Source of the DNA: Branchiostoma floridae
Lineage: Eukaryota; Chordata; Leptocardii; Amphioxiformes; Branchiostomatidae
Reading direction: 5' to 3'
DNA: 64,000 bases
Assembly: GCF_000003815.2 (NCBI RefSeq)
Contig: NC_049982.1
Span: 27,004,269-27,068,268, forward strand
Shown here: positions 1-64,000 of the stretch, in pieces
Position numbering within the stretch: position 1 is the stretch's first letter
Layout: every line of letters starts with the position of its first letter
The notes under the pieces: model-generated
What the model saw: the letters and a program-made list of their open reading frames with translations, nothing else
What the model was told of the DNA's origin: nothing
The model's database searches: none
Position numbers and translations under genes: made by a program

Positions 1-442
1 TACGCTAAAAATGGCACAATGAGTCTGCTATGGTCGGTCAGAAATTTGGGAGAGGCTTGTAAGTGTTGGGGGGATATGGTGTAAGCTTAAACGGACGGAA
101 AATGATCGTGACTAATGTTTTTGGATGTACGTTTGGCGGCCGCCCCCCTCCCACCCTGGGCGGCGCACCCCTAACAGGATTACCAACGTGTACTTCGGTG
201 AGTAGAAAATATTATTAGACTGTGCTGTTTTAGTTTAAAGCAAAATGTAGATTCGTTTTTCCCACTTGTCTAATTTTTTTGACATGTGATCATCAGAAAC
301 GCAAATTTGTCTCCAGCTAGCCTGCCCCCCTCCCCCATTAGGAAAATGCCTAATTTTTTGGACAACAGGCATTTCGTATTAGGTTTTATGAAAATATGCT
401 GCAAAACAGCACTTGAGGGGTGAATAATTGTGCTTTGATATA

Positions 443-516
443 CGACCACGTTAAAACAGCCTCATTACTCATAATTTGGGTACCTACTGACTGGCACCTG
501 GTGGTTATTATTATAA
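443..516 (+). repeat. SINE 3' tail (same tail as the 5S-derived SINE)
   Basis: The segment runs from CGACCACGTTAA through a TACCTACTG block to GGTGGTTATTATTAT. It matches the 3' part of the 5S-derived SINE at 52972-53238, with the same (TTA)n ending. No head is present, so it is a 5'-truncated copy. Its mirror image is at 51440-51509 in the other arm. Confidence 0.75.
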
Positions 517-818
517 TTTATATACATATTTATATATTTAATTTTCGTTCATTTATTCGTTCAAATGGCTGGCATCACAGACAGCCAAGGCTGTCAAACT
601 CGTCATGACTATTATTTTTATCAAGGGCTAACCTTTAATAATTTGAACACTGTTCAGTAACTGACAGCTATTTGGTCACTAATTTAATATTTGTTTAATA
701 CATTTTATATTATATTTCAGGTATGGATTTAAGTCACGGTGTTTATGTATTAAATTCTGGGTTGACCGGATCTGATTTTGTCATTTGTGTCATCGTTTCC
801 CTTTTTATATGCCTCCAG

Positions 819-2016
819 TACAGCTGCAGTAGATACCTCCTTCAGACATGCAGCACAAGTTGTGAGGGTGGATAGCCAGTCCTGAGTAAAGCAAGCATCA
901 GCCAGAAGTTTAGCTGCTGACTACTTCAATGCTGCTACACACTCCATAGGTAAGACTCAAGACTACAGTCCTGCATGCTCAATATCATCATTGGCACACT
1001 TTAGTGTTTACCGAGGCAGGCCGTTATCATGATTCTGCGTAGTCTGGTTTTAGTTAGCTGTTGTGATGCGACAAGGCACAACTAAGGTTACCCCAGTTAT
1101 GTCAAAATCGTGTGACATGTTCCTTGATTGCTGTACATATATATTTTTATTTGTGTCATACCTGATAACATTCGATACAGGTGTTCTGGACCGGATGGTA
1201 CTTTTCTGTATCACACAGGCTTTTTATTTGTATTACACAGGCTTCCATCACTTGAATAGAGCGGAGTTCTTTTCTTGGAAGTTTTCTCGAATTGATGTTA
1301 AACTTAAAGAATAGAGTTGTCGGCACCGACCGTGCAGGGCTGGGACCGAGGGTGATGCAGAATACACCATGTTTTATTTTGTTTATGACATACCTACCTG
1401 AAGAAACACAAGTTTCGATGCGAAACGTGCCAGAGGTTATAAAAACTTTGGTGTCCTCAAACAAAAACAGTTACAGCAGCAATTCTAACGTCCGAATCAG
1501 ATATTCGAATTTTAGACTGTGCCGCTCTAGGTGTGGGAAGAGTGCATAAGTGTTTGACTGTGTGATAAAAGTTCGAAGCCCGTGTGATGCAGCTTTTTAT
1601 CACCCGGTCCAGAACACCCCTATCAACCATTATCGCTGCCCAGGTATGACATAAAAGTAAAATACAACACAATGAATTCGGTATCACCCTCAGTCCCAGC
1701 CTTCCCACGGGTCGGATCACTCGACACACTGGCTGGCTGGTACCTAGGCAGATGCGGAATACACTGTGTTGTATTCTACTTTTATCAATCTTCAGTACAC
1801 ATGGGTATTCCCTTCAGACGCAAATTTAGGTAGGCTCGATTTCCACACATAGGTTGATATTCTGTGATACTTTTGTTTTATCATGTAGGAACTGGCTCAT
1901 CACACAAAGGACTCCAAACTCCTGCCAAGGAGTTCAGGATTCAGACACAGAGGAAGGCAGCCTGTGCTGGTGTGGACACTACACGGAGTGCTTTGCAGCA
2001 GAGGACTAGAATATAG
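819..2016 (+). pseudogene. Two-exon 3' gene fragment in the left arm, stop-containing
   Basis: Exon 819-949 (acceptor CAG before it, donor GTAAGA after it) and exon 1889-2016 (acceptor TAG, ending in a TAG stop) join in one phase. They encode about 85 residues starting TAAVDTSFRHAAQVV and ending QQRTRI. An in-frame TGA interrupts exon 1 in the context CAGTCC-TGA-GTAAAG; one C-to-T change in a CGA codon would explain it. I do not recognise the family. No upstream exons are visible, so this is the 3' end of a gene that begins outside the window, or a captured fragment. The matching copy at 49912-51113 shares the TGA. If the true reading frame differs, this could be non-coding, but the exon length and phase agreement argue for former coding sequence. 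Confidence 0.5.
1155..1790. repeat. Dispersed palindromic repeat (family P), left arm
   Basis: Built from recognisable blocks shared with 18195-18550, 27490-27965, 34405-34840 and 50150-50775: a GTATGACATAA end, a block with GGTGTTCTGGACCGG, a pair of GTATCACACAGGC-like blocks, a CGAATCAGATATTCGAA-like block, and a terminal self-complementary part (GAATACACxxTGTTxTATT with GGTGATxCxGAATACA). In this arm two partial units are joined. No credible protein is encoded. Confidence 0.7.
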
Positions 2017-3212
2017 ATGAGAATTTGGAGAGGATGTTATAAGTTTACTTACCTGTATTTAAACATTTGTATCGACAACAACTTTGTTCTTATATCTGAT
2101 CGCTGTTGGCCTAAGGGCTGCTAACTGACTAAGACCTTCATAGCTTCTGAAAACTTCCAGTATGAAGTAAGTTGTGTTTCAGTGTTGTGCGATTGTATGA
2201 ACCATGTGATTATGATTTGTGATACATTTTACATAGTTGTCAGTATTATATTGTACCTACACAGGTCCCATTTGATAATTCCATTTGTACCTGCATATAC
2301 TGGTGGTATTTTGAACCCTCACTTGCATCTGCCCCTCACCCTTCTCTAAAGAAAAAGGATTTCTTAGCCAGATCACTATAGGCTTGTTTTTAATCTGTTA
2401 TTAATATAGAAATGATAGGTTATGAATTCCCCAATCTGTGAAGTGAAGATAATGATGAATTATTGCTTGGATAAACATGCAGCATTACATGATGCTGATA
2501 GGATCATGTTGGCAAAGTGTAAAACAATACAGGCCTCACTGAATGTCATATGTCATTTATGCATTGCAGTTTTTATTGTCATGTTACTGTTTCTTTCATT
2601 CGTCTTGAGTATCTGATTATATAGTGGAACATTTTGATTCATACATTTGTTAACAGTGACAGCATAGTTTAGATATTGCACAGAGTATGTGATACAACTG
2701 TTTTTATAAAAAAGTACATATATTGCAAATTCTTGCCTGAGGGCTTATTGTATTCTCCAGGCAGACATGTCAGCTGGATGAAAAAGATAGGAACAAATAA
2801 GGTACCATGGGATTTCAGTCTTTTGCAACCTATTCAATTATCTGCCTGCCAGTCAGTTCACTCCTTGGCCAACTAACTCCTACTCAAAATTACCATTTGA
2901 CCAGGCCAGAGTCTGGTAGAAACAAATAGTGTATGGCAAAAGTATTCTTGTATATAATTTCTAAAGCCTGTTTGTCAGTGCAAAATCACAGAGACTGATG
3001 ATAGGTTTAGATAGTGTGTGATGATAAACTGATGCTACTTTGTTGAATGTCATTCATGATATATAGCTTGTAAACAGGACAGTTGATTAATGTCCAATCA
3101 TACTATGAACATTACTTTAAACTTGAATTATAAGAAAAGGTAACAATTGTATATGGTAAAGCTAGAGCATTTATCTGTTTACCCTTTTGAAAACCTGTCA
3201 ATGTTGATATGC

Positions 3213-3674
3213 TTATCCAATAAATATTACTGAGTTCTGCCACAAACCATGTTCTGATTCAAAATCATGGGTAAATTTGGGTAATTCTTGGAAGTGATCG
3301 GTAAACTTCCAGCTAAATGTGGGTAAAGGGGGTAAATATGGCATTGAATATTCTGGTAAATGTTTGTATAAATCCGAGGTAAATATGGGTAAATACAGCG
3401 ATATGAGATATACTCCGCCTGGTAAATGTCGGTAAATGCGCAAAATATATGAGAAATACCTCGTACGGTAAATCTCGGTAAATACATATTTACACGAACC
3501 TGGTAAATGTGGGTAAATCAGGCAAACATTACCCGCTTTACCATGCGGGTAAATGCCTGGTATATTTGCACCTTTACCGGCGGGTAAATGTCGATAAATC
3601 CCGGGTAAATCTAAACTTTACCCGGCTATACATCACATTTACCAATGTGGTAAATTCGACTTTTCATGCAGTGA
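3213..3674. repeat. GGTAAA-rich degenerate short-period repeat (family G), left arm
   Basis: About 450 bp in which GGTAAA (or TTTACC) recurs every 8-20 bp, for example GGTAAATGTGGGTAAA. It ends in TTTCATGCAGTGAT. The same block lies at 48308-48770 (other arm), and a shorter independent copy at 54838-54987 ends in the same TTTCATGCAGTG motif. The constant terminus suggests a bounded element rather than a plain microsatellite. Confidence 0.75.
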
Positions 3675-3749
3675 TTAAAAAAAAAACGGACCGGCTCGGG
3701 ACGCATGACGTCATGGCTCGGCGCATTGGATTTTTTTGTGCCATTATAG

Positions 3750-6740
3750 TCTCTTGAGGGGAACGTCACTTTAGAGGTGTACCAGCAGAAACAACATATC
3801 ACGGGGGGAACTAGCGGGTCTGAACAATGGCATGCAGCGGGGTTTTCATCCTGTCCTACATGTATTTCCTTCTCTATGGAACCTCCTTGATTGAAACAGT
3901 TAGTTTTCTGGTTGTTTTCTTTGAGTGTAAATGCTGGCATAGTCATTTTATTACTTAGTGTGATTATATCACCTCTCCTTCCCTTTCCCCTTTTGCAGGT
4001 GCTATCCAGCAAACAGAAGCAAAACAAGCAAGCACTAAATAAATTTGTAATTTATGTCACCATGGAAGGGAAAAGTTTTTGCAACTGGGTGACAAGTAGT
4101 TTATGATCTGAAAATATGCCTTCCAGAAGTGCCAGACTACCCAGTAGTTTTTACAAACTGGGCTTCAACAAATATGTTCCCTTCTGTGGTTAATGCATAT
4201 TTAATTTTTCAGTAGAAGTACAGAAGCTGGGGCAGTGTCAATTTTTCCATTTTTAGTTTTAGTTTTGACCGTACATTTACTTCAACCAAAGGTGGTCCTG
4301 GGTCAACTTACCCTTTCCTTTCCCTCCCATCTTTAAAGAAGCCATGATCTATCTTTTTTGTATCTAGATGCTAACTAGCAACCACAATGCATGCACTAAT
4401 TGGTGATTAGTGTCATTAGAAGAGAAGAATAGTTGCAATTGGGTGAGAAGTAGTTTATGATCTTATGTAATCCCTTACAGAAAACCAGGGAGTTTTTAAA
4501 CAAAACACCTTGATACCATAAGCATTCAATTTCTGAGCAGACCGACCTAGCCTAAACATTGCAGCAACCATAGGATACATATTTTTTTGATTAGCATGAA
4601 AGTTTATTGGAGTTGGTAAATTGCATACTACTTAACTACTACTGTCAGTGAATAAGTTGCTTAATGACCAACTCTGGTAAGTTAACTTTCTTGAGTTGGA
4701 GAACACGTTATTTGTTTCTCATGATAAACTTTAATCTTTACTATATTTAGTAATACATGTAGTTTTTACTCTAAGGACCTTTTTCTTTCCTTTTCTAATG
4801 GGCTACCCTAGGCCTGTCGCAAGTGCTAACAGGAGGGGTAGTCCCAAGAAAAAAATACTATATATAGAAGTGGTGTAAAAACTTTAAACAGAAAAGGTCG
4901 CAAAAAAACAACGAAAAAACCATGGCCGATTCAACAGCTTAAAAATGACTCCAAAAACTAAAAACTAAGTGTAAGTAGGTATATTTACTTGATACATGAT
5001 AGCCTATTCTTGGCCTGTTTTGTGCATAATTGCCGCTTCTGGGCTAAACAGTCTTCACACATTGGTGTAAAATTTCACACATTGGTGTAAAACTAAAAAC
5101 ATTGTACATGCATCTGTTTTGTTTGCTCTGAGTCCATTGCCTTTTGTGTACTAATTTCCTGGTTTGCTGTTTTCTTCAAGCAGAGGTTTATATGGAGGGT
5201 TTATGAAATGTAACCAAGGACGTCCTTGATTTCACCAAGAAAGTCATCAACCTATAACCTTCTTGATATAGCAACCTCCAGCTTGTCCTGGCTTTGTAAA
5301 TTATCAGGTTCTGTTTTTGTCTGCCAGCAAGTTAAATCGTACCATGGGTGGTGAGCATACCTGAATGTTTAAATTAAACTTCCTGAATATGTAATGTCTT
5401 TTTCAAAGTTCTTGAATGCACTTATTCAGAATCTATCAAGCAGATGAAATGTAATACCTTCATGCATTAAAATCTTGAAAGTACCTGCTGATCGATAGTA
5501 TCCAAAAAACTTTTACAGGACTGGAAGTGCTAAAAAAGTTTTTAATGTTTTTGCCAGTACTTTACAAAATCCGTGTCACAGTTTGCCCTGTCATATATAT
5601 GCAGGTAACGTCATTGACTTGCTTCCAAGAAAATTTGATCTGATGTAACAGTGGGGTTCAAGCGCTGCCAAACTGAACACGCCAACAGCTCTGAGCTTTT
5701 GGCATTGTGGTATGCACGTTGGATTTGTGATCACTGTGCCGGCCCATGTTTGATCCTGGTGTCGGCATGTTGTTTCTTCTGTTACTTACTCCTTTGATTT
5801 GAAATTTTGACCATCATAAGATAAAGACTTGAGTTGCAATGTGATGAAAAAGGCCATGAAGCTGTTATGTTTAATATGAATTAAGGAAACATTAGACAAA
5901 AGTTTGTTCCAGAGAATATTTCCAGGTTCCAAATCCTGTTAATAAAAATAGGGCCAATACAAGCTTAGAACATGGCCATCTTTCCTCAGCCAATCAGGAG
6001 CGAGTATTTCTTGTGACTATATCCACATAGTATGGTGTCCCTAGGGGTAGGGGTGTACTAAGTAACGAATAAATTGACTAAGTTGGAGACGCCCACCATT
6101 CAACTGAATGGTCTCCCTTGGGGTAGGGGTGGCCTAGCTCTAAATGTTATTCAGTAGATTTCTAGCGAGGTCAACGCCCATGAAGCCGGTTCTTTCAAAT
6201 GCAGAGTAACCAATTAACACCAGACCGGTGGCACGCGGGGGCCAGGGAGGAGTGTTTCACACCTATTGTCCGTCGATTACTAGCTGTTAAATACCGTCAA
6301 TACATTACAAAGGCCATCTTTGTGGGGGTTCCTTTAGTTTGCAGCATGTATTTTTGTGAGCTGGTCCCTTTAAATACTGGTAATATATAGAATAGAAGTA
6401 CGGACTGAAGAATCAACTTACTACAGCCGTTGCACATGGGTCTTTAGAAACGTCTTTTTACCTTATTACAAGATCCAAGTTGTGAGTTGTAGAACTACGT
6501 GCTGTTTTTACTATATATTTTACAGAAATAACAACAATGTAAAATGTGACACATGTTACACTAGCCCAAAACTTTACACACATCATTGCAAAATGCATGC
6601 ATGATAGCATGCCATATTATGACCGTGTACTATTTAGTACATCTACTGGCTCAACATAGGTAAGTATACAACTTCTTAGGAAATATGGATACAGTACATT
6701 TGATTATAACAATACAAGTGCTAATACTAACTTACCGGTG
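3750..6740. other. No recognisable gene; includes a possible tRNA-derived SINE piece
   Basis: About 3 kb of AT-rich sequence with only short open frames and no matching exon structure. At 5685-5770 a possible tRNA-derived head is seen: an A-box-like GGCATTGTGGT and a B-box-like GTTTGATCC about 50 bp apart, as in decayed SINEs. A direct repeat of about 50 bp (AACGAATAAATTGACTAAG core) occurs at 6046-6097 and again at 7540-7590. Confidence 0.4.
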
Positions 6741-6749
6741 ACCTCTTTA

Positions 6750-6939
6750 TAGTCTCCAAGCAGACCCTACGGTGCCTTAGAAATAGTATATAAGCTGGCA
6801 AAGGAGTATAGCCGGCCAAAGGGAGATAGCCGGCTAAGGGAGTCAAACGGGCACCTGGTGCCGGTATACCAAGTCCCTGGCCAGCTTTGATACTATAATT
6901 TCTAACTTCTAAGGCACCGTAGGGTCTGCTTGGAGACTA
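6750..6939. mobile_element. 190 bp MITE with ~30 bp TIRs and 9 bp TSD (MULE-like)
   Basis: The ends TAGTCTCCAAGCAGACC and its reverse complement form near-perfect inverted repeats of about 30 bp that continue through a CTACGGTGCCTTAGAA block. Both sides are flanked by ACCTCTTTA (6741-6749 and 6940-6948), a 9 bp target duplication. Known rule: 9 bp duplications are typical of Mutator-like elements. No coding capacity. Related termini (CTCCAAGCAGAGG) occur at 10712-10766 and 13618-13773. Confidence 0.8.
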
Positions 6940-6948
6940 ACCTCTTTA

Positions 6949-9100
6949 TAACGAGGCCATACAGCCGGCTCATCACAAAAGTACCTGTGACTTATGGCGG
7001 AAGAGAAGGGTCTACTGTACTTTTAATTCTACTAAATTCAATAATTCAATAAAATCACATTGATCATTTATATCTGTGTCCATTCTTAGGGCTAACCCAA
7101 GTCACTTCCTCGTCACAATTTTTACACGTTGTGGAGGCTTCTGTAGCTTCTTGACACAAACTTAGTTCGACGTTCCACAGTTGTCGCAACGGGCGCGTAG
7201 CGACCGCTCCATTAGCGCGAGCGCAGCACCATTGAAAGTGTAAAACTTCATCTCTACAGTCCCTCCGCTTTTTGATCATCCAACTTTCAAAGTTAACTAT
7301 ATTCAAGCTGATCGATCTAGACGTACGGAAGAACTCAAAACAGCAACTCAAATGCGCTTGGGTTGAGTGTAGGACATTTACATGAAACTAGATGGCTACA
7401 AGAGGTGCAATTAGCCCGTAACTAGGCTGCCATTGGCTAATTGTCGACGGCGGTCAGTGACCTGATAGCAGTCATCTGATTGGTCCTCGCTAGAAACCGT
7501 CGGAAATCTAGTGCATATCAAATAGTGTACACGGTAGGGGTGTACCAACCAACGAATAAATTGACTAAGTTGGAGACGCCCACCTTTCTCATGCAAATAA
7601 AAGCAATTAAAGAATTAACAAAAAGGGAAACAGCAAATCAACCTATGTTACTGAACATCTTTATTCATAACATAAACAAAGGAAATTCTTACGATCATGA
7701 AAGAAAGTCAGAAAACGAACAAGACAATAATAAAGAGTTTCTTGTAACAGGAAAATGTACAAACAGCGTTACATCAAACTTTCAAAGACATGAAAAATAT
7801 AACCTCCTTGGTTACATCAAGCTAGGGAACAGGCTCCAAGATAGTAAAGAAAAACTAGTAGAGATGCTACATAAAAACATGCGAGTTAAATTGATCAAAA
7901 CGATCAATACTTCCATAAACGAGAAACAAACTAAAAATGCAGGAAGATAATGCATGATGTGGTCTACCAGGAACGGGTCAAACTGGGAACAGGACAGCTC
8001 GTCAGAACGGTTGCTCCAGCAGGGCGAATTAAATGGGGGAGGAGGCAGCGACATCGGCCGGTCTGTCTGGCAAGAACTGGTTAGGATCAAAACTACAGAA
8101 CAGTTTGGCAGAGATGCCACCATGCTGCAGCAAAACGTTTTACACCAGCTCGAGCTGGAACTCAGACATGTCGGGTTGTGTACGGAACTCGCCTGAACAT
8201 ACTGTGAAAACGGCTGAACATACTCGAGAAAATGGGCCTCCAAGACATGCCACGTCCTGCTCATTTGAGGTCAGGTTGGGAACTGGGAATGATCTGACAT
8301 GCACCCACAGAACAATGGCATTGTGGTGCAAAAAAGTGTTGTAAAACCAGACATGAATTTCACACAAGCCTCATGAGGAAAGGTGTGAGGCGCCATCACC
8401 AGGGTCATGAATGGGAAATAGGAGAAGAATATAGCCTGTCTGTTCACTTGCTAGGAAAACAAACTGCATGTTTCTAATGACTAAAAAAGTGTATTTTGCT
8501 TCGGAAAGATGGCCATGTTCTAAGTCAGATAGATCCTGGTAGTGGCNNNNNNNNNNNNNNNNNNNNNNNNNNNNNNNNNNNNNNNNNNNNNNNNNNNNNN
8601 NNNNNNNNNNNNNNNNNNNNNNNNNNNNNNNNNNNNNNNNNNNNNNTGATCTATCTATTACAAGGAGTATCCTCTTTAACCAATCCTGTAATTATGCGCT
8701 ACTGTAATGCAGGGTCAAACTAGGTCAGCTATTGTCTTTAAAATGTGCAAAGTAATTGTAGCTGAACCAACTGTCCCACAGGGAATATCTTGAGACCCGG
8801 CTACCCCAATGCTCAGAGATTAGCTGTAAAGCTGAGGTCCTTGGGTCCACTATTACTGGTTTAAGAAATTTCAGAGGAATTACAGAAGCCTGAAAATTCA
8901 CCGGGATGGATTACATGATTCAAAATGGTGAAACCAAATGGGTACAATATCATCAACGTTGCATCCAACCCTGAGATAAACACTTCTTTGAGAAGTTGGA
9001 TAACTTGGAAGTTGAAAAAAAATTAATTCAATTCAATTTTAACTTGACAATCATTACTTTGACCCCCATGTACAGCCAAACCTTCATCTGTTGTCCTCAC
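6949..9100. other. No recognised gene; long overlapping open frames of unknown meaning
   Basis: The plus strand has a 156-codon frame at 7480-7950 and the minus strand a 150-codon frame at 7812-8264. They overlap and neither resembles a known family. The plus-strand translation is Lys/Asn-rich, as expected from AT-rich non-coding DNA. A 100 bp gap lies at 8547-8646. I see no splice-consistent exon or RNA gene. Confidence 0.3.
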
Positions 9101-9104
9101 AATT

Positions 9105-9590
9105 ATTGAATGAATGAAAGACCTTTATTGTACACATTCATGCCTCAACAGGCTAGGTACAGGTCACTGATAACAGACATGACAGACATATGCATAGACA
9201 ACAAGATACAATTTAACTATTTGAAAGTGCTAAACTAACAGGATGGTTGACATCTTCTCGCTTCTTTGTACAGGTGTAGATATAAGAACATATAATGTTT
9301 GATATACAGCCGGTTTATCTAGGCGCATCAAAAATAGAAATGTATCCGTTGCATTAAGATGTTCAAAATATGGGAACTCTTTTCTGATACATTCATAAAG
9401 CACAATTCGTTCCTTATGGTAAAATTTACAGTGTACGATAAAATGCTGTTCATCTTCTACCTGTTGTAGTTCACAAAATTGGCAGACTCTATGCTGCAGA
9501 GGAGTGCGGTTGTGCCTTCCAGTTTCAATATGTAACTTGTGACAACTAATCAGGAGTTGTATGTATATTGAAGCGACCAAGGTTGTACTA
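9105..9590 (-). mobile_element. 3' end of a non-LTR retrotransposon (CR1/L2-like)
   Basis: Minus-strand frame 9580-9230 (116 codons) has the C-terminal zinc-binding region typical of LINE reverse transcriptases: CQFC followed about 20 residues later by HFIVHC, preceded by HRVC-type spacing. It is followed by a short 3' UTR with AATAAAGGTCTTT and an ATTCATTCA-type tail at 9105-9120, which marks the 3' end of insertion. The element is 5' truncated; the polymerase core is absent. Clade assignment is tentative. Confidence 0.7.
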
Positions 9591-9616
9591 TAAAATCACC
9601 CAATAAATTCAGCTAA

Positions 9617-10135
9617 GGCCACAGCAAGTAAATTTTATGGATGACATCCTCTGCAGACTGCAGAAATAGTGCGATAGGGCGAAAAAAAAACAAGATGGGT
9701 GCATAATAGGCACCATAAAGTTGTGATGACTGTTGTAAAAAGAATTAAAGGGACAAAACATTGTATCAGAGCCAGCAATGCATTCATTCCTGTATTTAAA
9801 ACATGTACTGGTGTGGTAGAAGTGACACTAGTGTCACAGTGGTAGACTGCCATCACCAACAAAGTTGGTAACCACACTCAAAGCTTCCATATTGCTGTCA
9901 CTTTTACAACTATCCAATAAGTTTCGTTTCTACAACTACAGTCCTAGGTACCTCGCAAGTGTCACTTCTACAAGTACAATTATTAGGCCACAACACAATA
10001 TATTTGCTCATAGTGGTACTGTATCATAATGTTGACCATGCCTGCAGAAGAAAAAAAAATCTTGTTTTTTTTCTGAAATCAGGCGAAAATTAATGCGCGC
10101 GTAGATGGCATCCATAAAATTTACCTGCTGTGGCC
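9617..10135. mobile_element. 519 bp Harbinger-type MITE, TSD TAA, with empty sites in paralogues
   Basis: Terminal inverted repeats GGCCACAGCAAGTAAATTTT / AAAATTTACCTGCTGTGGCC extend through ATGGATGxCATC. The flanks are TAA (9614-9616 and 10136-10138). The tandem copies at 11519-11540 and 12944-12965 read AGCTAACGTAAAC with a single TAA, so the pre-insertion site is preserved and the 3 bp duplication is proven. A 3 bp T-W-A target is the PIF/Harbinger rule. A second copy is at 32400-32816. Confidence 0.88.
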
Positions 10136-10711
10136 TAACGTAAACTACCAGCCCTCAGTCTGGTCCCAACCACCGTGGTGTTCACATCAGTGGAGGCAGG
10201 CTAATACAGATTAGCAAGTATTGGATCGCGGAGTTACTCTTCAGTTTTGAAATGTACATAAGCCAGTAGTCTTGAACAGATAAGGATGGCGACACACAAT
10301 TCAGTGTAGCTTTACAAGTCAGCTTACAAACAATATAAAGCATAGCTGGCCATGGTCTGCCTGGAAGTGTGTCTCAATCTGACCCAGATACAACTTGTTG
10401 TACAGTCCTACAGAGCCCCAGTCTACACTGGCAAGTTGCAAAATATAAGTAGTTCAAACTTGACAGGGGCTGGTCCTTACTGAGAGACAGTTCAAACAAA
10501 GCCTTCATACAACATAATGCCCTAGCTCTTGTGTGAAAACAAAATGTCTTCCTGTCGTCTGCTGTAATACCAATCCTTTGTCCTTGGTTACAGACGGGTA
10601 GAGATCTCCCACTGGGTCTAAGCCATTTATGATGCTGGGAGTATGCGATGAGTCAATTTAGCAACTGGCATCCTGGTAGGAGATAGTCTTTTATGGTCGA
10701 TTGCCCTGGGA

Positions 10712-10766
10712 GTAGACTAAAAAAACGTTTAAAAAAAGCCGGAGCCTAACCTCTGCTTGGAGAGTA
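10712..10766. mobile_element. Single-end remnant of the CTCCAAGCAGAGG MITE
   Basis: One arm ending GAGCCTAACCTCTGCTTGG-AGAGTA. Diverged arms of the same family lie at 11407-11490 and 12831-12915 (CTTCAAGCAAAGGTTAGG). Confidence 0.6.
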
Positions 10767-13617
10767 CTTGTTTACACCAAGGTGTCCCTTTTTACCAGGC
10801 ATATTGAAGCCTAGTCAGATTAGAATTTATGAGCATGATTGCTCAAGCTCAGATTCAAATGGCCTATTAATCTTTTGTGACCGCTTTTCAGGGTGATTTT
10901 GTGCAGAGGTGACTCAAAGTTGAAGCCTTTAGTGCATCCTCAAGATTGTTTAATTCAAGTTGACTTTGAGAGTGATTCAAATAAAGCTTAATTGTTTAAA
11001 TGTTTTAAAACATTGTTGATGGAAACCCAAAATTTGTACATGGCCCTCCCTCAAGCCAAAAAATTTTCTCCTTGGACCAAGGAGGGACACAGTGGCCACT
11101 AGTTTTATGGCATGAACGTTTCTTTTTGATGTGCACAGCTCTCCTTCCTTTGCCAGTATACTGCAGACTCGGGAAGAACAACTTATAAACTGCAAGGTTC
11201 CTTTCATTGAAACAAGGAGGTTTTATCAATGATTTATCAATGATTAAACCTCCTTGATTCAAGACAAATACATCCAAAGTCAGCGATTTTTTTTATTTTA
11301 TTACAACCCTACTGTTGATAAAAATCAGTCTTTTTAAAAGAATTTTCACATTTAAAAGAAACGGACCTTCAAGCGCGTGGTGTAGTTCGTCAGAACCCCC
11401 AACCCCCTACTCTTCAAGCAAAGGTTAGGATTCGGCTGTTTTTCAATGTTTTTTTAGCCGTTTTCATCAGACTTTCTATTTTGTATTTTATCTTTATCTT
11501 TACTAGTATGGCCGTCACCCAATAAATTCAGCTAACGTAAACTACCAGCCCTCAGTCTGGTCCCAACAACCGTGGTGTTCACATCAGTGGAGGCAGGCTA
11601 ATACAGATTAGCAAGTACTCGTATTGGATCGCGGAGTTACTCTTCAGTTTTGAAATGCACATAAGCCAGTAGTCTTGAACAGGTAAGGAATTGAAGTATG
11701 GCGACACACAATTCAGTGTAGCTTTACAAGTCAGCTTACAAACAATATAAAGCATAGCTGGCCATGGTCTGCCTGGAAGTGTGTCTCAATCTGACCCAGA
11801 TACAACTTGTTGTACAGTCCTACAGAGCCCCAGTCTACACTGGCAAGTTGCAAAATATAAGTAGTTCAAACTTGACAGGGGCTGGTCCTTACTGAGAGAC
11901 AGTTCAAACAAGGCCTTCATACAACATAATGCCCTTAGGCTCTTGTGTGAAAACAAAATGTCTTNNNNNNNNNNNNNNNNNNNNNNNNNNNNNNNNNNNN
12001 NNNNNNNNNNNNNNNNNNNNNNNNNNNNNNNNNNNNNNNNNNNNNNNNNNNNNNNNNNNNNNNNNNNNNNNNNNNNNNNNNNNNNNNNNNNNNNNNNNNN
12101 NNNNNNNNNNNNNNNNNNNNNNNNNNNNNNNNNNNNNNNNNNNNNNNNNNNNNNNNNNNNNNNNNNNNNNNNNNNNNNNNNNNNNNNNNNNNNNNNNNNN
12201 NNNNNNNNNNNNNNNNNNNNNNNNNNNNNNNNNNNNNNNNNNNNNNNNNNNNNNNNNNNNNNNNNNNNNNNNNNNNNNNNNNNNNNNNNNNNNNNNNNNN
12301 NNNNNNNNNNNNNNNNNNNNNNNNNNNNNNNNNNNNNNNCTCAAAGTTGAAGCCTTTAGTGCATCCTCAAGATTGTTAATTCAAAGTTGATTTTTGAGAG
12401 TGATTCAAATAAAGCTTAATTGTTTAAATGTTTTAAAACATTGTTGAAGGAAACCCAAAATTTGTACATGGCCCTCCCTCAAGCCAAAAAATTTTCTCCT
12501 TGGACCAAGGAGGGACACAGTGGCCACTAGTTTTATGGCATGAACGTTTCTTTTTGATGTGCACAGCTCTCCTTCCTTTGCCAGTATACTGCAGACTCGG
12601 GAAGAACAACTTATAAACTGCAAGGTTCCTTTCATTGAAACAAGGAGGTTTTATCAATGATTTCTCAATGATTAAACCTCCTTGATTCAAATACATCCAA
12701 AGTCAGCGATTTTTTTAATTTTATTACAACCCTACTGTTGATAAAAATCAGTCTTTTAAAAAGAATTTTCACATTTAAAAGAAACGGACCTTCAAGCGCG
12801 TGGTGTAGTTCGTCAGAACCCCCAACCCCCTACTCTTCAAGCAAAGGTTAGGATTCGGCTGTTTTTCAATGTTTTTTTAGCCGTTTTCATCAGACTTTCT
12901 ATTTTGTATTTTATCTTTATCTTTACTAGTATGGCCGTCACCCAATAAATTCAGCTAACGTAAACTACCAGCCCTCAGTCTGGTCCCAACAACCGTGGTG
13001 TTCACATCAGTGGAGGCAGGCTAATACAGATTAGCAAGTACTCGTATTGGATCGCGGAGTTACTCTTCAGTTTTGAAATGCACATAAGCCAGTAGTCTTG
13101 AACAGGTAAGGAATTGAAGTATGGCGACACACAATTCAGTGTAGCTTTACAAGTCAGCTTACAAACAATATAAAGCATAGCTGGCCATGGTCTGCCTGGA
13201 AGTGTGTCTCAATCTGACCCAGATACAACTTGTTGTACAGTCCTACAGAGCCCCAGTCTACACTGGCAAGTTGCAAAATATAAGTAGTTCAAACTTGACA
13301 GGGGCTGGTCCTTACTGAGAGACAGTTCAAACAAGGCCTTCATACAACATAATGCCCTTAGGCTCTTGTGTGAAAACAAAATGTCTTCTTGTTGTCTGCT
13401 GTAATACCAATCCTTTGTTCTTGGTACCCAGGCGGGTAGAGATCTCCCACTGGGTCAAAGCCATTTATGATGCTGGGAGTATGCGATGAGTCAATTTAGC
13501 AACTGGCATCCTGGTAGGAGATAGTCTTTTATGGTCGATTGCCCTGGGAGTAGCTGTTTGGACTCCTGAAGCCTGTAGACCCAAGGACAATTATGTCCCC
13601 ACAAGTCAGAATGCCAT

Positions 13618-13773
13618 TGTTTACTACTCTCCAAGCAGAGGTTAGGCTCCGGTTGTTTTTTTAACGTTTTTTTAGTCGTTTTTATCGGGCTTTCTATTTT
13701 TCTTATTAGATCTTGCTGTGTCAAAACGGGATCACAACAAAACAATGACAAAATAGAAAGCCCGATAAAAACG
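13618..13773. mobile_element. Palindromic MITE, truncated by an assembly gap
   Basis: Begins TACTCTCCAAGCAGAGG. The segment CGTTTTTATCGGGCTTTC is followed about 70 bp later by its inverse GAAAGCCCGATAAAAACG, immediately before the gap at 13774. This is the centre of a near-perfect palindrome, which probably caused the assembly break. Confidence 0.75.
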
Positions 13774-14156
13774 NNNNNNNNNNNNNNNNNNNNNNNNNNN
13801 NNNNNNNNNNNNNNNNNNNNNNNNNNNNNNNNNNNNNNNNNNNNNNNNNNNNNNNNNNNNNNNNNNNNNNNNNNNNNNNNNNNNNNNNNNNNNNNNNNNN
13901 NNNNNNNNNNNNNNNNNNNNNNNNNNNNNNNNNNNNNNNNNNNNNNNNNNNNNNNNNNNNNNNNNNNNNNNNNNNNNNNNNNNNNNNNNNNNNNNNNNNN
14001 NNNNNNNNNNNNNNNNNNNNNNNNNNNNNNNNNNNNNNNNNNNNNNNNNNNNNNNNNNNNNNNNNNNNNNNNNNNNNNNNNNNNNNNNNNNNNNNNNNNN
14101 NNNNNNNNNNNNNNNNNNNNNNNNNNNNNNNNNNNNNNNNNNNNNNNNNNNNNNNN

Positions 14157-15880
14157 AATATGTGACAATGTGTGATTTTTTTTCGTGACTTTTTAAATGA
14201 ATGACATTTAATTGTTGGGCTTTTGCGTACTTTTTTCAAAGACTAAAAAGTAAATCTATCCTTTTGCTGCAAGCTCAGAACCTGAAGGCTTGTGGTTTCA
14301 AGTTAACACTCCTTGTTGGTGTAGAAGGTTTATATGAGATCATAAACTATTTCTCACCCAGTTGCAACTCTATTTCACTTCTCTATAGTGTCTGCATTAC
14401 AAATTAGTGCATCTATTGTGGTTGCTGGATAACATCAAGGAACAAAGAGATAATCATTAAAAGATAAATGGGGAGGTAATTATCACACTTGGGTGATAAA
14501 AAGAGAAGTGGCTTCCAAAGACCAAGGGAACAATGAAGGAAAGGCCTGGCATACAACGACGAAGGTGTACAACGAAGTCATATGTTTGCAGTCGTATATT
14601 ATTTCTCTGCATGCAAAAGATATACAACAGATCATAGTTAGTAAGGTCACATACAACATAACAGATCCAGGATAGACATACTCCTGCATGCACAGTAGTA
14701 AGTCTGCAATCCTCCTAGCTTAATTCTTCACCCCTGCTTAATTCTTCACCACACACTAAGAATGTTTATTTAGGGCCAGGAGGGGCGAGATCACAGGCGG
14801 TTTTTGCCCCCCCTTAACGTTTTTGCCCCCCCCCCCCCCCCNNNNNNNNNNNNNNNNNNNNNNNNNNNNNNNNNNNNNNNNNNNNNNNNNNNNNNNNNNN
14901 NNNNNNNNNNNNNNNNNNNNNNNNNNNNNNNNNNNNNNNNNNNNNNNNNNNNNNNNNNNNNNNNNNNNNNNNNNNNNNNNNNNNNNNNNNNNNNNNNNNN
15001 NNNNNNNNNNNNNNNNNNNNNNNNNNNNNNNNNNNNNNNNNNNNNNNNNNNNNNNNNNNNNNNNNNNNNNNNNNNNNNNNNNNNNNNNNNNNNNNNNNNN
15101 NNNNNNNNNNNNNNNNNNNNNNNNNNNNNNNNNNNNNNNNNNNNNNNNNNNNNNNNNNNNNNNNNNNNNNNNNNNNNNNNNNNNNNNNNNNNNNNNNNNN
15201 NNNNNNNNNNNNNNNNNNNNNNNNNNNNNNNNNNNNNNNNNNNNTCGATATTATACATCTATGAAACGGAACACGTCAGTTATATGTTTTCAATTTGTCA
15301 CAGTATTTTCTCTCTTGTGCAGGAAACATTTCCAAAGCACTAACAAAAACACAAGTGAATAATAGTTTCTCATTATAAACACTATCTCTATATATATGTA
15401 TACGCGCAAATTCATATACTGTAACATTGTACCTGTTGCGAAATGCTACAAAGTACCAGTCCTAAGAAACACGGGTAAACGCAGCAGTTCCCAAATACTA
15501 GAAAAACAGTCATAATGGAGGTGCATATAACAAAATGTGCGATATTCTAATGAATACCTTATCTTCATAACTAATAAAGACATTTCATACTTCTTTTGTG
15601 GTCATTGTAGAGGCTTCATATTGGAGATATATTGGTTGCTTGAGGACAGGGGAATACAATCTTATGTCGAGACTCACTTAGTATAATATTGCAATAATGG
15701 GAATACAAGGGACCCAACTCTCCTTGTCCGAAAAAAACTTCAACTGTCTTAAATATCAACATGTAATGACGTTGATATTAATACTATGGATGGAGTTAGG
15801 TATCAGACTCGTGTACTTATATCATTCTGAAACTGCATTTTGTGATTTATACCAATCAACTTCTAAAATGTTAGGTAAAC
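14157..15880. other. No recognised feature
   Basis: AT-rich sequence broken by a 403 bp gap at 14842-15244, whose left edge is a run of 16 C, a likely cause of the break. No exon, RNA gene or bounded repeat could be supported. Confidence 0.3.
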
Positions 15881-15885
15881 CCGTT

Positions 15886-16032
15886 TTTTTTGGGGGGGGG
15901 AGGGGGCGAAATCGCTAAAGGGGGGGCGAGATAGGGGGGTGAGAGCAGTAGCTGGGGAGGGCGAGATCGCTAGTGATTTCGCCCCAGGGAGGGCGAGATC
16001 ATGGGGCGTGGGGGCGGGGGCGAGATCGCTGT
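15886..16032. repeat. G-rich degenerate repeat (GGGGGCGAGATCGCT)
   Basis: Recurring units close to GGGGCGAGATCGCTA and its variants; a single related unit lies at 14771-14790. Runs of 5-9 G on one strand could form G-quadruplexes (inference). Confidence 0.65.
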
Positions 16033-16680
16033 GACACCAGTTCATATGAGGAAGATTTCTGGTCCTATGGCAATGACAGTCTGTCCTGTTCACACGCGGA
16101 CCCGGGACTCCATCAACTAGCTGTTATTTCCTCATATGCCTCCTTCTTTCTCACTGCTTCCATTTTACTTATGTTAGTATCTGATCAGAGTATCATTCCA
16201 TATCAGCAGTAAACTTGACCAGCGACAAAACTCAAATGTACGATCAGGTTGTGGAAGCTCGCAGAATGATGGAGGCATTCAGGCTGATCGCTGAAGGTGT
16301 GTAGCAGGAAGGCTACAACAGGACCAGCAGCTGGTACAGAAAAATATCTCCAAGTCACCAGGGTTCACAACAATGCCACTGACACGCAGCAGCGACTTGC
16401 AGTTGGTTTGTGTAAAAAAAAACTGTCCTAAGCAACTTTCCTACGACAATCATCATAATACAAAGTGCTTTGAGAAAATCATGCCTCAGACTCAACCTCT
16501 GACTGTTTAATGCTGTAACATTTAAGGCTGTGCATTAAGCAGACAATACAAGTGGTTTTGAGCAGGTCAGAACATCATGACCAGCATTTAGCTTCAAAGT
16601 GGTGCAATAGACATAAAATGCCTCTCAACATTATTTCTTTCAGTCAGAAAGCAATATAAGTCTTTTTACACTTTATCCAT
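16033..16680. other. No recognised feature
   Basis: Single-copy-looking sequence with no supported exon. The frame at 15973-16212 overlaps the G-rich repeat and shows no family signature. Confidence 0.3.
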
Positions 16681-16683
16681 TAA

Positions 16684-17115
16684 TGCTTATCTATAATTAT
16701 GTATAATTATCTATAATTATATATAATTATCTATAATCATGTATAATTATATATAATTATGTATAATGGGTATGGGGGCTAGGCATGATTATGAATAATT
16801 GTTATAAATGGTGCATATAACTATGAATAATAATCACAAGATTTATATATTTTATGTATAATGGTCATCAGCATTATATATAATCATGTATAATGGTGAA
16901 ATGGGTTATATATAATTATGTATAATGGTGAAATGGTTATATATAATGGTGAAATGGGTTATATATAATTATATATAATGGTGAAATAGGTTATATATAA
17001 TTATTTATAATGGTGAAATGGGTTATATATAATTATATATAATGGTGAAATAGGTTATATATAATTATGTATAATGCCCCAAAATTGTATATAATTATAT
17101 ATAATTATAGTATAA
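16684..17115. repeat. AT-rich degenerate tandem repeat
   Basis: Dominated by TATAATTATxTATAATGG units. From about 16885 it forms roughly 35-45 bp periods of ATGGTGAAATGGGTTATATA followed by TAATTAT. This is satellite-like DNA immediately downstream of the 3' end of the ankyrin gene. Confidence 0.8.
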
Positions 17116-17280
17116 TTGGACTAGTCCCAAGGGACTCATTGACGCTTTCCGCATATTCATTACACTTTGGTATGTACTCAATAAAAATATGAAGTTGATC
17201 GGGTAAAGCATTTTGGAGTTATGGACTTGAGTCCAGAATTAGAGTGTTTTTCCATAATTAAAAAGACGCCTGTTTGATCC

Positions 17281-17286
17281 TTTATT
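17281..17286 (-). terminator. Polyadenylation signal of the ankyrin gene
   Basis: AATAAA on the minus strand about 40 nt after the TGA at 17325-17327. Confidence 0.55.
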
Positions 17287-17324
17287 TTACTTTCAAAAAT
17301 ACGTGTTTGCTGGAAAGATACATC

Positions 17325-20300
17325 TCACCAATGAAGAGATGATTTGACCATCGTCTGCACGGATTCCTCACCCTGCAGGAAACATGAACTTTTATTTTAA
17401 CTGTAACATGAATTAAAACTTTAGAATTCTACAAACGTCAATGTGATATTTCAAGCAACCCGTAAAAACAATGTGTTGACATAAGATGTACCACGTAGTA
17501 AAAAGTTTTATCACGAGCTACGACTGTGTTACTAATAGGTATGTTTTGGGCTTACTTTGAACAACTGGAAAACCTTCAGCACGTCCTCTTGTACTGCAAG
17601 CTCCTCTGCTGTCTTCTTCTTCTGTAGCTAAAGTCAATACACCTCATCAAGCTACTGTTGACACTTAGCGTCATCGTTGCATAATAATTGGTTTTTGTTT
17701 TTAATGCTCAACTTTGCAAGAGGGTGAGATGATAATGCTTGTAAATTGCCTTTTGGTTTATTTAAACCTAGGTCTAATATTAGAGTAGAACTACAAAATC
17801 CAAATCAGATAAAAAGCAGAAGTTAGAAGTCTATATAGTGATTTCCCTTTCTCCACTGATATTTGATAAAGTCACTTACCCTGGAGCCCCTAATGAAGGT
17901 GTTGGCTCCAGCCTTCAGCAGTGCTCTGACACACTAGGGGTGTCCATTTTCTGCCGCCTTGTGAAGGGGGGTCTGATTCTGTAGGTACAGCAAAATGGTT
18001 CACAGTACAATGGTCAATTACATTTAAAGTTTACCAAAAGATTACATCCGTTAAAAACATGGTCAGTAATAATGTTAACCGGTTTTCTAGGAAAGAAATC
18101 CCAAAGCATTGGTTTAGCAAATTGCTAGAGAAGAAAATATTCTAAAGGTAAACTGTATTTACATGCAGAGATTCTTTTATATATGCAGATATTTGGATTT
18201 ATGTCATACCTGTGACGCGAAAACGTTCGATACCGGTGTTCCGGACCGGGCCATAACTTCCGTATCGCACAGGTTCGAAAGGCGTATCACACAGGCTTTC
18301 TTCGAGTAAATCAACCGTTTCTAGCAGGCCGAGTACGGCACGGTTGGCAGTTCGAATACCTGATTCGGACGTTGGAACATTGCTTATGCAACACTTTTTG
18401 TTCGAGGGCACCAAATTTGTTCAACTTCTGGCGCATTTCGCATGAAAACATGGGTTTTCTCAGGTGGTTCGGCCATCGGGTGATCCGACTAGCGGTCGGG
18501 CTGGTACCTCGGGTGATACGAAATACACCGTGTTTTATTCTATATGTACATTAGTATTCTGTATGTATATTACTAAGTTCTAATGCACATGCACAGTAAC
18601 CTTTGTATAGATAGAAACATGCCTGGCTACCAAGGACCGTTACAGTTAAACTCATGCCAATACAGACATGTCACTTGTCTTGATGTAACATTTAGTTATG
18701 AGTTAGTCATGTGCAGTTCCTGTGTCTTTAGTTCGTTATCTGGTAGCCAGGACAACAGACAGACGCCTTATTGTCATTATTATCATTTTCTACGCTAACA
18801 CACTAAAGCTCAGGACAGGGGTAGTTAGACAGAATCAGCAAACTTACCGTGGAGCTTCTTGAGTCAACTGCCGCTCCAGCTGTGAGTAAAGCTTGTACAA
18901 TTGCTGTGTGGCCATTCCGTGATGCAAAGTGGAGACCAGTCCATTTCTGTACATAGACAAGTGTAGAGAAGCAACATGTAAGGCCAGACACGTACTTGTT
19001 CCGTAGCGTATTGTGTAAGGACGTAGATGATATAACCATAATAATTGCTAGCAAAATGAAATTACCTAATATAAAATAATCAAAGAAGGTAATTTCTGCG
19101 TGTCACCGATCTTGTGCCCTTGGGAAAGGCACTTTACACGACTTTCCTCACTTTACTCAGGTGAAAATAAGTACCTAGCTTCGGCTAGGGCCGTCCCTCG
19201 GATAGGACGTTAAATGAAGGTCCCTTGTATGGGAAGAGTCACACCCTATGCACGTTAAAGAACCCCCACATGTGCGATGGTGCGGTGTGCGATGGAGCAA
19301 ACCCTTCTGTCTGGAGTTGGTGATTCACTTCAAATCACCCGGATGGAGGCCTGGCGAACCTCTGTCTCGTATCAGCCACACGGTGATTTACATCATTCAC
19401 CCGGACGGCAGACCTGTTGCATCCCCGTCTCGTATTCAGCTAGACCCCGTAAGGGACGGTATAACCCCAACGGTGCTGTAATACACCGCATGACTATGAC
19501 TGACTGACTGACTGACAACAAACAGACATGTTGACTCACGTGGCCGTCTGCAGCATTGACATCGACTCCCCCGGCTAGGAGCTGCTGAACTCTGACCTCG
19601 TCACCCAGCCCGGCGGCATCTATTAGCTCCTGTGGAACAGAAACATCCGACAAACTCGTTGTATGTCCTGGCTTCTTCAAATGAGTGAAATCATGTTTCA
19701 ATGATATTGTTAGTGTCATCTATTTGTTGAGTTTTATCGAGAAACCTTTAACCCATTTGGCATGATCATAATTCTACCCGGCGTCTATTGCTTGAAGCTG
19801 CACTTCCATATTTGATGCAGTCTTGCGCTGTATTCGTTTATCTAAACTGCCAAGAAGGGTTCACCAACCTTTTCTTTCTCCATTGTTCTCCGTAGTTCTG
19901 CTGTTTCCAAACACACCGGGGCCTCCTGATGGTGCCGCAAATCCATTAGGCGAGATTTAGTATATTCCTTCTCTGTAAAAGATCATGGAAAGTGAGGATA
20001 ATGTTTTCCATCTAGATTAATAGAACTGCACTCTGGCTTCAACCCTGCTCGCGTTTTTAGCCACTAGCTCAGCCAATGATAATTGTGATGTTTATAGAGA
20101 AACTCACTTTGTACTTCGTTCATGATAAACAATAATATGCATAATGGTACATTTACACTATACATTTTAGACGCTTCTTACACCTCCTGAAATTGAATTA
20201 AACATTGTAACATTGACGAAGTATCATAAATCAAGCAATAAGCACTGACAGATGTTGCCAGGCAGGTTTTAAAATGCACGTGTTTAAAGTTACCCCATTG

Positions 20301-20510
20301 TGCATAAAGTCGACATCTGTTGTAGTCGGGATGTATGGAGAGCGTCCCTATCCCCTTGGTGCATTATACAATAATATATGAGATGACCGCAATGCTACCT
20401 TACTTCCTGAAATTGAATTTTTCATCGTAACATTCATGCATAGATAAAGTATCATAAATCATGTAGTAAGAGTTGGCAGGTGTTCAGACGCCTCTCGCCT
20501 GGCATAAGTC

Positions 20511-20561
<51 letters not shown>

Positions 20562-21377
20562 TTTAGTATTTTAGTTACAAGGTCAGATGGTCACAGGTGC
20601 TTTGTTAGGTACCGTAACAAGGTAAACAGAATTGTATTCGCTCTTTATCTCGCTGGGAGTGAAATTAACCTCATACAAGAGATACCGAGCATCCTTAAAG
20701 CTGTACAGGTGACCCCATAGCACAGCTATCGGTACAAAATACACGAAAACTTTTTAAAACGCAGCGCCATTTTGGTCCACGGTCAGACTGTCACCGGTGC
20801 TTTGTTAGGTGCAGGTACAATCTAAACAACACTGTCTGCTCTTTCCTTTCGCGTTCACAGTGAAATGAACAAGATAAAAGAGATACGGGGTATCCTTAAA
20901 GCAACACAGGTGTTTCTTAGGTATATATCTTCTCTGTTGTTTAGTAAGTTTACTTGAACGTCAGTGGAGTAAGAAGGTAGCCATGAAACAGCAGGCGTCA
21001 CGCATTGACTCCTTCGTGTACGTGTACGCACAGGAGGGAGTTGGCAGCAAACAATGCACTGAGATTTAGTTTCAAATACAGTGTGAGAGACAAACTGGCT
21101 CTATGTTTATCGTTTTGTACTGGATAACACCAGTAGTAGGTTATGGAAAGTAGGGAGTAAGGTGCTTATGTTATACTGCATAAAACACAGAAGCAGTGCC
21201 ATTGGTTTCTTTGTCATAGTTCTTGTGGTCCTTCTACAGCCTAGATATTTTTGTCGTCACTAAAGCTTAATGAGAAACCGCACAACACAACTCATCCATC
21301 CTTGGTGTAACATGAGAGCTAAACATTATAACATCGTCTGAAGTTTATACACTTACCTCAATCTGGTGCTTAGAGTC
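17325..21377 (-). CDS. Ankyrin-repeat protein, 3' exons (one exon carries a stop)
   Basis: Minus-strand exons, all phase 0: 21377-21357 (7 codons, DSKHQIE), 19970-19869 (34 codons, charged, coiled-coil-like KEYTKSRL...MEKEK), 19629-19540 (30 codons), 18946-18848 (33), 17978-17880 (33), 17627-17556 (24), 17372-17325 (15 codons plus TGA). The middle exons are ankyrin repeats: ELIDAAGLGD..QQLLAGGVDVNAADG, TGLHFASRNGHTAIVQALL, TPLHKAAENGHP. Each ends at a consensus donor; the 34-codon exon uses a weaker GTTGGT. The polyadenylation signal is at 17286-17281. In the third repeat the codon after GHP is TAG where a polar residue is expected, so this allele would lose the last repeat and tail. More 5' exons are expected; 22954-22832 (ending EHIR before GTAAGT) is a candidate. 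The partner and exact family are unknown; ankyrin repeats usually bind proteins. Confidence 0.75.
18195..18550. repeat. Dispersed palindromic repeat (family P) in an ankyrin-gene intron
   Basis: Starts at the GTCATACCTGTGACGCGAAA end, carries GGTGTTCCGGACCGG, the CGAATACCTGATTCGG block and the GGTGATACGAAATACACCG end. Best preserved relative to 34405-34840, of which it is roughly the reverse complement. Confidence 0.75.
19090..19516 (+). mobile_element. SINE with a Deu-like central domain and (GACT)n tail
   Basis: Contains the phrase TTGTGCCCTTGGGAAAGGCA followed by AGTACCTAGC and TCGGATAGGACGTTAAATG, which resembles the conserved central domain of Deu-type SINEs (from memory of the family, not computed). 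It ends in a GACTGACTGACTGACTGAC tail at 19497-19516. No clear tRNA- or 5S-type head is visible, so it is 5' truncated. Lies in an ankyrin-gene intron. Confidence 0.6.
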
Positions 21378-22115
21378 CTGGAGGGAAGGCAATAAAGTAT
21401 ATCACTGTATGAAACTCTTCAAAAGTGCAGTGTGTGGCCTGTTTGTTACAATTCATCAAACAAGAACTTGCGTGCAGGTACTACGACGAGGTAAACAACG
21501 CTACATGTATGTTTGCTCTACAAATGTCCGTCAGTGCCTCAAGAGTACCCCTTACATGTATACAGTACCCTTAGGGGACAATTCGTGTTCCAGACTGAAA
21601 TTTAGATGCTGTGTGGTATAAGGCTCCTGGGTACTGCAGTAGAACTTGCACCTTTTATATGTGCTCTGGACAGAATCGTGATATTTAATGATATATAGCT
21701 ATTGGACTCGGTAAAAAGTTGTATAGGTTCGGGTTAAGTTTAGATTTATATTAGGGCTGACAGGTGCGTTGCCACGAGAGCCGACAGGTGTAACAATACA
21801 GGTGTTGCCCGTATGAAGCCGTACGGATATCTGGTGTCACTTGAGGTCAAAAACATCTGCCCTACTGACGTCGTCAAGGACGTGTGACAACAAGTCTACA
21901 GTTAGTCTCGCCCTGCGTCAGTAAACACACAGACGACGCCCCCCTCCTCAAACATACACCACTAAATACACAGAAGCGCTAAACGTTGACGTTGGATACA
22001 TGAACATATAGGGTAAACAGCACTGTGTCTGCTCTTTTAACATGTTTTCACAGTAAAATGAACCGAAGAAAAGAGCTACAGAATATCATTGAAGATGTAC
22101 AGGTGTACCCTAGAT
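20166..22115. repeat. Diverged local duplications within the ankyrin intron region
   Basis: Three related blocks, 20583-20735, 20785-20915 and 22008-22115, share GGTCAxAxxGTCAC (first two), CTGCTCTTT-like and AAAGAGATAC-like motifs and an ACAGGTG end. Another pair, 20166-20260 and 20400-20490, shares CCTGAAATTGAATT and AAGTATCATAAATCA. They look like old tandem duplications, not a named element. Confidence 0.5.
20513..20561. repeat. (CA)n microsatellite
   Basis: About 24 uninterrupted CA units. Confidence 0.98.
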
Positions 22116-22831
22116 GGATGTCATCCCCGTCATTCCTCAACTTACCTGACATAACGTCAAGGAGAGTAAAAAAAAAGAAGGCATGAACTTTCATGGGACA
22201 CACATCTGTGTATAATACAACATAAGAGTAAAACTTGCTAATGTAATAGTCCTGGGAAAACACCTATGGGGCGTTTATTAAGGGTGCGGAGGGATGTTGA
22301 TCTGTCTCCAAGACAGGGACCTCATGTCTATAATGCGCGACAGGGTCATCTGAAGGTACTTCATAGTGTCACCAGATGGAGGACTGAACTGAACTGAGGG
22401 AGGTTCTTATCTTACATTGCATGAATAAGACGAGCATTGCCATTGGTTTCACCTCTATAACCTGCGTGGTCCTTTGTTTCAGATACGGGGCCCGTGGGTC
22501 TAGCGGGGCACAGACATACACGCGCACAGAAAATATCTCACTTTGACTTCAAATTTCCTTAAACACACTGACGTTGGACCCAAGGCTAGGTCTGTCAGTA
22601 CTTCATGAGTACGTCCTTGCACAATCTTTCGGGGAGAATCCCAGTTCAACACGCAAATTCGGATGCTGCGTGGTACAAAAATACGTTTCAACCTTAAGAA
22701 GCTGCTTGTAGGAACTTTTGTCCCAGACTCTGACTTAAGGTGGTCATTTTTCTCTAAAATTAAGAAGGAATCTTACATGAACCCTTAAATGGCTGTATGT
22801 ATATCAGCCTCAGAAGACTTCTCTGACTTAC

Positions 22832-22954
22832 CCTAATGTGTTCGTTGGAAGATTGCGAGGTTGTGACAGTCCGTAGGAACTTTTCTAACGGAGTCTGACT
22901 TCCGGGTAGGTCACCAGACGGCGACTCCCGGTAGCCTTTGTTATACTAATCATG
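22832..22954 (-). CDS. Possible upstream exon of the ankyrin gene
   Basis: An open minus-strand stretch that includes SPSGDLPGSQTPLEKFLR and ends EHIR exactly at AGG|GTAAGTC, in phase 0 and so compatible with the 7-codon exon at 21377. No start codon or clear acceptor is visible. Its membership rests only on strand, phase and a strong donor. Confidence 0.3.
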
Positions 22955-23302
22955 AGACAGGTGTGCTGGACCAGCAGTATCCAAAGCGGCGCCAGGCGGC
23001 GCTTCATGCGTACAGGCTACGATGCTACAACGTGCGTTGAAATAAAGCCCAAAATCACTCCGTACACGTTCTCAGGGCTGCTATTTGTGTATAACGAACC
23101 GAAAACAGTACAGTGTGCGGTTTGGAATCTGGGTCGGGCTCTCATATGAGCTAGTGCGTCGNNNNNNNNNNNNNNNNNNNNNNNNNNNNNNNNNNNNNNN
23201 NNNNNNNNNNNNNNNNNNNNNNNNNNNNNNNNNNNNNNNNNNNNNNNNNNNNNNNNNNNNNACTTTTTGGTATTGTAGAAACCTTTCACCAGGGGAAGGG
23301 AG

Positions 23303-23806
23303 TTGACAACAGCAACGACAGATGTTGAGAGCGGTGAAGTAAATCTCCCAACCCCAGATAATCCAACTAACAATGGAAAGGAATCTACTCCCATCTCGGT
23401 GGAAGATTACATTGAAAACATTCGTAGGAAAAGTAACATTATTCTGCATAATGTCCCTGAACCAGCAGGCATTAACCGTGAAGATAGACTTACACATGAC
23501 AGAGAGTTCACACAGAGCATTGCCAGAGAACTGGGTATTGAAAACTTGTCTATTAGGAAGACAACCAGGCTTGGAAGCATAAGCCCAGGCAAAAATCGTC
23601 TACTACTGGTTACATTGTATGATACATCAGATAGATACCATCTGTTAAAGGAAGCCAAGCTCCTGAACCACAGTGAACAATATTCCAACATCTTCATAGC
23701 ACCTGACTTGTCACGCAAAGAAAGAGAAACAAGTCGGAGACAGCGGGAAGAACGACGTCAGAGTAAAACCAACCACATAGGGGGTAACAACACGCATCTT
23801 ATGTGA
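23303..23806 (+). CDS. LINE ORF1-like protein (RNA-binding chaperone type)
   Basis: 167 codons if read from the first possible start; the true start is uncertain because the frame is open upstream only to a TAG at 23276 and the gap is near. It contains RKSNIILHNVPE (about residues 42-53), a short RRM-like strand pattern RLLLVTLYDTSDRYHLLKEAK and a basic C-terminal helix KERETSRRQREERR, the arrangement of L1/CR1 ORF1 proteins that bind element RNA. It ends at TGA 23804-23806 in the same frame as ORF2. Confidence 0.65.
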   Translation: MTTATTDVESGEVNLPTPDNPTNNGKESTPISVEDYIENIRRKSNIILHNVPEPAGINREDRLTHDREFTQSIARELGIENLSIRKTTRLGSISPGKNRLLLVTLYDTSDRYHLLKEAKLLNHSEQYSNIFIAPDLSRKERETSRRQREERRQSKTNHIGGNNTHLM

Positions 23807-23953
23807 CAACGTGAAGAGGTTGGGCTGAATATCACACATGACGACAAACAAGATAACACACATGATGGTAATAGTGATAATACACATGATGATATAGGAA
23901 ATAACGCACATGGCGGGGGACAACCGTGGAAAAGTAAAGCAGGTCCATTAAAA

Positions 23954-26824
23954 GTGCTGTACACCAACACAGACCAATTCCCAAACAAGAGGGAGGAACT
24001 CAGGTTCATGGTGGCCAGTGATCCAGTGGACTTGATCGCCCTGACCGAGGTTATCCCCAAGGCACAGATAAACCCGTTAAAGATGTGTACACTAGATATG
24101 GAAGGCTACGAGGCCTTTACAAACTTCAACCCGGATGAAAGAAACCTTGGGAAGAGTGGCACAAGGGGTATTGTCATTTTTGTAAAGAAGTCACTGAACT
24201 TGAGTGTACAGGAACTGGACTTTAGTGCAGCCGGATTTCATGAGCAGTTATTTCTGAAATGTGAACTAGGCAACAAAGAATCACTCATTGTGGGGTGTAT
24301 ATATAGAAGCCCAACCTCTGACCCAACAGACAGTACGACCAAATTATGTGAACTTTTGTCAAATGTTTGTAAAGAGAAGGCTAAGCACATGGTAATAATG
24401 GGAGACTTTAATCTAAAGGAAATTGACTGGGAAGGGAGGACTACAGTTGATGGCGCACACCCCCATTGCCAGCATTTCCTGGATTGTCTTGATGACAATT
24501 TTCTAACCCAGCATGTTGAAGAACCCACCCGACACAGGGTCAACCAGACCCCATCCGTACTTGACTTAATCATCACAAATGAACAGCATACAGTTGGGGA
24601 ACTGCAGTACCTGCCAGGGCTAGGGAAAGGTGACCACTGCTGTCTGAACTTCGTCATAAACTGCAGTAGGGAGAAACCTCCTAGACCGGAGGCAAGGCGT
24701 AATTATAACAAGGGCAATTACCAGAAGGCCAAAGAGGACCTGGGTGGGATTGACTGGGATACTGAGATAAGTCACATGGAGGTCTCTCAGGCATGGACAA
24801 GGTTCTGCGAACTACTCAATAAGGTGGTGGATGAGTGTATCCCATTGACTAGAGGAGTCCAAAGACCTAATAAGCTTTACTTGAACAAGCAAGCAATGGA
24901 AGTAAAAAACAAGAAAAGGAAGATGTGGTCAAAATGGAAAAGCTCTGGTAGTCTTGCAGACTTCAGAAGGTATGCAGCAGTAAGAAACTCACTTAGAAGT
25001 CTAACACGACAGCTGTGCAGTGAATACGAGCACAGGCTGGTGAGGGATCTTAAGGACAATCCCAAAAACTTCTGGAGGTACACGAAGTCCCGTCTCAGTA
25101 CAAGGCCCAAAATAGGTAGTCTGGTCAAACCAGATGGTTCAATGGCACTGACAGACTTAGACAAAGCGGAGGTCCTAAACAACTTCTTTGCTAGTGTATT
25201 CACGGACGAGAATACATCTAGCATACCCAGAGCTAACGCCAAAACAGTGACTTCAGTTCTTGACAATTTCGAGATAAGTAGGGAAACTGTAGAAAGGAAG
25301 TTATCAGAACTCAACCCAACAAAGTCAGCTGGACCAGACGGTCTTCACTCAAGACTTCTGAAGGAACTCGCAAGTGAGCTGTCGTACCCAGTATCAGTTA
25401 TTTTCAAGAAGTCGCTGGAGGCGGGATGCGTACCAGCCGACTGGAAAACAGCACATATAACTCCGATCCACAAGAAGGGTAGCAGACAAGACCCAGGAAA
25501 CTACAGACCTGTAAGCTTAACCTCCGTGGTTGTCAAGACACTTGAGTCCATCATTAGAGATGTACTCGTCGACCATCTTATGGCAAACGAGTTATTTACA
25601 GACGCTCAACATGGGTTCGTACCCAAAAGATCTTGTACCACTCAGCTACTGGTAGTCATGAACGATTGGTCACAGTGTCTAGAGAGGGGGGAACCAGTGG
25701 ACAGCATCTACTTAGACTTCAAAAAAGCTTTTGATTCAGTTCCCCACAAGAGGTTACTCGTCAAGCTGCACTCATATGGGATAAGGGGCCATACACTTAA
25801 GTGGATACAGAACTTTCTCAGCAACAGGAGGCAGAAAGTAGTTATCAATGGAGCGCACTCCTCCTGGCGTAACGTCAAGAGTGGAATCCCGCAGGGAAGT
25901 GTTCTGGGTCCTACGTTATTTGTTGTTTTTATAAACGACCTGCCGGAGGTTGTGACCAGTGCAGTGAAGATCTTTGCTGACGATAGCAAAATCTACAGAC
26001 CGATCCTATGCAAGGAGGATCAGGAAGCGCTTCAGCGTGACCTCCAAGCTGTGGAAAAGTGGTCGGAGGTGTGGCAACTCCCCTTCAACGCTGGGAAATG
26101 CAAAGTACTCCACTTGGGAAGAGGCAACCAAAGAGCAGAGTACAGACTGGGTGGGCTAATTCTGGAAGAAACCAAAGTCGAGAAAGACCTCGGGGTGTCT
26201 GTCGACGAGCAGTTAAAGTTCCACGTTAACACCACAGTCTCAGCGCAAAAGGCAAACCAAATATTAGGCTTGGTAAAAAGAACCTTCAGTAACTTGGATG
26301 AAGTAACAGTGCCCCTCCTCTACAAATCGATGGTTCGCCCCCATTTAGAGTATGCGAACGCTGTTTGGGGGCCGCATTTCAAAGTCGACCAGAACACTGT
26401 GGAAAAAGTACAACGTAGAGCAACAAGGCTGGTCCCAACACTCAAGTCCTTTCCGTATAGTGTTAGGCTGGAGAGTTTGAAGCTACCATCACTCCACTAT
26501 AGAAGAGCCAGAGGGGATATGATACAAGTCTTTAAGTTCCTCACAGGAAGGGAGAGGGTTAGTGCACAGAGTTTCTTCACCGAGAGTCAACATCAGTCAA
26601 CTAGAGGGCATCGCTTCAAACTTACGGTGCCACTGGCAAAGTCCTTGGTACGTCGCCAGTCGTTTGCGGTTCGAGTAGTACAAAATTGGAACTCGCTGCC
26701 GGCTGAGGTCGTAGAGGCAGAGTCTGTTAACGCGTTTAAAACGAGGTTGGACTTATGTTGGAGTAAGAAGAGATACCACGATCGTCAGGAGGGTGACTAC
26801 ACAGGCGCAGCCTACTTCACCTAG
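23954..26824 (+). CDS. LINE ORF2: AP-like endonuclease plus reverse transcriptase
   Basis: 956 codons, intact. The N-terminal endonuclease (EEP fold) shows the catalytic Glu in LTEV near residue 31, MGDFN near 148 and GKGDHC near 224-229. Reverse transcriptase blocks follow: KSAGPDGLHS near 457, NYRPVSLTS near 515, LDFKKAFDSVPH near 587, SGIPQGSVLGP near 643 and the catalytic FADDSK near 674 (Ser replaces the common Thr). The C-terminal part has the thumb and HLEYANAVWGPH-type region usual in CR1-like proteins. It nicks target DNA and primes reverse transcription there. The frame is open upstream of 23954 back to the ORF1 stop, so the true start could be earlier. Confidence 0.92.
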   Translation: MLYTNTDQFPNKREELRFMVASDPVDLIALTEVIPKAQINPLKMCTLDMEGYEAFTNFNPDERNLGKSGTRGIVIFVKKSLNLSVQELDFSAAGFHEQLFLKCELGNKESLIVGCIYRSPTSDPTDSTTKLCELLSNVCKEKAKHMVIMGDFNLKEIDWEGRTTVDGAHPHCQHFLDCLDDNFLTQHVEEPTRHRVNQTPSVLDLIITNEQHTVGELQYLPGLGKGDHCCLNFVINCSREKPPRPEARRNYNKGNYQKAKEDLGGIDWDTEISHMEVSQAWTRFCELLNKVVDECIPLTRGVQRPNKLYLNKQAMEVKNKKRKMWSKWKSSGSLADFRRYAAVRNSLRSLTRQLCSEYEHRLVRDLKDNPKNFWRYTKSRLSTRPKIGSLVKPDGSMALTDLDKAEVLNNFFASVFTDENTSSIPRANAKTVTSVLDNFEISRETVERKLSELNPTKSAGPDGLHSRLLKELASELSYPVSVIFKKSLEAGCVPADWKTAHITPIHKKGSRQDPGNYRPVSLTSVVVKTLESIIRDVLVDHLMANELFTDAQHGFVPKRSCTTQLLVVMNDWSQCLERGEPVDSIYLDFKKAFDSVPHKRLLVKLHSYGIRGHTLKWIQNFLSNRRQKVVINGAHSSWRNVKSGIPQGSVLGPTLFVVFINDLPEVVTSAVKIFADDSKIYRPILCKEDQEALQRDLQAVEKWSEVWQLPFNAGKCKVLHLGRGNQRAEYRLGGLILEETKVEKDLGVSVDEQLKFHVNTTVSAQKANQILGLVKRTFSNLDEVTVPLLYKSMVRPHLEYANAVWGPHFKVDQNTVEKVQRRATRLVPTLKSFPYSVRLESLKLPSLHYRRARGDMIQVFKFLTGRERVSAQSFFTESQHQSTRGHRFKLTVPLAKSLVRRQSFAVRVVQNWNSLPAEVVEAESVNAFKTRLDLCWSKKRYHDRQEGDYTGAAYFT

Positions 26825-27092
26825 ACATCATCAAGGTATCATCAAGGTATCAAAAGGGCTTCTGGAAAAATCTGGGCTGTATATCAGGCAAGGCTACCAG
26901 GCCAGGTTACCAGGCTATCAGACCAGGCCACCCTTTCTGGAATCCATGGGCATTCATGGGGGGTTTGTCTCTAATCAAATTACCATGAGAAAATGGCAAT
27001 CCCAGCTGTACATAGCCTGGTTGTATACTTAGCTTTTTCTGTAAACCCCCTGTGACTGTCTAACTTGTTAGCTTGTTTGTTCCACCTTGCAG

Positions 27093-30000
27093 ATCACCTG
27101 TTTCACCAAGGGTTCTTAAGCTTCAGAAAATGGATTGTTGAGTCCGACGTCCTTCCTCCCGAGGTTCACATCATGTTGTCCGATATTCTACGAGGGTCAG
27201 GTAGGTTTCTGCAAGGAGCTTTTATCAAAGCAACTTAATTTGGTCTTTGTTTTTGTTTTGTACCACAGCAAGCCTAAGGCATAACACGCCAGTTTTGTAC
27301 AGTAATTACAAGCTACATAAGACTGCACTGTTAGGTTTGATTCATTCACAAGTGTAGTGGGTTCTTTAACTTGTGCAAGGCATGTGTCTTCCTAAACATG
27401 GGACAAGGTTCTCTGGCTTCACATCCTATCTGAGAGGAGAACTTCAAGTTTAAAACATTGGGATTGATATTCTTACAATTTTTTGTTTTAAGACACCAAA
27501 TTTTCAAACTTCTGGGGCATTTCACATTGAAATGTATTTTATCTTAGCTGGGTATGACATAAGCGAAATACACAGTGTATTCCGCATCACCCACAGTCCC
27601 AGCCCTCTTGCTGGCTGTACCTTGGGTCGAACGGAATACACTGTGTTGTATTTAACATTTCTATCATACCTGGGCTGTATTTACGATTGATATCTTTGTT
27701 CCAACTGGTTTGTATACAGTATGGCCCGGGGCAACGATTGCAACTGGTGTGTGCTGCTGTCGAAAATTTGTATAGCTGTTCGACTGTTTGCCCAGTTCTT
27801 TTCCTTGGGTTGGCAATAATAAAATATAACAAGAGATATTCCTTATTGCCCTTGTTCCGGGCCCTTCAGCGGGCTGGATTGCTCTCCGGCCTTCATGCCA
27901 TCCTACCTGCGGTCGGGCCGTACCTCGGGCAATACAGAATATTGTATTCTATTTGTATACCATCCCTATTTTCTATCTCTATCTCTAGGCCATGTGGATG
28001 ACATCTTCCCCTACTTCATGCAGCACTGTAAACAGATCTTCCCCATGTTGGACTGCATGGACGATCTCCGCAAGATCAGCGACTCCAGGGACCCAGCCAG
28101 CTGGTCAGTCACATAACGTTCTACGCAAGGTTATGCTAGTTTAAAGTCAAAATTGCAGAAAATGTTGTTAAACAGAAAACTTACACGCAGAAGCAAAGTA
28201 TCTCAGTGGACTGTGGTATGTTGGCAACTGACACCGCTACTAGTAATGTACGCTGAACAGATTATTCGGCACTGGCAACTGGGCCGCCAAAAACCATCAA
28301 TGTGTCTCCAGAAATGACGACTTTTTTTAGATATTGAAAATAAATGCGCTAAAATGTAGACTAATGCAGTACCAAAGTGCAGTTAGATGTCTGCTTAACC
28401 CATTGAAAAAAAAACTTATTAGGTTTGTAACAAAACTTCAAATACAATATTCAAATTCAAATACGATAATTAGGAGTTAGTGAATTGATGTGTTCAACTA
28501 GTTTTTTTTTTTTCAATTCTAGTTAACCATACTTGTATTGAATTGTTCTGCTTGTTCAATCTAGTGACACTGAAGAAGAGTGATGGCAGCATAATCTTCA
28601 GTTAGTTGAAGGCGGCTGCCTCAATCGAAAGAAGAAGATGTCTCTCAAAACGTCTTGAAATAAATCTCTGTCTTTTATCCAGTTGTAGAGATTGAATTGT
28701 ATTTGAATAATGGTGTTGTTTACCGGGATCTCTAACCTTCAATGTTTTGCTTGTTGCCTAATAACTCAGGTACTCTGAGGCGCGTGCCATACACAGGAAG
28801 ATAGTGTTCCATGCGGGTCCCACGAACAGTGGAAAGACGTACCACGCGTTGGAGAGGTTCTCACAGGCCAAGTCTGGGATCTACTGTGGACCCCTCAAAC
28901 TACTGGCCAACGAGGTGCACCAAAAAACAAACGACAGGGTAGGGCTCTGAAAAATAATATGTATTTCGTAATCTTCTTCTATATTTTGAACTTTTTTAAT
29001 GCATCGTATTGTATTCTGATATAGTTAACAAATTTCAATATCATTTTTTTTTTAATGTTCGGTTGTAAAGTTTCACAAGCAAAGTTGTCAACTAAATACA
29101 TGCATGTTGACCTTATACTTATGGTTGTGGTTTAAAGGAAGGCATAGTGAGATTGTATTGAACTTTACATAATCAGTGCTGTGGATGCTTGTAAGAAGGT
29201 CTGCATGCCTCTTTTTGTGAGCTATAGCTAGATTTTTTAGTTCACTTTCTAGCCACCCATTCTAGATCAATTGTACCATTGGTGGGAAAAACATTAAAGA
29301 TAATCAAAATAGGCCTAAAGAAACGCCAAGTCTTATGGAATAATTTTACTTTCAAGATTTGCTCAGCCATACCTCCTGGCCACTTTAAAGGCTGTTGGTA
29401 AATTCGTCATGAAGCTTAATTTGTCACTTTATGTTATTATTCAGAAATATTATTGACAATTCTATGTATCGCTTAATTAGTCTGTAACAGCCTAGTCTTT
29501 GAAATACTGTAAATGCAGAAATGTTCGCGGTGGATTAATGTTCGCCGTTTTTGCGTTGACCACTTCACCACGAACTTAAAACCACCGCGAACATTTTTCT
29601 ATTATGGTATGAGACTGCAGTCTATAGTGTTGCCGCAAACTTAAAACCCCCGCGAAAAGTCCTTTTTCCCGTTACCGCGAAATTAAATCCCCGCAAATTT
29701 AAATGCATTTACAGTACCAATAGAGATCCCTAAATCTATAATATTATTGATACTTGTATCATACATATAGGAATGTGCATCAATTTACTATTTTAAAAGT
29801 GTTCACAAATTTCCTTAATTTACTGTTTAAGGTTGCCAGCCCTTCAAATTCTAACATTACCATTAATTAAGTATTACCATTAAGTCCTAGAGTTACAGAA
29901 AGTATGTTGGCTGGCCTCTGCAGGGGGTCCCTTGTGATCTGGTGACAGGAGAAGAGAGGGTGTACGCGCGGGAAGACGGACAGCCCTCCGGTCACGTGTC

Positions 30001-33000
30001 CTGTACTGTTGAGATGACCAACATCCACCAGCCATGTAAGGAGAAACTCAATGGTCCTTTTACGTACAACAGGTTTACACACAGAACAAGCATTAAGCAG
30101 CCTTAGCCTGTAGCTAACTCAAAGGTTATCCAGCTGCAGTATTCATTGTTAAATGTCATTTACAAATTCTCCACATCATTTAGTCAAGTGCCTGATTGCC
30201 CAAAAGTCACAACAGAATGTCCGGTTGTGTTGTTGTTTGTAGCCTAGTTTTACCACTTAAGGTACTAAATCTAGCCCATTGTGCATCTATCAGGGCTGTC
30301 TCCATCTTTAGATTTTTCTATCCCACTTATTGGGAAATGCTTTTTTGGTTTTGTCGTAAGCTTAGGAAAGAATGTTTTTATTAATTTCAGGTCTTAAAGT
30401 TCAGACTTGTTGGAAAGACAGACAAAATTTTTTTCCAGCCCATGAAGCAAATTTCTGTCCCTTCATCAATTTCTGTCCCAGTAGGAAGGGACAGGTCCTG
30501 GAGTTTGGCATAGATCTATCCTAAGCATTTCCGTCATCCTTGATTTACTGTATGCCTAACGAGTATGTTGTGTTACAGATGAGGTGGCAGTGGTGGACGA
30601 GATCCAGATGATAAAGGACCCCCAGCGAGGGTGGGCGTGGACCCGCGCCCTGCTGGGTCTGTGTGCCGAGGAGATCCACCTGTGTGGGGAGCCTGCAGCC
30701 ATCGATCTGGTCACAGAGATGATGCTGTCTACAGGGGAGGAGTTGGAGGTACAGTAATGGTCATTACTATTATTATTATTGGTGGAGCCTGCAGCCATCG
30801 ATCTGGTCACAGAGTTGATGCTGTCTACAGGGGAGGAGTTGGAGGTACAGTAATGGTCATTACTATTATTATTATTGGTGGAGCCTGCAGCCATCGATCT
30901 GGTCACAGAGTTGATGCTGTCTACAGGGGAGGAGGTGGAGGTACACTAATGGTCATTACTATTATTATTATTGGTGGAGCCTGCAGCCATCGATCTGGTC
31001 ACAGAGTTGATGCTGTCTACAGGGGAGGAGGTGGAGGTACACTAATGGTCATTACTATTATTATTGGTGGAGCCTGCAGCCATCGATCTGGTCACAGAGT
31101 TGATGCTGTCTACAGGGGAGGAGGTGGAGGTACACTAATGGTCATTACTATTATTATTATTGGTGGAGCCTGCAGCCATCGATCTGGTCACAGAGTTGAT
31201 GCTGTCTACAGGGGAGGAGGTGGAGGTACAGTAATGGTCATTACTATTATTATTGGTGGAGCCTGCAGCCATCGATCTGGTCACAGAGTTGATGCTGTCT
31301 ACAGGGGAGGAGGTGGAGGTAATGGTCAGTACTATTATTATTGGTGGAGCCTGCAGCCATCGATCTGGTCACAGAGCTGATGCTGTCTACAGGAGAGGAG
31401 GTGGAGGTAATGGTCATTACTATTATTATTATTGGTGGAGCCTGCAGCCATCGATCTGGTCACAGAGTTGATGCTGTCTACAGGGGAGGAGGTGGAGGTA
31501 CAGTAATGGTCATTACTATTATTATTGGTGGAGCCTGCAGCCATCGATCTGGTCACAGAGTTGATGCTGTCTACAGGGGAGGAGGTGGAGGTACACTAAT
31601 GGTCATTACTATTATTATTATTGGTGGAGCCTGCAGCCATCGATCTGGTCACAGAGTTGATGCTGTCTACAGGGGAGGAGGTGGAGGTACAGTAATGGTC
31701 ATTACTATTATTATTGGTGGAGCCTGCAGCCATCGATCTGGTCACAGAGTTGATGCTGTCTACAGGGGAGGAGGTGGAGGTAATGGGCATGTACTAACAA
31801 TATCATTACTAAGGTTCCATATCTTAGTGCTAGAATCTGTACAGAGTTTTTGGTTTGTTTGTTAGCGGCCCTGCCTCTGGAACTAGAAGTCGTGAGCTCT
31901 ATCCTTGTTGTATCACTTACTCGTCATCCCTAGGATAAGAAGTCAGTCTGTGGTCCACTGTACATTGTAAATTGGAGGATTTCCCCTGTACAATGAACCT
32001 GTAAATACATAGCGTACCTACCGTCTGTCTTTTCTGTCACGATCAGTGGAAGAATTAGCTCTTCAGTGAGCTAAATTAGAACGATATATCACTTTCTCCT
32101 TTTTGTCACAGCCTCCTTGTATATTGTTCTTCCCATCTTCTAGGTCAGAAGATACAAAAGGCTGACAGGTCTGACCTACCTGAAGGAGCCGCTGGGTTCC
32201 TTAAACAACCTGAGACCAGGGGACGCCATCGTCTGCTTCAGCAAGGCAGACATCTTCCAGCTGAGCAGGCAGATAGAGGCCATGGGGAAGGTAGGTCATG
32301 GGCAATTTCAGTCATCTCTACAATGATTATTGTTCTTGAATACACATATGATGTACACAATGTAAAATGATTCTTACAAAAGATAAACCTTGTAACATCT
32401 GGATTCTACCTAAAGCACAAAATAGACACCATAAACCTATGACAAGAATGGAAGTGACAAAACATGGTACAAATGTAGCACAGCCAACAAACCATTCATT
32501 CCTGTATTCAAGAAGTGCACAGGTGTATCGGAAGAGACACTAGTGTGGCACACTTGTATCACTTACCAAGTTGGTAACCACACCCATGGCTTCTATATTG
32601 GTGCCACTTTTACAACTATCCAACTAGTTTCACTTCTACACCAGGTCCTACAGTCATGGCTACCTCGCTAGTGTCACTTTTTTAGTACAATCAATACTTT
32701 CTCATCAAGTTGACCATCTCTGACGAAGAAATATGTTCCTGTTTTTTTTAAAACAAAAATCAAGCAAAAATTGATAAGTGTGCTGACGTCATCCATGAAA
32801 TTTACTTGCTGTGGCCTTATATTTAGCTACATATCCCTAGTGAGCAGGGATATGCTTAAAACAAACATTCTTTTTTTGTTTTCTTGGTTTTGTTGTCAGA
32901 GTAACTGTTGTTGTATCATGTCTTGGAGTGATCGTCTGAATGCCTCCATGCTATTACCATTTCAGGAGTGTGCAGTTATATACGGCAGCCTCCCCCCAGG

Positions 33001-36000
33001 AACTAAACTAGCCCAGGCTAAGAAGTTCAACAACCCTGATGACCCCTGCAAGATTCTGGTGGCTACAGATGCTATAGGCATGGGCATCAACTTGTGAGTT
33101 CTTCATGAGCTATTATCATTTTCCAGCAACCTTCCCCTCTTTTATCAGATTCTCTCACCATTTATAGTGGGCATTCTCCTAAACAGAGCTTAGGCGAGGC
33201 TCTTCTAAAATGGGCTGAGGTTTATGTTTTTGTGGGTTTGACCTCTAACCAGCTGTCATCCAATCAGCCAATTGGCTTTACCTAAAGAAAACATTAAGGC
33301 AATGCTCTGATTGGCTGACAGCTTCTTGGACTCCATGACCACAAAAGAGCCTCCCAAGTTATATTGTATCATAGGAAAGAAAATAGTATGCTTAAGCTAT
33401 AAACTGGTAACTTTTAATATACGTTGTATGATTGTCATGCAAATTTGATGTCATAGGATTTTTAAGCAGACCATTACAGAACCAAACACCAACAAGGATC
33501 TAATATGTTGTATGACAGCCATGTGTGTAGCAAGACAGTTAAACTTTGCAGAACACATGCTTGGCTTATTTAAAATTGTACTCCTAGCGGCAGGCCCTAC
33601 AGTTAACCGCCACCTAGCAGGGGAGGGGTTCATTAACCCCAGCCAGTGAGAGATTGTGTAAACACAGGCTAATGCCTGGCTGTTAAAAAGAAATAACAGT
33701 TTTTAATGGTACGATGATCACATGAAGTATGTGATTGCGCCCTGACACAGGGCTCTAGCCAGCTCGAATTTTTTTTCCGTCAGCCAATTCCCATTTTCAC
33801 AAAAACCGCGAAAAGACTATTCCACGAGCTAGAAACACTGAACTAAGACCTTGAAAAATGGGTTTTTAATGACATTATCGTATGCAAAAGGGCGCAGACA
33901 CACTTTGTCAACAATAATAACAATAGCAAAACAAACAGTGTGTGGCTTTTGCAGCCTTGGATGGCGTCCCCAAGCCGCCTGTAGCTTCCACCAAGGATTT
34001 TTGTCTGTCAAGGTTGACGGATTGCTTTAAAAAATTTTCCGCCACACGCAGCAAATTTCCGTCAATTGACGGAAAAACGGACGCTGGCTAGACCACTGCC
34101 CTGACACGTCTTCTTGTGTGTTCCCTTCTTTTATTAAGGAGCATCAAGCGAGTCATCTTCAACTCCCTGATCAAGCCCACCCTGAATGAGAAGGGAGAGA
34201 AGGAGATGGACAACCTGAGCACGTCGCAGGCCCTGCAGATCGGGGGGCGGGCGGGAAGGTTTGGCACACACTTCCAGGACGGGGAGGTCACCACCATGCA
34301 CAAGGAGGACCTACAGACGCTTCACGACATCGTCCAACAACCGGTAGAACCTATCGAGGTAAACTGTCAATATTAGTAGAATTTGAACAATACAAATGAG
34401 TGGATATATATAGAATACAACACGGTGTATTCCGTATCACCCAAGGTGTCAGCCCGACCGCGGGTCAGATCGCCCGACGGCCGAAGCCGGAGGGTGATCC
34501 GACCTGCGGGAGGGCTGATCATGAGACCAAGGGTGATGCGGAATACACCGTGTTGTATTTTATTTATGTCATACCCATCTGAGAAAACCCATGTTTTGAT
34601 GCGAAATGCGCCAGAAGTTGAACAAATTTGGTGCCCTCGAATAATAAGTGTTGCAACAGCAATGTTCCAACGTCCGAATCAGGTATTCAAATTGTATTCG
34701 GCCCTCTCGAAACAGTTTGATTTATTCGAATGGCGCCTGTGTGATACGCCTTTCAAACCTGTGCGATACGGAAATGTACGTCCCGGTCCGGAACACCCGT
34801 ATCGAACGTTTTCGCGTCACAGGTATGACATAATGAAGTTTACATAACCTGTAAAGAATTACCTGATTAATGATGACAATTGTCAACATTCTCTTACAGG
34901 CTGCTGGACTCCACCCAACTGCTGAACAGGTGGAGATGTTTGCGTACCAGCTACCTGATGCCAGCATGTCCAACCTCATTGTAAGTATGGTCTTCTGAGT
35001 CCGGACTATTTCATGTGTCAGAATAGAAGTAGCCACAGTTTTTAACCTCCTTTAGTACTCATTCCCTTGAAATACATAATTTTTTAATAAACACACAACT
35101 GTAATCAATGTATGCGTAGGGTGTTGTCTAAGTCAAACATTGCCCTACGGCTTATACTAATAAAGTTGCAAGTTGGAGTCTGTGTTCGGTGTGTGTCCCC
35201 AATGAAGTACAATGGCAGAAAGTGAGTTGGAAGATGACCACAAAGGTCAGACTCGGACTGGGAAGAATTCAAAGTACAGGTCAGAGTTAATAGAAATAGT
35301 TGTTAATCAGACTTGACAGTCATGGACATTGGAATAGGCCAGTGCTAATTTGTGTAAAGGTAATTGTTTTTTGGTCTGTTCGTGATCTTGCAGCTATATA
35401 TTTCCATATAGTAGATGTTGAAGAGTACTGTGAAGAGACAAAAATCATGATTCATTGTTTTGTCTTTTAATACATTCAACTTTTCCATCCCTAGGACATT
35501 TTCATCAACCTGGCACAGGTGGACTCCCGATACTTTGTGTGCAACATCGAGGACTTCAAGTTCCTGGCAGACATGATCCAGCACATCCCGCTGAACCTGA
35601 GAGCTCGCTATGTCTTCTGCTGCGCCCCTATCAACAAGAAACAACCCTTCCTCTGTACATCCTTCCTCAAGGTACACTACAAGTAATTACACAACAGTTT
35701 AAAGACAGTGCTCGTTTAACATGACTTTTTTTGTACCATCTAGAGAAGGTAATTTTGTATTTCTAATTGCAGCCCTGAAAAAATTAGGTTTGGTAGGTTG
35801 GGGATCCCCCCCCCCCTTTTTCCTCTGACAATTCACTTTCCAGAAAATAAATATGGTGAGTGCTCAAGGTCATTACGCATTCTGCTGCTCAAAGCCTCTT
35901 TGGCATATTCACAACGTACCTTTTAAAGACTCTGACTGCTAAACCAGGTTTCCATTTTTGTGGGTTTGACCTCTAACCAGCTGTCAGCCAATCAGAGAGT

Positions 36001-37478
36001 CACCGAAATTATGTCAATTCTCTGATTGGCTGACTGCTAGTTAGAGGCCATGCCCAGAACAGTGGAAAACTCAGCCCGGTTAAACAGAGCCTCTCCTGTT
36101 GTATAGGTTGTAGGCGAGGCTCTACATAGGAGAATGCCACAGAATACATAATGATTGACAAAACCAATGAAGTGGTATGTCAATGAAGGTTAGACATCCA
36201 GGTATCCAAGATAGGCCAAATACAAATGTAGCAGTAACTCGAGCAACTGGACATGATTTTGAATACAGAGGGAGGAAAAGAGATTATAATGCTGTGATAC
36301 AACATTTCCTACTTATCCCCAGTAAGCAATAGTGGTTACTTATTGAACTCATCATGCCATATTTGTGTCCCTCCAGTTTGCCCGTCAGTTCAGCCGCGGG
36401 GAGCCCATCACGTTTGACTGGGTGTGTCGCCTGATTGGTTGGCCCGTTGCCATGCCCAGGACCATTCGAGAGCTGATGTACCTGGAGTCCATACATGATG
36501 TCCTGGATGTGTACCTGTGGCTCAGGTAACAATGTACACAATTCTAAAGCCTGTACCTGGTCCAGCACCTGTAAAATTATTTAGGTACAGGTCTGGACCT
36601 TAACATCCGATGTATAAGGCTAGTGTAAAAGATGAATCCCAAATCAGTGATGACAATTTTGAAAATCTTGTAGTTAAATTAAGAAAACTTGAAAAAAAAT
36701 TGTTCTGAGATTCAAATATGTATGTCCTCATACAAAGATGAATATATATAATATATAAAAAGACAGTTGACTACTAAATGTATAAATTAAAGTTCATCAA
36801 AGTTTTTAAGACACAGGTACAGAAACTTGTACCTAAACATGTGCACTACCAAAATTTTTAAATTTCTTTGACGTATGGGGAGGGGGATTTCAGAGATTTC
36901 TCAACAAGTTTCATACATTGTTTTTTTGTGTATGTTACGTCTCGTGATTTACTGGTTGTGTGAAACCAAGATTGTCACTACAGTAATAAACATTTCTAAA
37001 AATCCTTCTCTCTCTGTCCCCTAGCTACCGTTTCATGGACATGTTCCCAGACGGGGGACTCATCCGAATGATCCAGCGCGAACTGGACCTACTCATCCAG
37101 GAATCTGTGTACAGAATCACCAGACTCATCCGGCAGAGCGAATCACAGACGTCTAGCGGCACGTCCGTCAGCGAAGACGAGATTCCGCGTACGAGGAGGC
37201 CGAAGGGACACATGTCGGGGATCCCAAAATTCGACGAAATGGTGGAGGGTGTAAAGGTTTCGCCAGCAAAACACGGAGCAACAAAAACAATAGAGGGTGA
37301 TTCGGAGACTGAAGAAAGGGGACATAAACATCGCTTGAGTGACAAACTTGTTCAGGAGGGCGTGATTACGCAAAGTATGCTGGATAAGTTACGGAAAGAG
37401 TGGGAGAGACAGTCGGACAGCGATGGCAATTTGAACAACAAAACAAGGAAAAAAAGAGGTCGAAAGAGCAAATATTAG
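27093..37478 (+). CDS. SUPV3L1: ATP-dependent RNA helicase SUPV3L1 (Suv3), 5'-incomplete
   Basis: Mitochondrial RNA helicase that unwinds RNA for degradation with polynucleotide phosphorylase (known for the family). Twelve exons join in frame to 675 residues plus stop: 27093-27200, 27989-28103, 28770-28938, 29924-30035, 30579-30748, 32144-32290, 32966-33093, 34139-34358, 34900-34980, 35495-35671, 36377-36525, 37025-37478. Motifs: Walker A GPTNSGKT (exon 3), LVTGEER (exon 4), DEIQM (exon 5), GSLPPGTK and [10 protein letters not shown] (exon 7), [13 protein letters not shown] (exon 8). Exons 9-12 carry the Suv3 C-terminal region ([17 protein letters not shown]), ending in a basic Lys/Arg-rich tail. 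Vertebrate homologues have about 110 more N-terminal residues, including the mitochondrial presequence; those exons are not visible. The end of exon 5 is repeated 11 more times in the next intron. Confidence 0.95.
27490..27965. repeat. Dispersed palindromic repeat (family P) in SUPV3L1 intron 1 (of those visible)
   Basis: Shows the block CTTCTGGGGCATTTCACATTG, the GTATGACATAA end and two facing GAATACAC/GTGTATTCC modules (27570-27655), then a more diverged half ending near 27965, about 20 bp before the next exon. Confidence 0.6.
28505..28725 (+). repeat. Probable retroelement 3' end in a SUPV3L1 intron
   Basis: The text ACTGAAGAAGAGTGATGGC, AAACGTCTTGAAATAAATC and GTTGTAGAGATTGAATTG resembles the 3' ends of invertebrate retroelements (Penelope- or DIRS-like). 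No coding part remains, so the class is uncertain. Confidence 0.35.
29507..29714. mobile_element. 208 bp MITE with CTGTAAATGCA TIRs and TA target
   Basis: Ends CTGTAAATGCA and TGCATTTACAG flanked by TA (29505-29506 and 29715-29716). The interior has repeated GCGGT/ACCGCG modules that can fold. A TA target duplication is the Tc1/mariner rule. A truncated copy sits inside the 52 bp array at 53660-53805. Confidence 0.8.
30686..31783 (+). repeat. 12-copy 88-96 bp minisatellite spanning the SUPV3L1 exon 5 / intron junction
   Basis: Copies of GCCTGCAGCCATCGATCTGG start at 30691, 30787, 30883, 30979, 31072, 31168, 31261, 31349, 31440, 31533, 31629 and 31722 (spacing 96, 96, 96, 93, 96, 93, 88, 91, 93, 96, 93). 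Each unit contains the last ~20 codons of exon 5 ([10 protein letters not shown] to GEEVE or GEELE), the donor GAG|GTACAG, GAG|GTACAC or GAG|GTAATG, and about 35 bp of intron with (ATT)n. Unit 1 is the real exon end. Later units read [11 protein letters not shown], closer to vertebrate SUPV3L1 than unit 1 ([11 protein letters not shown]). In the helicase frame the intron start gives an early TAA in unit 1. Another frame is open through much of the array by chance of unit length. Confidence 0.95.
31864..32000 (+). repeat. Possible tRNA-related SINE fragment
   Basis: Follows the array. TTAGCGGCCCTGCCTCTGG and GTCGTGAGCTCTATCC have loose A/B-box character, followed by a core-like stretch with CTGTACAATGAACCTG. 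Weak evidence. Confidence 0.3.
32400..32816. mobile_element. 5'-truncated copy of the GGCCACAGC Harbinger-type MITE in a SUPV3L1 intron
   Basis: Shares long blocks with 9617-10135: an AATAGACACCATAAA-like part, ACACTAGTGT, TTGGTAACCACAC and the right terminus TTTACTTGCTGTGGCC, followed by TTA at 32817-32819. The left inverted repeat has decayed or been lost. Confidence 0.75.
33165..33362. mobile_element. Palindromic MITE with inverted CCAAT boxes (copy 1)
   Basis: Arms carry GCATTCTCCT and GGCGAGGCTCTTCT at one side, then TGTGGGTTTGACCTCTAACC, AGCTGTCATCCAATCAGCC and the inverse CTGATTGGCTGACAGCT. Shares all main blocks with 35945-36142. Both lie in SUPV3L1 introns. Confidence 0.65.
33748..34098. 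mobile_element. 351 bp hAT-type MITE, 8 bp TSD, just upstream of SUPV3L1 exon 8
   Basis: Termini CAGGGCTCTAGCCAGC and GCTGGCTAGACCACTG are inverted repeats with two mismatches. Both sides carry CCCTGACA (33740-33747 and 34099-34106). An 8 bp duplication with CAG...CTG ends is the hAT signature. The element ends 40 bp before the exon at 34139, leaving the polypyrimidine tract intact. Confidence 0.88.
34405..34840. repeat. Dispersed palindromic repeat (family P), most complete copy
   Basis: ATAGAATACAACACGGTGTA at one end; a palindromic GTATCACCC...GGGTGATGCGG module of about 150 bp; GTCATACCC; a TTTTGATGCGAAATGCGCC block; CCAACGTCCGAATCAGG; two GTGTGATACGCC/GTGCGATACGG modules; GTCCGGAACACCCGTATCG; and CGCGTCACAGGTATGACATA at the other end. 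Internal GTATGACATAA-type motifs bound the second half. Lies in a SUPV3L1 intron. Confidence 0.75.
35945..36142. mobile_element. Palindromic MITE with inverted CCAAT boxes (copy 2)
   Basis: Carries TTGTGGGTTTGACCTCTAAC, CAGCCAATCAGAGAG and the inverse CTCTGATTGGCTGAC, and ends GGCGAGGCTCTACATAGGAG. It is roughly the reverse orientation of copy 1. Confidence 0.65.
36178..36262. repeat. Short dispersed repeat shared with 61100-61180
   Basis: Both carry GATGAAGGTTAGACATCC or AATGAAGGTTAGACATCC, AGGTA, then GCAxTAACTC and CAACTGGAxATGATT. Probably part of a retroelement 3' region; class unknown. Confidence 0.5.
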
Positions 37479-37602
37479 AACCACAGCCAAGCTTATTAGT
37501 GTTTATGTTGTTTTTTTCTTCAGGTTTTCATAATTATAACATTTATCACTGTGACAGACTTTGTACTGGCACCTGCTTTTTCCTCCAGTAGTTAAAACAT
37601 AT

Positions 37603-37608
37603 AATAAA
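37603..37608 (+). terminator. Polyadenylation signal of SUPV3L1
   Basis: AATAAA 125 nt after the TAG at 37476-37478. Confidence 0.7.
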
Positions 37609-37619
37609 GATGTGCTTCT

Positions 37620-38335
37620 CAATCTCTTTTTTATGAGCAGACTGCAATAATTATATATCAATTAAATATGTACATGTACATAGCGCAAACAGGTTGCAAT
37701 TTTGGCCATAATAGAACAAATGCATTGCTGGATTTTGAACTAAAGAGCAGTGCACAACTGGAGGTTCCAGGTATGAACACTTGGATCACTTTATGAGACC
37801 AAAAGATATCTGCCACTCAAAATCATGACATTTTCTGGAACAAAGAACATCTACAGTTCCCGACACAGTTGCCAATTGGAACACATTGTGCTAGACTGCG
37901 AAATTTTACCTTTCACTTCCCAAATATGGTTTTGTAAGATTATCTTACTATCAACTTGTATCAAGGGACTTTCTAGATGATGGTCATTATAAAAAAGTTC
38001 AGAATTTCTAAAATATGTTGGTTTGTATTCATTATCACTAACTTACCGTTTTATGTTTCATTCCAATGTCAATGAGGGTCACACAGGTGTACGGTTAGAT
38101 ATGAGCGAGCACTGTGTGTCTTGTTCTTAGGTGAGACCGCGAAATTCGTTCATAGGTTGAGTAAGTTATTCAGCCCTTGTTTTATTTTAGATATCGCCCG
38201 ACGTGACCTCGTCGATAACCTTAAGCTTGTGGGTGGAAGTGTCGATTGTTTTCTAGCCAGGATGCCTGAACCCAGCCCACAATAGGGGTGGGGGTAGGGG
38301 TAAACTTTCCTTGGGGGTATGTTGGCCCTAGAGAA
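37620..38335. other. No recognised feature
   Basis: Intergenic sequence between the SUPV3L1 polyadenylation signal and the first 322 bp direct repeat. A promoter for the membrane-protein gene may lie here, but no motif is convincing. Confidence 0.3.
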
Positions 38336-38657
38336 AAGGAGCTGGCCTGTGTAGACCCTGGACTGGGCCAGAGCCTTGACTTGTAAAAGTTACCATTTGT
38401 TCAGGTGTTAAGATCGCTCATAATAAAGGTTAGTTATGAAACACCCTGGAACAACAAATCTTGCAGACTTAATTGCTCCAGGGTGTTGCAAGCGCCATGC
38501 AGGGTCATCAAGCAGTACAACACATACTTACACACCCAAGTTTGATTTGCATACCAGTACTTGTTGCACAGGATTTTTGGTCTTGGGCGTGTTTGTCCAT
38601 TTTGCCAGCAGCCAAGTCTAAGTGCATGTTGGGTTTACCTGTCGCGGAGAACGTGTA
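38336..38657 (+). repeat. 322 bp direct repeat, copy 1 (upstream of the membrane-protein exon 1)
   Basis: From AAGGAGCTGGCCTGTG to GGAGAACGTGTA, nearly identical and of equal length to 39618-39939. The first copy ends 56 bp before the ATG of the gene at 38714, so it probably includes its promoter or 5' UTR. The ends lack TG...CA, so LTRs are unlikely. Confidence 0.9.
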
Positions 38658-38713
38658 GAGTTAATCGACCTTTTTCTTTGGGTTCTCAGTATCTCAGTTT
38701 AAAAGTTTGTAAA

Positions 38714-41700
38714 ATGAGTGCAGAGAAGGTGATCTATGGTCCTGTCGGGCCGGGAACGCCTCGTAGCGGTGAGCATGCCTGCGGTTCCCGGGTGAGTCTA
38801 CTGGGCGTGCTCGCGATCGGGGTGGTCGCGGTCTTCACCGCCGCCGTGGCGCTGGCGCTGGTCCTGAACAACATGAGCCAGCAAATGGCGAGGGATCACG
38901 AGAAGATCATGATCCTCGAGGCAAGCGCCGAGCGGGATCAACAAGAGATCCAAAGCCTGAAGATGGCGGCAAAGCGAGATCTCGAAGAGGGTGCGACCTT
39001 CAAAATGAGGGCCGAAGAAGACCGTCGGGAAACACTGGTTCTGATGGAAAAAATCGCCATGTTGGAAGCACCGATCCACGATGTAAGTACTTGTGTATAA
39101 TTGTACGCAGTTGATGCCGTACACAAGCTGGATAAGAAAAATTCATAGCCATCTCTGTAAATCATTTCTGTTCAAATTAACTTAACTTAACCAAGCATGC
39201 TGGCTGTATTAATGTGGGGCTTCGCGACAACGCCCCCTTTTCTGTCAATCATAGAAAAGGTTGTGCTCCACTTTGAAGTCGTCTGCGTAGACGTAGTGAA
39301 AGAAAAACATATGTTTGTCATATCTCTCTCTCTGTGTGTGTGTGTGTTAGATAAAAAGAGGTCCCCATGTAGAACTGTCCCCCGTAGAAAGTGCCCCATT
39401 GCAGAAATGTTCCTCGTAAAAATCATCCCCCATGCAGAAATGTCCCCGCGAAAAAGTTCTCCCCCCTGCAGAAATGTCCCCGCGAAAAAGTTCTCCCCCC
39501 TGCAGAAATGTCCCCGCGAAAAAGTTCTCCCCCCTGCAGAAATGTCCCCGCGAAAAAGTTTTCCCCCTGCAGAAATGTCCCCCATGAAAAAGTATCCCCG
39601 TGTGTCAGTGCGATGTCAAGGAGCTGGCCTGTGTAGACCATGGACAGGGCCAGAGCCTTGACTTGTAAAAATTACCATTTGTTCAGGTGTTAAGATCGCT
39701 CATAATAAATGTTAGTTATGAAACACCCTGGAACAACAAATCTTGCAGACTTAACTGCTCCATGGTGTTGCAAGCGCCATGCAGGGTCATCAAGCAGTAC
39801 AATACATACTTACACACCCAAGTTTGATTTGCATACCAGTACTTGTTGCACAGGATTTTTGGTCTTGGGCGTGTTTGTCCAATTTGCCAACAGCCAAGTC
39901 TAAGTGCATGTTGGGTTTACCTGTCACGGAGAACGTGTACTACTTTGTGTTAGATTAAAAAAAAACTTACTATCGAATCGTCAACCTCACGTTAAGTACC
40001 GACAAGTCGTGTCTGACTGGGAAACGCTTACTTGTGGCGTACCGCAAGGAACCAAGTTGGGTCCCCTTGTGTTTCTCGCGCTCATAAATGACGCGTCAAC
40101 GGTGAGTGAAGACTCAGCCGAGACTTGGAAGTATGTTGATGACGTGTCTTTGTCGGAGGCAAGGCACGTTACACATGACTCCACGGTGCAAACTGACGTG
40201 GATAATCTCGTTTATTGGACAGAAGCCAACTACATGCAACTGAACCCCATCCAAGTGCATAGTACTGCTAATATGCTTTATGCGAAACCCTCCTCCCCCA
40301 CATGTAGTGACTGGTAAGTCAACAACACTTGAAGAAGTTGAATTCGCGAAGATCCTAGGGGTGATCATACAAGCTAACCTTAAGTGGGACATCCACGTCA
40401 ACATGATGGTCAGCAAAGGCAGCCGCAGGCTGTACCTGTTACGGGTATTAAAGAGACATGGTCTAAACTCTAGTGACTTGACATCAGTGTTCTGTGGATT
40501 TATACGACCAATCTTAGATAGAATACTTGTGCCCAGTCTAGGGCCATAGAGAACGTACAAAAAAGAGCTTGCCGCATAATTCTTGGTTCCACCTTTGCTA
40601 GTTACGAAATGGCTCTAGCTATAGACCAATTGTCTTTTCCGTCTCTGTGCAACAGACGACACGAACTCTGTACAAAGTTTGGTACCTCTTTCCTGAGCTC
40701 TTCGTCTTTCTCAAAATGGCTACCGCCAAACCGTGTGAGCCTACATGGCAGAAACCTCAGGTCCAAACACCAGCAGATAACACAATTCCACTGTAGAACT
40801 GCTAGGTATAGGAAGAATATACTACCTTACCTTGTCGACTTGCTCAACAGTTCAAAGTGCTAGAGGTATGAATACGTTTTGAATGTATACACAGTTATTT
40901 TAAAAGGAATTATTGTTATGTTTTATAATGTTTTGAATCCTGCACTTCTATTGCTTCTCATTTTAATGGTAACGTGTGTAAAGCATACTGCAATTCAGCC
41001 GAAAGAAATAGAGGCTGCCATTGTATGNNNNNNNNNNNNNNNNNNNNNNNNNNNNNNNNNNNNNNNNNNNNNNNNNNNNNNNNNNNNNNNNNNNNNNNNN
41101 NNNNNNNNNNNNNNNNNNNNNNNNNNNNNNNNNNNNNNNNNNNNNNNNNNNNNNNNNNNNNNNNNNNNNNNNNNNNNNNNNNNNNNNNNNNNNNNNNNNN
41201 NNNNNNNNNNNNNNNNNNNNNNNNNNNNNNGCCCTCCCCCCTCCTATCAACTTTGAAAAAATATTCAAGACGCCAATAAAACATGCGCTCCCATTTGGAA
41301 ATGTGCTTTGCGTCCTACTTTTTCATGATTTTCATCGCAAAGCAGATCTCTCGCCCCTAGTAAAAAAAGGAAAACAGAATGGCTCAAACTATTTGCTTAA
41401 TAATAGAATAATCTAAACACGCTCAGTTTCATTATAGGACCATTGCAATATGTGACATTTGCAACTGAGAAAGAGAAGAATATTGATAGATATGTACTAT
41501 GCAAAATAAAGACTTATTAAGTCTTAAAAGTTGCATGATTATTGAGAAAATGCTATAATGTCATTGTGGTAGATGACGGGATCTTCCATCTTGTACCATT
41601 TGGAAGTTATGTACAGGTGAACGTTAGCATCATTGAACATTGATTATGCAAATGAGGACCTCATTTGCATGAATTATGAGAACTGCAATGAATGTCTTCT

Positions 41701-42802
41701 TTCTTACCGTAGATTATGAACATCTGTTATTTTGGGGCAGGAAATGATCAACTAAAATAATCCATGCAAATGAGGACCTTATTTGCATAATTCATGACAA
41801 ACATAACTGATACACCAGTCGTAAAGGTTAAGATCATTTGGCGAAGGTATGGGGTCGTGGAACTCTAGATGTCATATATGACGCTATGTCCCTGTGGCAC
41901 GTGTTCCCTCCCAGACCGGTTCTGTGCAGAGCCCGGAGGCAGCAGTCCCTGGTGACGACACTGCTACTGACTCTGTGAACAAGCGTCAGAAGAGGTCTTT
42001 GTCCAACTTGGACGACATTCTGACCAAGATTTCAGGTACGCTCATCTAGGACAGACGTTTGTTGATTTGTTTATGATAATAGTAATGATAAAATAATGAA
42101 AGGTTTATTCAATCAACCATAATACAACGAACATTAGCTCAACATCACTAGAATCTTGTCATTTTATCCATATTGTTACTACCTCTCAAACACCAGTAAA
42201 TAAACTTATAATGGATGAATATAAAGAATAGAACTGCCTAGATTCACGAGACTAGCGCCTGCCTCCACGCCACCACAAACATATTAAGGCTTCAGGGGTG
42301 GCTGAATTGGCATTTTGACTTTCCATTGTTTTCTCATTAATGAATTTTAAAAGAAAGAATGGGACTGTAACGAATATTGATAGATGGGCATGAAATGATT
42401 CTAAATCTGATTTTTGGGGCTATATGGATGACGTCATCAGGTTTTATTGCCCCTAATATTATTTTTTCTATGAGAAAATACAGCACTTTGGTACATACCA
42501 CTGCAATTAAACTATGGTTTTCGTGTGTATAATGACGAAGGCTACAAACTCACCTTTGCGCCAATTGATATTAGAACATAATTGTATTCATCTAATTTTA
42601 AAAAAATCATTTTCTAATAATTACAGATCATTAGTAGATATGAAAATGAATACCGGCAAAATCAGCAATGCGTAAGTTTTGCTAGAATAACTGTTAAAGA
42701 GTCATGTAGAGAATCGGACTGTTCTTGAAAATTTTTGTTCCTTAAGTCCCATTTTCTTGCTCTCCAATAGAATTGCGAAACGGACTTCCCACCGGATCCC
42801 AG
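38714..42802 (+). CDS. Type II membrane protein with coiled coil and furin site, 5' exons
   Basis: Exon 38714-39082 (ATG, 123 residues, donor GTAAGT), exon 41915-42035 and exon 42771-42802 join in frame. The N-terminus is cytosolic (MSAEKVIYGPVGPG), with one membrane segment at residues 28-51 (LLGVLAIGVVAVFTAAVALALV) and no signal peptide. A long charged heptad region at 55-118 is a predicted coiled coil. Exon 2 carries NKRQKRSLSN, a furin-type RQKR|S site; exon 3 encodes ELRNGLPTGSQ. This resembles shed type II ectodomain proteins with coiled-coil or collagen stalks, but the C-terminal domain is not in view and I do not recognise the family. Later exons may fall in the gap at 43986-44085 or beyond. 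Confidence 0.65.
39361..39600 (+). repeat. 34 bp tandem repeat in intron 1 of the membrane-protein gene
   Basis: Unit GCAGAAATGTCCCCGCGAAA followed by AAGTTCTCCCCCCT; about 4 near-perfect copies (39434-39560) flanked by diverged ones. Confidence 0.9.
39618..39939 (+). repeat. 322 bp direct repeat, copy 2 (in intron 1)
   Basis: Second copy of 38336-38657, about 95% identical by eye. It is followed directly by a reverse transcriptase remnant. Confidence 0.9.
39940..40863 (+). pseudogene. Decayed non-LTR reverse transcriptase fragment
   Basis: Reading frames shift several times. The first (to about 40250) has LTCGVPQGTKLGPLVFLALIND and WKYVDDVSLSE, i.e. RT blocks with YVDD. The second (from about 40280) has FAKILGVIIQANLKWDIHV and LNSSDLTSVFCGFIRPIL. 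The third (40545-40863) has ENVQKRACRIILG and a C-terminal region ending LLNSSKC. It is 5' truncated and frameshifted, so inactive. The GTKLGP motif differs from the LINE at 23.9 kb, so this is a separate family. Confidence 0.8.
41560..41880. repeat. Dispersed TATTTGCATAAT-type repeat (family H), partial
   Basis: Repeats of GCAAATGAGGACCTxATTTGC and an end reading GAAGGTATGGGGTCGTGGAA, related to the ends of the palindrome at 44490-46783. Confidence 0.6.
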
Positions 42803-42803
42803 G

Positions 42804-43985
42804 TATGGAAAAAATCAGCGATTATCCATGAGCGAAATCATCTTGATTTGTATTCAGAAATGGTCTCAGCACTTTGTACGAGTCTTCTATGTGGCCTTTT
42901 TCTTTCTTTCTCTTTAACACCTTTATTTCCAGTTTCAAATACCTACATAGTACATACATATTTCAGTCGTTAGCACATCAGTACTGTGTAATGTAAACTG
43001 TCAACAATAGAGTTCGCACAAGATTTGGAAAATTCGTGTGATGTTGTCATGTTTAAGAACTATGGGATTATCTTACTGTTTATCTGTTTTCAGACCCTTA
43101 GAAATTCAAAGAAGTAAATATATAATTATCAGTTTGTTTTGCTTGTATATGTCTTGACAATACGGTATTAGGTACATGCAATTACATCCATTCCGCTAGA
43201 GGGCGCAGCTACACGAGAGGCTAGCCATTTGTGGGGGTATGAATGGGGGGGATCTCGGTAGCCTGACGTGATAGCCAGGCCAGGTAGATAGGCCAGGTAG
43301 GCAGGCAAACCCGATTATCCTTATGTTTGATCTAAGACAGAAAAATTACGTATTTAGCTAGAGACATAATTGAGACATACAATGTTCCAATAGGCTTGTG
43401 GCCTTTATATCTGAAAGCTCACTTGAATTATATTGGTTTAAACATGTTGGAATCATCTATTGAAACGTCATTTATTTCGCTAGGGTGCGCCTGGCGAGAA
43501 ACGACATGTGGCAACCACAGGTAAATAGATATAGCCTCTACCAGGCTTCGTAGATCGGTGGTCTAATTGTAGAAATTGGACAAATAGCACTAGGGGAGTC
43601 AGCCGGCCAGAACAATCATTACCTCCTACTCCGTAGGTCGCAAGATGTTCCCTAGCCGGCTGTACTCCTCTATTCGTTCCATTTCTATGGTTTTCCCAGC
43701 GACCTATGGAGTCTGGTAGAGACTAGAATAAATACACTGTTCCATTGAGTACTTTATATTTAACTCTAGGTACTGGCAAACTACTTGTTAGGTTGGATTT
43801 CTGTCCTACCTGCAAGTGAACAACAATTACTGATAGTGAATTCTATGTAATGGCTAATGCAAACTTTGCTGTCCAGGGCTGCAACTGACCCCTCCCCGCT
43901 AGGGGGTGAGCCGATATTGAGAGGGCCGCTGTAAGCCAGATCAGGCTGATGATAGTGTATAAACATAGAGTAACTCGTGAAGCAT
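42804..43985. other. No recognised exon; one palindromic MITE
   Basis: Aside from the element at 43532-43725, no supported gene feature. If the membrane-protein gene continues, its next exon is not evident here before the gap at 43986. Confidence 0.3.
43532..43725. mobile_element. 194 bp palindromic MITE related in form to 6750-6939
   Basis: Ends TAGCCTCTACCAGGCT and AGTCTGGTAGAGACTA are inverted repeats with mismatches; internal AGCCGGC/GCCGGCT modules face each other. Flanking 9-mers AAATAGATA and GAATAAATA match at 7 of 9 positions, consistent with an old 9 bp duplication. Confidence 0.6.
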
Positions 43986-44085
43986 NNNNNNNNNNNNNNN
44001 NNNNNNNNNNNNNNNNNNNNNNNNNNNNNNNNNNNNNNNNNNNNNNNNNNNNNNNNNNNNNNNNNNNNNNNNNNNNNNNNNNNNN

Positions 44086-44439
44086 ATTCGGGACCATTGG
44101 ACAGGGAGATCTCGGGGATTTGGATTCGTCAAGTTCAGTGCTCCTTCTGAAGCGGATGTTGCTCGAAAAGATATGCACTTCCAGCATCTGGATGGACGGA
44201 CGATTCGCGTGGACTATGCCAAGTATAGGTTCGGTAGTGCTGCCAGTAATGAGAGATATACATGCAGAAACTACTCGGGTTTAGGCAGGAGTCACTACAA
44301 TAGTGGTAAGAGCAGCTACTATAATAGTGGTTATGTTAGAGACAGCTACTATGGTCATCGTGGTGGTAACTATCATGACAATTACCGAAGTTATTATAGT
44401 GACGAATATGAAAGCAATCATGGAGGGGGAGACTACTAG
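44086..44439 (+). CDS. RRM RNA-binding protein (CIRBP/RBM3-like), 3' part
   Basis: The frame is open from the gap edge at 44086 to the TAG at 44437-44439. It starts in the second half of an RRM: RSRGFGFVKF is the RNP1 motif, followed by LDGRTIRVDYAK, the usual last strand. The C-terminal tail is rich in Gly, Ser, Tyr and Arg (SSYYNSGYVRDSYYGHRGG), as in cold-inducible RNA-binding proteins, which bind and stabilise mRNAs in nucleus and cytoplasm. A polyadenylation signal follows at 44467-44472. No intron separates RNP1 from the tail, so it is either a single terminal exon or an intronless retrocopy. RNP2 and the start are lost in the gap. No disabling mutation is seen. Confidence 0.8.
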   Translation: MRDHWTGRSRGFGFVKFSAPSEADVARKDMHFQHLDGRTIRVDYAKYRFGSAASNERYTCRNYSGLGRSHYNSGKSSYYNSGYVRDSYYGHRGGNYHDNYRSYYSDEYESNHGGGDY

Positions 44440-44466
44440 GGAGGTGATCAGGATACTTGCTATGTA

Positions 44467-44472
44467 AATAAA
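44467..44472 (+). terminator. Polyadenylation signal of the RRM gene
   Basis: AATAAA 28 nt after the stop; the dispersed repeat begins at 44490. Confidence 0.6.
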
Positions 44473-44489
44473 GATTTATTACCTCCATG

Positions 44490-46783
44490 AACTAGAGTTC
44501 GGCGACCTCATACCTCCATGAAAATTTAGAGCTTTCGTAAATTTCATGCAATTGACTAGCACATTAACATAATTTATGCATGGTATTGTTCATCATTGAC
44601 TAACGTACACATGTCACAATTATAAAATTCCGATTATTAATCATAAAGCGTTTTTGCAATTTTTACATAAATTATGCAAATAAGTTCCTCATTACCATAT
44701 TTGGTATCTGCTTATATTCCACCTATCATAGTTAACATGTGTTACATTTATTGAAGTCCAGTTATTGAAAACAATGGAATTATACAATTTCCTCATTAAT
44801 CATGCAAATTAAGTCCTCATTTGCATAAAATGTATATCATTATGAACATATTTGCCTAAGGTACCCGCATGCCTAGTATGATGCCAATCCATCAATCCTT
44901 TCTGCAGTTATCCTCTTTAGAATGTCTTGACAAAAACGCCCCTGCAGTTCCGCAATTAAATGTTAGGGGGCTGAAACCTGCCCCACTTTGTCATGACACT
45001 GCAAGCTATCTACCACCCAAATGTCAAGACCATATCATATCCAGGACAAGAGATACATTGAAAAAACTGCCATGATATAATATCCTCATTAATTATGCAA
45101 ATGTACTCCTATTTTGCGTAATTAGTATTTAATCTTGTACAAAATTGTCTAAGGTACCTACATACCAAAAATGATGAAAATCCGTTGTTCCCTTCTTGAG
45201 TTATCCTCGTCAGAAGTTTTTGACAAAAATGCCCCTGCTATTCCCAAGCTAGACGCTAGGGGGCCCAAACTTACGTAATTTTTTTCTGAGCACAAGAGCT
45301 ATCTAATACTTAAAAATCTTGACCATAGCATGTTCAGAACACCGAGATAGCAAAACCGGAAGTTGCGCTGCAATACCAAGGCCACACACCAGGGGNNNNN
45401 NNNNNNNNNNNNNNNNNNNNNNNNNNNNNNNNNNNNNNNNNNNNNNNNNNNNNNNNNNNNNNNNNNNNNNNNNNNNNNNNNNNNNNNNNNNNNNNGCAAA
45501 TAAAACGGGGGGGCTGTTCCTGAACCTGCATCCAAACACAGGGGACCATAGATAGGTCCTATAATACTCGCCATCCAATGAGAAGGACTGTGGGTGTGCC
45601 AGCCACAACCTTGCTTGCCATCAGGCCCACCCATAATCTGACACTCCGACACACCCACAAACACACACACAGACACACTCAAAACTATACCTCCATTTTT
45701 TCATGGAGGTAAAAAATGGAGGTATAGTTTTGAGTGTGTCTGTGTGTGTGTTTGTGTGTGTGTCTGTGTGTCCGCATATTTGTGGTCATCATAACTTGAG
45801 AACCTCTTGATGGACTACGATGACATTTGGTATGTAGGTAGGGGTTGGGAAGACGAAGGTCAAGGTCAATTTTGGGCCCCCTGGTGTGTGACCTTGGTAC
45901 TACAGCGCAACTTCCAGTTTTGCTATCTCGGTGTTCTGAACATGCTATGGTCAAGATTTTTAAGTATTAGATAGCTCTTGTGCTCAGGAAAAAATGACGT
46001 AACTTTGGGCCCCCTAGTGTCTAGTTTGGGGATAGCAGGGGCATTTTTGTCAAAAACTTCTGACGAGGATAACTCAAGAAGGGAACGACAGATTTTCATG
46101 GTTTTTGGTATGTAGGTACCTTAGACAATGTTGTACAAGATTAAATACTAATTATGCAAAATAGGAGTACATTTGCATAATTAATTAGGATATTATATCA
46201 TGGCAGTTTTTTCAATGTATCTCTTGTCCTGGATGTGATATGGTCTTGACATTTGGCTGGTAGATAGCTTGCAGTGTCATGACAAAGTGGGGCAGGTTTC
46301 AGCCCCCTAACATTTAATTTCGGAACTGCAGGGGCGTTTTTGTCAAGACATTCTAAAGAGGATAACTGCAGAATGGATTGATGGATTGGCAAAATATTAG
46401 GCATGTGGGTACCTTAGGCAAAGATGTTTATAATGATATACATGTTATGGAAATGAGGACTTAATTTGCATAATTAATTAGGAAATTGTTTAATTCCATT
46501 GTTTTCAATAACTGGACTTCAATAAATGTAACACATGTTAATTATGATAGGTGGAATATAAGCAGATACCAAATATGGTAATGAGGAACTTATTTGCATA
46601 ATTTATGTAAAAATTGCAAAACTGCTTTATGATTAATAATGGGAATTTTATAATTGTGACATGTGTACGTTAGTCAATGATGAACAATACCATGCATAAA
46701 TTATGTTAATGTGTTAGTCAATTGCATGAAATTTACGAAAGCTCTAAATTTTCATGGAGGTATGAGGTCGCCGAACTCTAGTT
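44490..46783. repeat. 2.3 kb palindrome of two head-to-head family H repeats
   Basis: The outer ends AACTAGAGTTCGGCGACC and GGTCGCCGAACTCTAGTT are exact inverses. The outer ~850 bp of each arm are nearly identical in reverse complement. The centre (about 45685-45730) reads TATACCTCCATTTTTTCATG followed by its near inverse. The innermost ~200 bp of the left arm (45496-45680) differs from the right, and a 100 bp gap at 45396-45495 lies in the left arm. The family H ends in CTAGTT after a GAG...CTC mini-hairpin, which recalls Helitron 3' ends, but that class is unproven. Confidence 0.85.
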
Positions 46784-46799
46784 AAGATTTGTTATTAAT

Positions 46800-48117
46800 G
46801 CTTCATTGTTCTGCAGCACGACTTCCGGTTTTGCTATCTCGTGTTCTGAACACGCTATGGTCACGTGTTAGGTGTTAGATAGCTCTTGTGCTCAGGAAGA
46901 AGTGACATAAGTTTGGGCCTCCTAGCGGCTAGTGTTGGGATAGCAGGGGCGTTTTTGTCAAAAACTTCTGAAGAGGCCAAGGATAACTCAAGAAGGAAAC
47001 AACAGATTTTCATGATTTTTGGTATATAGGTACCTTAGACAATGTTGTACAAGATGAAATACAAATAATACAAAATAGGATTACATTTGCATAATTACTG
47101 AGAATATTCTATCATAGCAGTTTTTTCAATGTATCTCTTGTCCCAGACATGATATTGTCTTGACATTTGGGTGGTAGATAGCTTTTAGCATCTTTACAAA
47201 ATGAGGCAAGTTTCAGCCTCCTTACATTTAATTTTGGAACTGCAGGGGCGTTTTTGTCAAGACATTCCAAAGAGGATAACTGCAGAAAGGAATGCCGGAT
47301 TGGCATCATTTCAGGCATGTAGGTAGCTTAGGAAAAGATTTCATAATTAGTGGTGTGTACCTAAACTCATATTCAGGTTCAGGCCTGGATTCAGGTCCAG
47401 CAGTTCAGGTTCAGGTCCGGATTTTAAGTCCCTTCATTGTATATTATGTGCGTTAGAAAGTTTTCTTTTTTGAGGGGAAGGGGGGATGGTGCATATAAAA
47501 TTGCATGTTAGCATGAACTCAAATGCAATGTGAAAAATACATGCAAATTATATACAGCCAATGGAAATACAAAAGGTTTTTTTGGTCTTTTTCCAGTGCA
47601 AATTTCACTGTCTATGGTAGGTTTTAGATGGTTAAGAACAATAAAAGGGAATATAAGTGACAGATAGCTTTTTGCAAGTCCGGACTTGGCTCCGGACACT
47701 TTGGACTTGGACCTAAACATTTTTAGGTCCAATTCCAAGTCCAGGCTTTAGGTACGCACCACTATTCATAATGATAATACATTCTATGCAAATGAGGACT
47801 TTATTTGCATAATTAATGAAGAAATTGTATAATTCCATTGTTTTCAATAACTGGACTTCAGTAAATGTAACACATGTGAGTTATGATAGGTGAAATATAA
47901 GCAGATATCAAGTATGCAAATGAGCAGCTGATTTGCATGAAATATGCAAAAATTGCAAAACTGCATAATGATTAATGATGGGAATTTTATTCTTGACATG
48001 TGTACGTTAGTCAATGATGAACATCACCATGCATAAATTATGTAAATTGTAAGTCATTTGCATAATATTTACAAAAGCTCTAGATATTTCATGGAGGTAT
48101 GAGATCGCCGAACTAGT
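46800..48117 (+). repeat. Third, direct copy of the family H repeat
   Basis: Same order and orientation as the right arm of the palindrome (45880-46783), starting near GACTTCCGGTTTTGC and ending TTTCATGGAGGTATGAGATC. It is interrupted by a hAT-type MITE at 47348-47764. More diverged than the two arms are from each other. Confidence 0.85.
47348..47764. mobile_element. 417 bp hAT-type MITE, 8 bp TSD, nested in family H
   Basis: Ends TAGTGGTGTGTACCTAAA and TTTAGGTACGCACCACTA. TTCATAAT occurs on both sides (47340-47347 and 47765-47772), and the uninterrupted repeats at 46428 and near 44845 show a related single site. The interior is rich in GGTTCAGGTCCGGA-type palindromic words. Confidence 0.88.
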
Positions 48118-48307
48118 TTGCCCTGCGTTTGTCTGTCTGTGTGTGTGTGTGTAACCAAGATAACTCTAGAACGGTTGGGTGGATTGGTTTCATACTATGT
48201 GTGTTAGTAGTTTGTGATGAAAGCTGGAAATGGTTAGATTTTTGCCCCCCCCCTCTTGCGGCTCCCCTCGGTACTGCAACGCAACTTCCGGTGTTCTGAA
48301 CAAGCTA

Positions 48308-48770
48308 TCACTGCATGAAATATCGGATTTACCACATTGGTAAATGTGATGTATAGCCGGGTAAAGTTTAGATTTACCCGGGATTTATCGACATTTACCC
48401 GCCGGTAAATGTGCAAATATACCAGGCATTTACCCGCATGGTAAAGCGGGTAATGTTTGCCTGATTTACCCACATTTACCAGGTTCGTGTAAATATGTAT
48501 TTACCGAGATTTACCGTACGAGGTATTTCTCATATATTTTGCGCATTTACCGACATTTACCAGGCGGAGTATATCTCATATAGCTGTATTTACCCATATT
48601 TACCTCGGATTTATACAAACATTTACCAGAATATCCAATGCCATATTTACCCCCTTTACCCACATTTAGCTGGAAGTTTACCGATCACTTCCAAGAATTA
48701 CCCAAATTTACCCATGATTTTGAATCAGAACATGGTTTGTGGCAGAACTCAGTAATATTTATTGGATAAA
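48308..48770. repeat. GGTAAA-rich repeat (family G), right arm
   Basis: Reverse-complement partner of 3213-3674, starting ATCACTGCATGAAATATCGG and running through alternating TTTACC and GGTAAA motifs. Confidence 0.75.
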
Positions 48771-49911
48771 CATATCAACATTGACAGGTTTTCGAAAGGG
48801 TAAACAGATAAATGCTCTAGCTTTACCATATACAATTGTTACCTTTTCTTTTTTTTACCTTCATGAATGACATTCAACAAAGTAGCATCAGTTTATCATC
48901 ACACACTATCTAAACCTATCATCAGTCTCCGTGATTGTGCACTGACAAACAGGCTTTAGAAATTATATACAAGAATACTTTTGCCATACACTATTTGTTT
49001 CTACCAGACTCTGGCCTGGTCAAATGGTAATAGGGGAATTTTGAGTAGGAGTTAGTTGGCCAAGGAGTGAACTGACTGGCAGGCAGACAATTGAATAGGT
49101 TGCAAAAGACTGAAATCCCATGGTACCTTATTTGTTCCTATCTTTTTCATCCAGCTGACATGTCTGCCTGGAGACTACAATAAGCCCTCAGGCAAGAATT
49201 TGCAATATATGTACTTTTTTTATAAAAACAGTTGTATCACATACTCTGTGCAATATCTAAACTATGCTGTCACTGTTAACAAATGTATGAATCAAAATGT
49301 TCCACTATATAATCAGATACTCAAGACGAATGAAACAGTAACATGACAATAAAAACTGCAATGCATAAATGACATATGACATTCAGTGCTCAAGGCCTGT
49401 ATTGTTTTACACTTTGCCAACATGATCCTATCAGCATCATGTAATGCTGCATGTTTATCCAAGCAATAATTCATCATTATCTTCACTTCACAGATTGGGG
49501 GATTCATAACCTATCATTTCTATATCAATAACAGATTAAAAACAAGCCTATAGTGATCTGGCTAAGAAATCCTTTTTCTTTAGAGAAGGGTGAGGGGCAG
49601 ATGCAAGTGAGGGTTCAAAATACCACCAGTATATGCAGGTACAAATGGAATTATCAAATGGGACCTGTGTAGGTACAATATAATACTGACAACTATGTAA
49701 AATGTATCACAAATCATAATCACATGGTTCATACAATCGCACAACACTGAAACACAACTTACTTCATACTGGAAGTTTTCAGAAGCTATGAAGGTCTTAG
49801 TCAGTTAGCAGCCCTTAGGCCAACAGCGATCAGATATAAGAACAAAGTTGTTGTCGATACAAATGTTTAAATACAGGTAAGTAAACTTATAACATCCTCT
49901 CCAATTCTCAT

Positions 49912-51113
49912 CTATATTCTAGTCCTCTGCTGCAAAGCACTCCGTGTAGTGTCCACACCAGCACAGGCTGCCTTCCTCTGTGTCTGAATCCTGAACTCCT
50001 TGGCAGGAGTTTGGAGTCCTTTGTGTGATGAGCCAGTTCCTACATGATAAAACAAAAGTATCACAGAATATCAACCTATGTGTGGAAATCGAGCCTACCT
50101 AAATTTGCGTCTGAAGGGAATACCCATGTGTACTGAAGATTGATAAATATAGAATACAACACAGTGCATTCCGCATCAGCCTAGGTACCAGCCAGCCAGT
50201 GTGTCGAGTGATCCGACCCGTGGGAAGGCTGGGACTGAGGGTGATACCGAATTCATTGTGTTGTATTTTACTTTTATGTCATACCTGGGCCGCGATAATG
50301 GTTGATAGGGGTGTTCTGGACCGGGTGATAAAAAGCTGCATCACACGGGCTTCGAACTTTTATCACACAGGCTTCAGTCAAACACTTATGCACTCTTCCC
50401 ACACCTAGAGCGGCACAGTCTAAAATTCGAATATCTGATTCGGACGTTAGAATTGCTGCTGTAACTTTTTGTTTGAGGACACCAAAGTTTTTATAACCTC
50501 TGGCACGTTTCGCATCGAAACTTGTGTTTCTTCAGGTAGGTATGTCATAAACAAAATAAAACATGGTGTATTCTGCATCACCCTCGGTCCCAGCCCTGCA
50601 CGGTCGGTGCCAACAACTCTATTCTTTAACATCAATTCGAGAAAACTTCCAAGAAAAGAACTCCGCTCTATTCAAGTGATGGAAGCCTGTGTAATACAAA
50701 TAAAAAGCCTGTGTGATACAGAAAAGTACCATCCGGTCCAGAACACCTGTATCGAATGTTATCAGGTATGACACAAATAAAAATATATATGTACAGCAAT
50801 CAAGGAACATGTCACACGATTTTGACATAACTGGGGTAACCTTAGTTGTGCCTTGTCCCATCACAACAGCTAACTAAAACCAGACTACGCAGAATCATGA
50901 TAACGGCCTGCCTCGGTAAACACTGAAGTGTGACAATGATGATATTGAGCATGCAGGACTGTAGTCTTGAGTCTTACCTATGGAGTGTGTAGCAGCATTG
51001 AAGTAGTCAGCAGCTAAACTTCTGGCTGATGCTTGCTTAACTTTACTCAGGACTGGCTATCCACCCTCACAACTTGTGCTGTATATCTGAAGGAGGTATC
51101 TACTGCAGCTGTA
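49912..51113 (-). pseudogene. Right-arm copy of the two-exon fragment, stop plus frameshift
   Basis: Minus-strand exons 51113-50978 and 50039-49912 correspond to 819-949 and 1889-2016. The terminal exon has the same 128 nt length and the same stop. Exon 1 is 136 nt rather than 131 because of a 5 bp insertion (TTAAG) just after the shared TGA, so this copy has two lesions. The shared TGA predates the duplication and the insertion follows it. Confidence 0.5.
50150..50775. repeat. Dispersed palindromic repeat (family P), right arm
   Basis: Mirror copy of 1155-1790 within the right arm. It contains the self-complementary GAATACAACACAGTG end and the GGTGTTCTGGACCGG block. Confidence 0.7.
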
Positions 51114-51439
51114 CTGGAGGCATATAAAAAGGGAAACGATGACACAAATGACAAAATCAGATCCGGTCAACCCAGAATTTAATACATAAACACCGTGACT
51201 TAAATCCATACCTGAAATATAATATAAAATGTATTAAACAAATATCAAATTAATTAGGCATTAAAGGTTAAATTACTAGGCATTAAAGGTTAAATTATTA
51301 AAGGTTAGCCCTTGATAAAAATAATAGTCATGACGAGTTTGACAGCCTTGGCTGTCTGTGATGCCAGCCATTTGAACGAATAAATGAACGAAAATTAAAT
51401 ATATGAATATGTATATAAATTACCTGCATACCTGGTTAT

Positions 51440-51509
51440 AACAATAACCACCAGGTGCCAGTCAGTAGGTACCCAAATTATGAGTAATGAGGCTGTTTTA
51501 ACGTGGTCG
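51440..51509 (-). repeat. SINE 3' tail, right-arm copy
   Basis: Reverse-complement partner of 443-516 inside the right arm. It ends at the AATAACC/GGTTATT tail. Confidence 0.75.
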
Positions 51510-51952
51510 TATATCAAAGCACAATTATTCACCCCTCAAGTGCTGTTTTGCAGCATATTTTCATAAAACCTAATACGAAATGCCTGTTGTCCAAAAAATT
51601 AGGCATTTTCCTAATGGGGGAGGGGGGCAGGCTAGCTGGAGACAAATTTGCGTTTCTGATGATCACATGTCAAAAACATTAGACAAGTGGGAAAAACGAA
51701 CCTACATTTTGCTTTAAAATAAAACAGCACAGTCTAATAATATTTTCTACTCACCGAAGTACACGTTGGTAATCCTGTTAGGGGTGCGCCGCACAGGGTG
51801 GGAGGGGGGCGGCCGCCAAACGTACATCCAAAAACATCAGTCACGATCATTTTCCGTCCGTTTAAGCTTACACCATATTCCCCCAACACTCACAAGCCTC
51901 TCCCAAATTTCTGACCGACCATAGCAGACTCCTTGTGCCATTTTTAGCGTAG

Positions 51953-52740
51953 AAAGCGATACGTAAAACCAGATAACCTCGTAGTCATGTCCGATCTCAT
52001 TTCTGTAACGACTTTTTTTCTAATCGTCCCGCCCGCATGGTGCGCATGCGTATCCGACGGTCCAATCAGATCGTAGTATTTCTGTGGCCTTTAGGATGTT
52101 GACCCCAAGGTCGGAAGTTGACCTTTTAGCATCCAATACAGCAAGAGTACCTGGGACATTAATTTTTGTGAAACCAAAAAGCTCCTTGGTGAAACAATGT
52201 AAAAGCTTATAAGACTTTCCTTTCTTGGTTAGATTCAAGTTTTCTTTACAGCAAAGATTGACCTTTTATCTCTTTAATTTTTTCACTGTAGATTTAGAGT
52301 GTTGCCAAAAGCTGTGACCTTTGTTATTCATCACAAACTGTGTAGTATAATACAATAATAGATAATAATAGATCTGTGATTGTGAACTGTCTTGAGTTTT
52401 AACTGAAGCATTTTTCTTTATAAATATAAAACGGGCCCACTATGTAATTCTAGGATCCCAAAACCCCACCCCCTTTTCGATCATGGTTCTATTTCGAACA
52501 CCTCCGTCAAAAATAGCCATTCTGTCTCATTGGGGCAGTTTTTGACGGAGGTGTTCGAAATAGAACAGGGGGTTCTATATGGCGTTCGACAGGATCGGTC
52601 CATTATACTCGTTCATAAATAAAACTAGAACAACAATAACTTTATTACGCCTACAATTTCACTCAGGGCCTAAAAAGCTAGTTGACTGGTAATGATAACT
52701 GTGTTCGACTTTCATGCTCTGACCTCTGTCCCCAATAATA
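51953..52740. other. Sequence between the inverted-repeat arm and the minisatellites
   Basis: No gene recognised. A 73-codon minus-strand frame (52238-52020) has no family signature. Holds the hairpin at 52486-52566. Confidence 0.3.
52486..52566. other. 81 nt near-perfect hairpin
   Basis: GTTCTATTTCGAACACCTCC-GTCAAAAA is followed, after a loop of about 22 nt, by its exact inverse TTTTTGACGGAGGTGTTCGAAATAGAAC. The 28 bp stem is perfect. It could be a tiny MITE-like element, or a pre-miRNA-sized fold if transcribed; the loop and stem sizes fit either. Confidence 0.85.
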
Positions 52741-52741
52741 T

Positions 52742-52970
52742 TATCTCAGGGGATGTTCTGTACACTGCGGGTACCCCCGCCCTGATATAACCATTATCTC
52801 AGGGCGGTGAGGTGTTGTATACCCTTCGGGTACCCCCGCTCTGAGATAACCGTTATCTCAGGGGGGTAGGGTGTTCTGTACACTGTGGGTACCCCCGGCC
52901 TGAGATAACTCTTATCTCGGGGCTGTGGGGTGTTCTGTACCCTTTGGGTACCCCCTCCCTGAGATAATAA
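52742..52970 (+). repeat. ~61 bp minisatellite, four units
   Basis: Unit approximately TTATCTCAGGGGGGTAGGGT-GTTCTGTACACTGTGGGTAC-CCCCGCCCTGAGATAACCG. Each unit has inverted ends (TTATCTCAG / CTGAGATAA). A fifth unit lies at 53243-53304, across a SINE. Confidence 0.9.
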
Positions 52971-52971
52971 T

Positions 52972-53238
52972 AATAATAATAATAATCACCAGGTGTATTT
53001 TGCCAGCCAGTAGGTACCCATTATGAGTAATGAGGCTGATTAACGTGGTCGAGGCACCTCCTCGAGCACGGGACCCCCGTTTTACGTCCCTCCCGGAAGA
53101 CGATTTCGTGGAAAGCTTCGTGAGGCTACAGCAATCCGGACGTCCTTGGTTGGTCTCCCATCCAAGCACTGTCCGGACCGTCGCGTTGCTTAACTTCCGA
53201 GATCGAGGGATCGGGTGTACCAACGCGCCACGCGGCCG
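52972..53238 (-). mobile_element. 5S rRNA-derived SINE with a Deu-like core and (ATT)n tail
   Basis: Reading down from 53238, the first ~120 nt follow 5S rRNA: GCTACGGCC start, CCGATC...CTCGGAAGTTAAGCAACG (A-box and intermediate element), GCTTGGATGGGAGACC (C-box) and TTGCTGTAGCC end. Next comes GGGACGTAAAACGGGGGTCC, similar to the central domain of Deu-type SINEs, then a tail with CGACCACGTTAA, TGGGTACCTACTGGCTGG and (ATT)n at 52966-52984. SINE3-type elements use the 5S internal promoter for RNA polymerase III. The promoter blocks look intact. The same tail without a head occurs at 443-516. Confidence 0.88.
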
Positions 53239-53299
53239 TAGCTTGTATAAGGGTTATCTCAGGGCGGTGGGGTGTTCTGTACCCTTCGTGTACCCCCAC

Positions 53300-54850
53300 C
53301 CTGAGCCTTATACCAGGGTCCATCCTGACAATGTAATACATGTACCCCTGTATAAGGCCTTATGTCAGGGTCCATCCTGACAATGCAATACATGTACCCC
53401 TGTATAAGGCCTTATATCAGGGTCCATCCTGACAATGTAATACATGTACATTTTGTACCCCTGTATAAGGCCTTATATCAGGGTCCATCCTGACAATGCA
53501 ATACATGTACCCCTGTATAACGCCTTATATCAGGGTCCATCCTGACAATGTAATACATGTACCCCTGTATAAGGCCTTATATCAGGGTCCATCCTGACAA
53601 TGTAATACATGTACCCCTGTATAAGGCCTTATATCAGGGTCCATCCTGACAATGTAATACTGTAAATGCAGAAATGTTCGCGGTGGATTAATGTTCGCGG
53701 TTTTCGCGGCGACCACTTTACCGCGAACTTAAATCCACCGCGAACATTTTTCTGTAAAGGTATTAGATCGCAGTCGATGGTGTTACCGCGAAATTAAATC
53801 CACCGTGTAATACATGTACATTTTGTACCCCTGTATAAGGCCTTATATCAGGGTCCATCCTGACAATGTAATACATGTACCCCTGTATAACGCCTTATAT
53901 CAGGGTCCATCCTGACAATGTAATACATGTACCCCTGTATAACGCCTTATATCAGGGTCCATCCTGACAATTTAATAGATGTACCCCTGTATAACGCCTT
54001 ATATCAGGGTCCATCCTGACAATGCAATACATGTACCCCTGTATAAGGCCTTATATCAGGGTCCATCCTGACAAATGCAATACATGTACCCCTGTATAAG
54101 GCCTTATATCAGGGTCCATCCTGACAATGCAATACATGTACCCCTGTATAAGGCCTTATATCAGGGTCCATCCTGACAATATAATAGATGTACCCCTGTA
54201 TAACGCCTTATATCAGTGTCCATCCTGACAATGCAATACATGTACCCCTGTATAAGGCCTTATATCAGGGTCCATCCTGACAATGCAATACATGTACCCC
54301 TGTATAAGGCCTTATATCAGGGTCCATCCTGACAATGCAATACATGTACCCCTGTATAAGGCCTTATATCAGGGTCCATCCTGACAATGTAATACATGTA
54401 CCCCTGTATAACGCCTTATATCAGGGTCCATCCTGACAATGTAATACATGTACCCCTGTATAAGGCCTTATATCAGGGTCCATCCTGACAATGTAATACA
54501 TGTACCCCTGTATAAGGCCTTATATCAGGGTCCATCCTGACAATGTAATAGATGTACCCCTGTATAACGCCTTATATCAGGGTCCATCCTGACAATGTAA
54601 TAGATGTACCCCTGTATAACGCCTTATATCAGGGTCCATCCTGACAATGCAATACATGTACCCCTGTATAAGGCCTTATATCAGGGTCCATCCTGACAAT
54701 GCAATACATGTACCCCTGTATAACGCCTTATACCAGGGTCCATCCTGACAATGTAATAGATGTATCCCTGTATAAGGCCCTATATCAGGGTCCATCCCTG
54801 ACAATGCAATACATGTACCCTTGTATAAGGCCTTATACCAGGGTGCATTA
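53300..54850 (+). repeat. 52 bp tandem array, about 28 copies
   Basis: Unit CCTTATATCAGGGTCCATCC-TGACAATGTAATACATGTAC-CCCTGTATAAGG. Variants (GTAATA/GCAATA, CATG/GATG, AAGG/AACG) recur in groups, so higher-order copying took place. Two units have an extra 12 bp (ATTTTGTACCCC region). Interrupted once by a MITE at 53660-53805. Confidence 0.95.
53660..53805. mobile_element. Truncated CTGTAAATGCA MITE nested in the 52 bp array
   Basis: Begins TACTGTAAATGCAG as at 29505 and follows that copy through TTCGCGGTGGATTAATG to an AAATTAAATCCACCG end; the last ~55 bp and the right TIR are missing. The array resumes at TGTAATACATG. Confidence 0.8.
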
Positions 54851-54987
54851 CCAGAATTTACCCGTATTTATCCAAATTTACCGGGTAAATATGTGCTAAA
54901 TGTGGGTAAATATTGTACATTACATTTACCGGGTATTTACACACCAATGGTAAGTTTGGTAAATCCGATATTTCATGCAGTGTATGA
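54838..54987. repeat. GGTAAA-rich repeat (family G), short third copy
   Basis: Starts at the end of the 52 bp tandem array and runs through TTTACC/GGTAAA motifs to the terminus ATATTTCATGCAGTG. It lies outside the inverted duplication, so it is an independent copy that supports a dispersed family. Confidence 0.65.
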
Positions 54988-54999
54988 TGATGATTTTTA

Positions 55000-55212
55000 G
55001 TTGTGAGATAGCTCTAGTGCTAAGGAATATGTGACATAAGTTTGGGCCCCCTAGCGGCTAGTTTTTGGATAGCAGGGACATTTTTGTCAGAAAATTCTGA
55101 TGACGATAACTCAAGAAGGGAACAATGGATTTTCATGATTTTTGGTAAGTAGGTACCTTAGACAATTTTGTACAAAATGAAATACTAATTATGAAAAATA
55201 GGAGTACGTATA
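55000..55212 (+). repeat. Fragment of the family H repeat
   Basis: GAGATAGCTCTAGTGCTAAG, AAGTTTGGGCCCCCTAGCGG and GATAACTCAAGAAGGGAACA match the palindrome arms in order. Confidence 0.8.
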
Positions 55213-55381
55213 ATGTTACAGTCGGCCCCTCATGCCCAGCCTCTCGTGCCCAGTCTCTCATGCCCATATGGGCACGGCAGGCCTCCTTAAGCCCCGGTCA
55301 CAAAGCGCGTACGATTCCTTGCGATGCGCGGTATAAGTGCAGTGCGTCGTAAGTCGGGGGAGACTCGGAAGCAATAGTTTA
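55213..55381. other. Short degenerate repeat before the Harbinger element
   Basis: CTCATGCCCAGCCTCTCGTG and CCCAGTCTCTCATGCCCATA repeat a ~14 bp word. Otherwise unremarkable. Confidence 0.4.
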
Positions 55382-55956
55382 AGGTAGGTTTACACCTGCG
55401 TACATTTTCATGCCGCATGAGTTCCGTTTTGACATTTTTCGACATTTTGACTGATTTCTTCAATACGCGGCCGCACGCACAATTCGCACCTCAAACGCAT
55501 CTGAATCGTTTTTAGAAAGTTTCACGAACGCAGGCAAACGAAAATATACGCCCAGTACACCCGATAGTTTTGGACATGCACAAAACTATCGTTCGTACGC
55601 AGTTGGTTCGCCAAAACGTCATGACTACGCAGTGAATCGGTCCCACGTCGGTCGAGTGCGGTATGAAGACGCTTTACAGTAGTTTCGCTTTGTGCGCAGT
55701 AATACGCTGATATCGCGGCATTGCATCTACATGGCGCACTTACAGCGCAGTTGCAACGCACAATGAACAACCACATAACGATTGCCGACATAGGCCCCGA
55801 GTTAGTGCCGTTCGTTCTGCGATCGTGTTGCGTATAGTACTGATTAGTAACGTCTGAAAAACTAACTGATTGCGTACAGATAGCGTGATCGACGCACACT
55901 CCAGATTTTGTATAAATACGAAGCCGCATCTGACCCCAAACAGAACAGATCTCAAG

Positions 55957-57250
55957 ATGGCAGATCCAGGCCAGGACCGACGACACCTAATGATTGCTGT
56001 CATCCAACACCAGCATGACATCATGAATCTACAACTCCATCTCCTTCGTCAAAGACAGAGAGAAAGAAGAAGAAGACAAGCACGCCAAAGGACCGTCTGG
56101 GTCCGACCTTGGATAGGGAGAAGAGAAGAGTTGGGGATATATCGTAAGTATTGGGGATATATCGTTGATGGCGGAGCTCCGAAATGAAGACCCGACGGCC
56201 TTTCACATCTTCATGAGAATGCCCATTGCCATGTATGATGAACTGCTGGAGAGAGTGACAGGAAGACTTACTAAAAAGGCCACCTTTATGAGAGACCCCC
56301 TGGACCCAGGCTTGAAGCTAGCACTGACTATCCAACACCTTGTCTCTGGGAACACGTACGCGTCCATGAAGTTTTCTTGGCGGGTACCAAAGTGCACCAT
56401 ATCTCTGGTTGTGCGAGAGGTATGCGAAGCTATCATAGCGACGTACCTGGATGAGCTGATGGTTTGCCCAACGTATACACCCAACCAATGGCGGCAGATA
56501 GCTGACAGGTTCTACCAGAAGTGGAATTTTCCTCACACCTGTGGAGCTATAGATGGGAAGCACGTGGCCTGCCAAGGCCCTTGGAATAGTGGTTCCATGT
56601 ACTACAACTACAAGGGGTTCTACTCCATCTCGCTCATGGCCTTGGTTGACGCGGATTACAGATTCATCTGGGCTGACATTGGTGGCCTCGGTTCTGCATC
56701 CGACGCCCAAGTCTTCTCTCAAGTCTTCAATGCAAGTGAGCTGAAGGAGTGCATAGAGGATGGTACAATCGGGTTTCCAGATCCCGAGCCTCTTCCCAAC
56801 GACACCCAAGATGTTCCATTCTTCATCATAGGTGATGATGCTTTCTCCCTGAGGACCACCATGATGAAGCCTTACAGTGGCAGGGGCCTGGCTAGAGAAG
56901 AACGGATTTTCAATTACCGTGTTTCTCGTGCAAGGAGGGTCGCAGAGAATGCCTTTGGCATTCTAGCTAGAAGGTTCCGGGTGTTGCTCACCACCATGCA
57001 GCACCACCCCTCCACAGTGAAGCTCATAGTCACAACATGTGTGCTGCTACACAACCTGATGCGGAGCCGGTACCCAGCACTGCAGGATGTAGAGCTAGAC
57101 CAGGCAGAGGATGTGCAACATGAATTTGTACCGTGGGGCATGGAGAGATGGTCACAACTTACAGGACACCATCAACGTGACTGGTCCCAACAGAGCCTCC
57201 AGGGAAGGGAAGATGCAGAGGAAGCTGCTCAAGCACTGGGTCAACTCTGA
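55957..57250 (+). CDS. Harbinger transposase (DDE_Tnp_4, HARBI1-like)
   Basis: Main frame 56165-57250 (first ATG 56168). Catalytic signature: Asp in CGAIDGKHV (residue ~130), Asp in IIGDDAF (~224) and Glu in VAENAFGIL (~261), with the family's GGLGSASDAQVF between them. Upstream, a separate frame from ATG 55957 encodes MADPGQDRRHLMIAVIQ... RTVWVRPWIGRREELGIYR, the usual N-terminal helical part of these proteins. It is out of frame with the main part: a 15 bp word (TTGGGGATATATCGT) occurs twice across the junction at 56133-56147 and 56153-56167. So either an intron or a small duplication separates them. HARBI1-like proteins cut and join DNA at the TIRs and need the MADF/Myb partner for nuclear import and binding. 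Confidence 0.92.
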
Positions 57251-57853
57251 AGCAGGCTCTGTTCCATGGCAGGATGGAATGATCTAGTCTGCTTGACACG
57301 TGTATGTAACATATATTTGATATCTGCTGATAATGATAATTTTTGTGTGTGAAGAAGCATATGATATTAGGAGGGCATAAAATTTCATAATTGTTTAATT
57401 GACGTATTTGATAAACATCTTGAGTCCGTTTTATGTTGTATGTGTAAGTGTATGTCATTTTACAGTAGTTGAAATTGTACATGCAAAACATTACGTTCGC
57501 CGGTTCGTGTAATTGATTTATATACAAAGATGATATAGAGAATCATTTAAGGACAAAGTGAAAACAAAAACAATCTTAACAGTGCATATAACTTTTAATG
57601 TAACTGATTGCCCACATTACTGTAAATGAAAGTACAGTGTCACTGCTTCAGAAATAAATAAGACAAAACTCTTCACTGTTTTCTCATGTTTTAATGTTTC
57701 ATTTCCAATACTCGCTAACAAAATTATACATAACAGAAAATGTTCTTCTGATAAAAATGTTCTGCTTATCATCAATTGCATATTCTTCTGACACTAAAAT
57801 CGCTCACAAAGAAAATTATACATAACAGAAAATGTTCCTCTGACTCAAATGTT
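57251..57853. other. Spacer between the convergent Harbinger genes
   Basis: AT-rich. A 45 bp piece (AATTATACATAACAGAAAAT followed by GTTC) is repeated at 57722 and 57811. Contains AATAAA-like motifs (57650-57660) that could end the transposase transcript. Confidence 0.5.
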
Positions 57854-59444
57854 CTACTTATCATCAATTGTTGGTGCCTTGGGTGTGTTCAGAACACTGC
57901 TGGAAGTGGGCGTATCAGGGTTCTTAGGTGACGGCAATATGCCGCTTAGAGTCATGTTAGATATACCGGAGAGATTGCTTGTGCTGCCCCGCTCAGACAA
58001 CTGCGGTGACTGCTGTTGGTACTGCTGTGACTGCAGCCGATACTGTGGCGACTGCTGGCGGTGGTAGGTCTGCTGGTACTGCTGTGACTGCTGCTGGTAG
58101 TGCTGCTGATACAGTGGCGGTTCTTCTTGATACTGCGGTTGCAGCTGTTGGTACTGCTGTAGATGCTGCTGCTTGTACTGAGGCTGCAGGGGAGCCTGGC
58201 GGTACTGATCCACGTACTGGGGGGTTGCAGACGACCAAACAGAACTGGCTGGCGCCTGGTGCCTCCACATGTGAGGTGGTGGCTGGTACTGCTCTGAAGG
58301 TGTAATAACAGTCGGAGGTGCAGAGTTTGGTCTTACAGGTCTGATAGCAGTAGGTGCGAGGAACGATGGAGCAGGAGCAGCACATTCTTTACCACCATCG
58401 GAAGAGGAAGAGTCGTTATCCATGTCATTCTTGCGAAGAATGTCCCAAAAAGCTGCCTTGGTCACTCTGTACCTGTCCTTGGGCATGGTGAGTAGTGAAT
58501 CCCTCACGAAGTTGGCAAAGTTAGCTCTCCTGCTGAGGGGTGCAGGCTCAACCAACTGCTTAAGAAGTTGACCAGACTGACGCAGGTTCTCCTGGAGGGT
58601 CTGCATACATGGAGTATCCACTGAGGTATCATCCTGCTTCCGCTTCTTACTCTTCTTGGTGGTGGTGGTGGTGGTGTTGGTGTCTCCCGAAGTGGGAGGG
58701 GTCTCCTCGTCCTCCTCCATTTCTACACGAGCAGCTTGGGCAGCCGCTGCTTCTGCCTGTGCCAAGGACTTACTCCCCTGTCCGGCGAGGTGTTCTTTCA
58801 CCTGCATAAATTGCAATGCATTATCAATAAGAAAACAGAACAAAGTGACATGTCTGGAATAAACATGAATGCAATAAACGTAGTCGTAAGAAAATAGCAG
58901 TGATATTCATGCTTACACTTCTCAATGGCTGTCCCACGTGTCGGACCAGTGGCCGCAAGAAGTCACAACTTGTGAAAATCCATGTTTCTCTCTCTGTGAG
59001 CTTCCTTGCCGCATCCCCGCTCTTCTTCTTGTGGAGCCTTGTGAAAATGTCCTTTATAGATCTCCACCAGCCTCTTAAGCAGATTCCTGTCTTGTCCAAC
59101 TCTTTGGCCTTGTCGTTCCACAGTGCGTCCTTCAGATCCGTGCGCTTATAGCTGATGAGTTTTCTGTTCCAAAGGATCTCGTTCTCTCGGATCCATTCCA
59201 CCAAGGCCATCTCTGTCTGACCATCCAGAGAAAAGCTGTTCTTTTTCGCTCTTGTTTTTTTGGGCGCGGACACCGCTTGAGCGTCGTCTGAACCAGAGGG
59301 GTCGGACAACACTGGAGTGTTGTCTGGAGCTGGGTCGGACATAGCTGGAGTGTCGTCTGGAGCTGGGTCGGACACAACTGGAGTGTCGTCTGGAGCTGGG
59401 TCGGACACAACTGGAGTGTCGTCTGGAGCTGGGTCGGACACCAC
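57854..59444 (-). CDS. Harbinger MADF/Myb-SANT-like partner protein
   Basis: Exons 59444-58917 and 58801-57854 join in phase 0 across a 115 bp intron (donor GTAAGC, acceptor ATGCAG), giving about 491 residues. The N-terminus has four SDPAPDDTPVV-type repeats. The MADF domain follows at about residues 75-170: EMALVEWIRENEILWN, LRGWWRSIKDIFTRLHKKK. Exon 2 holds a basic stretch KKSKKRKQ (likely NLS), a BESS-like helix FANFVRDSLLTMPKDRY, and a Gln/Tyr-rich tail (QQYQQQSQQYQQ). In Harbinger transposons this protein binds the TIRs and recruits the transposase. The start is uncertain: the frame is open upstream of 59444 with GRGRGSSRPPAGG-like sequence to a TGA near 59520, without an ATG. Confidence 0.85.
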
Positions 59445-59899
59445 TGGAGCGTCGTTACAGCCACCAGCAGGCGGCCTAGAGGAGCCACGGCCACGGCCAG
59501 AGCCGGCATGTCAACATGAAAATCTGCACTGGTAATGAAAAGAAGGCTGGCTGTACCTGCATTTATACTCACCTGAAAAACGCGTGGAATGCAATTAACG
59601 CCAGGTGCGTCAGGCATGCGATAGACAGTCGTTGTGTGCGTCAGGAATGCGAGAAGCAAACGCAACTCAATTGCAGCTATTCGCGGCAAAGGTGTTGCGT
59701 CCTTCATATGCAAATCACGCGCACCTCAGTCGGAATGGAGTCGCTGAAGTCGTAACTCATGCGCCATTTGGGCAAGATGTATAATCTAATTAATACCACA
59801 AAAAATAAAAATGTTGGGCGTTCGGCTGCGTATTGACAGAATTTCATTCGGAACTCACGCGCACTTGAAAATATACGCAGGTGTAAACCCACCTTCACA

Positions 59900-60234
59900 A
59901 AGAGGTCTTTCATGTATTGGTAGCATGTTATGTTGATAATTATATACTATCACGAGAATATGTATTTTGTGTATAGCTAGATTGTACATCTTTCCACCCA
60001 AGGAGATGGTGCACTACTGTAACAGTAGATGAAGTTCTAGGCTATGGAAACCCAGTATAAGTTTGCCCACTCTATTCTGCTTCCTCTGCGGTCTTTGGAT
60101 TTGTACTGTACTGGCTCCATCCCGAACTGAGCAACAGTAGTTAAGTTAGGTGAGGGAGGAAAATAGTCTCATACATTGTTAAAAGTGTCAGAAGTGGGCG
60201 GACTTGCCACATCATGCCAAGTGCACGCTGAACA
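59900..60234. other. No recognised feature
   Basis: Flank to the right of the Harbinger element; no exon or repeat identified. Confidence 0.3.
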
Positions 60235-60242
60235 GTTAACAC

Positions 60243-60669
60243 TAGGGCTGGGTATCGGTACAGCGTACCGGTACAATACCGGTTTTTCTTATTGGACCGG
60301 TCCAGAAAAACCGGACCTGAAAAAATTTGGTGGACCTGATGTTGGATCGATTATAAAATTAAGAGATTGATTTATCAGGCATTCACACGTTTTGGAGCTT
60401 ACAGGTGGAAGAAAATAACAAGAGTGAAGTAGAGTAGAGTTTGTAGTAATTTCTACCAAGTTTTGCAGCCAATCGTACAGGTGCAGTTAGCGTTGAAGGA
60501 TTTTAAAACGCCAATGTAAGTCTAATACTCCACCAAACAGATCTCTTTGTAGTGAAATGGACCATTGGTATGAGTCATACTGCATCAGGTCCAGGTTCAG
60601 GTCCGGACCTGGACCTGATCCTTTGGACCGGACCTGGACCTGAATTTTCTGTACCGGTACCCAGCCCTA
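60243..60669. mobile_element. 427 bp hAT-type MITE, TSD GTTAACAC
   Basis: Ends TAGGGCTGGGTATCGGTAC and GTACCGGTACCCAGCCCTA. GTTAACAC is duplicated at 60235-60242 and 60670-60677. The interior has GGACCGGTCC and AGGTCCGGACCTG palindromic words. A second copy begins at 63817. Confidence 0.9.
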
Positions 60670-60678
60670 GTTAACACC

Positions 60679-60966
60679 TTAATACTTATATGCTGGAACT
60701 ACATTCAACATTTCGTTATCGATGTAATTTATGTGTGCTGAAGGACCAATGAACATTTCTTTGCAATTGTTTGCATTTATTGATAAGCTATAAGCCAGTT
60801 GAGTACTTTCTAGGTCAGGATGGCTGACATATAACACAGTACCGTCGGCATATAATGCAATCTGGCATGTAAATACACAGTTTGGCATATCATTTACATA
60901 AATTATAAACAAAGGGCTCAGTATACTGTAAACCTCTTTAGTATTCAAAATCAAAGTTGACAACAT
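60679..60966 (-). pseudogene. Reverse transcriptase fragment of a non-LTR element
   Basis: Minus-strand frame with LSPLFIIYVNDMPN followed by IALYADGTVLYVS: the catalytic YADD box has become YADG, so the enzyme would be dead. Only about 95 residues remain, and no thumb region is seen. Confidence 0.75.
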
Positions 60967-61550
60967 GACTTAACCGGTGTGAACATAGATAATTTAAATT
61001 TAAAAGCACTGGATCCACAGTTCCTGCTTGAGGGAAAACTGCAACCCTCTGTGTGACCGATGTTGTTAGGGATTGTATTAGGGATACATAATGTACGTCG
61101 ATGAAGGTTAGACATCCAGGTAATAAGCTACGCCAAAAAGCAACTGCAGTTACTCAAGCAACTGGATATGATTCTGGAATCGGTCAGATAGTATCTGCTA
61201 TCGTTCGTCAGTAACACCGAAGAGACCTGGAAGAAACTATTTTTATACCTTAACTATGAATGCAAAATAGCGAAAGACAATTTGTATTGTCCACTAGGAA
61301 ACAAGGTAATACAAAGTCAAGCTAAGCTGAAGACAACTTCGGATTTCAGTTTTTTCCACATTTCTTCAGTGTCACTGACGAAAGATAGTGGATACTCTCG
61401 GAAACGTCTGACCGTTTCCAAAATCATACCCATTTGCTTGACTATAACCGCTTTTTGGCGATACAAAATGTACACAGGGAGAACGTTCATATCCATTGGC
61501 CACAAATGCACTTCGGTCGCTTTTGCTAAGTACAGAGAATAACGCAAACA
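60967..61550. other. Mostly unrecognised; contains the 36178-type short repeat
   Basis: 61095-61185 matches 36178-36262. Frames of 84-86 codons on both strands (61282-61571) overlap and have no family signature. Confidence 0.35.
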
Positions 61551-61559
61551 ACGCTTATG

Positions 61560-62285
61560 CGCATTTATCAAAGCAACTCTGACAGCTTGATGTCTGCGAG
61601 CGTGTTAGCAGTAATTGCCTAACCCTAGCCCTGACCTTTCCCCGATGTACCCACATCTACTGAGGGCGGCGAAGCCTAAGCAATGGAACAAAGAGTGATG
61701 TTAACGTTATACTTGTAAACCGACATTGCAAGCTGTGATTCAGGTCTAGCCCATCATATGCGTTTTTCGCTTTTCCCGGATGCAAGTATTGACAGCACAC
61801 ATTTCTGTGGAAATTATATCAGTGAAATGTCAAGACCAGTGAATTTAAAGGTTTAGAATATTCCACTTTCCTTATGGATGCCGGTTACTTTTATCCAATG
61901 GACATGCCTTTCGACAGTAGAAAGTTACTTTCAGCAAATGATGTTACTAGCTACGTCTGTGATGTAAAACAAAGGTCTTTGGGGTTAATTTCTCCCATGA
62001 TCTCTGACAGAGTTTGACGCAGCTAGACAGAAGTTTAAATACAGATAACCATGCACACATGTCCACTACTTTGATGTCTGGGCTTTTAGCAATAATTGCC
62101 TGAGCCTAGCCCTGGCCCTAACCCAACATTGTTAAATCTTCTGAGTGCAGCGAATCATACGTAACAGAACGAATAGTAAGAGTCACGTTGCAACATCATA
62201 TATAGCGGCAGTGTAAGCCACTGTGATTAAGCTCTCTCCTTCATAATCGTTGTCGCCTTTCCCGAGAACAGCCGACTAGTTTTGG
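61560..62285. repeat. Diverged direct duplication upstream of the GPCR
   Basis: 61575-61785 and 62065-62270 share TTAGCAxTAATTGCCT, AxCCTAGCCCTG, a CTGAGxGxxGCGAA block, TAACAGAACGA-like and GCTGTGATTxAG-like blocks and TTTCCCG. Spacing about 485 bp; similarity perhaps 70-75% by eye. It ends about 100 bp before the ATG at 62380, so it may be promoter-proximal. Confidence 0.55.
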
Positions 62286-62379
62286 TTATCATACATATGT
62301 ACCAAGTGATTGTATCGAAAAACTTTCTATCCAGCAAAACAAGAAGACAACAAATCAGACGCTGACATAGATCAGAGAT

Positions 62380-62719
62380 ATGAATTTCTCAAACGGATCC
62401 TTCGCGACCAACGCGTCCGCCCCTGTTCTCTCTTCGGCAACATCGCCTGCGGAGCCGGCCGTCATTATCACCGTAGCTGTGTTGGCCATCGTCGGGAACC
62501 TCCTTGTACTCGTAGTGACCACCAGACGACAAACGTTCCCCTCCGCCAGTCGACTCTTCATCGCCTCCATGGCCTGCTCGGACCTGCTCGTCGGCATAAT
62601 CTTGCCATTCTTTGTGGCGCCTGCCGAGGCCGGGGAGTGGGTGTACTCAGAAACGACCGCCAAGGTCTGCACAGTGATAGGGGCATCCTCCGGAGGCCTA
62701 AGTTTTCATGCTCTTGCAG
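62380..62719 (+). CDS. Class A (rhodopsin-like) GPCR, first coding exon
   Basis: ATG at 62380; 113 residues to a donor GCAG|GTAATA at 62719. The N-terminus has three N-glycosylation motifs (NFS, NGS, NAS). TM1 at about 28-48 includes the family GN motif (N40, position 1.50). TM2 at about 60-80 includes ASMACSDLLVG (D68, position 2.50). W87 in the first loop and C97 at the top of TM3 (disulphide Cys, 3.25) are present. The pattern resembles amine- or peptide-type receptors, but the ligand cannot be inferred. The downstream exons with DRY and NPxxY are outside the window, beyond a mariner insertion. Confidence 0.82.
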
Positions 62720-62750
62720 GTAATATCTTCTTTTCCAGTGATACCTTCTA

Positions 62751-63328
62751 CGAGGGGCGTGCAATTAGTAATGGTCCTGACCCATTTCCCATAGCAGGAG
62801 ATTAATGAAACTTGGCACAGTTATTAGTCTTTCTCTTCATAGGAATCACCCAGAGTTATGCATTTCTCCCATTGTTTGATGCAGCTCTGGACACCGATTT
62901 TGTAGGACACCCCAGGTTGGTCCTCCAACTGATGCCTCATCAATGGCACAAGAGGGACGACCAGGTCTGGGAGCTGTTTCCACAGACTTCCAGCCACGTT
63001 TGAATTCAGGATGCCAGCGTTTTACAAGGTCATATGATGGGGCATCATCACCATATGTTTCATTTATTTCATCAAAAGTCTTCTTTGGTGTGCGTCCTTT
63101 CAAATACAAAAACCGGATCACTGCGCGACACTCAACTGGTTCCATTTCACACCTGGTCCATTTCTCACCTGACTAAGTTCAAACACCAGTAAATCAGAAA
63201 CCACAATTAGTTCAGAGCTGTCTTTTGCAACATAACCCATAGAGATATGAATTATTACACATACAAAATTTCATTTAGATCAGGCAACTGGAAGTGGGTC
63301 AGGACCATTACTTATTGCACGCCCCTCG
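62751..63328. mobile_element. 578 bp mariner derivative in the GPCR intron
   Basis: Ends CGAGGGGCGTGCAATTAGTA and TACTTATTGCACGCCCCTCG are inverted repeats of about 35 bp continuing through ATGGTCCTGACCCA. TA flanks both sides (62749-62750, 63329-63330). It encodes only the N-terminal part of a mariner transposase, so it is an internally deleted, non-autonomous copy. Confidence 0.92.
62846..63145 (-). pseudogene. Mariner transposase N-terminal fragment (helix-turn-helix part)
   Basis: 100 codons: MEPVECRAVIRFLYLKGRTP, ...YDLVKRWHPEFKRGWKS... APRPGRPS. This is the DNA-binding half of mariner-type transposases, including the GRPS linker motif. The catalytic DDD domain is deleted; the frame decays after about residue 70. 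Confidence 0.85.
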
Positions 63329-63330
63329 TA

Positions 63331-63816
63331 GCCGTATGTAACTGATGGTTTCAGGTCACTTTTCCAACTGCAAATTTTCAATTCAAAATGAGTTTTACAG
63401 ATGTCCATTTGTACTTTAGCTCAGGCATACTGATCGGATTTATTGATCATCGATAAGACCTCATCGATTTATCGTTCTTAGGCGACATTGACGTTATGAC
63501 ATCGATATTGCTGACACGCGCGCATCAACTTTCGTCCGTTTCAAATCAAATGACGGTTACAAAGGAACTGTTGTATAATGAAAAACAATATCGGAAAACT
63601 GACACTAATGTCGCAGAATGCCACTTTCTTCTTATTCTCTAAGTAGAGGTTTCGGTCATGTGTGAGGTTTCTTACGAATGACCCAATTAATGAAGAGACG
63701 CAAACGATTTTTTTAAATCGTAAAATGTACTTTTTGCAAATAAAATTGGTGGTGCGTGTAAAATCTTTTTAGCTTTGTATACTATTAGGCTTACTGAACG
63801 TAGTGTTACAGAGTTA
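63331..63816. other. No recognised feature
   Basis: Presumed GPCR intron or flank. No exon encoding TM3 or later segments was found. Confidence 0.3.
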
Positions 63817-64000
63817 TGGGCGGGTACCGGTTCTTCTTATTGGACCGGTCCGGAAGTAACGGACCTGAAAAAATATCAGTGGACTGGATTTTGGACCGAT
63901 TGGACACAGATTGACAGATTATACCGGCAGGACTTCACGAGTGTTGGGGCTTACCGATCCAAGAAAATAACAATAGTGAAGTAGAGGAGAGTGGATAGTT
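63817..64000. mobile_element. Second copy of the TAGGGCTGGGTA hAT-type MITE, cut by the window end
   Basis: TATGGGCGGGTACCGGTTCT, CTTATTGGACCGGTCCGGAA and AAGAAAATAACAATAGTGAAG match 60245-60440 in order. The outermost bases are mutated. Confidence 0.8.

What the first reader, a model, noticed from the sequence alone, without database searches (positions are those of the whole stretch)
30686..31783. A minisatellite has amplified the SUPV3L1 exon 5 splice donor 12 times
Each 88-96 bp unit holds the end of a helicase exon, a usable 5' splice site and a bit of intron. The transcript therefore presents 12 tandem donors after one acceptor. Use of any donor but the first would add a TAA stop in the helicase frame, so the array could act as a decoy or as a length-variable regulator of productive splicing. 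Units 2-12 encode the more ancestral-looking peptide, while unit 1, the true exon end, has changed (EMM, EEL), which suggests gene conversion or unequal exchange around the junction.
Basis: partly seen in the sequence, partly recalled or inferred. Interest (0 to 1): 0.72.

Follow-up and report, generated by a model that had tools for sequence, protein, structure and literature searches.

The report
Splice-donor minisatellite in amphioxus SUPV3L1
A short stretch covering the end of one exon of a mitochondrial helicase gene has been copied twelve times in a row in a lancelet-like genome; this is a further case of the known amphioxus "mirage" repeats, in which the real splice site most likely stays the one touching the exon and the other copies are spliced away with the intron.

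Summary
The array is real: 12 head-to-tail units (88-96 bp; the last runs into unique intron) at 30688-31782, each holding 61 nt of SUPV3L1 exon end, a GAG|GTA donor and (units 1-11) 27-35 nt of intron. The gene is identified by PDB and Pfam matches. Any donor but the first would include an in-frame TAA three codons on, 87-1022 nt before the junction, so by sequence only donor 1 is productive.

It is not a new kind of object. Tandem repeats across exon-intron boundaries are described in amphioxus as "mirages" (Adh3, globins, PGBD5, TnC; PMC3087553, PMC3902484), and published Adh3 data and globin RT-PCR suggest that they do not disturb splicing. This genome's Adh3 gene carries such arrays, including 10 tandem donors and 7 tandem acceptors. 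A 250 kb sample of the genome gave two more probable cases.

Best explanation: a neutral minisatellite grown by slippage and unequal exchange; the exon-proximal donor is chosen by exon definition, the rest are intron. The decoy/regulator idea is untested and has no support here. One odd detail holds up: the intronic copies, not the working exon, keep the peptide shared with human SUPV3L1.

The parts
30579..30748 (+). SUPV3L1 coding exon (DEXQc_Suv3 part; 170 nt); its last 61 nt are the exonic part of unit 1
30688..31782 (+). whole minisatellite array, 12 units across the exon-intron boundary
30688..30783 (+). unit 1, exon-proximal; inferred authentic donor GAG|GTACAGTAA at 30749; reads EMM / EELE
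30784..30879 (+). unit 2; donor 30845 GTACAGTAA; reads ELM / EELE
30880..31164 (+). units 3-5; donors 30941, 31037, 31130 (GTACACTAA, weakest predicted U1 pairing); read ELM / EEVE
31165..31257 (+). unit 6; donor 31226 (GTACAGTAA)
31258..31436 (+). units 7-8; donors 31319, 31407 (GTAATGG, 5 nt shorter)
31437..31718 (+). units 9-11; donors 31498, 31591, 31687
31719..31782 (+). unit 12, distal boundary; donor 31780 (GTAATGG), followed by unique intron
30755..30757 (+). in-frame TAA included if any donor 2-12 is used
32144..32290 (+). next SUPV3L1 exon (phase 0 join, E|VRRYKRLT), acceptor ttcttctag

Best explanation
A mirage minisatellite: a short duplication spanning the exon-intron boundary of SUPV3L1, expanded to 12 units by slippage and unequal exchange. 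Because the exon-proximal donor (30749) is the one that gives a short exon (170 nt) and the intact helicase frame, exon definition keeps it in use, the other 11 copies are removed inside the intron, and rare use of them yields a stop that nonsense-mediated decay would clear. Shown here: anatomy, frame consequence, same class in Adh3 of this genome. Inferred: donor choice by exon definition, decay, neutrality.
For: 12 of 12 units keep the donor and 1 of 12 donors gives an open helicase frame. Adh3 of this genome (L027) has a donor array (10 donors; the one next to the homologous frame is the first) and an acceptor array (7 acceptors; the last): both times the authentic site is the exon-proximal one, which fits exon definition and not 'first transcribed wins'. 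Two probable further donor arrays, L008 (minus strand, 50 bp x 26) and L021 (136 bp x 2.8), have the same layout. In 4 of the 5 donor arrays read (SUPV3L1, Adh3 33 bp, L008, L021) an in-frame stop lies between the first and second donor; in the fifth (Adh3 29 bp) there is none, but the 29 nt would shift the frame. Donor sequence does not single out unit 1: units 1, 2, 6, 9, 11 share it, and predicted accessibility does not either. Published Adh3 data and globin RT-PCR suggest regular splicing (PMC3087553).
Against: No RNA was examined; the authentic site is inferred from frame and homology. An array whose far copy is used would look like an exonic repeat, so the exon-proximal rule is partly built in. 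The stop between donors is not general (absent in the Adh3 29 bp array). The true donor has the lowest score of the gene's six scored donors on a recalled weight matrix (3.24 against 6.39-10.06), and donors of units 7, 8 and 12 score higher on it (6.32), so competition is thinkable. The exonic copies, not the exon, keep the human-like peptide, the reverse of Adh3 and L021, where the copies are the diverged ones; plain drift does not predict this in particular.
Confidence: 0.82

Rival explanations
1. Regulator: the 12 donors compete for U1, and copy number sets how much SUPV3L1 mRNA is productive (unproductive splicing with decay).
For: 12 of 12 units keep a donor; donors 2-12 each lead to an in-frame stop 87-1022 nt before the junction; the authentic donor is weak on a recalled standard matrix, is equalled by units 2, 6, 9, 11 and exceeded by 7, 8, 12 there.
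Against: Published Adh3 data and globin RT-PCR suggest regular splicing of other mirages. Donors are kept simply because units are near-identical. Use of donors 3-12 needs exons of 362-1201 nt (whose lengths start one base late).
Confidence: 0.07
2. Assembly expansion: the genome has fewer units and the assembler repeated them.
For: Tandem arrays are prone to it (recalled); the Adh3 donor array of this assembly runs into an N; PMC3087553 reports one globin mirage that looked wrongly assembled in the draft.
Against: Units 1, 7 and 8 carry private changes and there are three donor classes; no N in the array; both edges join unique sequence cleanly.
Confidence: 0.05
3. Intron gain in progress: a copy is recruited as part of a new exon, as proposed for amphioxus globins.
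For: AG|GT in 12 of 12 units, the proto-splice-site model set out in PMC3087553 (section 16).
Against: No good acceptor within the unit was seen by eye (not scored); each extension beyond donor 1 meets the TAA; the human-like coding order is complete without the array.
Confidence: 0.06

Closest known systems
Mirage minisatellites of amphioxus (Adh3; globins BflGb6 and BflGb9; TnC)
   Same: Tandem repeats across an exon-intron boundary, AG/GT in many copies, concerted evolution with differing boundary units (PMC3087553 section 16; TnC from a passage of PMC3902484); Adh3 of this genome read here, authentic sites at the exon edge.
   Different: Another gene (SUPV3L1) and 12 units; here the copies keep the human-like peptide and the exon end is derived.
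Lancelet PGBD5 splice-site tandem repeats (60 and 108 bp)
   Same: Tandem repeats over 5' and 3' splice sites (PMC3902484 passage).
   Different: Described there as imperfect; the 108 bp one is a triplication.
Intron gain by tandem genomic duplication (AGGT model)
   Same: Tandem duplication at a coding sequence with splice signals (PMC4974935, listing with the start of its abstract only).
   Different: There a new intron is reported; here an existing intron is lengthened.

Membership tests
Amphioxus mirage minisatellite | tandem array whose unit spans an exon-intron boundary | tested here: met
   61 nt exon + 27-35 nt intron per unit in units 1-11; exon shown by homology
Amphioxus mirage minisatellite | authentic junction at the edge of the array, copies intronic | tested here: met
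   only donor 30749 gives an open helicase frame; not tested on RNA
Amphioxus mirage minisatellite | genome is a cephalochordate with mirages in Adh3 | tested here: met
   Adh3 exons in L027 carry arrays of 26, 29, 59 and 33 bp units at splice junctions; not compared letter by letter with the published arrays, and no tool names the species
Amphioxus mirage minisatellite | length instability between alleles or somatic cells | not testable with these tools
   one haplotype held; no reads
Amphioxus mirage minisatellite | regular splicing of the mRNA | not testable with these tools
   no RNA data
Regulated unproductive splicing switch | alternative junctions in RNA | not testable with these tools
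   only the frame consequence was tested

The most novel reading that the evidence does not exclude
Mirages are a pervasive feature of this genome (hundreds to thousands of them), at donors and acceptors alike, leaving the working site at the exon-proximal edge: a natural, allelic series of near-identical competing splice sites that tests exon definition and intron gain. Sample: 2 probable cases in 250 kb, 8 per Mb, Poisson 95% interval 1-29 per Mb, or about 500-14,800 per 513 Mb.
Probability: 0.4. Interest if true: 0.62.

Novelty: new member of a known kind. Interest (0 to 1): 0.4.

Why it matters
It adds a conserved mitochondrial helicase gene to the short list of amphioxus genes with splice-site minisatellites and suggests that the phenomenon is common. 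Arrays of near-identical donors and acceptors are natural experiments on a long-standing question: how the spliceosome picks one of several equal sites. The Adh3 pair (first donor, last acceptor, by frame and homology) favours nearness to the exon over order of transcription.

Tried and rejected
Donor choice by sequence: rejected, five units share the authentic donor. Donor choice by local RNA folding: unit 1 is not the most accessible (P unpaired -1..+3 is 0.11 for unit 1, 0.163 for unit 11, 0.136 for unit 6). Two-quartet G-run motifs occur in 12 of 12 units, noted only. Loss of the exonic GAG|GTGGAG site in units 1-2 (GTG to TTG) might be selected, but it is one site. Other arrays of the window: none of the other six could be tied to a validated exon boundary; the loose rule also flagged 39426, 52754, 53305 and 59299, which I judged by eye and cannot exclude. 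In the 250 kb sample there are 16 arrays, of which I judged 2 to be mirages; the rule also flagged L010, L011, L014, L016 and L019. Of the 14 not counted, flanks were read for five (L010 1817, L011, L014, L021 9832, L030); the other nine were judged on their unit or the line alone, so 2 of 16 may be low. L008 was missed at the first look and found on the second; neither L008 nor L021 has a family match over a curated cut-off, and the L021 peptide had no PDB match at E 0.1. A gene-targeted survey of helicase exons failed: 112 matches were listed but no loci could be cut. Paper searches for amphioxus with SUPV3L1, for VNTR with splice donor and for duplicated sites with exon definition found 0 papers in this library. 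The look for globin mirages did not complete.

Full report
Observation. The window holds a tandem array at 30688-31782 (TRF period 96, 11.7 copies, 95% matches, score 1945). Cutting at GGAGCCTGCAGCC gives 12 units. The first 61 nt of each are the end of a coding exon, then a donor GAG|GTA and, in units 1-11, 27-35 nt of intron; the twelfth unit turns into unique intron after its donor. The exon (30579-30748) and the next (32144-32290) match human SUPV3L1 (E 1.3e-47), and seven window exons joined with approximate edges match at E 2e-151; Pfam gives DEXQc_Suv3. The array sequence has one place in the 513 Mb assembly. Exon '5' is probably six or more, and unit 2 shares EEL with unit 1.

Frame. 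Using donor 1 joins E to VRRYKRLT, as in human (E-VRDYKRLT). For donors 2 to 12 the first stop is the same TAA at 30755-30757, 87 to 1022 nt before the junction. Exon lengths would be 266 to 1201 nt (one search counts from 30580 and is one short). That such mRNAs decay is established knowledge (recalled), not tested.

Donor strength. On a recalled weight matrix donor 1 scores 3.24, the lowest of six donors scored in the gene (others 6.39-10.06, taken at splice sites that I placed by eye); units 7, 8 and 12 score 6.32. On U1 duplex energy donor 1 has -8.5 through a bulged C at +4, within the range of the gene's other five, -4.9 to -11.8. Bulged registers are reported by Roca et al. 2012, seen here only as cited in PMC4383343 (two passages). 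Units 1, 2, 6, 9, 11 share this donor; units 3, 4, 5, 10 (GTACACTAA, -5.7) and 7, 8, 12 (GTAATGG, -6.7) differ. Sequence alone therefore does not pick unit 1; nor does predicted accessibility.

History of the array. Human reads ELMYTTGEEVE. Units 3-12 read ELM...EEVE, unit 2 ELM...EELE, unit 1 EMM...EELE. So the working exon end carries two changes at places where units 3-12 agree with human; taking human as ancestral rests on one outgroup. Unit 2 is the closest relative of unit 1, as expected if it was copied from it last. Units 5-7 and 10-12 show the same order of donor variants, as unequal exchange of several units would leave. The change GTG to TTG in units 1 and 2 also removes an exonic GAG|GTGGAG, which scores 3.89 on the matrix; one site is no proof of selection.

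What it is. Tandem repeats across exon-intron boundaries are called mirages in amphioxus: Adh3 in two species, globins BflGb6 and BflGb9, other loci (PMC3087553, section 16 read), and TnC and PGBD5 (PMC3902484, one passage). To test whether this genome belongs there, E. coli FrmA was used to find the class III Adh gene. Its 10 kb region L027 has arrays at splice junctions: 26 bp units before one exon, 29 bp units from its donor, 59 bp units with 7 acceptors whose last is authentic by frame and homology, and 33 bp units with 10 donors whose first is authentic, each followed by an in-frame TGA. That last array meets an N, so its length is uncertain. The genome is thus very probably a lancelet, although no tool names it.

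How common. Twenty-five 10 kb stretches at set positions of C1-C8 (250 kb) hold 16 arrays by the rule. Two look like mirages: L021 7106-7510, 136 bp x 2.8, exon end ...SSICVKGSCK|GTGAG, in a probable ADAMTS-like gene (Adt-1 7.3e-6 and TSP1_ADAMTS 0.0011, both under their cut-offs); and L008 6075-7455 on the minus strand, 50 bp x 26, exon ...KPPKERVRSVP(R)|GTAAGG, with 27 donor-like sites of which 16 keep AG|GTAAG, and no family match. Both are calls by eye, the second found on a second look; nine of the 14 others were judged without reading their flanks. 2 in 250 kb is 8 per Mb, interval 1-29. The window itself is left out of this count.

Mechanism. In the four donor arrays SUPV3L1, Adh3 33 bp, L008 and L021 the first donor is the one next to the open frame, and a stop lies in frame before the second donor. 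In a fifth, the Adh3 29 bp array, the first donor again ends the homologous frame, but there is no stop before the second donor, only a shift of frame by 29 nt. In the one acceptor array read in detail (Adh3 59 bp) the last acceptor is authentic. The common rule is nearness to the exon, as exon definition (recalled) predicts; order of transcription would favour the first site in both. The caution is ascertainment: arrays that settled otherwise would appear as exonic repeats.

Verdict. A sound observation, correctly read as a minisatellite over a donor; a new member of a known kind. The regulatory reading is possible but has no evidence here and has published results on sister cases against it.

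Noticed in passing
L027:5027-6376 (Adh3 region, own genome C6:27449001-27459000): Four separate minisatellites at consecutive splice junctions of one gene, including 10 tandem donors and 7 tandem acceptors.
   Followed up: yes
L008:6075-7455 (minus strand): 50 bp x 26 array amplifying a donor CAG|GTAAGG after a charged coding-like exon; 16 of 27 sites keep AG|GTAAG.
   Followed up: partly
L021:7106-7510: 136 bp x 2.8 array at a donor of an ADAMTS-like gene.
   Followed up: partly
window 53305-54844: 52 bp x 29 minisatellite, no validated exon boundary.
   Followed up: partly
window 59299-59455: 33 bp x 4.8 array inside a long open frame on the minus strand (PAPDDTPVVSD repeats), probably a coding repeat.
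   Followed up: no
window 24500-26821: 774-codon open frame that looks like a non-LTR reverse transcriptase, upstream of the SUPV3L1 exons found (by eye).
   Followed up: no
window 30753-30768 and the copies that hold it: AGTAATGGTCATTACT, a near-perfect palindrome just after the donor in the GTACAGTAATGG units, a possible driver of slippage.
   Followed up: no
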